A stretch of 45,088 nt of DNA from Paramarasmius palmivorus (Eukaryota; Basidiomycota; Agaricomycetes; Agaricales; Marasmiaceae), in NCBI GenBank assembly GCA_037176845.1, contig JAYKXP010000255.1:1-45088 (forward strand). The letters run 5' to 3'. Each line of letters starts with the position of its first letter. Within the stretch, counting starts at the first letter, position 1. The notes under the pieces are model-generated. The model worked only from the letters and a program-made list of their open reading frames with translations, was not told where the DNA came from and ran no database searches. Both the position numbers and the translations under genes were made by a program. Shown piece by piece: positions 1 to 45,088 of this stretch.

Positions 1-380
1 CACGAGGAATCCTTCGCTGGCGAATCGGAATGGTTTTCACCTTTAGTGAAGAGAAAGAGGCAGCCACTTCTGTGACTCTTACGACTGTAGAAAAGTCTGA
101 GGCCGTTGAAGACGAGGAGTGGGCAGAGGAACGCTCGCAGTTTGTCGGGGTAAGAGAGGAATGGAAGAGTAAGATGCACGAGGAAATGGAGAAGGTGTGG
201 GACATGGACAACGGGCTAACGCTGCGGGGGTTCTCTGCGTTCTCTGCGGTCACGGTCATGATCTCCAGGTTGTAGCCCATACAGAGCAGCACCAGCGGAT
301 GCAACACGTTTCTCTCCAGGGTCGAGAAACTGGACCAGAACTGCACACACTCACAGCTGCCATGACAGAGATACAAGTGA
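1..380 (+). other. Uncertain leading segment, possible exportin and coiled-coil scraps
   Basis: The first 30 bases resemble the segment at about 5960-5990 of the CSE1-like block downstream (both read around a CACGAGGA start), so this may be the tail of another CSE1 fragment. Bases 30-275 can be read as a charged, Glu-rich peptide, but nothing around it supports a gene. I see no confident coding exon here. The segment leads directly into the N-terminal CSE1-like exon. Confidence 0.25.
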
Positions 381-2000
381 CACTCGGCGGAGGCAACACA
401 GCAGGCAGAGGAAAGTTTGAACGCGTTGAGTGAACATCCCGGCTTTCTTTCTCACCTCTTGACTCTCGTGCTCAATCAGACTCAAGATTGTGCTGTCCGG
501 CTTTCGGCCAGTGTATATCTCAAGAACCTAGTAAAGCTAAGATGGGAAGAGGTATGTTGCAGATGTTTTTCCATATCGTGTCACTCAGCCGTGCTATAGG
601 ACGTACAGCCACTTGCAGAACAGGACAAGGCAACCCTACGATTGCGGCTTGTACCAACGCCTTCATTGCCTTCTCAATTGAAGAGAGTCAACCTAGGCCG
701 TTGAGGCAAGTGCAATGCTATCTCCTCAAAGAGTGATATTCACCATTCCTTCCAGTTGTTTGTGAAACTATACACTGAACAACTACTTGAATCCAATGCT
801 GTTCCAGCATTTTTCCAAGGCGTCTGGTCCCTGGTATGTTCCAACAGACTCACCAGGTCTCGGACGATCCTCTGGTTTCGCAGTGTCTCCGATTCCTTTC
901 CACCGCAATCCGCCCCGGTCACTACACCCAACTTTTCATCACGACTAGTGCTGAGACTATATCTACCCTGGTTGAGGGCGTCGTCGTTCCCAATGTATGT
1001 ATCTCCTTTTATGCTGTGCCTTGACCTACCTCTAATCCTTTGTTCAGGTTTCTCTCCAGAAACATGAGCTAGAGCAATTCGGAGACGACCCTCTCGAATT
1101 CATCCATCTTGACCTCTCCATCAGTGGTGCAGGAGCAGGAGGAGCAGGAGTATCTAATGAGGGCGTTACCCATCTTCAGGCAGCTGCAGATGTTGTCAAG
1201 GCTCTCGTTGGTACCGGAGGCGGTGAGGGCGAGAAGATCACGACCAGCATCGTCGGCAACTGGATCGAGCGAGGCCTTGCTCAGTATGTTCAATTTGGCA
1301 AGAGCGCGGACGGCGAAGGGTGGAAGGTCAAAGCAGTGCAATCTACTTCCAGGTACTGCACTTGCTTCAGGTGGAACGACTCAACATGATGTTTACGTCG
1401 ACGAATGCACTCGTTGATGTTGTCAAGTTCTTCTCGGACCATGTGTATGAAGATTTGCAAGCTCAGGCCAATGCACATCCCATATTGCAGGGGGATGCTA
1501 TCCGGTTCTTGTACACATTCCGAAACCAAGTATGTAAGAGGCCACCTACATTAGGCTGTTAGTCATTACTGATTCCTCAAATAGCTCACTAAACAACAAC
1601 TGCCGCTTTCTGTTCTTCCACTGCGAGCGAGGCACCTGGTCAAAGTCAGAGGCTGTATGTCCCATGCTCCCGTCCATTGACTAGCCCTCACAATATATGT
1701 GCTCGAGTCGAAGAAACAGTTGCTCTGATTGCGGAGCTCGACCTTCCTTCAAGGTGGCCTGATCTCATCGATGTACGTCAGTCAGAACTTGTGAATTAAA
1801 TGTCTCGTTGATTTTTTATCGTTACAGCAACTCGTCGGCTCCTTACAGACATCAGACTCTAATACCATCCTCGGCGTCCTTCATCGTACCCATTCCTCGA
1901 CCTCTTCCAAAGAACCGCGACAAGTCTACTCAAAAACGCACCCCCTACATCCGAGAAATTACTCAAAAGGCAGCTCACCAGGCAAAAGGCAGCTCACCAG
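381..2000 (+). pseudogene. CSE1: Exportin-2 (CSE1) pseudogene, block A, rearranged
   Basis: CSE1/exportin-2 returns importin-alpha from nucleus to cytoplasm with Ran-GTP. Here only broken pieces remain. An importin-N-like exon (about 381-550, containing LSEHPGFLSHLLTLVL and RLSASVYLKNLVKLRW) splices to DVQPLAEQDKATLR, which is fused by an internal deletion to a later piece (TPSLPSQLKR). After an intron come LFVKLYTEQLLESNAVPAFF and, in other frames, SDDPLVSQCLRFLSTAIR, then at 1048-1530 ELEQFGDDPLEFIHLDLS, TTSIVGNWIERGLAQYV and NALVDVVKFFSDHVYEDLQA. At 1710-1775 an earlier part of the protein (VALIAELDFPSRWPDLID) reappears out of order, followed by QLVGSLQTSDSN. Frame changes and stops rule out a functional product. 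A 19-bp unit is tandemly duplicated at about 1965-2002. The family call is strong; fragment edges are approximate. Confidence 0.75.
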
Positions 2001-2102
2001 GCAAAGATGGCGAGGGATGTTGTCGGTTTACTTCATAAACGCAAACCGAAGTGTACAGGCCATTCGATAGTCTTTGCACAACACACTCTCATATGGTATA
2101 CC

Positions 2103-2379
2103 AGTGTACTGGGGTATTTCGTTCAATTCGGATGGTCACATGTCACAAGCCCAAAATTGTCCGAAAATTTTCGGATGGTCACAGGTCACGGATGGCTCAT
2201 CCGAAAGGTCGCCGGATGTGACCACCAAAAACCTGCCAAATTCGGCAGTTTTGGGCGCTAACATCCGAAAATTTTTCGGCGGTCACAGACCGCCAAGGTC
2301 CCATCCGAATAGTGACTTCCGGATGGCGAGGTCACAGGTCACACCCCCATCCGAATTGAACGAAATACCCCAGTATACT
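2103..2379. mobile_element. MITE-like element with 33-bp terminal inverted repeats
   Basis: Positions 2103-2135 and 2347-2379 are inverted repeats matching at 32 of 33 bases; the outer ends read AGTGTACTGGGG and CCCCAGTATACT. The 277-bp interior has no coding potential and is rich in CGGATG/CATCCG words in both orientations, so the whole unit could fold into a long hairpin. This is the structure of a non-autonomous DNA transposon. I could not settle the target-site duplication: a CCAG occurs just at or beyond both ends, but the boundary is ambiguous. It lies between CSE1 block A and the RBR relic. Confidence 0.7.
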
Positions 2380-2386
2380 CCAGCCG

Positions 2387-3640
2387 CACAGGATATTGAG
2401 TCGTTGAAGGCGACTCTCTAGTGTCAAGGAAAGAGGACTATGACTATATCGATGGTTAGGCTGGACAATATGGTTATAGCCACGCTCTCGGCAGATGACC
2501 TGAAGGATCTTGGAGAACTAAAGGCCGAGTTGGAGCAGGCAAAAGGCAGCACAAGAGAACGTTGCAGGGAGAGGTGGTCAGAGACGACGGAGATCTAGAA
2601 GTCGTTTGGAGCGACTTCTTTTTGCGAAGTGATGGAAGAGCGTTCCTAAGATTGTTAGAGGAACACTTTCGAGGTGTTACTATAAAAGACGATGCCGTTC
2701 GAAGGAGACCTTTTGGTCCAAAAGAGAAGCGGACGGAACAAAGCACAAGGAGCTACGCACGGGGGAACCACAATCGTTAATAATACCTGGACACCCTTCC
2801 TGGGAACTCAGCTGGGACCTTTGAAGAAGCTGCTTGGGTCGGAGAACGTCATGTTGGACATGTGGAATCAAAAACTCACAATATGTGGATCTTTAGCGGG
2901 ACTTTCAAGCAGCACAACAGTCCTTCAAGAAAGTCCAAATGCCTCACCTTACACCCGGAATCGCATCCTTTCCAGTCTGTTTTGGCCAAGTCGAGCTTCC
3001 TATACGCTTATCCTGCGGACACACGTACTGTTGCGCGTGTTTGGCAAACTACCTCCTTGCTTCCAAGGATCATCGATTGTTTGGGCGACGAAGCAAGATG
3101 TTCGTTGGGTATTCCGATTTCCGGTGCGACTCAGGATATACTTCCCCTAGGCGAATTCGAAGCCATCGTTGAAGCAGCCGTTTCGGCGCACGTCGATGAA
3201 CACTCAAAAGAATTCCATCATTGTCCTTCCCCCGACTGCATGTAAGTCTACCGTCCTGCACCTGCAGGGACAGTCTTACAATGCCCTTCGTGTCTTACAA
3301 GGATATGTCCGGAATGTCATGTGGAGTATCACGATGGGTTTGGGTGTCCTGAGAAGGACGGTGGCGATAGACTGTTCAGGGAGTAGATGGACAAACACGG
3401 TGTGAAGAATTGTCCAGGTTGCAAGGTTCCGATAGAGAGGAATGAGGGTTGTAATCATGTCACGTGTATGAGGTGTAGGACGCACATCTGCTAGGTGTGC
3501 TTGGAGACCTTTGCCAAGGGAGAAGGTATTTATGGACATATGCAGAGTGAGCATGGGGGCATCGGTGTGTAGATCAGGATGTACTATCAGGTATTTACAT
3601 AGACGGATTCAGTACTTATAATTTGCTTATTTGCTTAGCT
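2387..3640 (+). pseudogene. RBR (RING-between-RING) E3 ubiquitin ligase-like pseudogene
   Basis: Several frames carry pieces of a fungal RBR protein. Upstream sequence reads VVWSDFFLRSDGRAFLRLLE (about 2600-2660) and ENVMLDMWNQKLTICG (about 2840-2890), typical of the region before the RING in helicase-like RBR proteins. The RING-like part (about 2970-3060) reads IRLSCGHTYCCACLANYL. The in-between-RING part follows from about 3200 with EFHHCPSPDC and then TVLQCPSCLTRICPECHVEY. The last zinc ligands, NCPGCKVPIERNEGCNHVTC and CRTHIC, are at about 3408-3491. Two in-frame TAG stops (3384-3386 and 3492-3494) stand where the family has Trp, consistent with TGG to TAG changes. Frame breaks further upstream confirm decay. 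Such proteins transfer ubiquitin through a RING2 cysteine; no function is expected here. Confidence 0.7.
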
Positions 3641-5139
3641 TATTGTGTATGTGCCACTAACATGCGGGTGTATTGATCATGAATAACAATAATGTACACG
3701 AGTTGACTACACATGTACATTGACGATTCCATAGCGGACGCCCACTCCAACATCCAGGGCGCCATCCACGAGAGCTAACCCATACCCTACAGCTTGTTGT
3801 TTCAGTACTGAGTACTGAGTCGGGAGCCGATGGCATTGGCGTGAATTTCCCTGAGCTAAAACGTCAGAGAAAGCAAGCAAAAGTCGAGGGAGGCGTGCCT
3901 TGACATCAAGAAAAGACGCCGTATTGTGTATCGTAGTGCCTTCCGAGTTCGATCGGTATATATATATCATGGACCTCGACGACAGCTGGGAGTAGAGCGT
4001 AGTCAATCAATAAGTACGACACTGGGGTTCAAAAAATTAAACGCACAGTCTAGATGTCCTGGTGATAGGAAAGGAAGGATCCCGAGTTCAGGTTGCGTCT
4101 GTGGTCAACTTGAAGAATGTCAATGACGCGTGGATGGGCCGGAAGCGACTGCTATGTCTTGAGCCTTATAGGCGAACTGCGCACTGTTGAAGGCGATCAA
4201 TTGCTGACTGGATGGTAATTCTCGGATGGACCACGTACCGTGTCTCGTCTCTTAACAAATATAAGCCCATCCATGGTTCACTTTTACTGCGAATAGGAAC
4301 TTGCAGATCCAGAGCACTAGCTCTCATGTAAATGATTTGACACCGACAGGGAAACCGCTCAAATGCCACAAAATCTCTTGTAAGTTGTGGATCCGAGGAT
4401 GTGAAAGATGACCCGAATGTCTTTGCTGGTACCACAATAAGTATGGGATCGAGCAGCTCTACCAAAGTGCGAGCTTTTGAATGGTCGAGGTTGAATGTTG
4501 GGCAATTTGGGGACGTACTAGTATGCTCGCCCACCTACGCTCTGAGATATTTCTGCCATGTATTGGTGGTATATAGGAAATGGATCCTGTGTGACGCTAA
4601 TTGAGCATAATTTTCTGATCATGACGAACAGCCTGCAAACTCACCGACTCAATAACAGCATCCCAACGATGATATTCCTATTCACGTCCCGCAGAAGCCA
4701 GACATTTCCTCCAATAGCGTTGATCCATATCTTGAAGAGGGTCTGATAGGGTGTGTTGACGAGTCGAGGAAGGCAGACGATAGTGGTATGGGAATAAGGC
4801 GCGCGACGCGTCTCTGCTGCTGACGACCATGTTCCTCGACATCATCCTCTTCCTATCTCCTTGCAAGCACACTCTTCCCAATCTCCTTGATCGTCATTCA
4901 AGGAGCAAGTGAAAGGTATGTTCCATTTACTTTGCTGCTCCCAGGCAGCTTACTGATACGCTTGGTTACTTTTCCGCAGGTCCCGTCTCACTCGATCCCG
5001 ACATGTACAACCTCAGATCGGACCTTCATCCATCTTACAAGCCCAAACAACAGACCCACATATGGCATCATATATGACCGTTTATCGACCATTTTAGCCT
5101 CCAGTGTCATGTAACAAACCAGGGCTATCATCCACTGAC
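3641..5139. other. Intergenic stretch without a recognisable gene
   Basis: The stretch between the RBR relic and CSE1 block B has no ORF with a recognisable domain. The longest open frame is on the minus strand at 4166-4534 (122 codons); it begins MGEHTSTSPNCPTF and matches no family I know. A short direct repeat (AGTACTGAGTACTGAGT) lies near 3805-3821. The end (about 4980-5140) reads like exonic sequence (GPVSLDPDMYNLRSDLHPSY) but is not recognised. Confidence 0.4.
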
Positions 5140-5740
5140 AAAAGTCGTTGTTGCCGGGGTATGTACCTTCTAGATCTTTAAATTTCATGCTGAGGCCTGA
5201 CCTGACCACCTATTATCGTCCTTCTAGGTTCTCTCTATGCTAACATGAGCTGAGAACGACAGAACTGCTTGATGTTTCTATTGGCGGCACCTGCAGGTGC
5301 AGGAGGTGCAGGAGTTGCAGGAGTAGACAACGAAGGCGTCTCAACCACCACCTTCCTCACCCCTCTCAACTGAAGAGGGTCATTGTAAAAGTCGTCTAGG
5401 CAAGCAACAGTTCCAACAGACTCGCCAACGTCTCGGATGATCCTTGGTTTCGCAATGTCTCCGCTTCCTTTCAATCGCATCCAGTCACTACACCCAACTC
5501 TTTACTAGAACGGAGATTGTATCTACGTTGACGAAAGCCCAGTCATCATTTCCAATGTATGTACCTCCTTCTATACTGCGCCCTGACCTACCTCAAACTC
5601 TAGTCCTCCGTCTAGGTTTCTCTCCGGCAGCATGAGCCAGAACAATCCGAGGACGACCCTCTCGAATTCACCCATCCTGACCTCTCCACGGGAGTGCAGG
5701 GGGTGCAGGAGCATCCAACGAGTGTGTTGCCCGCAGTCAG
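5140..5740 (+). pseudogene. CSE1: Exportin-2 (CSE1) pseudogene, block B (short fragments)
   Basis: This is a second set of CSE1-like pieces, mostly the middle of the protein. At 5145-5230 the sequence keeps an exon end and intron like those of block A (a GTTGTTGCCGGG exon end, then GTATGTACCTTC to CTTCTAG). It is followed by a degraded copy of the GAGAGGAG(V)xNEGV segment (5270-5345). At 5405-5540 comes a copy of the segment seen in block A as SDDPLVSQCLRFLS, here partly SLVSQCLRFLSIASSHYTQLF. At about 5618-5735 the next exon returns as HEPEQSEDDPLEFTHPDLS. The same segment therefore occurs twice within 600 bases, interrupted by frame changes. Confidence 0.65.
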
Positions 5741-8145
5741 GCATTGTCTCGTTCTGACCAACTATTCACAGAGATCAACCTCGTGATGTCCAAGTTTACG
5801 GACCCGTTCCTTGACCTCTTCCGAAGAACCGCAACAAGTCTAGATCTACTCAAAAACGCTCTCCCTACACCCGAGAAATTCATTCGAACTCGATGCATGA
5901 TCCTGCTCGCAGAAACCTACCATGACTTCACGTGTCAAGATATCCCACCGACAGTCCCACGAGGATTTTTTCACCAGCGAATCAGGATGGATCCCAATGC
6001 ATGTTCATGGGATCCATGGCACCCGGATGAGCTCAGGAACAGCGATCCCGGTGGACCAACACCTTCTTTGCCGTCTCAGCTCAAGAGAGGTACCCTAGAA
6101 GTCGTCGAGGTAAGTCTAACGATCCCTCCACAAATTTAGAAGTGATATCTCACCATTCTTTCCAGCTGTTTGTGAAACTATACACCGAAAAGCTCCTGGA
6201 ATCCAACGCCGTACCAGCGTTTCTCCAAGGCGTCCGATCACTGGTAGGTTCCAACAGACTCACCAACAAGTGCGTTGCAGATTTTTTCTCCTATATTGTC
6301 GCTCAGCCTTGCTATAGGATGTACAGCCACTTGCAGAACAGGACAAAGCAGCTCTACGATCGCGGCTTGTACCAGTAATGCTCCAACTTTCGGGCCCTCA
6401 GATAAAGGAATACGCGCTCAAGTCGCAGAATCAGTCGCCCTGATTGCGGAGCTCGACTTTCCTTCATCCCTTCCAGCTGTTTGTGAAATTATACACTGAA
6501 CAACTACTTGAATCCAATGCCGTACCCGTGTTTGTCCAAGGCGTCTGGTCGCTGGTAGGTTCCAACAGCCTTACCAGTGTCTCAGATGATCCCTTGGTCT
6601 CCCAATGCCTTCGCTTCCTTTCCACTGTGATCCGCTCAGGTCACTACACTCAGCTATTCACTACGACAGAAACTATCTCTACCTTGGTTGAAGGCGTCGT
6701 CATTCCGGATGTATGTACGTACCTTCTTTCATGCTAAGCCCTGACCACCTCTAATCCGCCTTCTAGGTCTCTCTCCACCAACATGAGCTAGGCAATTTGG
6801 GGATGACCCGCTTGAATTCATCCGTCTGGAACTTTCTATTGGCGGTGCAGGTGCAGAAGGTGTGGGAGTATCTAACGAAGGTGTTACCCGTCGTCAGGCA
6901 GCTGCAGACGTTGTCAAAGCCCTCGTCGGTACTGGAGGCGGTGAGGGCGAAAAGGTCACCACTAGCATCGTCGGCAACTGGATTGAGCGAGGCCTTACCG
7001 AGTACGTTCAAGCTGGGAAGAGCACAGACAGCGAAGGGTGGAAGGCCAAAGATAGCGCAATCTACCTCCCCACTGCCCTTGCTTCTCAAGGCGCAACCGC
7101 TCAACACGGTGTTACGGCAACGAATGCACTCGTTGATGTCGTCAAGTCTTTCTCGGACCACGTTTATGAGGACTTGCAAGCTCAGGGCAACGTACATCCG
7201 ATATTGCAAGTGGATGCTATCCAGTTCTTGTACACATTCCGAAAGCAAGTATGTAAGAGGCCACCTACATTAGGCTGTTAGTCATTACTGATCCCTCAAA
7301 TAGCTCACCAAACAACAACTGCTTTACGTTCTTCCACTGCTAGCAAGACACCTGCAGTCAGATAACTACGTATACACCTATATGGCAATCACCATCGAGA
7401 GAGTGTTAGCGATATTGATATGACAACCTGGTCAAAGTCAGATGCTGTATGTCCCATGCTCCTATTCATTGACTAGCCCTCACAATACCATTTCAGATTC
7501 ATTCAAACTGACATTCACGAAACCGCCAATGACCTCATCAATGCTCTACTTTCCAAAACCGAAGCTGCAGGGACCCCAGAAAAGGTTGCTGAGAACGACC
7601 ATCTGATGAAATGTATGTCCCTAAGACCCAAGTGTTCTCTTTTCTCCTCACTAACAGCTGGTACTCATCAGGTACAATGCGAGTCATTGTCACTGCACGG
7701 CAGTCTCTTTCACCCAACTACCAGGCGCTGCTCAAGCGATTCGTTGATATCCTCGGCGTCATCTCGCGGAACCCTATCATTTAACAGGGCCGCAGCCTTC
7801 GAATCTCTCATGATCATCAAACTTTTCAGTCCGCCAGGAACTACGCTGAAAGAGGCGAAATCTTCATCTGGAACCGACGACGACACATTTGTCACAATGA
7901 CAGCAATAGACGAAGAAGAGAAAAGCACAGGCTACCAAGCAGCATATTCCAGACTTGCGACATCTGAATCTGTCGACATTGACCCAGTTGCATATGTCAG
8001 CGACCCGGAAAAGTACTTGGGCGGGGAGATGGTGAGGTTCTCAAAGCAAGGGGGCGGTCGTCTTCGGGAATTGCTTTCGCAGTGTAATCCACAGGTCGTG
8101 GGTCCAGTAATACAGAGTTTGGCTCAGGCAGGATATGTGATATGA
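5741..8145 (+). pseudogene. CSE1: Exportin-2 (CSE1) pseudogene, block C, with C-terminus
   Basis: This is the longest CSE1-like copy. Pieces in order: LFTEINLVMSKFTDPFLDLF to TYHDFTCQDIPP and TPSLPSQLKRGTLEVVE (5744-6110), a 56-bp intron, then LFVKLYTEKLLESNAVPAFL (6166-6270). An out-of-order insertion of earlier sequence follows (DVQPLAEQDKAALRSR and AESVALIAELDFPS, 6318-6470), then a second copy of LFVKLYTEQLLESNAVPVF and SDDPLVSQCLRFLSTVIRSG (6477-6700). The next exon is at about 6770-7250 (TTSIVGNWIERGLTEYV, NALVDVVKSFSDHVYEDLQA). The last part (about 7680-8145) reads QSLSPNYQALLKRFVDILGV, then jumps over several hundred missing residues to the CSE1 C-terminus (TAIDEEEKSTGYQAAYSRLA to VIQSLAQAGYVI). 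The internal duplication, internal deletion and frame changes make it a pseudogene. Confidence 0.78.
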
Positions 8146-8991
8146 GATCCATTTTGATTATTAGGATAGATTAAACCGAACTAATCGTGGATGGTTTGCT
8201 GGTTTAGGTGCGAGTGAGGATGAGGAGATCCGGATGACCGGTCAGTCTGCGCCTGTTCCCACCGGATTTCCGGATGCGGAAATCCGGATGCCCGGATATT
8301 TTAGTATTTTCTGAGCTGGAAAATGATGTCAAAACATAGCATTGTCAACAAGTACTCAGAAACATAAAACATGTAGAAGTTACTATATCTTCTAGCTCTT
8401 CTCTAGTGCTTTTGGAATAGGAAAGATATCAAATTGTGTTACTTGCAGTATGGATAGACAATATGCTTAAAATATAGAATATATCCCTCAGTAATATTTA
8501 GCAGAAATGGCTCAAATTCATGGGATTATTGACCTGTTTTATATCCACCACTATGAGGGAAATACATGATATTGTTTTTGCATATTATAGAAGTTGTCTG
8601 CTCTGCATTATACTGTATATTTCATGAAGGAAAACATGCAAAGTACATGGAATTATGGAAATATTGTCAATGCTACAGTATGAGAGAAATATATTAAATG
8701 TTGCAGTCATACCCTATGTGTTTTCTCTGGTCTTTAATTCCATATCCTGCCTTCATATTGCATTCATTATCTGAGGTGTAGAAGAACCATTTCCCCGTAG
8801 TGTATAAGAAAAGTAGAGGCAAAGGACAAAGGACATACCACTGCCAATGGACAAGGTCCTCTTGTTCCTTTCCGTGCACGGCATGCTTTCATTCAGCTGA
8901 GAGCCAGCACTTCAAAAGATAAGGCAGTGAAAAAGGCATCTAACGTGCTCTTCGTAGAGCTAAGGATGCTGTGGAAAACAACCGTGAATAA
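8146..8991. other. AT-rich intergenic sequence with a strong hairpin
   Basis: No coding potential is visible. At 8262-8287 a perfect 10-bp inverted repeat (CCGGATTTCC / GGAAATCCGG) encloses a 6-base loop, within a cluster of CCGGAT words (8226-8300) resembling the interior of the MITE at 2103-2379. From about 8300 to 8800 the sequence is AT-rich and unstructured. The MULE transposon begins right after this stretch. Confidence 0.5.
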
Positions 8992-9058
8992 CCGTTGCTC
9001 CGGCAACATTAATCGTGCAAGCCATTTGGCTTTGTTTGGCATCACCTTGCTCACGTGA
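8992..9058 (+). repeat. MULE left end: 9-bp target duplication plus terminal inverted repeat
   Basis: CCGTTGCTC at 8992-9000 is repeated exactly at 22822-22830. The inverted repeat follows at 9001-9058, best conserved from 9010 to 9058 (TAATCGTGCAAG at its start, GCTCACGTGA at its end), with three mismatches to the right copy in that core. Confidence 0.85.
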
Positions 9059-10899
9059 CACGTGATTTCCGTGGCCTTTCCGTGGCCCATCTGGTTGTTA
9101 GATTAGATTGTTCCATTGTCCCAAGAAATATACATGTTTTTCCTCTTCTATGACGTCCTAAGAAATGTCCAAACCTACACGGAAGCTTCAGGCAGTTAAC
9201 GAAGCCCAAATTCGCCAGTTTCTCAATGAAATTACTTCTTCAGGCGCGCTATCATCACCATCAACAGATGTTTACGAGACTCCGGTAGCTCAATTCAAAC
9301 TTTCCGAAGCCGAAGCCGAACAGTTTCTTCAAGAACGCCAGATTATCTCGAAATGGATTTGCCAGAAGCCATGGGATCGGGAGGAGCACAAGACGCGTAA
9401 GAAAGGTGCGTGAAAAGTTCATTCCAAACTATTCTTCATCTCAATTGAATACAGCATCACCCTATCCAGATGCTACGGCAACAAAGCGGGGAAGAAAGCG
9501 AGAATTCGAATGGATGGAGCGCTGGGTCTGCGGACATGCCGGAAAATACAAGGACGAGCAAAATCCGGACCTTTCCCCCAGCAAGCGGCGACCAAACCGC
9601 TATCACAGCAGTGTCAAAGTTGAATGCAGGGCACAAATATATTTCCGAAAGCGGCTTGACACAGACGTAGTGGAAATAGAATATCACCATGAGCACCAAA
9701 ATCACGAGGTCTCTGTGTCAAAAGACTCTATGCTCACTCTGCGAGTGAAGCACTGGATTCAGGAGAAGGTTGATGAAGGATTGACCTGGGCTGCAATTAA
9801 GCCGCTTTTAAGCCTTGATGAACAGATTATGCAGCAGGTACGTGCCCTCATTTCCCAGTACTATAAGTGCTAATTTCCATACAGATTGAACGTGGGGATG
9901 CTGATATGATACCTGATGTATTACGCGTAACTTATATGGACGTGTACAATGCATTACGGCGTCGATTGCAAAAGATTGCGCACTTGGATTCAGATGGCCA
10001 CAAGAGCCTCGAAATGTGGAAGGTCAAACTCGAAGAAAAGGGATATCAAGTGCTCTATGAGCAAGTACGAGGCACGCTCCCTACAGATACAACATACCTA
10101 TTTGCTTTAGTCTCTCCATGGCAACAGACAGTACGTCGGAATTGATCAACTGATAGTATATGTGCTTATTGCGTAAATGTAGCTGTTACAGCGATTCGGC
10201 ATGATTGCGTGCCTGGATTCTACACATAATACATGCTTCTCCGCCTCTGGAAAAGAGGAGAAGGCATTCCTGTACACCATTCTACTCAAGAATGTGACTA
10301 CAGGAAAAGGCTCTCCTGGTGCCTTCATGTTTACTCCCAGTGAGGCACAGTATGCAGTCTCTAGATTCATCTCTTGGCTCCGGACATCCCTCTCCTTCCT
10401 GTGTAACACATGGATGATTGACTGTTCAGATGCTGAAGCTGCCGGAATTCGAAGTGCCTGTGGAGAAAATGTCAAAATCTTTCTCTGTTTATGGCACGTC
10501 ATGAAAGCTGTGACAGAACAAGCTAAACGAAAGCTTATTGCACAGACTGACGGTGATCGCAAGTCCAAGATTTCGGAAAATCAGACCCTCCGGTCTGAGG
10601 CTATCAAAGACTTCAAGCGTCTTGTCTATTCAGTGACAGCCGATGACTTTGATAGTGAGTGGGAGGACATTCTGGAGAAGTATACTGAGTTTCCGGAATG
10701 GATTAAATATTTGGAGACTGAGTGGTACGCAAAGCGAGAGGGATGGTGTATGGCATGGAGAAAAGTGAGTTTTCCTCATTGACATCTTTCAATTGACCAA
10801 TCCTGACACCATACATAGGATACACCTCATTATAAGATTGAAACCAACAACTACGTTGAGTCCTGGCATTGTCAGCTCAAAACCCACTATCTAGGACTT

Positions 10900-11460
10900 T
10901 GTTAGGAATCGTACACTCGTACGATCGCTAGGTGATTGTTGGGATAGGGAGCTTGCCAAGCGACGAAGTAGGATGGCGAGATGAGTATTTAGTTAGCAAG
11001 TGGACGGGATGATTCTGATGAGCTGAATAGCAATCGGGCTATCACGCGGAGAAGCTGATAAGCTGAGATAGATAGATTTCGATGTAAAAAGTACACAAAA
11101 CCTGCTATGAGCAGGTGGATACATGTACGAGAGCCTTATATAGGGTTGAGAGAAACATTCGGTAGCGTAGAAGGGCATAGGATAGAATAGGAATGACTAA
11201 CAGTGCGGCAATATGACTGTACATGAGTGAATAATTGTCAAAAGTAATCGGGAGCGAGAAGGCAAACGGTCATGGGATAGCAACGTGTTGAACGCGTGTA
11301 GGTGAGAATGACAGCGGAGAAGAACGAGTTTGATGGACAAGTGCAATGAGGCGCAAAATTCGGAGACTGAGATGTAAGCGATGTGTCGTGAAATGAAAAG
11401 TTCGTATGATGCCCGATGAATACCCTGGCGATGCGAGTCGTGATGGTACGATTCCTAACA
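10900..11460 (-). repeat. RT1 3' LTR (561 bp)
   Basis: It begins TGTTAGGAATCG and ends GATTCCTAACA, giving perfect 11-base inverted ends around TG...CA. It matches 21421-21981 except A instead of G at 11422. It is flanked on the left by GACTT. Confidence 0.95.
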
Positions 11461-11472
11461 GTACCCCCCTTG
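11461..11472 (-). other. RT1 polypurine tract
   Basis: Immediately before the 3' LTR on the minus strand the sequence is AAGGGGGGTAC, a purine run suitable for priming plus-strand DNA synthesis. Its position against the LTR edge supports the LTR boundary. Confidence 0.7.
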
Positions 11473-11732
11473 TTAGACCCGAGTCCGCGAGGGTCAGCAA
11501 ATCAGAACATGGATAAGGGGCACATTGGCTGGGTAGTGGGATTCATCGGTAGGAAGTGGCGTCTTCTAGAAAGAGGGTGTTCGTATGGTGTTGGCGGCGA
11601 AATCAAAACGTGCTGCAGGGTGGTGAAGTTAGTTGTTGAAGGACATCCGTTGTGGGGAGAGTATGATAATTGAGGGAGCAGGAGTTGTTTAAATAGAGCG
11701 TGAACACTGGGTCTTGACATACCAGAACCACC
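11461..11732 (+). promoter_or_regulatory. Promoter region of the antisense RT1 gene
   Basis: This 272-bp stretch between the 3' LTR and the plus-strand ATG has no ORF of note in the sense direction. TTTAAATA at about 11689-11696 lies some 40 bases before the start codon and could act as a TATA element. The start codon context is good (CACCATGGC). Promoter use is inferred from position only. Confidence 0.4.
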
Positions 11733-13033
11733 ATGGCTTCTTTTTCTCTCAACTACTCTCGCGACTCATCCGTCGATTCCAGTTTGTATGAGGCTGCGCC
11801 CAAGAAAGCTCCATCGATCATCGAGCTTTCTGACTCCGAGGATTCCGCGTCTGAGGACAGTGGTGCCGTCGTTGCGATTTCTGTACCGTTAGCCCCTCTG
11901 GTGAGCGTGACTGAAGATGGGTGAGTGGTTGGTTACTGAGGATTGACGGGTACTTGCTGACTTTATTGTAGCTCGTTGTTGCCCGGACCTCTTTTTGCCA
12001 CCGTTTTCCAAGACACTCTTCGAAGGGTTCAAGATCAAGAATTGGCGATCAAGAATAGAGAAAACCAGTTGGAGGAAAAGGACCGGTGAGTGATGATGAT
12101 GGTTGATTTGAAAGTATCTGGGATGACGTAATTCATTCATCGGTCCCTTGTCTCTAGCATCATCGCTCAATTGCGGGCTCAGGTCGCGGCGCTTGAGCAG
12201 GAGAAGGTGCTATCCCAAGAGGAATGGGAGAGGAAATTCGAGTTTCAGAACAGGTGAATGGTTCCGTTATGGGGTTCAATTGTAGTACACTGATCTTGTT
12301 CTCAGAGTGATTACTTCGTTGGACCGCAATATCGAAAAAACTCTCGAAGCCAAGGAAGAGATAGAACAGTCCTTCAGAGAGGCTGAGTATCGCGGGTCCC
12401 TTTTGGAATCCGATATTGCCGTCCTACGTGGAACGGTCAAGGATCTTGAAGACCGTTATCAACGCGCCGACCTGCACATTTATCATCTCGAATCTGAAGT
12501 CGTCACCCTTTACAACAGCAAGAAAGATCTTTCGGAGAATTTGTTAATGGCTCGTCGAGGAAACATGGCCCGGGTTTCACCTGCACTTTTCAAAGCCTTT
12601 TCGTTGTTGATGAAGACTCTGTGGAAACCGACAGCGTCTCCGGTCGAACCTCTTCAAGACACCCTTATTCAGGCATTAGGGGAGGGACTTCAGCAGGTGG
12701 AGCAGCTGTTTTTCTTCGTCATTCGTGCAAACATGATAAGCCAGATGATAACTGGGGATTTCGATGAGAGTGGTCTAGTAGCCACTCTAGGCTCGGCTCG
12801 ATTGGACATTCCTAGAGTAGAGACGCATCTTGGGCCTACGGGGTGAGTTATACATCATGGTTCTCTTCTCTTTTATTTACTGATCACCCTGTTTGTGGTA
12901 AATCAGACAGTTCACATACTTTCCTGGAATGGCATCTCCTCCTTCAGCCCCTCGTTCAAACCCTGATGCCCCTCGTGGATGCAAACGTCCCCGAATTGAA
13001 GTGGAGGAAGGGGCGGTAGTAGAGACAAATTGA
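11733..13033 (+). CDS. Antisense coiled-coil accessory gene within RT1 (353 aa, five exons)
   Basis: This gene is not recognised. Exons 11733-11920, 11972-12085, 12158-12253, 12306-12842 and 12907-13033 join into one 353-codon frame ending in TGA. The introns (51, 72, 52 and 64 bp) are GTGAGT- or GTGAAT-type with AG ends, and all four are phase 2. Residues 27-43 (PSIIELSDSEDSASEDS) look like a SUMO-interaction motif: a hydrophobic core followed by acidic and Ser residues. Residues about 75-190 are a heptad-rich coiled coil (for example RENQLEEKDRIIAQLRAQVA). A helical domain follows, then a Pro-rich tail with CKRPRIEVEE, a likely nuclear signal. The gene is convergent with pol, whose stop is only 118 bp away, and opposite to the genomic RNA. 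A role in silencing, integration or nuclear import is possible but unproven. Confidence 0.8.
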
Positions 13034-13151
13034 ATAGCGGAAAGTGTAGTGAGTGTTTGTTGGATTTTGAAATGAGTAGATGCTAATAAAGAATGAATCG
13101 TTAGGTAAAGATCGTGCTTTATGTTGTATGCCAATTATGAATATATGTCCT

Positions 13152-16100
13152 TTAGGCCTTTTGAAGTCGTTGCGATCTTCGTGCCGGTGGAGGAGGGGTA
13201 GGCTGTACAAGGGTGGGTGCAACCTTCTTTCTAGGTGTCTTCGGACGTTCCAGTGCCCCAAGTTCCTCTTCGGTTGCCCCAGGCTTGTCAGGATGCGTCT
13301 CCTGATACTCTCTGACCGCCTCCAATGCCCCTGCGACGTTTCGTAGGGGAACCCAGGTATCTTCGTGAGGTTCGTACCCTTCCCATCGTACTAGATACTT
13401 GAGCTGACCCCTGACTTTCTTGGAATCTAAGATTCTTTCTACCACATACTCATCCGCTCCTTCGATTTCGATAGGTGGCGGAGGGGCTTGTTGATGATCC
13501 GGTGGATAATATTTTGACAACAAATTGACGTGGAATACGTTATGGAGGGATTTCATGGATGCCGGGAGCTTAAGGCGAAAGGCATGGGTGGAGACTCGTG
13601 AGTTGATTTCAAATGGTCCGATTCGTTTGTAGTCCAATTTCTTACTAGGACGGCGGGTCTTGATATTTTTTGTGTTCAACCACACCTTAGTTCCTTTCAA
13701 CCAGGTATCCGGTGAGTCTCGTCTTTCTTGATTCGCGTAGACCTCGGATGTTCGATTGGCTAAATCAATTTGCTCCTTCAGGTGTTCGTGTAGGGCTTGC
13801 AAGTCCGAGGCGACCATCTGAGCTGCATGATTGGTGATTCCTTTGAGAGAGATAGTCAAACGTGGATGGTAGCCTTTATTGGCGAAGAAGGGGGATATGC
13901 GAGTGGTGTTGTGGGTGGTGTTGTTGTACGTGAATTCGGCCAGAGGCAGTAGATGGTACCAGTCGTTCTGATCATAGCTGATAAACATTCGCAGGTATTG
14001 TTCCAGTGTTTGGTTGGTTCTTTCAGTCTGACCATCTGACTCTGGATGATAGGCGGTGGAAAAATTCGTTTTGATATCCAGCGCTTGGCACAGGCTCCGC
14101 CAGAAAATAGAGACAAAGGTAGTTCCTCTATCGGAAACCATGTTGATGGGTAGGCCGTGCTTCGCGAAGACATGAGTAATGAAATGGCGCGAAAGTTCCA
14201 CAGCTGAATCTGTCGTTTTGCAGGGAACAAAGATTGCTTGCTTGGTCAATCGACAAACAACGACCATAATAGCATCACAACCATTGGATTCAGGGAGTTC
14301 GATGATGTGATCTACGGATAACGAGCTCCAGGGTCGGTCACTAATGGGTAACGGCTTTAATAACCCGAATTTCTTCTGCCTAGCGGACTTGGCTCTAGCA
14401 CAACCATGACAGGACCGCACATAGTTCGTCACGTCTCGTCGCATTCGGGGCCAGAAATACATCCGATGCAGTAGTTGGGTCGTTTTTCTTATCCCTGGAT
14501 GTCCTCGTAACTTATGGTCATGGTGGCTTCTGATGAGACGTTGTCGGAGGTCCTGGTGATCAGGCACATAGATCAATCCTTCTCGCAAAAGCAGTCCGTT
14601 TTCAATTTGGAATGGACTATCCGGGTTGTTGGTGAGTTCATCTTGCGCTTGTATCCAGTAATCATCTTTGATGGCCTTCTTGACCTGGTTCGCCTCAAGA
14701 TCTTCGTTGAGGATGAGCGCAGCTAAAAGCTGTTCTGGGCAAAGCAAGATCTTTTCGTTATGTTGATTTGCGGAGGCCTGATCAGCTTTCTTTGGATAGA
14801 CATCGGATCGACGAGTAAGTGAGTCCGGTTTTTCTCCTAACCGCCCAGGTCGATAATTGATATTGAAGTCGTAGGAAGAGAGGAGTTCAGACCATCTGGC
14901 TTGGCGACGACTGAGTTTCTTGGTCGTCGTAAAGTATTGTAAGTTGTGATGGTCCGAGAAGACTTGAATTGGGTACTTGGAGCCTTCAAGGTAAGCGCGC
15001 CATTGTTTGAATGATTCTACGATAGCTAATAGTTCCTTGTCGTAGATGTCGTAATTGAGTTCAGCTGGATTCATACTTCGAGCGAAAAACGCGATGGGAT
15101 GAAGAACTCCAGTAGCAGGATCGGGCTGGGAGATGATGGCCGCAATCGCATAGTCCAACGCGTCTGATTCTAGGACGATGGGCTGCTCGGGATTGAAGTG
15201 CTTCAAAATCGGTGCGTTCGTGAATGCTTTTTTGAGTAGCTCAAAGACTGATTGGCAGCCAGAGTCCCAATGCCACGCTCGTTTCTTGGAGGTTAATGCT
15301 GTGAGAGGTTTGACAATTCCCGAGTAGTTATCTATAAAGCGTCGATAGAAGTTGGCGAATCCGAGAAAACCTTGCAATTCCTTGACGTTCGTGGGCGTCG
15401 GCCATTGTTGAATGACGTTTACCTTGCGAGGGTCCATCTTCACACCTTCAGAAGATACGATCACTCCTAGATATTCGACTGAAGTGGTGCAAAATTCGCA
15501 CTTTTCGGGCTTCAGACGCAAGTTGTTTTGCTCGAGTCTTCGTAATACCTCGGATACATTCTTGACGTGTTCTTCTTTGTTGGCAGAAAAGATTAAAATA
15601 TCATCAAGATAAACGACCACGCAGACGTCAACCATATCATGGAAGATGTCATTCATGAATCGCTGAAAAACTGACGGTGCGTTTGTCAACCCCATGGGCA
15701 TAACTAGGAACTCATAGGCGCCATAGCGCGTTCGAAATGCTGTCTTCCATTCCTCACCAGGGGCAATTCGAACATTGTAATACCCTGATCGCAAATCGAG
15801 TTTTGTGAAGATGGAGGATCGTCCAAGTTGATCAATGAGATTCCCGATGAGAGGGATAGGGTAGTTGTTCCTCTTTGTTAGCTTGTTGAGCACGCGGAAA
15901 TCTACACAGAGCCGTAAACTTCCATCTTTCTTCTTTGCAAACAGCACTGGAGCACCTATAGGCGAATTAGAGGCTCGAATGAAGCCTTTTCCGAGCATGT
16001 CATCGATAAACTCCTTTAATGCTTTAAGTTCCACGCCAGACATGTTGTAGACCTTTCCAGCAGGCGGATATTCACCATTTTGGGTTTCAATCTTCATGTC

Positions 16101-17384
16101 GTACGGACGATGGGGCGGCATTTTACTGGCCTCTTTGGCTGAGAAGACTTTGATGAAACGGTGATACTCCTCGGGAACTATGCGCTCGAATTTGGCGCGT
16201 TCTTCAGGAGTCATTTCATCATCGATATTTCCCTCCGTGATATCAGCTGTTGCTCGAATCGATTCCTGATTCGTTGTACCTGATTTTGGGTCATCAATGA
16301 GATCTTCTGAGGGTTGCATTCGTAAGGAGTAGATTTCACAGCCTTGTTTGATGAGGGACATGAATGGTGCGGCTCCCACAAGACTAATAGGTGGCCCCTG
16401 GGTCTTGGGATTAAATTCCGCAAGTTTTTCCTGTTCTTTCAGTGGCATGGGTATCGGTGGAACAGGGGACAAGTTCTTCGATGGGATTGGGGAACACGGA
16501 GACTTGATTGGTAGAGTTGGACTGATCAGTGTGTTGTCAGGTAATGCATCACTTAGGGAATTGAAGTAGTCATCGAGTTCATCTTGATGCAAGAGTAAGG
16601 GATCAGTTTCGTTGAGCGTGTAAGGGATGTTGGAATATTGAGACTGAGGTTCTTCCTGATCCTCGATGGTGACTCGAAGGTGAGGACCATCTTTCCCTTG
16701 AAGTATAGCTTGTTCTTGTAGATAGATAGCCACTTCATCAACATGTAATAGTACCGGTTCGTTCAGTCTTAAAGGCTGATTTGGGCGTTCCTCTAGCTCT
16801 GGTTCTTCTTCTATTGTCGGTGTTCTTGACTTGAGATTGAGATTGCGAATGATGGTTCCGGCGAGGTGTTCATGATGATCTAAGGAAAGACGAAGGCGAG
16901 ACCAGTCAATGGCCGGATTGTATTTACAAAGCCATGGTAAACCTAAAACGATGTTGACCGAGGGGTGTAGCTTCGTGATGAGCATCAGTTCTGGATCCAA
17001 AGTACGATTTCCAAATCGAAGGGTTCCCTGGTATCCTTGGGTAATGAGTCCCGAAGATGTTTCTTTGCCGTCGAATAGAGTAAGCCGGATAGGGTTGTTG
17101 AGATTGACAATGTTTTGAGGATCCTGATTGGCGGTATAGTCGTTGATGAATATTCTCGATGCTCCTGAATCGAGCAGGGCGTTTTCGGTAGTGTTGGTTT
17201 CAGATAGCGTAGTAGAAATAATAAATGCGTCTTCTGTTCGCGAGGTTAAATAGGCAGTGTCGTATGTGGTTTTATTGAGGTCTTGAGAAGAAAAATTAGC
17301 GCATAGGTGAGCTGAGGGTGGTGATGATTGTGTAGGGCTCAGATTTCCCCCTCCTCTAGGGTCGGAGCCCCCAAGTCGTTTCCC
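13152..17384 (-). CDS. pol: RT1 Pol polyprotein: protease, RT, RNase H, integrase, chromodomain
   Basis: The frame is open from just before the slippery site to 13152 and reads without stops. In order: aspartic protease with ALLDSGASRIF (DSGA at 17171-17160); reverse transcriptase (about 16058-15531) with the YLDD active site at 15611-15600; RNase H (about 15190-14840) with ESDALDYA; integrase with an HHCC finger (14525-14400) and catalytic Asp, Asp, Glu near 14312, 14132 and 14024 (VDHII, SDRGT, SDGQTERTN); and a chromodomain (13451-13305) with EYVVERILDSKK and YLVRWEGYEPHEDTWVP. The chromodomain probably guides integration to marked chromatin. No ATG precedes the protease, so expression needs the -1 shift from gag. 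Every catalytic motif is present, so this pol looks functional. Confidence 0.95.
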   Translation of the reverse strand, partial: GKRLGGSDPRGGGNLSPTQSSPPSAHLCANFSSQDLNKTTYDTAYLTSRTEDAFIISTTLSETNTTENALLDSGASRIFINDYTANQDPQNIVNLNNPIRLTLFDGKETSSGLITQGYQGTLRFGNRTLDPELMLITKLHPSVNIVLGLPWLCKYNPAIDWSRLRLSLDHHEHLAGTIIRNLNLKSRTPTIEEEPELEERPNQPLRLNEPVLLHVDEVAIYLQEQAILQGKDGPHLRVTIEDQEEPQSQYSNIPYTLNETDPLLLHQDELDDYFNSLSDALPDNTLISPTLPIKSPCSPIPSKNLSPVPPIPMPLKEQEKLAEFNPKTQGPPISLVGAAPFMSLIKQGCEIYSLRMQPSEDLIDDPKSGTTNQESIRATADITEGNIDDEMTPEERAKFERIVPEEYHRFIKVFSAKEASKMPPHRPYDMKIETQNGEYPPAGKVYNMSGVELKALKEFIDDMLGKGFIRASNSPIGAPVLFAKKKDGSLRLCVDFRVLNKLTKRNNYPIPLIGNLIDQLGRSSIFTKLDLRSGYYNVRIAPGEEWKTAFRTRYGAYEFLVMPMGLTNAPSVFQRFMNDIFHDMVDVCVVVYLDDILIFSANKEEHVKNVSEVLRRLEQNNLRLKPEKCEFCTTSVEYLGVIVSSEGVKMDPRKVNVIQQWPTPTNVKELQGFLGFANFYRRFIDNYSGIVKPLTALTSKKRAWHWDSGCQSVFELLKKAFTNAPILKHFNPEQPIVLESDALDYAIAAIISQPDPATGVLHPIAFFARSMNPAELNYDIYDKELLAIVESFKQWRAYLEGSKYPIQVFSDHHNLQYFTTTKKLSRRQARWSELLSSYDFNINYRPGRLGEKPDSLTRRSDVYPKKADQASANQHNEKILLCPEQLLAALILNEDLEANQVKKAIKDDYWIQAQDELTNNPDSPFQIENGLLLREGLIYVPDHQDLRQRLIRSHHDHKLRGHPGIRKTTQLLHRMYFWPRMRRDVTNYVRSCHGCARAKSARQKKFGLLKPLPISDRPWSSLSVDHIIELPESNGCDAIMVVVCRLTKQAIFVPCKTTDSAVELSRHFITHVFAKHGLPINMVSDRGTTFVSIFWRSLCQALDIKTNFSTAYHPESDGQTERTNQTLEQYLRMFISYDQNDWYHLLPLAEFTYNNTTHNTTRISPFFANKGYHPRLTISLKGITNHAAQMVASDLQALHEHLKEQIDLANRTSEVYANQERRDSPDTWLKGTKVWLNTKNIKTRRPSKKLDYKRIGPFEINSRVSTHAFRLKLPASMKSLHNVFHVNLLSKYYPPDHQQAPPPPIEIEGADEYVVERILDSKKVRGQLKYLVRWEGYEPHEDTWVPLRNVAGALEAVREYQETHPDKPGATEEELGALERPKTPRKKVAPTLVQPTPPPPARRSQRLQKA
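17378..17384 (-). promoter_or_regulatory. Gag-Pol -1 frameshift site GGGAAAC (RT1)
   Basis: In the gag frame the bases read G GGA AAC, the X XXY YYZ form needed for -1 slippage. The pol frame opens only after a TGA about 27 bases upstream, and gag stops at 17341-17339, so the shift must occur in this short overlap, and this is the only canonical heptamer there. Seven bases after it, GGGCTC can pair with GAGCCC, which surrounds the gag stop codon, giving a stem at the usual spacing. Confidence 0.75.
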
Positions 17385-18435
17385 GAATCGTCGTTTTCTT
17401 CAATTTCCTCAAGCCCAAAGAGATCTCCGTTCCCGTCCATAGCGAGAAAATGTTCGTCCTCCTCGACATCCTCTTCGATTGCTAACGCCGCTCGAAGAGT
17501 TGTTGTTCCTTGAGGGCTGGATTGAGTATTGGGGGCGTTCGTGCATTCTCTTGCAAAGTGATTACTACCTCCACAACGTAAGCAAAGGTTGTTGCTCAAG
17601 CGGTGCTCTCGTTCTTGTCTTGTTAAACGAATGATCTCGGGTTGTCGTTGGTTAGCCATTGCAGCCTGTCCCCTGGCGTCCTGAGTCACTGTACCGAGCC
17701 TGTTATTTGAAGTACTGGGATTAGGCGTATTTGATGATCGATTCCTAGAGCCTTCTTGAATCCTTGCTGTTGGCAATCGTCGTTCATTGGCTGCTGATGA
17801 GTTTCCTCGGTAATTGGATGAAGTTACGCTGAGTCCCGCTAGTTGAAACGATTGCCGAGCACCATCAATGCTGATAAGGCGATCCACCAGTTCTTGATAT
17901 GTCCGAGGAATGCTGCCGGCGTAGGTGATCCGATTACGAAGGTCAGCACGAATCTGGTTGAGCATTTTCCAGCGTAGTGTTGCTAAATTGTGCTGGGTTC
18001 GAAGGGCCGCATCTTCAAATCATACCAAATAGCTTGCAAAGGATTCGTTATATTGTTGAACCACTTGATCGAGTTGAGCTTGGGCGTGTAGGAGTTCGTC
18101 GTGAATACCATATAATCGTGCTAATTCGCGAGTAAACGTAGCCCACTCGTGAATTGCCGGAGTGTATATTCCTGTTTCAAATTCTTGTTCGGTCCAGTTC
18201 TGGAAAGTTCTTGCGGCTGCACCTGTTAGCCAAGACGACGCATAGGTAACTCGGCGTTGTTCAGTACTGTAAATCGTCGGTTTCGCCATGAATACGCGGT
18301 AGCAGTCGCTAAGAAAAGGACGCCATTGGGTGGGGTCCGTACCGTCGAATTCTTTTGGTTTGCACACATCGATTTTTGATTCGATGTTGATTGCTTCGCG
18401 AGTAGCGCGGTCTTCATGATTCTGCGGAGATTGAG

Positions 18436-18600
18436 ATCCAGAGGATCCAGGGGGTCCAGTAGGTCCTGGAGGTCCCATTGGTCCTGGAGGTCCAGTCGGT
18501 CCAGGTGGGCCTGGCGGTCCTTGATTTCCAGGAGGACCAGGTGGACCAGATGATCCTGGTGTACCGGAGGGTCCTGGTGGTCCAGGCGGTCCTGGTGGAC
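18436..18600 (-). repeat. Collagen-like Gly-X-Y repeat coding segment
   Basis: The minus strand encodes about 17 consecutive Gly-X-Y triplets (such as [18 protein letters not shown]) inside RT1 Gag, before the capsid domain. The DNA is a near-repeat of GGTCCTGGT-like 9-mers. Confidence 0.85.
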
Positions 18601-19545
18601 TTTCTCGAGTGGTATGATACGATCTTGAAGAAGATTGGGAGTTGTTGGAATGTTGAGAGCCCGAGTGTGATCGCGAAGTCTGCTGGGAATTGTCATGATA
18701 CTGTCGTGAGTACTGTGCAAGTTCTTGATGTTCATTTCGTTCCGAAAACCACGAAGATTGATCTTGAGGTTCGAAAGGTGAGATTTGCGATGAGTTTTCG
18801 GAAGAGGAAGGTCGGAGTTGTCGAGAAGAGGTAGGTGGCGAAGATGGAGGTGAAGGGGGTCCCCCTGTTGTAAATGTAACTTGAGCTGTTGTTCTCGAGC
18901 GTTCCTCGTCTTGAACAGGGGCTGCCGGTAGTTCTTGGGATTGAGCCTGACGTTTTCCTAAGCTTTCTGAGTCTGTATCGAGATCGGAAATGTCATAGAC
19001 TGGCAACCTATCAGAAACATTAGTTGTATGGCTGGATGGATTAGTATCGACCCGGGAATTTCTCAGAGATGCAAAGGCCGACGGTGGAGTATGCCTGAAC
19101 GGTTGACTAGCTTCTGCCCTTCGCCATGAGTCCTCATCGGATGGTGCTCTGTGTGCCGCCCACTTTCCTTTTTCCTTCTTCGTTGGTCCATGCGAAGATT
19201 GATCTTCATTATTGGTGGTTGGGGCTGCTGGGGATGACATGTCGTTTTCATTGATTGAAGGAGCTGGTTGGGACGATGAGGATAATGAAATCGGTATATT
19301 CGTAGATGGTGGTATAGGATCAGGAAGTGGTTGTGATTGAGCCGAGGAGCTTTGGTTAACAGGTACGTTATTTGTTTGGTCTCGGTCCGAAATTGACCGA
19401 CTTGGTTCCTGACGCGTGTTCTCCCTTGCACTCGTCCTTCCACGTCCTGGATAGGGTGTATACGCATATCCTTGTCTTCTAGGCTGTCCCGGTTGGATTT
19501 TTGGTTCCTCGGATGAAGCTTGGGTTGAAGCTGGGCCCCTAGGTA

Positions 19546-21384
19546 TTATCTCCCGAATTGTTCTATCTGCTTGTTGTCGTACTGATCCTTGCTCCCATGA
19601 ACTAGGTTCTTGACTGTATTCGAAGCTCGGTGCTGGTGAATTCGGAGTCTTCGAGACGCAGGGCTAGGTGGAGGCGGCTCATTAGTATTTCTGGTAGGTT
19701 CCCGAACATCTTCCCAAGAACTGGGTTGCTGACTATATACAAAGCTAGGTTCTGGACGTAATCTTGGTTTTCGAGAGTTTGGGCTCGGGGGAGGTGGACT
19801 AGAAGATCGTTCTGGTCGCGGAAAGGATCCCCAAGAACTCGGCTCCTGGCTGTAGACGAAACTTGGTGAAGGGATGACATCTGGAGGTTGGAAGAAACGT
19901 CGAGTAGGAGAGGTGGATACAAAAGGTATGTCTTCTTCTATGTCCCTGCTTTGCGTTGTAGTTGACCTCATATGGGGGTTGCTAGGTCGCTCTACCATTC
20001 TTCGTTGTGGGACCGTCACGTATACCAACTCGCCGTCCGAATTGTACCCTACAAAGCTGGACCTATACCCCGCTGAATCTGCCGTGAATGAACGATGCGA
20101 GGTCGGGAGATTGACTCTTGTACTGGGCCTTTCCATGATGATCACGTCGTCTTCGGATTCTTCGCGTCTGACTGAATCATTAACAGGAGGATTCCAGACG
20201 ACCTGTGTTTCCCCAGTGCGCGGTTCCAACAGCGAAGAAGACTCGGAGTGTCTTTGAGGATTGTGAGAGGGCGGTAAAGGTACGTTTTCAGGTGGTATTG
20301 TATCTACTCGAGTTGTTGACGATGCCTCTTGCCCATAGCTTGTCGTTTTACTGGATTCAGAAGGTAGTCGATTCAAGGCCCTTCGACTAGGCTCCCCAAT
20401 CCGAGAACGCTCAAAAGGGTTGAACGATTCGTATCCCGGTAAGGTAGTCGAACCTTGGGTGTAATCATATCGACTGACATGATACGAAGGAGCTGGACTA
20501 TCTGGAGTACGAGGAAGGCACATGTCGATATGCGGGTTGAAACTCATACGGTAAAGTCGGTCCAGTTCCTGTCGGTTATCCGGATTACTCAGTACTTTGC
20601 GAATTCTAGGTTCCAGATCAAGATCGTGAGTTCGTCGAAGATCGCGGATGGCCATGATGTGTTCCATATTGCTCATTTTATGAATGCCAGGTATACCCAG
20701 ACGTCTTGCAAAGTTATAGCAGTGCATACCTAACTCTTCAATTAGTTCTTGCGCGAAGCGTTGATTTGGAGGGTACCCCTCAGCATAGCTCGGAGTTCCA
20801 GGGTAAGGTTGGCCCATTACTTCCTCATAAGCTTGCTGATATTGAATGTTTCTTTCATTCAGGGACGTTGGGTTACGAAATCTTGACGAACTAGATGATA
20901 GTGCTGGTAGTCCAGGAGGCGTAAGAGGCGAGGATTGTGGCACATTAGTCGGTGGATGCAGATTATGGGGTGCTGGAACGTTCATTACCGAGGCTATATT
21001 TGGGTAAGGTTCTTCATCCCGTCTATAACGTTCGTTGAATAGTTCTGCAGGTCTACCGCCTAGTCCTCGGCTTGGAGAATGTCCTATCGGTTCGAAGATA
21101 TCGTTTGGATGTTCGACCGACGTGTTAGAAGGCGGAAGAGGATAATCATGGGGTTCTACGTCCCTGAAACCCATGTTCTGCATTCGAGCTGCCGAAATAA
21201 CCCGTGAGTCCCAATCATTGTCAGGATTAGCACCCAACTGATTGCCTTCACTATGGAGATGCATAAACGAATCAGACATCAGCTCATGGCGAGAAGACCG
21301 ATCGTAATGGGAAATGGAGTGTCGGCATTCTCGTGAGCGTTCAAGACTAACATGTCTGGTGCACGTAACCGTTGTAGTGGCCAT
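19546..21384 (-). CDS. gag: RT1 Gag, upstream part (612 aa, disordered)
   Basis: It starts at an ATG 24 bases after the primer site. The protein is rich in Ser, Pro and Arg. Around residues 205-290 there is a more ordered region ([40 protein letters not shown]). Near the end are two copies of a SFVYSQxPSSW module, each followed by a Pro/Ser-rich linker; a third copy lies just beyond, in the -1 frame. Comparing the third module with the second shows one base fewer, so a 1-base deletion near 19630-19665 probably separated this ORF from the rest of gag. No slippery heptamer is present in the overlap. An undamaged Gag would then be about 1,350 residues. Alternatively it is a separate ORF. Confidence 0.7.
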
Positions 21385-21407
21385 TTTGTCGTCGGTTTGA
21401 CAAGGGG

Positions 21408-21419
21408 ATAGCAGGTTTT
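21408..21419 (-). other. RT1 primer binding site, self-priming type
   Basis: Read on the minus strand, the bases one position after the 5' LTR are AAAACCTGCTAT. They do not start with TGG as a tRNA-primed site would. They are the exact reverse complement of ATAGCAGGTTTT in the LTR (21629 to 21618), the predicted 5' end of the transcript. In Tf1 and related fungal Ty3-type elements the RNA 5' end folds back onto such a site to prime minus-strand DNA. The gag start codon is 24 bases further on. Confidence 0.65.
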
Positions 21420-21420
21420 A

Positions 21421-21981
21421 TGTTAGGAATCGTACACTCGTACGATCGCTAGGTGATTGTTGGGATAGGGAGCTTGCCAAGCGACGAAGTAGGATGGCGA
21501 GATGAGTATTTAGTTAGCAAGTGGACGGGATGATTCTGATGAGCTGAATAGCAATCGGGCTATCACGCGGAGAAGCTGATAAGCTGAGATAGATAGATTT
21601 CGATGTAAAAAGTACACAAAACCTGCTATGAGCAGGTGGATACATGTACGAGAGCCTTATATAGGGTTGAGAGAAACATTCGGTAGCGTAGAAGGGCATA
21701 GGATAGAATAGGAATGACTAACAGTGCGGCAATATGACTGTACATGAGTGAATAATTGTCAAAAGTAATCGGGAGCGAGAAGGCAAACGGTCATGGGATA
21801 GCAACGTGTTGAACGCGTGTAGGTGAGAATGACAGCGGAGAAGAACGAGTTTGATGGACAAGTGCAATGAGGCGCAAAATTCGGAGACTGAGATGTAAGC
21901 GATGTGTCGTGAAATGAAAAGTTCGTATGATGCCCGATGAATGCCCTGGCGATGCGAGTCGTGATGGTACGATTCCTAACA
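21421..21981 (-). repeat. RT1 5' LTR (561 bp) with promoter
   Basis: This is the upstream LTR with respect to gag-pol on the minus strand and is followed on the right by the target duplication GACTT. It carries the predicted minus-strand TATA box (TATATAA, 21663 to 21657) and a hairpin-forming ACCTGCTCATAGCAGGT at the predicted RNA start. One base differs from the other LTR. Confidence 0.95.
21618..21663 (-). promoter_or_regulatory. Predicted RT1 promoter: TATA box and transcript start
   Basis: On the minus strand TATATAA runs from 21663 to 21657. An RNA start at 21629 lies 34 bases from the first T of this box, a normal spacing. The start is chosen because the RNA would then begin AUAGCAGGUUUU, exactly complementary to the 12 bases next to the LTR at 21408-21419. 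The start itself is inferred, not seen. Confidence 0.55.
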
Positions 21982-22763
21982 GACTTATGCGGAGGCAACG
22001 TGTCGATGTTCTACTTCACATACTGACAGAAAAGGTGGAACCTGACTTTCGACGAGCAGATTTAATGGTCAGGTTGGACTACGAACACCCACGGTTATCC
22101 AAGGAGGAGCGGGAAAGCCAAAGGAAGGCCCAAGCAGTTCCCGCAACTGAGCTCGAGGACAGGATAGATGTACCTATTGAACTTTCTGATAAGGTATGCA
22201 GAGTCATTCACATCAGCTGCATTTCTGATTGCGTTACAGACACCTGATCTCTATGTCCAATCATTTGCCGACCCGGATCTTTGGTACCGTGTTGGTGTAT
22301 CTGACTTCAAGGATCCCTCGGGAGCACGCCGTGCAGCTGTGATTTCATGCGAGTGCCCTGGATTTGAGGGAAATCAGTTGAAGTGCAAGCATATGTTTCT
22401 TGCTTCACGTTTCAATGGGCTTCCAGTCCATCATTTTGGTGGATTGCCTCAAGATTTTCCTTCATCTCATCCTTTGCCACCTACTCAGAATGAAGCTACG
22501 CCAACAGATGTGGATAATCAGAAGATAGCGCAGATAGCTCGCATCAAATCAGCTGTGTCTACACTTCAAAACCTTACTGAGAAGCTTGGAAAGATGGCAC
22601 TGGCTGATGTCTCACGTGTACAGCTCAACAATGTTGAGACTCAGGTAGTATCAGCACGCCGGGGACTCTCTGAAGTAGTTTATTCACGCGAATTGTATGC
22701 TACACAATAATTTAACCACGTATTTCTACGAGATTTGATCCAGACGCGTGTGCCCGTGGCCCA

Positions 22764-22830
22764 TCACGTGACCAAGGTGTTGCCAAACAAAGCCAATTGG
22801 CTTGCACGATTATGGTCGCCCCCGTTGCTC
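22764..22830 (-). repeat. MULE right end: terminal inverted repeat plus 9-bp target duplication
   Basis: Positions 22764-22821 are the reverse complement of the left terminal repeat (CTTGCACGATTA at 22801-22812 mirrors TAATCGTGCAAG). The direct repeat CCGTTGCTC follows at 22822-22830. Confidence 0.85.
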
Positions 22831-24860
22831 TCTTCGGACGAGACACAGAGCTCACATTCAAGTTGATCTCCTTCAAACCTGTCTTGAACAGTTCGAGCAC
22901 AAGTGTTGACAGGCCTCGGTCCGTTTCTCAATACCTAGCACATCAGATTCAGTATGGAAAGAACGGATAAGTCAACGAAAACACACCTAGAACCGCTGAT
23001 ACCTTTCCTGCCAGTGGTCAGCTGGCGAATCGAACGACCTCGACCCCAAAAACATCAAAAACGCTCCTACTGTGCATGTCAGCACCGAGTTGAGATCCAG
23101 GTTTTGCCCAACAAGGCGGCTTCTGTCGTTGTCGAAGAAGGTAGGCGTACTGAAGTTCGAAGGCTTGAGGTATCGCAAGAGTTTTGGGTCGTCTTGAGGG
23201 CTGATTGTTGTATTTCGCCGAGTATATCTCGTGAACAACCGGTTCTGATTCATTGAGAGCGCTAGCTCCTGTACTTGAACCAAGAGCAGGGGTTACGACG
23301 TGGATGGTGGACTGTTGCTAAACCTAGAGACCAGAAAGATACCAGCATTTGCAAACGGAAAAAGATGGCCAGAGAACACACCTATTTCTGACTTTTGATG
23401 AAAAGAGGTCTCCCTAGCGCAAAACGTTGGTGGCTAGTGCTTTACGGGATGCATGTCCGACGCGCGTTGAGTCTTCCAAGGAGAAAGGGGTGTATAACCT
23501 AAAATCGTTGACTGTGAGTGACCAAAGTGAACGGGAAAACCGAGACATAGACTTACCGTATACATGACACCTTCGTAGTACCCTCGGCCATTACGAACGG
23601 ATTCATATGCTTCGGCACGTTCTTCAGAGCACCGTCATCTTCGAGAAGACAACGAAAAGCCCGCTTTATACGCCTGCCTGCAACACCCAAGTAGACCCTA
23701 GGCATGTGGGACTCTGTTAGGGTACGCGTTGCTGGCCCGAGTGAGTGATCTAATCTCTGGAAATGAAGGAGGGAGTCTTGATTGGAGAAAGGGGTTTTTC
23801 GCGTCTGGTGGAGTTGAGGAATATGGGCGCTGGAGCAGCGGTAGGTGTTAGATCGTGTACCACACCAAGTCACTCCACCCAAATGCTCTTCCATTCAAAC
23901 ACAGTGCCAATGGAAGCGAAACGTAGAGCTCCATATCGTCCTCTTGTCCTGAGAGCTGGGATGAAGGACAGGCGGAAGACACCGTACAGGGAGAGGAATG
24001 GCGGAGGTGCTGTTGCTTTGGCTTTCGGCGCAGGGTGTTTGAGGACCGGAGGAGTAGATGGGGGTATAGATGTAGGATGGGCTTGTGTCTTTGGCGGGAG
24101 GATCGGAATGGATGTGGGAGTTGAGTGGGATATTACACAGAAGGTGTGTTCAGCGCTCTACGGGAAGGGTATATCAGTGAGATGAGTTTTTGAGGGACAT
24201 GAGTGAACAAAGACGCGACGTACCGTTTAATAGTCCTTGGACAAGGCGAGACCAGCAAATTAAGATGAAAGGTGGACGGAATGGCGAAGGATAACTTGGG
24301 TGGAACCGGTGGTGTCAAGGAAGACGACAGACGCGTCTTGTGGGGCTGAAGCTTGTTGCTTGGAGGCTGGGGGTCGGAGAGGTCGTTGGGAATGAGCCGT
24401 TTTCTGGGTTCGCAGGATAGCTGGATGGACTATATCGATGGCTAGGCTGGGTTGAGTGGGTAGCGTTGCAAAAGTCTGCAGAAAGAAGCGATTCAATTCC
24501 GTCGTCAGCGGCCAGATAAAAACGACGTACCATTTATTGATTTACACTCGCTCCTTAAACGAGAAAGCTGGACGTTGGACTGAGAGTGCTTGCGAGAAGA
24601 TAAGTGGTGAATTCGAAGCGGAACATGGTGGCCAGGTCGAAAAGACGCGTCGCACTTCTTGTTCCCAAACCACCATCATCCGGCTCTTCACGACAACCAT
24701 TCTCACCGATACATGCTCTCATCTCTTCTTCAAGCTGTACACGAGTGATAGAGAACCTCTGTATGAAGGACTTCAAATAGGAAAGGCCACTGGGTCCGGA
24801 TATTGGCCGGTTATAACGAGGTGAGCTTGCAGGCTATTCTCAGAGATTGCGAGCTCACAC
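22831..24860 (-). other. Fragments of intron-rich coding sequence, unassigned
   Basis: No complete gene can be modelled. On the minus strand, GT-AG bounded segments lie at about 24478-24535 (intron) and 24160-24225 (intron). Between and after them are frames such as TFATLPTQPSLAIDIVHPAI, LDTTGSTQVILRHSV and PPPFLSLYGVFRLSFIPALR (about 23935-24480). Stops soon follow in every frame, so the locus is probably decayed. I do not recognise the family. Confidence 0.3.
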
Positions 24861-27200
24861 TATGGCAGAACTCGACCTCTTAAATTCTAGGGCCGACTCT
24901 ATGGACGTGAAGACGCGCTTCGGTGAGCTCAATACGCACAAGGAACCACGTCGTACGTTTTCATCCATCATTCAACGTCAATACTGCTAATACGGCACAC
25001 CAGAAACGTCTCAGGCGTTTCATTGACGTCTCGTCTCTCTCAATTCAGCAGTAATACTGTCGTATTGCAAGCTAGCCTATTCGCCAACACAATAGGCTCC
25101 GCGTGAAGACTCTGAAAATAAACCGTTTTGGTTCTCTGTGCTCTCAGAACCAACCAATAGGGTATCTTACTTTCCTCACTTCTCGGGCTTATGCTGGACT
25201 GACCGTTTAACCGCTCCAGTCCCTCCAATCGTCAAGGATGGATATCTACAATACATCTGGTCAAGGTATGTCGCCAATCTCACCCTCGTTTACTACTAAC
25301 TAGCGATCTTCACTAGGAATCGGTGCATCCCGTGAGAGGATCATCGAGCTAGACTCTGTCTTCATACAACGGGCTTGATCCCCCCAGCTTCCAAGACTCG
25401 CAACGAAGACATTCGCCCAAGGTCTAGGTATGTCTCGTTCACCAAGTTTCCTGTCTTGCGTATACTGACCACCATCTTCGCAGGTGCCTCTGCTTTGCTC
25501 GAGGGTGCCCAAGGTGGCGGACCTTGGTTAACATACGCTCATTTTTCGAGCACTGACCGAGCCTGGTTAGTTTACAATTCGGTATGTCTCCGTTACTCTT
25601 ACTCGCATCGCCGTACTGAGACATGCGCTAGGAACAGGGTACTGCGCAGTATATACTCGACTCGTGTATTCATATCTGCCCAATACACACGGTGACCTCT
25701 GCATCTACACGTGTCAAAGCCCAGTGTATCCGACCTGGATCCTCGCTTTCTTCGCACGACACCAAAAATCTGTACTCTATCAGCATGAACTGAAAGCGAA
25801 GAAGATACCGGCTTCACACCGCCTTCGAGCGAATGTACAATGCCTGTTCTTCCTTTGCCTGGAGTTTGTAGGTAAGAGTAATAGCACAAAATCGGAACAT
25901 AGCATGGACTTTTGATCTTGAGGTCTGCGCATCCTGTGTGCTTTGATTATTATGAGTAAACGAGCTGAAAAACAAGCCTACCCGTCTGTCACTGAACTGA
26001 TACATTCGCTCTTCAAGTATTCATGTAAATCGAACTTCAGTCTTGGACGAAACTCCTGTGGCCTGACCAAAGGCGCGCGTGTGTTGATACAAGAATCTGA
26101 GTAGCTTCATCTATCAATGTTCAATATAAGCATGATTTACCATATCAAAAGCGTTGAACAAGCTTACCTTGCCAGTAGTTCTTCATTGCTACCCTTCTGC
26201 CGTATATCTCAGACCGCTCCTTCACTACGAGGAGTTCAGCAAACTCTCGATCTCAACGACGAAACCGATGATGCATGGGCTCTGTACCCGGTGCGCCTTC
26301 GAAGTCAGATGAAATTGACCTGGCGTATCGACCGCGGAGCTTCATTTTGGAAGCCCAAAGACCACAGGTTTGCGGAAACGAACCTGTGCAAGTTGTAGCG
26401 AACGTAGGTAAGCCGATGTCGGTAGTCAGCGAGCACCATGCCCACGCATTTGGTGTTTGTGAGATAGTCGTAGATCCTGTAGAACGAAACGGTAATTGAG
26501 CATGACCATCCCCCAGAGTAGATGGACAAACGTACCTTTGATACCGATCCGAGCTTCGAGGTTCTGGTATCCAAAAACGTCGTCTTTGGTAGCTGCTCAA
26601 AGCACCTTGAAGCTCGCGCTCAAAGGCTCAGAGTTGTGACCTGTAATCCTGAAACTTCAGATAATGACGGTTAAGGCACGAACGAGAACAGATGGAAGGC
26701 GACATACCTATTCCACACCTCCCGAGTTCATGGCACCATAACTCCGACTCGCAGCCCTTGGGTATCGTGTAGACGAGTATCAGGTGAAAGTGGAGGCATG
26801 GGTGGTCATGTGCATTCCATAGTGGGCTTGTAGAAGGGGCATCGGTAAGGGGTTATAGGTGTCATTGTAGACGGTATGGACCGAAACCGTGATTGAGGTA
26901 CCTGATCTTCGGGTCTGCGGTATACAACGACTAGAAACCAGAGGTCCAATATCCTGTCCTTGAGCCTAGTCATCTGAGAGCTGGATTCTATCTTGAGCGA
27001 GGTCAGCAAGTTGGCGTGGTATGGCCGCATGAAAGAACACATACCCCACACATAGAAACCTCATTGTCCCAAAGCTTCACTTCTCGAGCTCCGATGTGCG
27101 GCTTGAGGGCTGACCGATTGATGTCTTCCATTTCTGGTACTAACGGTGAACCGACTCGTGTTGCTCGCCATCATTGAAGAACTAAACGTATCCTTCTTTG
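24861..27200. other. Unassigned sequence with short exon-like pieces on both strands
   Basis: On the plus strand GASALLEGAQGGGPWLTYAH (about 25484-25545) lies between good GT and AG sites, and IVKDGYLQYIW (about 25228-25260) ends at a GTATGT. On the minus strand FGYQNLEARIGIKG then STTISQTPNAWAWCSLTTDI (about 26590 to 26430) are joined by a clean 59-bp intron. None extends into a gene-length frame and none is recognised. Conflicting strands and stops suggest relics. Confidence 0.25.
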
Positions 27201-28870
27201 TTCAGAAACAACGCCTATGCCAATGAAATGGCATTGCTTACCTCGATATCATCCCCCTGCCTCTTCTTCAGCCCGTGCCCGCGATACCAGTAGCAAAAAG
27301 TTACCCCAGGACAGGTGATTGTAATCTGAGCGGAGTGTTAGCGATAGTATGCAAATAAGTAGTGATAAAGGCGGTACCCAAAAGCTTCCACCGACACCTC
27401 GTCGAGATAGCGTGTTTTGGAGGCATTTGACCAAACCAAAGAGACAGGTTTGAGGGGCGGAGAAAAGGGATGATGTAAAAAGGAGCAGATCATGGGAGCC
27501 GCTCTTGGTCCGTCGAGAGAATTGTACTAGATACCAGGCATTCGTCAGCATGCGGAAAGCAAGGAAGAGCAACGAGGATGACATACTGTCTCATCTTTGC
27601 GGTTCTTTCTTTGCATTTGGAATGCTGCGAGAGCGAGAGTAAGGGGTTTTAGGGTATTGGGGACGTCGTGTGGTGAGCACTAGAAATTCATCGCAAGGAC
27701 GTATGAATACTGTAGAGTGGATTCATGATCAGCGATTGATATAGCGACACAAAATACACAAGCCTACCTCGGTACTCTTTCTGATGAGTTCATCCATTTA
27801 GCATGTCTTCGACCACGAGCCTACGCAAGAGCTGCTCCCGGCAATTCAGGTATCCCAGTTGGATGAAAGGGCGGAGCTTTGGTAGTAATGACCTTCGTAA
27901 CCTAAGAAGTTGAAGTCAGGACAAAAACGGAGCATAACGAGGTGACAAAAACATACGCAAGAGACCAAAACCACCGAGTCTTCATCGTCGAGTGAACTGA
28001 CGAGGTTGGCTGGATACTTCGAGTGGTCAGCTACCGATACAGTGATAGTCAAGGCAGGGCTCACTGTCGACAAAATCCGACCACTTGGGGCGAAAAGTAC
28101 CAACGATGTTGCAACGATTTCAATTCCTGAGTTAAGGGCATATCAGCATCGAGACCTGTAACTTGGACAACCTGGTGACCTACCGGAAGTCGAGATCAAC
28201 TATCAGCCAAACGGTTTGTGTCGCTGGTTGAGGCATATAGAAGTTATGAGCGCGCAAGATTTCCGTTTGGAGTCGATGTTGCTCGTTGAACGCCGAACGC
28301 TGAAGAATCGTTCACGTGTACTCGAGCTTGGATTGATGTTATCCTGCCGTTGCTCTTCGTATCCTGAATTTGCAGCTGCAGCGTTCTGACCCAAGGCTAG
28401 TTGGATCGGTTGTAGCTCGAGCTAAATCTGAACGACATGAGAGGATGAACAAAGGGCAAACATCAAGAGACAAGAAGGTACTCACATCTTTGAGGCTATC
28501 AATGATTGTGAGACCGACAACCTGTTCCCAGATACTGTTCATACTAGCGATCGCTGATACTGTCTTGGGTGCGCTCCGTATGCGTATTCGGCTTTCTGGG
28601 TTTGACTGGTCGTAGCTGCTGAGTAGCTGGTGGCTATGAGTGAACAGGGTAGCGGAGAAATTGAGGGGTGAACTCACGCCTGTATAACACCCCACAGGAC
28701 TCTTCCCCAAGTTGAACGAACTTCGGTACGTTCTGCGATCGGCGTGAGCAGTCTTCAAGAAGGAAAGTTGCAAAACCCACTTTCTACCGGCGCCCACGAC
28801 ACCCACGAGAACCAAGCAGGTCCTTTGTTCGGCTTTGCGTTGCTGACATCACTGGCGTGAGCACACTATG
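27201..28870 (-). pseudogene. Possible remnant of an intron-rich minus-strand gene
   Basis: Several short exon-like pieces follow one another on the minus strand with plausible splice sites. SSYDQSNPESRIRIRSAPKT to SMNSIWEQVVGLTIIDSLKD lies at about 28620-28490. QTEILRAHNFYMPQPATQTV to DLDFR lies at about 28290-28185. VATSLVLFAPSGRILSTVSP to VVLVSC (about 28117-27957) joins across a 56-bp intron to VTKVITTKAPPFHPTGIPEL (27901-27823). PRAAPMICSFLHHPFSPPLK to DEVSVEAFG lies at 27526-27378. ITITCPGVTFCYWYRGHGLK to GDDIE lies at 27325-27242. Conserved-looking composition argues for former protein coding, but stops occur between pieces. The function is unknown. Confidence 0.35.
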
Positions 28871-30033
28871 CGGCTGTTGGGGATAGCGGAGAGGGTTTCG
28901 TGTCGGGACGGGGGCATATTTTCGAATTGACTGGAGCTGAAGGCGATACGGTGTTGAGAGAGCAATGGAAAAAGGGTCGGAAAGTGCGTGTTTTCATCCT
29001 TCATCCCACTCCGGGTTATTCCCCCTAGATATCTCCAATGCGAGTGAAAAATAGATCTCTGATTCTTGTTGCCTTGAAGGTGCCGCGGACGGAAGCGGGC
29101 AAGATATCGAATAGGGCGAAGGGTCGCAGAAGTTGGTTTTGCGGCCCCAAAACATCGAGATATGCCGGGATTGAATAGAGTAATGATGGGAAGGCGATCA
29201 TCCCCATGTAGCTTGAGTGGGAGGGTCTGAAAGGTTGGTAAAGTCGGGAGGAGGGCTAAGACTGGTGTAGTGCAATGGGAGTTCTGCGAGATGGTATCAG
29301 CATGATCGCGGGTAACAAAAGCAAGGGAGGCGTGCCATTCATCGGACCTTTAGCAAGAGTAGATTATGGCTGGAGATAGGAAGGAGGCTGGAGGACGGAG
29401 GGAGGAGGACAGAGGGCTGAGAGCATATCGGTAGAAAAGGACGATGGTGGTCGGGGAGAATGACAGATGCGTCGCCGCCTTGACCATAAACCATCACTAT
29501 TATTCGACGCTCTCAGGTTCACCTCAACGCTGACGAAGGCATCTCACCGTTCCAAGAAATTTGAACAGAAGAGGCTGCGATGGTACTGGCATGGGAGAGG
29601 GGAACAAGGACGAGTAGGAGTACTCGCGTTGTTCCCGGATCACCATTTCGTTATCTCTCGTCAACGGTTCTGGGTTTACTTGTTCATCTAGCTGGAGGAG
29701 TGCTCAGATGGTCAATTGTCCTTTGGGTCGAGTAGGAAGGTTGTCGGCATATCATTTCAAGTATCGGCGGATGTAGAGCTTTCGCGCAAGCTGGTGAGTG
29801 ACATCCGCGTGTTGATGTCGAAGCGCTCACCGAACTCTGGCTGCGTATTATCGCATACTGTACATGAGGACCTTGCATGCGTCTGACATGTGTGCGGCTG
29901 CTCTCTCACTTGAACCCCCATCATCCACACTTCCTTTCCCATTCCTCCACAATCCATTTTACCCACTTGCAGCCGCCCTTTCTTTCAAGAGCTTTTGCTA
30001 CGTCCGTGCTCCTTGTCTTTGCTACATCCAACA
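28871..30033. other. Intergenic region upstream of the membrane-protein gene
   Basis: No gene is recognised. The 130 bases before 30034 are rich in C and T (CTTTCCCATTCCTCC and similar), as in many fungal core promoters and 5' leaders, and open frames overlapping the ATG at 30034 are likely leader sequence. I see no clear TATA box. Confidence 0.35.
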
Positions 30034-33000
30034 ATGTCCGATACGCCAGAAAACATCGGTACTACCCTTTCCGGTGGCATCCAAGATGTCTCCGCCCTTC
30101 TTCCCCTGCTTGGAACCGAACAAGTCGAGCGTCACGTCGGTTCCGCTCTCGAGAAGGGCTATCTCTACGCCGCCGCCTCCAACCTGTCACTTTTCGGTAG
30201 CCTTGGGAGTGCCAAGGCAGCCTTTGCGACGTGCATCGGCACTATCACGCACTGCAGGTTCTATGGAGGCCAGTGGTTAGATGACGCAGGGTTTGGTACA
30301 GCTGGGTCTGTCACATCGATGGTGACGATTGACAAGGACACCGGGCTGTATGGGGCTGAGGTGAAGCTGAAGAAGCTGTTGGAGGAGCAGCATATTGATG
30401 ATCCAAACCTGGTTTTGGGGTTTGAGTGGTCAGGCTGGAGACGTGCAGAGGGGGGATATGATGTGAGAGCTGCTGTAAAAGAATTGAATGAAAGGTATTG
30501 GACAAGGGGAGGCAAACCTTTTTCGGTATGTGTGGTGTATTCTGTTACTTTGCCACTGAGGTGATAACTATTTGGACAACATCATAGTGGTACTGGAGTG
30601 AACTTGTGAGCGACTTCAGGGGGAAATATTATAGGACAATGATTCTTGATGTTAAGGGGGCTTGCTGGAGGTTGGGTTTCCGAACTTGTCATACATTCAA
30701 ATTGTGTATTGAGGTGTGTCTAGCTTATTACACCCATGAATTAAACTCTAATGAGTAATATGACAGGGCTTGCTTTTTTCCTGGAATGGACACCTAATAC
30801 TTACATCTGCATTATGTGCAATCCTCAGTATCACCCCCTACATCTACCTTGCCAGCCACCAGTGGAATAACCCTTTATCATGGGTTTATCCTGTACTCCG
30901 CTCATTTGGCTCATTCCTATGTGCTGTATATATCCAACTAGCATTACAGCTCTGGATCCACCACCTCACCAACACAAGCCTTGAATGGATGAAAGCCAAA
31001 CACAAGAAGGACAATATTGAGGGAACATACACACAAAAAATGCAGCCACTTGAACAGCGTATCCATGATTACCTTCATGAGCATGAACAACCTTCCAGCA
31101 CAGAGCAAGGGAGAGAAAATGTGCCAAATGATAAGCTAAAAGCTCTCTTGGCTGTTTCCCCCATGCTTGTCATCTACCAGTTCTTGATTGCTGCTGGCAT
31201 GGTGATGATTGTTGTTGGCTATGTTGGCTGCTTCAGCATTGTCAAGAACAGCAATGCTCCAGCTGGACCTTATGTGTGGTTTGGGATGGAGGCCTTCCTC
31301 TCCCTGCTTCGCATGGTGGTATGGGGGTTGAACCCATCGTGGGATGAGAGTACAGGCTTGACAATGAAGCTCAAACTCCATAATCCTGATGATCCATATT
31401 ATCCCCTCATTACAACACCATATAACAGTGCAGAACTTGGCTTTGTAGAGAAGCCAAGCTCTCAAAAGCCATTTACTGTTTTCAGTGAAGCAGAGTTCTT
31501 TGCAGCTGCAAGATCATGGATAGGCCCAATTCAGCAACTTGGAGCCAATACTGTCACTTTATATTATGCACTACTCCCCTGTCAAGCACTATCTTCATCA
31601 GAAACTAGTTCCCATACTCAGAACACTCTACACAAATCCCTGAGTGTTACAGTAACCCTCACAGATTCACGCACGTTCACATTCCTCTGCTGTAGTCATA
31701 AGACAAACCCAGACAGTGTCTTTTTCTCTGCACTAGAGACACATCTGGGTATTGGCTCTCTCCCTACATACTACCAAGTTTTGATTGGAGACAAAGTTGA
31801 CACAAATGATGGTTTCTTGCGGAGCCAATTGTTCCGTGATATTGTGCAACGTAGCTATAATTTTCAAGCTCGTATGTTCACAAACAGCCGAAGCTCCATG
31901 CAATTAAAGTGGAATTTTCTTGGATCCCAGAAGCATGATCTTTCTGAGAACTATCTTCCATTATCAAGGCTTGACCAAGGATACCTTGAACTTGGACCAA
32001 TATGGGACTCTTCAGTTGCATACTTTCAAGCTCAACAGTCACCAGAGATGACATTCAAGTCTGAGACTCTGGATGGCACTGCAGCTCAAGATCAACTTGA
32101 TATCAAGTTGTACACTGAAGTTCTCAGTATATTTGAGAGTGCTATGGCTGAGGTATACATATGGGGCAGGGAGCATGAATTTATGGAGCAGCAAGCTCAA
32201 CATTGGGGGGAAAGAATTCTGTCACAATTGCACACAGAATGGTATAGTGCAATGATTGTACGGATGACAACCCAAAAGAAACATATACTCTTGCGCTATC
32301 AGAAATATGGATCTGCCAAGGATAGTGCTATTTCCTCCAAGCTAGCAGAGCTGGATCCTGTACAGCTTGAGAAAGCATGGGCCTATCTGCTTGATGTACT
32401 GCAAAAGCTATATGCTGTTACATCCAATAAGCTTCAGCAAATGGCACAGCAGAATTATGATAATATTCAAAATCTTCAATTTGAACGAATGGATTCAATG
32501 ATAGAACTTGGGGCTCATCTTCTGCCAGCCACCATTCACAACATACTCATCAGCAACACTGCCTGTCTCAATGGTAAAGCTCTTCGAGAGAAGTGTCTCT
32601 ATCAGTTGTGTCTTGCACTCCAATACATGCCCAATGCTCCACCACCTGATACAGTGCCCTATGTTGCAATCAACAATGCATTAGCAATTCCATACATTCA
32701 AAAGAGAGTGAATCTCCATGTCCTTGAGATATCTCTATATGGCATGAACAAGAAACCCTTTGGAGAATATCTCTCTTCAATCATCTATCCTAATCAAAAC
32801 ACAACCCATACAACCCTTATCCTCAGAACTTTTGAATCTGACTCATCTGACCTCAAATCAGCCCTCACCAACCATATTACCAAACACCCAAACATCTTCT
32901 GCCTTGCTGGAACACAGTGCCATAGACCAGGACAAGCCTGTGAAGAGCCACACTGCAAGGCAATTCTCACAAATCAGAAACTGTGGAAGAAGAGTGTGGA

Positions 33001-33355
33001 AAAAGGGATAGGTTTTGCATATCAGGTGGGATTTGAGGCCTGTGATAATAGAGATGTCCAAGCTAGAGGGGATTACATTCAACTGCGGGTTACAGGAAGA
33101 GCCCTGGTGTTGTTTTATGCACCAAGTGCAGGAGAGGTTACTGTTACGTTATCTGTGCATAACACAGAGAATGAGCCAATTGAGCTGAAGGCAACTCTGA
33201 AGTCAGACATGAATGGGATACCAGTTCCAAAGACACAGGAAGTCTCTATTGGTAAAAAAGAAAGGAAGAATGAGCAGGAGAATTTTGTCTTTGTGTTTTC
33301 TGTACAGAAGAGTGTTGGAGAGATTACAATCCAAGCCTATTGGCAGTATAAATAG
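30034..33355 (+). CDS. Large multi-pass membrane protein of unknown function (1,068 aa)
   Basis: Exons 30034-30525, 30588-30713 and 30767-33355 give a continuous frame with two phase-0 introns (62 and 53 bp). The start is the ATG in ACAATGTCC, since the protein from there (MSDTPENIGTTLSGGIQDVS) looks folded from the beginning. Four hydrophobic segments are visible: about residues 215-235 (HLILTSALCAILSITPYIYL), 248-270, 339-365 (LVIYQFLIAAGMVMIVVGYV) and 376-395. The long C-terminal part is soluble, with many Gln/Leu helices and a Cys cluster (FCLAGTQCHRPGQACEEPHC), and ends in ITIQAYWQYK. From memory it resembles multi-copy hypothetical proteins of mushroom genomes, but I know no function. 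The frame is undamaged, unlike its neighbours. Confidence 0.8.
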
Positions 33356-36309
33356 GAGATCCATGGACTTGTAAAGGTCCAATGGAAGAGTAGGGATGAG
33401 GTAGAGCAAAGGGTGGAAGGTGGATTGGAGGACAGAGGGGGAGAGTAGGCATCTTGTGAAAACTGTAGTGATGGAAGGTTAAAGTGTTAACAAGATCACA
33501 GATAATTTATTTTGCCATATGAGATATTTAGAAAGATGATATATGGCATTGTTCTGAGATAGCAGTATATATTAGACATATGAAATAAGACTAAAATCCA
33601 GAATACATACATGATCAAAACATTGGCTCTTCTTCAGCATTGTTGGTGCTGCTCAGCTCTGGGTCGTTCCTTGATGCAATGCTGGTAAGCTTACCTTTGG
33701 TTAGCTGTTAATCGGTAGCTAACCCACTCAAAGAATCCAGCAACATTCATTGATTCTGGCTCAATTCAATGAAGACGATGAGGCTTTGGATTCTTAGGGT
33801 ATGTCTGCATTGATGTGTTGTTCCCTGTCTTTGTTCTAACTTCTACGTAGTAGGTAATGGCAGTCATCGCTACTGGAGCTGCACCTTTTTGTCCAAGGTG
33901 TCAACTTGCAAGCCTGAAGCAGGTTCTATGAAGGATGGAGGTTGAACAAACAATGAATGGATGTACATACCAGAGGGAACATTGAGGCAAGCTCTTCTAT
34001 TTCATCCAGGCCAAACACAAATCACAATTACACTCTACAGGGTCTATACATCTCTGTGATGGGCACCCAGAGTTCCCTGTGCGACATTCCCAACACTCTA
34101 GAACTCCTTAGTCTAGCTCTCAGCCAAGGCCATTTCCAACATCCCAAATGCAAGGAAGAACTGTGCAGATGAGACAGTAGGTCATCTCTCTGTTCCTCTC
34201 TCTTGGTTTCTGCATGTTAACAAATACCCTATCCAGTGCAATCTAAAGGAAGAGTGGTGAAAGAAAGCGAAGACAATGGTTCCTTCTGACCTACTCCTCT
34301 TGACACCATCTCTAAAACCCATCTTTTTGGCCAGACATCTCGAAACTGAAGCCATACTGTGTAGGTGGAAGCTTCTGAGTTGCTTGCATCACTACTTTTG
34401 TACACAGTATCATTATGCTTAGACTCCAAATAGTAGTTCAAGCTATAGTACTCTTTTGGGGCATGAACACAGTGCATGGGCTGGAGAACAGGCAGAGGGG
34501 TGAGGTATCTCAAACACTTGCACTCTGACCTTCAGCAAAGGCCTATGTCGACTGCTACAGTACCTTCAGGCCCACCGCTGAGACTTTAGCTTGTAGGCAC
34601 TTTCACACAAGTTAGCAGGGTAGCTTTGATCTCCAATGTTGGGATTAAGTAGGTTTCTTTCAGAAGAAGCCTTACCAGGCCAGCTTGCCTGTATCTGATG
34701 AAGATTGTAGCTTTGCCAGTGGGCACAGTATCGGGCCATAGTTTGATGGTTACTGCCCAATTCAGGCACTGCTTACTAATGACAGAACCTGCCAAAATTA
34801 GTGCAATCGGATGACAGGCCAATGATGTCGTATCAGAGGTATGTCCGCCAAGCCTCCATTGCAGCACCATGAGTGCTTGCATTCAAAGACAGGCACCTCC
34901 ATCAAGTGCACATCTAGTGACTATCAAAGCAGCCATAGTGTAGCATTTCTGTATAATTTTGGTTACTATTGTGGTATAGATGTAACTAATACATTCTACT
35001 AGGGATCAGAGGCAGAAAATGAAGTACATATCACCTACCAATCAACTAGGAGTAACTGACTAGATTCTCGCAGTAATGAGCCTTTTGCACTCAATATGAT
35101 TATCGAGTACACTGCAATGAGGGAACTTTGAAATGTTCAAGTGTTTCTTCCAAGTTCCTTCATGCTTTCCTATGCCAACTAACACCCCTAGTTCATGGAC
35201 TTTGCTACATCCAAACTATATGATGCAACACAATAAAAATTCATAATATTGCATGCATTGCTTTGTATCTAGCATGCTCAAAGTGCTTCAAGTTATTGTT
35301 GAGGAATGAACACAAAGGATGGCATATCACTGTTACAAGATGTGTGTGTTCAAGTTTGCTGAAGTTCCCTTCTGATCTTTTCAGGTATCTGTGTAAATAA
35401 TACCCAAATTCCATGCTGAAAAAATCCAACCTGAGAAAAGAATATTGTAACTCAGTAGTAATATTTCATAGTTCATAATAAGGCCAGGCATTGAATCTAC
35501 TTCAAGGAATACTACCAATGCTCAATAAAAACAGTGCAACTACTGGTTCAAACAAGGAACTGAAAATGTCAAGATGCCAAATACCACCCATGAGCATGCT
35601 ACTGGCATTGCAACCCCTAAGCCATGACGGAGTTGCCAGTGAGTGAAAAAGGTAGTAAGAAATACATAGTTACCAAAATTTCACCATAATTTTCATAGAG
35701 GTTTCCAGGGAAGGGTCATTACGGTTGCCCAGCAAGCTCAGGTTCACTTTGCAATTTGAGCCTTGACTCAAGCAATTACCTATTGGCATCAGACTTCTCG
35801 CGAGTAAGCCAATTGAATTCCTTGAGAATTTTATCCAGTTCGAACGAATTCAAGATATGCCCATACTTACCACAGGCATTACTCCCAGTTTTCTAAGGTA
35901 TCTATTCTGAATGTCAACAATTTTTCTTCTCAATATAAAGATGAAAACAACCATTTTTTGTGCTCAAGGACTTGAACACTGCCCTGGGAATTGATTTAGG
36001 CTGACAGCAGCAGTGATGGATTGATGTGGCAGGTGATCCTATGTCATGGTGGTGAATTCCATTGGTGGTGGCGCCAGTAAAGTGTCAGTGAGTGCACTTG
36101 CAATGAGATTTCACTAATGGAGTACCTTTGAATGAGAGCCCAGCTATCCTGGTCTTTGAGTGTGAAACTGGTGAAAGGATAAGGAAAGCACAGGACTTGC
36201 GCCTATTAGTAGCACCCCTGCTGGAGTTGGATCCAGTGTGAGGCTTATAAAACGCTGTGAGGGTACCAGAACGAAATCGCTGAAAAACAGTCATTTTGAC
36301 ACTAATTGT
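33356..36309. other. Gene-poor AT-rich intergenic region
   Basis: No convincing gene or transposon is visible. The best open frames are a 71-codon plus-strand frame at 33957-34172 (containing LELLSLALSQGHFQHPKCKE) and a 98-codon minus-strand frame at 34586-34882; neither has a recognisable domain or splice context. The second LTR element begins at the right edge. Confidence 0.4.
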
Positions 36310-38026
36310 TGTGTTCAGAATCGCACTAGTACATCGTACTAAGTACTATATGGACTTGGTAGCACTACTAGGAACCTAGTAGTGCGCATATGACGAGGAA
36401 TAAGATAGGCATGCATTGCGTAGTGAATACTAGCTGCGCGCGCATAGACGTTGATGTCGTCGTTAGCCCTATATGATTGCGCTAGGATACGCGTCGAAAC
36501 CTGTAGACCGTATCTATACTCTATTACCAGGCTGGACCCTTACGAGGACATGCTACTGTACATGGTAGACTTCCTAGTAGGTCATATGGCTACACTATAC
36601 TCGCGCTATGGGACATATGAGATGGGATAGTGAACGAGGACCAACTACCACAGCATAGAAGGACCCTAGGGGACGAATCAGAGCTATATACCAAATACGG
36701 TAGAAGCTGGAGGTGCGAGTCACCTTCGAGAGCAGAGTTACCAGGATTAGAGATGTCCGAGTAACCGGGTCATCGATATGAGGACCATATGGGGGCTTAA
36801 CAGCTTTCCCATATCGATCGGAATATCCCTCGAGCTTCGAGTTGGGATTCCTACTGCTAGTACAGACACTAGTAGGGGACATATAGTCCTATAACCAGGG
36901 AACAGATAGGATTCTGTACCAGGACTGTCCTAGGACATAGAAAATATAATATAGAACTACACGGGCATGGAGCCTACCTTCCTCGGATACGAATCCGAAG
37001 CGTTTCGGTCTAGATCGGACTCCTAGCAAGTTCCGAGCGGAATAACTATGTCCTAGCACCGATATCCGAAACGCACCATGCGGAACAGCGCATCCGCGCG
37101 CCACTTCCTAGCAACCAAAAAGCAATATGACTCGCAGTCCTGCAAAATAATGTCGAATTCCGACCAATATATATCCAAACCTTCCTTTTCTGGTAGATAC
37201 TTACTTCATATGGACAGAATCCTCTCCTCGTTCTCATTTCTTGCATAGTTACTATTACTTTATCGTGTCCACTTTCACTTATATGTAAAATATGTATGCT
37301 CGCGGGTATATAAGCAGCAGGGTTTCCCCTAGGAAGCTCCAAGCAATTACCCCGCTATATACGTAGCCCTAGTGCACCAATAGCAGAGTTCTTGTCTTCT
37401 ATCGTTGACCATAGAGGCGACATGTGCTTAGAAAATAACTTGGAAAATAAAACCTTGAAAAGCCCTTCTCTATATTGAACTAGAGTCGTGAAATTAAGAA
37501 CTTTGAGATACCCATAGGACAGAGCTAGTTCATCTAGACTCTTTGGATAGGATTGATTGTTTCAGGACTAGTGTGGAGCCCCACCAGTGATCGTTAAAGC
37601 TTAGTGTGGAGCCCCACTAGCTTATAGGTGGCCTGATTGTCGTGCTAGTTCGACTAGTGTAATCAGTGCCTTTGGTTGTCGTGCTAGTTCGACTAGTGTA
37701 ACCATAGCCTTCATAGGAACAATAGGTCTTTACCCTTGTTGGGTTTGATAGGTTATTTTGCGTCATAGGAACGTATAGGAATAGTTATAGATAGGTTTAT
37801 AGGTTGGCTCGCGTTGTCTTGATCATATTGAGACTATATTACCATATTACATTGTTTCATTCATCGCTCGTACACTTCCCTTGTGTCCTAGTGATTTGTA
37901 GACGTTCAACTAGTGTGCTAGTTGATTTCTTGTGTCGATTGTACGGATCCTTTGACAACGTCGAACCCCGCTCGCACAACTTGGCATATTATTTCGCTCG
38001 TTCACAAGCGTTTTATAAGCCTCACA
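36310..38026 (+). repeat. RT2 5' LTR (approximate, about 1.7 kb)
   Basis: The left edge is placed at TGTGTTCAG and the right edge at CCTCACA, two bases before the primer site, giving TGTG...CACA ends. A TATATAAG at about 37306-37313 could be the TATA box. It contains short tandem repeats at 37567-37702. It holds no coding frame of note. The left boundary cannot be confirmed without the second LTR. Confidence 0.5.
37567..37702 (+). repeat. Two pairs of tandem repeats inside the RT2 LTR
   Basis: TAGTGTGGAGCCCCAC occurs twice (about 37569 and 37602). TTGTCGTGCTAGTTCGACTA occurs twice (about 37637 and 37675), each followed by GTGTAA. The first unit contains GTGG...CCAC and may form a small hairpin. 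It could serve as a transcription-factor or RNA-packaging site; this is a guess. Confidence 0.6.
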
Positions 38027-38028
38027 TT

Positions 38029-38046
38029 TGGAGCCCACCGTGAGGG
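38029..38046 (+). other. RT2 primer binding site candidate
   Basis: TGGAGCCCACCGTGAGGG starts two bases after the LTR end. A TGG start is what complementarity to a tRNA 3' CCA end requires, so this element appears tRNA-primed, unlike RT1. The tRNA was not identified. Confidence 0.55.
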
Positions 38047-38198
38047 GTGGTTCTAGATAACAAGAAATCTTACTAGCGCTCCGAGCGAGCTCTACATTTA
38101 TTAGTACACATTTTGTGTCATAGGCTATATAGCCCACGCTTTCATATACTTCCTGAATTAGGCCGTAAACCTAGTTCAACCCAAAAGAGACTATCTCT

Positions 38199-40099
38199 AG
38201 GACGAAGACAAGATTCCACAAGAATCGAAGCCTCGTACTACTAGAAACTCTCAACGAGCTGGGGAACGCATTCTAGATTTTCCACCTAGACCCCGCAAAG
38301 CTAGAACAGTAGGAGCAGTACCTACACCCCCTAGAAATCTGGATAGTGACGACGAGTTTCATACTCCGTTACCACTAGACGAACTTCTTGAAGTCACTAG
38401 ACTATGCGCGTCGGTAGCAGCCTACGAGGAGCTCCGCGAGCAACAAGAAGAACATTTAGAATTTACCACAAACTTGAGAGTAGCTCTCACAAAACTCGCT
38501 CGCGAGTTACAGAAAAAGAAGACTCCTCGGAATCCTTTTTCGCACAAATCCATTAGAACAAGAATCTATAGAGAAAAACCTGCTATTCCTCGTACAAAGA
38601 TGGCTGATGCACCTACTTTGCGAGAATCATGGCGAGACCTCTCCGAGGATGGAGTAAATCAGATTAAAGCTGACAAGCTGAGTAAAGTAAAGCGACCTGC
38701 GAGCTTGCTCAAAGGTAGCCGCGTGGAAAAGTTTGAACAGTGGGAAGAAGACCTGGATCTGATGTTCCTCGAAGGTGGTGTTACCCTAGATGAAGCGAAG
38801 ATATACATAGCTATCAGACAGATGGAATATGACTTGAGAAAGACCTGTGTGGGCTGGGATAGCTCGCGCGGAGACTCATATGAAAAGTTTATTGAGGACG
38901 TCAAAGAGGAAATTGGCTTTAAGGAAGGACGAGGATCGACTACAACATTGGACCGTCTAGTAAAGAGACACCAGAGCATAGGGCTGCAAGTCAGCGAGGA
39001 CGTGCTCAGGACATATAACCGTGTGTTTCGCTATGAAGCGAGTAAGCTCACAGCAGCACCCGCGTTAGTCTCAAATACATTCCTAGTAGCTAGATACCTC
39101 GAAGCGTTTGAAGAGGACTTTATCCGAGAGATCGTTAATATGCTACAACGCATACAGAGCGATAAGCTTTCCCTAGGGAAAGGAAAAGAAAAGAAGAAAG
39201 ACGATCAGGATAGGCGATTAGAGGATCCATATACCCTAGATGAAGTAATGGAAGTTGCTTTAAACATTGCTACGAGCAAACTAGGAGATATATATACGAG
39301 GATCAATGCCTCTAGACGTACGAGGGATAGACACGACGATTTAGAACCGCGCGTGTCATCTAAGCATGTCAAGACTGTTACTATAAAACAGGAACCTGAA
39401 GTCGATGAAATTTCTCACAAGATGTCTGTATCTGTGGATAAGCATGAGACGGAGATTCGAGATTTGAAGGATCTCATTCGTTCTATGATGAACTCGATTG
39501 CTGAGATGCAGAAAAAGCAAGAAGCTTGGATGTCAATGGTTGTGAATGGGCAGATGCCACCAGGAGTGATGCGAGCACCGACTTTTGCACAGAGCAGAGG
39601 TCCTAGTTCAAGTCAGCAGCTCTATAATCCTTCCGCGGGACGACCTGGGACTCCTATGATAGGAAGTGCGGCACGAGGAGTGCAGCCACCCCACAACAAC
39701 TGTTTCATCTGTGGTCAAAGCGACCATTTCACGAGGAGTTGCAAGGTCTACCATAAGATGCGAGAACTAGGGTGGATAGTCGATGGTCCCGATGGCCGAG
39801 GCATCCTGAGAGATGGTTTGAAAATGCTGTTCATACCACCTGGTTCGAATAAAACTAGAAAGGACTTGATTGAAGAGTTAGCCAAGCAGCGAGGATGGCC
39901 TGGTAGTGATAGCTATCACCCAGACAGCTATATGTTTGCGCTAGAGGAAGATGATATGGGACAAAGGTTCCAGGAATTAGCTATGGAGGACGAAGACATC
40001 GGGGAACAAGAGGAGAAGGAGGAACACCTTCTGACACTCTTGCTAGATCGTCAACAGCGTCGCTCGGGCAGAGGCAACCCGCAAGGGTCAAAAAACTAG
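38199..40099 (+). CDS. gag: RT2 Gag with CCHC zinc knuckle
   Basis: The frame opens after a TAG at 38196-38198 and runs to TAG at 40097-40099. The first ATG in good context is at 38599 (AAGATGGCTGATGC, giving MADAPTLRESWRD), but upstream sequence in the same frame also looks like protein (TPLPLDELLEVTRL, EELREQQEEHLEFTTNLR), so the true start may be a lost or non-AUG codon. The middle is a helical capsid-like domain (EKFEQWEEDLDLMFLEGG, KFIEDVKEEIGF), then a charged linker, and CFICGQSDHFTRSC (CCHC knuckle, 39701-39742). It overlaps the protease frame at the slippery site just before its stop. It packages the element RNA. Confidence 0.8.
40090..40096 (+). promoter_or_regulatory. First -1 frameshift site AAAAAAC (RT2 gag to protease)
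   Basis: In the gag frame the bases read A AAA AAC and are followed at once by the gag stop TAG. Shifting back one base continues as LEAPRMGPTSRVPQP into the protease ORF. AAAAAAC is one of the best known retroviral -1 slippery heptamers. Downstream, GCTCC and GGGGC could pair five bases after the site. Confidence 0.8.
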
Positions 40100-41565
40100 A
40101 AGCTCCAAGGATGGGGCCAACGTCTAGAGTGCCACAACCTGTACCGGCCCCTGAGGACAAATCTAGATCTAGAAAACTGCGATCGGTGGTGGTAGAGATA
40201 CCAACGCCTCCACGGAGAAATATACCCAAGTCTGTTCCTGTTTCTGATTCCTCGTCATCTTCTTCTGTTTCTCTTCCTTCCAATATACCTACTAGTAAAG
40301 AAAACAAGACCCCTCGGGTCGAATTAAAAGATCTAGGCGATAAGGAGTCTGACGATGAGTTCTCGGACGATGAAGACGTAGAACCTAGGATGTCAAAACC
40401 GTCCTCGGAGAAACGACTATTCGATGAGGTGCTCCCTATCGTTAGACCACCTGTTCCTAGTGAACATATTAAGGCCCGTAGTGATATGGTGCCTACTAAA
40501 AATATCACTCCCGATATGGCGAAAGAAGACTTGCTAAAGCATAAAGCAGTCAGCCGAAGAGTGCCTATTGTTGCCGATGATCCGAAATCAAGGACATCAC
40601 CGAGTGCGCTAGGGAACAAGCAAGTACGCTTCAAAGGCACAGACGAGGACGTAGCTACTGATCTATGTCGCTCGGAGGTCTCTTTGTCTATTGAAGAAGT
40701 TGCTGCTATTTCTCCTAGCGTTAGAAAAATATTGATGAGAAAGCTGTGTAATCACCAGGTGTCAGGGAAGCCTGCCAAAACGTTCTTTAGCAAGTTATCG
40801 TCATATAGACGTTCCTCGGAACCTCTAGAATATAAACCTGTTCTCTCGGAGCATTCCTTGGTCATAGATGTCGAGGATATTGCGCTCGAGGAGGTGTTCG
40901 AAGTATTGGCTGAGCCTAGGGGAAAATTACCTGAAGGTGCGGTCGTACAGAGGGATCCAGTTGAGACATATCAACAGGATGTGCCCGAGGGCGAGCGAAA
41001 AGACATGATCATAGTGGCTAGTAATTCTGACAACCTCCGAGTGGTGTTCCCTAAGATCAATGGGTTGAACGAGGAAGTAGAAAACGTCAAGGACTGTGGC
41101 TCGCAGATTGTAGTTATGTCCACACTAGTAGCAGTTGGTTTGGGAGTAAGCTGGGATCCTACGGTTACCTTGCATATGCAGAGTGCTAATGGACAGCTGA
41201 AATCAACCAAAGGCATCGCTTGGAATGTACCATTCGAGTTTGGCGACATTACTGTGTTCTTGCAAGTTCATATAGTTGATGATCCTCCGTTCCAAGTCCT
41301 CCTAGGACGACCCTTTGATGTGTTAACTTCTTCTGTGATCGAAAACTTCCCCGATGGTGAACAGTTCATCACCGTTACTTGCCCTAATTCTGGGAGAAAG
41401 TGTACTATAGGTACCTATCCTAGGGGCATGGGAAAGAAGATCCGCGCTAGAAGAGAACCAACCCTAGTACCGATGAATGGGAATGCAGGGGCGGAAAAGC
41501 GTCAGGAAGAAGAGCCAAAGAAGGAAGAAGCTGCGGCAAATTTTCAGACTCCCTCAAGGATATAA
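40097..41565 (+). CDS. RT2 protease-containing ORF
   Basis: This frame is entered by a -1 shift from gag; its first in-frame ATG is at 40111. The first half is acidic and Ser/Pro-rich (VSDSSSSSSVSLPSNIP, DKESDDEFSDDEDVEPRM). The second half is a retropepsin-like domain (about 41010-41340): ENVKDCGSQIVVMSTLVAV holds the expected catalytic Asp, but in a D-C-G rather than D-T/S-G setting, and PPFQVLLGRPFDVL is the usual C-terminal LLGRP element. It ends at TAA 41563-41565, seven codons after a second slippery site leading into pol. It would cleave the polyprotein; the Cys may weaken or alter activity. Confidence 0.75.
41538..41544 (+). promoter_or_regulatory. Second -1 frameshift site AAATTTT (RT2 protease to pol)
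   Basis: In the protease frame the bases read A AAT TTT, fitting X XXY YYZ. The protease stop is seven codons later. In the -1 frame the sequence continues as SDSLKDIIGEHGEVVLKIGY, which is plausible protein, and the same frame carries RT and integrase to the window end. Confidence 0.65.
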
Positions 41566-44500
41566 TCGGCGAGCATGGAGAGGTTGTACTGAAAATAGGG
41601 TACGATGAGCATGGAGAAGTGCGAGTGGAGGGATAGAAACTCCCTGATAGAGAAAATTTCGAAAACAATGAGCTAGCAGAAGCATATGCGTTGGCTCTGG
41701 ATAAAAATAGTTTAGATGAGCGAGCTAGGGATGTCCTAGAGTCTTACGAGCAAAAGAGCATTGACAAAGACAATATGGCAACCTATAGCTTATGGAGAGA
41801 AGGTCTCGAGTTGGTAGAGGTCCCTACTGTGGATCCGAGTGATGTATATTTCACCACTAGTGACGAGGACACTTCTCTCCTAGCAAAAGAACATCAACGA
41901 TTAGAACAGAGGAGACTAGGTTTCAGAAACCTGCTCTCATTGATAAAGAATAAAGATTTCATTTCCATATGGGAACATCTGTTTGGGAAGTCAGCGTCAC
42001 AAGTCCTATTGCGAGATTTAAAATCGCTCGGACCTAAGAAGTTCAAAGAGAAATATCTATGAGCGATTAGAACAGGTACCAGGGGACTAGATGTGCCCTG
42101 GGATCTGAGTGACGATAGTGATGAGCTGTCTGACGAGTATGATGACATTGAATGGCGAATCTGGATGGCAGATAGCATGAATCCTGGGTTCCTAGCTTAT
42201 TGGAAACGGTTATATGGACAAGATGTTTGGCCTATACTGCTCCGAGGGGCGAAAGAACGAGGACTCGAGTGGTTTGTCATGCACTATGAGCACTTCCTTG
42301 TAGAAGAGGCAGCGACTCGCGCGCAAACTGAAAATGGAGTGGGAAAGGAAACTTATATGCAGGACGTTGTGTCAGTATATGGGAAGTACAAACCAGTTGC
42401 GTTGAAAGTCAAGCCGGTCAAAGCTACTTTGCCCTCGGAATTTAGGGTAGAGCGCCACATATATGGTGATCCGCTCGCGGATATGCCGGCACTATCGACA
42501 AATCTCCCTGAATTCATTCCGAGCACTAGATATAACGAGGAAAGGAAAGCTATCATAGATGCACATCATCCAGAGGGGTTCCTATGGCCCGAGGAAAGAA
42601 AATTAATGCATCATATGATGAGTCTGCAAGAAGAAGCGTTTGCGTGGGACACCTCGGAAGGTGGAACCTTTAAAGAAGAGTTCTTTCCTCCTGTGAAATT
42701 TCCCGTTATCCCTCATACGCCTTGGGTGGAAAAGAACATTCCTATACCACCTGGCATCTACGATGAGGTTTGCAGAATCATTAAAGAGAAAATTAAAGCT
42801 GGAATATATGAACCATCAAGTTCCTCGTACCGATCTAAATGGTTCTGTGTCCTTAAGAAAGATGGAAAGAGTTTGCGACTAGTACATAGTCTAGAGCCTC
42901 TTAACAAAGTCACGATTCAGTACTCGGGAGTACCACCAGCAACTGCAGAAGTTGCGAGCGCGTTTTCAGGTCACTCGTGTCTAGCTCTATTAGACATATG
43001 GGTTGGTTATGATGAAAGATTGATTGACGAGGACTCAAGAGACTTGACTACGTTCCAAACGCCATTTGGACCGCATAGATTGGTAAAGCTACCTATGGGT
43101 TGGACTAATTCAGTCCCTATATTTCACGATGACGTGACCTATATTCTCCAGGATGAGATTCCTGAAATATGTAAACCATATATCGACGATGTAGTAGTAG
43201 GAGGACCAAAGACGTGATATGAAACGTCCGAGGAACCTCACTATGAAACTATACCCGAAAACAAGGGTATTCGACAATTTGTATGGGAACATTTCCAGAA
43301 TGTTAATAGGGTCTGTCAGCGAATGAAGTATTGTGGAGTAACGTTCTCCGGACCTAAAGCGTACCTTTGTGTAGAGGATGGTTTAGTTGTTGGACACTGG
43401 GTGTCCTGGAAAGGTGAAAAGCCAAACGAGAAGTTAGCAGAAGTGGTCCTATCGTGGGATCCAGCAAATTTCCGTGATAAGAAAGACGTCAACTCGTTTC
43501 TTGGAACGGCTGGACAAATGCGTATGTTCATTAGGGACTATGCTAGAATTACTCGGCCACTCAATAAGATCCGAGGACCCCAAGCTGAATATAAGATGGG
43601 TCCCGAGGAACAAGAGGCGGTTGAAAAAGTGAAAGAAGGCCTTAGAAATGCACCAGCCTTGAGACCGATTGAATACGACAATCCATATGGACTCACATTG
43701 GCTGTAGATACGTCGTGGCAAGCTGTTGGTTTCTACCTATATCAGCGTGATCGCAATGATCCTAGGAAAAAGTTCTTTAATTGGTTCGGGTCAGTAACAC
43801 TGAACGAGCGCGAGGCTAGATTCTCGCAACCAAAACGAGAGCTATATGGGCTCATGCTAGCGTTGATGGTCACTAAATATCAGACCATAGGATGTAGAAA
43901 TTTAACCATAGAGACCGACGCTAGCTATATTAAGGGAATGCTAGACAACCCTGGTGCAGGACCTAATGCTACGATAAATAGATGGATCGAGGAAATTAGA
44001 AAATACCACTTTGAACTAGTACACATTAAGGGTGTAGTTCATGGACCCGATGGGTTATCTAGGCCACCACCTGGAGGCATATCGACCCCTCGGCCACCTA
44101 ATATGAATGATGTCAACTATGGCATTCAAGACGATGGGGAACCGATTACCTTTCGCATGGGCGAGGGTGAGTCCGAGGAACCATTAGAGTTTGAATCGTT
44201 CAAAGGCGATATTGATACTAGAGGTGGTTACTTGAATAAGGTCCTAGCTACGTCCAAGGACGACTTTGAGGAAGAACTCCAAGTCGCTCGGGAAGAAAAT
44301 GTGTTTTATACACACACCGTGGAACGAATTAGATATCGCTCGGGTGTTGTGTTAGACTCTTTCCTACAGAATATCATGCTTCCACCTGAATGGACAGGGG
44401 AACGACAGAAAGAAAATCCATATGACGAGGAACACCGGTCAGAACGCGCTCGCGCGCAAGATGATCGGCTGCCGTTAATCAGAGATTGGCTATCTAGGCC

Positions 44501-45088
44501 TAACTCCGCGTCGATCAGGAACCTGACCGAAACAGAAAAGTCCAAGATTAACAAAGAGGCATCTAAGTTCTTTGTGGATAACGAGGGACGGTTATATAGA
44601 AGGAATTTTGAAGATCCTAGTCAACACAGGCTAGTGGTCGAAAAGAAGAAACGGCTATGGATGCTGGAGTCATCTCATGATTGCCTAGGGCATAAAGGGA
44701 TGTTCGCTACGAAAGAATTAATAGAGAAAAGATTTTGGTGGCCGGATATAGAGTCGGATGTTGAATGGTTCGTCAAGTCCTGTGAGATATGCCAGAACAG
44801 ACAGCGCGAGAAGGTTCAGATACCTCCGAGCGTGACCTACACTCCTTCTCTATTCCAGAAAATACATGTAGACGTCTTTAAGATGTCGCCCGCTAGCAAT
44901 GGCTGCAAGAACGTTGTACATGGACGCTGCGCGTTGACGAATTGGTCCGAGGCGAGAGCTTTGAAAACCGAGTCAGCTAGACAGATTGCAGAGTGGTTCT
45001 TTGATGAAATCATATGCCGATGGGGATGTCCCGAGGAAGTGGTGACAGACAATGCACCGCAGATGACGGCTGTCCTCAAGTGGTTAGA
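41545..45088 (+). pseudogene. pol: RT2 Pol (RT, RNase H, integrase), three stops, truncated by window
   Basis: One frame runs from the second slippery site to the window end, broken only by TAG 41635-41637, TGA 42060-42062 and TGA 43215-43217. Reading continues in the same frame after each; the TGAs fit CGA to TGA (for example GGPKT-stop-YET). Reverse transcriptase: KWFCVLKKDGKSLRLVHSLE, LPMGWTNSVPIFHDDVTYIL and the YIDD active site (43179-43190). RNase H: LTLAVDTSWQAVGFYLYQ, QPKRELYGLMLAL, IETDASYIKGML. Integrase: zinc finger HDCLGHKG...CEICQ (about 44675-44795) and catalytic Asp in HVDVF and in VTDNA, after which the window ends. A linker of about 430 residues separates the frameshift from RT. 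Confidence 0.85.

What the first reader, a model, noticed from the sequence alone, without database searches (positions are those of the whole stretch)
11733..13033. Intron-containing antisense gene carried inside an LTR retrotransposon
Between pol and the 3' LTR of RT1, the opposite strand encodes a five-exon, 353-residue protein. All five exons join in frame over four GT-AG introns, hard to get by chance. Introns in a sense gene would be spliced from the genomic RNA and lost on reverse transcription; in antisense they are invisible to the spliceosome in that RNA and can be carried along. The element could thus move a separately transcribed, spliced accessory gene. Antisense ORFs are known in some plant Ty3 elements, but I know of no described fungal family like this.
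Basis: partly seen in the sequence, partly recalled or inferred. Interest (0 to 1): 0.88.

Follow-up and report, generated by a model that had tools for sequence, protein, structure and literature searches.

The report
Spliced antisense gene inside a retrotransposon
A jumping element in the mushroom-forming fungus Paramarasmius palmivorus carries, on its opposite strand, a five-exon gene whose protein sequence and four intron positions are conserved in related elements, and the introns likely survive copying because the element's own RNA would read them backwards.

Summary
Window 11733-13033 (+) encodes a 353-residue protein in five exons over four GT-AG introns. It equals an NCBI-annotated gene letter for letter, and 0 of 500 dinucleotide shuffles give as long a spliced frame. 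It lies between pol and the 3' LTR of a minus-strand Ty3 chromodomain element (LTRs 1 mismatch in 561, 5-bp target duplication). Related elements in the same genome carry it at the same place and strand. Three diverged copies keep all four introns at identical positions and phase, dN/dS about 0.1-0.2; two more distant copies carry a six-exon relative. A second element, inserted elsewhere with its own target duplication and identical LTRs, has the introns too, so they very likely passed through the RNA stage. Two sister clades carry other antisense proteins in the same slot. Against the C117 copy, gene plus U3 is diverged while flanking pol and R-U5 are nearly identical: a module exchange, likely by strand transfer. 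Predicted product: a coiled-coil, likely nuclear protein with a SUMO-interacting-like motif. Antisense accessory genes are known in plants and in fungal Boty (brtn), so this is a new, multi-intron variant. Transcription and function were not tested.

The parts
10895..10899 (.). left target-site duplication GACTT
21982..21986 (.). right target-site duplication GACTT
10900..11460 (-). 3' LTR (561 bp), in element orientation
   Evidence: 1 mismatch to the 5' LTR
21421..21981 (-). 5' LTR (561 bp)
13152..17399 (-). pol frame: protease, RT, RNase H, integrase, Tf2-1-like SH3, chromodomain
17339..21417 (-). gag region in three frames (17339-18019, 18020-19663, 19546-21417); interrupted in this copy
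   Evidence: C117 is open where read
11688..11697 (+). TATA-like TTTAAATAGA, 45 nt before the antisense ATG; same motif 46 nt (C117) and 45 nt (C115) before theirs, not in C11; predicted core promoter
   Evidence: sequences printed, compared by eye
11733..11920 (+). antisense gene exon 1
11921..11971 (+). intron 1 (51 nt, GTGAGT...TAG, phase 2)
11817..11843 (+). codes IIELSDSED, SUMO-interacting-like motif (label recalled), kept in 4 of 4 closer copies
11972..12085 (+). exon 2
12086..12157 (+). intron 2 (72 nt)
12158..12253 (+). exon 3
12254..12305 (+). intron 3 (52 nt)
12306..12842 (+). exon 4 (537 nt in all four closer copies)
12843..12906 (+). intron 4 (64 nt)
12907..13033 (+). exon 5 with stop
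11994..12555 (+). span (with introns 2 and 3) coding residues 71-216, predicted as one long helix, coiled-coil-like
   Evidence: pLDDT mostly above 90 there; generic SMC-type matches
12983..13000 (+). codes KRPRIE, basic patch of nuclear-localisation type (label recalled); KRPRIE/KRPRVE in 4 of 4 closer copies
11117..13150 (.). module of U3 plus antisense gene that is diverged from C117 while both sides are nearly identical (right boundary about 13150-13170)
11097..11108 (-). ATAGCAGGTTTT, predicted 5' end of the RNA (start of R), complementary to the priming site
21408..21419 (-). AAAACCTGCTAT just inside the 5' LTR, predicted self-priming site

Best explanation
RT1 is a Ty3 chromodomain retrotransposon that carries a conserved five-exon protein-coding gene on its opposite strand between pol and the 3' LTR, likely transcribed from its own promoter and spliced to make a predicted nuclear coiled-coil protein that would regulate the element. 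Shown from sequence: the exon/intron anatomy, its conservation under purifying selection in related elements, the fixed place and strand, and the presence of the introns in two separate recent insertions. Inferred: in the sense (genomic) RNA the introns read as CT...AC and are not spliced, so reverse transcription copies them, whereas a plus-strand transcript from the conserved TATA-like box is spliced into mRNA. Inferred from motifs: the product dimerises through a helix of about 145 residues, enters the nucleus through its KRPR[IV]E patch and contacts SUMO-modified chromatin proteins through its hydrophobic-acidic N-terminal motif. It most likely tunes transcription from its own U3, since in the one pair of elements examined gene and U3 lie on one module exchanged as a unit, likely by template switching at the first strand transfer. 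My rough odds per step: real gene 0.97; introns pass through RNA 0.9; own promoter 0.75; nuclear 0.6; regulator of its own element 0.4.
For: Exact match to an annotated gene; 0 of 500 shuffles. Antisense in 7 of 7 places found for this gene family, C44 and C115a probably being one insertion. In C255, C117, C115 and C11, exons 2-4 are 114/96/537 nt and all four introns sit at the same place and phase with GT-AG ends. dN/dS 0.09-0.17 (NG86, 5 of 6 pairs computable) and 0.07-0.23 (ML, 6 of 6); codon-position differences C255-C117 22/15/51%. C54 and C115b: six exons, exons 2-5 identical in length (159/42/146/367), ML dN 0.25, dS 2.8; my C115b model equals NCBI VNI00_016033. C117: LTRs 552 of 552 identical, duplication GGTGA, all introns present. 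TATA-like box at near-constant distance in 3 of 4 copies. Motif conservation. Module boundary 8 nt from the predicted RNA 5' end.
Against: No transcript data. dS is near or beyond saturation, so ratios are rough. AATAAA downstream of the gene occurs in C255 only (0 of 3 other copies); C11 lacks the TATA-like box. In C54 and C115b the acidic part of the SUMO-type motif and the C-terminal basic patch are absent. No Pfam domain above its cut-off was seen, though the database row of P0005 bears PF24161, which I did not resolve. The co-exchange of U3 and gene was seen in one pair of elements, also follows passively from reverse transcription, and does not show that the protein acts on U3; other parts of the same pair (middle gag, RT) are diverged too. 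C119, C175 and C190, three of 24 elements with RT at least 57% identical to RT1 (counted by eye), gave no antisense match. The gag frame of this copy is interrupted.
Confidence: 0.62

Rival explanations
1. The antisense gene is real, but its product helps a later step, such as nuclear import of the cDNA or choice of integration site through SUMO-bearing chromatin, rather than regulating transcription.
For: Coiled coil, KRPR patch and SUMO-interacting-like motif suit an adaptor between cDNA and chromatin; the element has a chromodomain integrase, i.e. likely already targets chromatin.
Against: Gene and U3 form one exchanged module while integrase lies on the other side of the breakpoint and is nearly identical between C255 and C117, which does not suggest co-evolution with integrase. 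Neither role was tested.
Confidence: 0.25
2. The useful product is the antisense RNA: overlapping convergent transcripts give double-stranded RNA that limits the element, and the protein is incidental.
For: Gene stop (13033) and pol stop (13152) are convergent and about 120 bp apart, so 3' ends may overlap. Such a role is discussed for plant antisense ORFs (PMC7264820, passages read).
Against: Amino-acid-level constraint, third-position excess and conserved splice sites are not needed for a dsRNA role.
Confidence: 0.08
3. The gene is a recently captured host gene (transduction), carried as a passenger.
For: Introns resemble ordinary short fungal introns; origin of the protein is unknown.
Against: No copy outside elements was found: (best candidates only) all 22 matches fall in six element copies, and adds C115b; the protein searches, of limited sensitivity, return only proteins of this species. 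It is conserved over RT divergence down to about 80-84% identity, so it is not recent.
Confidence: 0.04
4. Gene-prediction artefact or chance open frames.
For: Annotation pipelines often predict genes in repeats; the stricter spliced-frame search did not single the gene out.
Confidence: 0.01

Closest known systems
brtn in Boty-like elements of Botrytis cinerea (Zhao et al. 2011, Virology 417:248; not held; known here only from passages of PMC7264820, PMC8365987, PMC4227169 and PMC5987419)
   Same: Fungal LTR element with chromodomain (PMC4227169 passage) and an additional antisense gene, placed between pol and 3' LTR (PMC7264820 passages).
   Different: Ascomycete host (recalled). Sequence homology to brtn not tested; whether brtn has introns not seen.
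Antisense aORFs of plant Ty3 elements (Grande gene23, RIRE2, Retand, TRP28 proteins; PMC7264820 and PMC11963269, passages read)
   Same: Antisense, between pol and 3' LTR, conserved across families; own promoter and nuclear product reported for Grande; regulatory role proposed.
   Different: Retand is a non-chromovirus lineage; TRP28 domain not found here. The word intron does not occur in the two texts; the 2020 review asks that antisense and spliced transcripts be looked for.
HTLV-1 hbz (PMC6731619, passages read)
   Same: Spliced antisense gene of a retroelement, giving a bZIP regulator of the provirus.
   Different: hbz transcripts start in the 3' LTR and the spliced isoforms described there join one exon 1 to one acceptor; here the gene, TATA-like box and all exons lie outside the LTR, there are four introns, and no bZIP domain was found.
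Tf1/sushi-type self-primed chromoviruses (recalled)
   Same: Domain order, SH3_Tf2-1 and chromodomain; 12-nt complementarity between the predicted RNA 5' end and the site next to the 5' LTR.
   Different: Long gag with collagen-like repeat and the antisense gene.

Membership tests
LTR-retrotransposon antisense additional ORF (aORF-3R) | coding region between pol and 3' LTR, antisense to gag-pol | tested here: met
   window anatomy; of 28 gene places of clades A, B and C, 22 have an RT match within 8 kb on the expected side and all 22 are antisense; the other 6 could not be paired
LTR-retrotransposon antisense additional ORF (aORF-3R) | present in most copies of the family and not a one-off transduction | tested here: met
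   7 places for this gene (C44/C115a probably one insertion); absent in truncated C119
LTR-retrotransposon antisense additional ORF (aORF-3R) | transcribed antisense | not testable with these tools
   no RNA data
Ty3 chromovirus | RT, RNase H, integrase order with C-terminal chromodomain | tested here: met
   Pfam RVT_1, RT_RNaseH, Integrase_H2C2, Chromo in that order; rve core itself below its cut-off
Tf1-type self-priming | RNA 5' end complementary to the primer site beside the 5' LTR | tested here: inconclusive
   12-nt complementarity AAAACCTGCTAT/ATAGCAGGTTTT in sequence; RNA 5' end not measured
brtn of Boty | homologous protein | not tested
   paper not held and the BRTN sequence was not obtained
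Retand TRP28 proteins | TRP28 domain (PF04195) | tested here: not met
   Pfam scan of the window protein at E 0.01
HBZ-like | bZIP domain | tested here: not met
   Pfam scan at E 0.01; long helix only
HBZ-like | antisense transcript starting in the 3' LTR | tested here: inconclusive
   TATA-like box and ATG lie outside the LTR, but the start site was not measured

The most novel reading that the evidence does not exclude
In this fungal lineage the antisense slot between pol and the 3' LTR is a standing compartment for intron-bearing regulators: three sister clades fill it with proteins of no detectable kinship, and each regulator travels with its own U3 promoter as one cassette that elements swap by strand transfer, so that elements keep private regulator-promoter pairs.
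Probability: 0.3. Interest if true: 0.82.

Novelty: new variant of a known kind. Interest (0 to 1): 0.62.

Why it matters
It is a retroelement gene that keeps several spliceosomal introns, very likely through repeated rounds of reverse transcription, which a sense gene could hardly do. It shows that antisense orientation would let an element carry an ordinary, intron-bearing gene, and gives a set of copies (six distinct insertions, two gene architectures, two sister clades with other antisense genes) in which function, promoter and exchange can be tested. It also extends antisense accessory genes to a basidiomycete and links the gene to the U3 as an exchangeable module.

Tried and rejected
Chance frames: rejected, after a stricter search had failed to single the gene out. 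Host-gene capture: no non-element copy found in searches of limited reach. Common origin of the antisense proteins: hhalign between A (A2) and B (A3), A and the C380-type of clade C (A4), and B and C gave E 0.14, 0.45 and 0.18, i.e. no detectable homology, but with 2-6 rows per profile this is a weak test; BLASTP of the window protein with the C102-type gave nothing. Within clade C the C380-type and C102-type share a Cys module (35% over 55 residues, E 9e-7 for that single comparison), although neither genome search found the other type. GAL4-type zinc cluster in clade C: spacing C-x2-C-x6-C-x13/14-C-x2-C-x6-C is suggestive (rule recalled), but Pfam Zn_clus is below its cut-off (E 0.031 and 0.12). 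The structure model is confident only for the long helix (mean pLDDT 66.1, pTM 0.28), so no fold search was made. The bacterial promoter scan is not meaningful for a fungus. NCBIfam matches are generic coiled coil. C104, C87, C36 and C12, one stretch each read: no match to A, B or C proteins; C104 has no antisense ORF of 80 codons, C87 up to 107, C12 up to 128, C36 up to 251; their LTR ends were not mapped, so these ORFs are not placed. RNA support, other fungal genomes and the brtn sequence were out of reach; homologues in other fungi may be missed because the protein search needs shared 5-residue words, and searches scored only the best candidates.

Full report
OBSERVATION. Exons 11733-11920, 11972-12085, 12158-12253, 12306-12842 and 12907-13033 join to 353 codons over four introns of 51, 72, 52 and 64 nt. 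The product is letter for letter the NCBI protein VNI00_018643 of Paramarasmius palmivorus, a basidiomycete of the Marasmiaceae. A search for the longest spliced frame between the 3' LTR and the pol stop returns these five exons; the other strand gives 270 nt and 0 of 500 dinucleotide shuffles reach 1062 nt (maximum 807). A first run with a donor rule that excludes intron 3 gave only 423 nt, below the best of 300 shuffles (435).

HOST ELEMENT. RT1 runs on the minus strand. LTRs 10900-11460 and 21421-21981 are 561 bp with one mismatch and are flanked by GACTT on both sides. Pol (13152-17399) holds protease, RT, RNase H, integrase, a Tf2-1-like SH3 and a chromodomain. Just inside the 5' LTR stands AAAACCTGCTAT, complementary to ATAGCAGGTTTT in the LTR 3' of a TATATAA box: the layout of a self-primed, Tf1-like element (label recalled). 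A polypurine tract lies 3 nt from the 3' LTR. In this copy gag is split over three frames; in C117 the gag stretches read are open.

OTHER COPIES. In the 68.3-Mb genome the protein finds 22 matches (best candidates only) in six element copies (C255, C117, C115a, C44, C11, C54), and tblastn on fetched stretches adds C115b. C44 and C115a are identical over the 4.6 kb compared, to about 128 bp beyond the LTR, so I count them as one insertion. In all seven places the gene is antisense, 1.8-2.2 kb downstream of the RT match. One related element, C119 (RT 91%), has no such gene in the stretch read, but its pol match breaks off before the end.

CONSERVATION. C255, C117, C115 and C11 have exons 2-4 of 114, 96 and 537 nt each; all four introns have GT-AG ends, the same position and phase 2, though intron sequence differs. 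Protein identity to C255 is 71, 65 and 52%. C11 is annotated from an internal Met; an open frame extends upstream to MDSFSASRS...VIEISDTES, resembling the N-terminus of the others. dN/dS among C255-C117, C255-C115 and C117-C115 is 0.10, 0.09 and 0.12 (NG86) and 0.16, 0.14 and 0.16 (ML); pairs with C11 give 0.07-0.23 where computable. ML dS is above 1.2 in all six pairs, so the values are rough, but differences by codon position (22/15/51% for C255-C117) show the same. C54 and C115b carry a more distant relative (28 and 27% identity) in six exons; exons 2-5 are 159/42/146/367 nt in both, ML dN 0.25 and dS 2.8, NG86 dS not computable. My C115b model, made before I saw the annotation, equals VNI00_016033.

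INTRONS AND REVERSE TRANSCRIPTION. C117 has LTRs identical at 552 of 552 positions and a different duplication, GGTGA, so C255 and C117 are separate, recent insertions; both hold the four introns. That the introns passed through the RNA stage follows from established LTR-element biology (integration of cDNA); it was not observed. In the sense RNA the introns read CT...AC, which the spliceosome does not use.

PROMOTER. TTTAAATAGA stands 45, 46 and 45 nt before the ATG in C255, C117 and C115, followed by ACATACC nearer the ATG; C11 lacks this exact box (read by eye). The C255 ATG context is ACCACCATGG. AATAAA follows the gene at 13085 in C255 only, 0 of 3 others. Own promoter and polyadenylation are therefore predictions, the second weakly supported.

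PROTEIN. Residues 71-216 are predicted as one helix, with high confidence over most of it; the rest of the model is weak (mean pLDDT 66.1, pTM 0.28). The N-terminus carries IIELSDSED, IIELSDSED, VIEISDSEE or VIEISDTES in 4 of 4 closer copies; shuffling each N-terminus gives such a pattern in 1-3% of cases (the four sequences are related, so not independent, and in C255 and C115 the pattern also matches a second place, LVSV). KRPRIE/KRPRVE stands near the C-terminus in 4 of 4. SUMO-interacting and nuclear-localisation labels are recalled pattern names. C54 and C115b lack the acidic part and the basic patch. No Pfam family shown passes its cut-off; the database row of P0005 bears PF24161, unresolved.

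SISTER CLADES. Elements with RT 64-70% (B) and 52-60% (C) identical to RT1 also carry antisense genes in the slot, with other proteins: B in 5 elements; C in 10, of which 7 have a C380-type and 3 a C102-type protein, the two types sharing only a Cys module. Over A, B and C, 22 of 28 gene places have an RT match within 8 kb on the expected side, all 22 antisense; 5 have no RT match within 8 kb and 1 has only an RT in another arrangement. Looked at from the RT side, I count by eye (98 of 182 candidates scored) 24 elements with RT at least 57% identical; 21 have an antisense match, while C119 (truncated), C175 (RT with five stops) and C190 (RT at a contig end) have none. In an RT tree of 29 rows, A (100/98), B (100/99) and C (100/100) are each one side of a branch, A+B 100/98, A+B+C 82/83; the tool warns that long outgroup branches meet, and the root is a midpoint. 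C150 and C298 are not in the tree. Single stretches of C104, C87, C36 and C12 showed no antisense homologue of A, B or C. Profile comparison finds no kinship between A, B and C proteins, a weak test with few rows.

MODULE EXCHANGE. Identity of C255 to C117 along the element in steps of 150-200 bp: gag N-terminal part 98-100%; middle gag 58-90%; protease region 94-98%; RT 72-84%; integrase and chromodomain 97-100% up to about 14700; antisense gene and U3 60-76% (55-79% in the finer steps); R-U5 100%. Synonymous divergence follows: 0.03-0.14 in pol codons 840-1320, not computable (saturated) in 480-840, 1.25-1.9 in the antisense gene. So the pair is a mosaic with several switches, of which the gene module is one. 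One of its boundaries lies near the pol stop, about 13150-13170. The other lies at LTR sense position 345, 8 nt from the predicted RNA 5' end at 353. That is what a strand-transfer recombinant would look like: minus-strand strong-stop DNA (R-U5) of one RNA jumps to the 3' end of another, copies its U3 and antisense gene, and switches back near the pol stop. U3 and gene thus move together. Whether this pairing is functional or passive is open, and only this pair was examined.

COMPARISON. [quoted passage not shown] passages read) and in the fungal Boty as brtn (Zhao et al. 2011, known only from passages of citing papers). A spliced antisense gene is known in HTLV-1, hbz (PMC6731619; passages read). 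In the listings of the searches made I saw no report of a multi-intron antisense gene conserved in an LTR retrotransposon family; the library lacks most subscription papers, Zhao et al. among them. Hence: new variant of a known kind.

Noticed in passing
window 9002-9058 and 22764-22820: RT1 sits inside another mobile element: 57-bp inverted repeats (89% complementary) flank coding pieces with a FAR1 match below its cut-off (9289-9873) and a SWIM zinc finger (22168-22710), as in MULE/FAR1-type transposases (label recalled).
   Followed up: partly
window 18431-18598: Gag of RT1 carries a collagen-like Gly-Pro-Pro repeat (Pfam Collagen, E 3.8e-9).
   Followed up: no
window 17339-21417: Gag is interrupted in this copy, whereas the corresponding stretches of C117 are open where read.
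   Followed up: partly
window 21408-21419 and 11097-11108: Self-priming layout: 12 nt beside the 5' LTR are complementary to the predicted start of R.
   Followed up: partly
L073, L074, L079: Antisense genes of clade C elements carry two CxxC(x6)C groups like a fungal zinc cluster plus an acidic stretch; Pfam Zn_clus below cut-off.
   Followed up: partly
L075 369-1043: An outgroup Ty3 element (C104) has an extra sense-strand ORF of 225 codons (stop to stop) after its pol C-terminus.
   Followed up: no
L077 591-2247: The stretch after pol of the C36 element holds several antisense ORFs (up to 251 codons) without a match to the A, B or C proteins; not placed inside or outside the element.
   Followed up: no
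window 547-1751 and 6150-7487: Several homologous blocks (83-94%) are repeated, most about 5.7 kb apart.
   Followed up: no
window 38201-43217: A second retroelement-like region: an open frame with an aspartyl protease match (39955-41565).
   Followed up: no
window 13136-13147: TATGAATATATG between gene stop and pol stop is kept in 4 of 4 closer copies though the surroundings differ; possible 3'-end signal.
   Followed up: no
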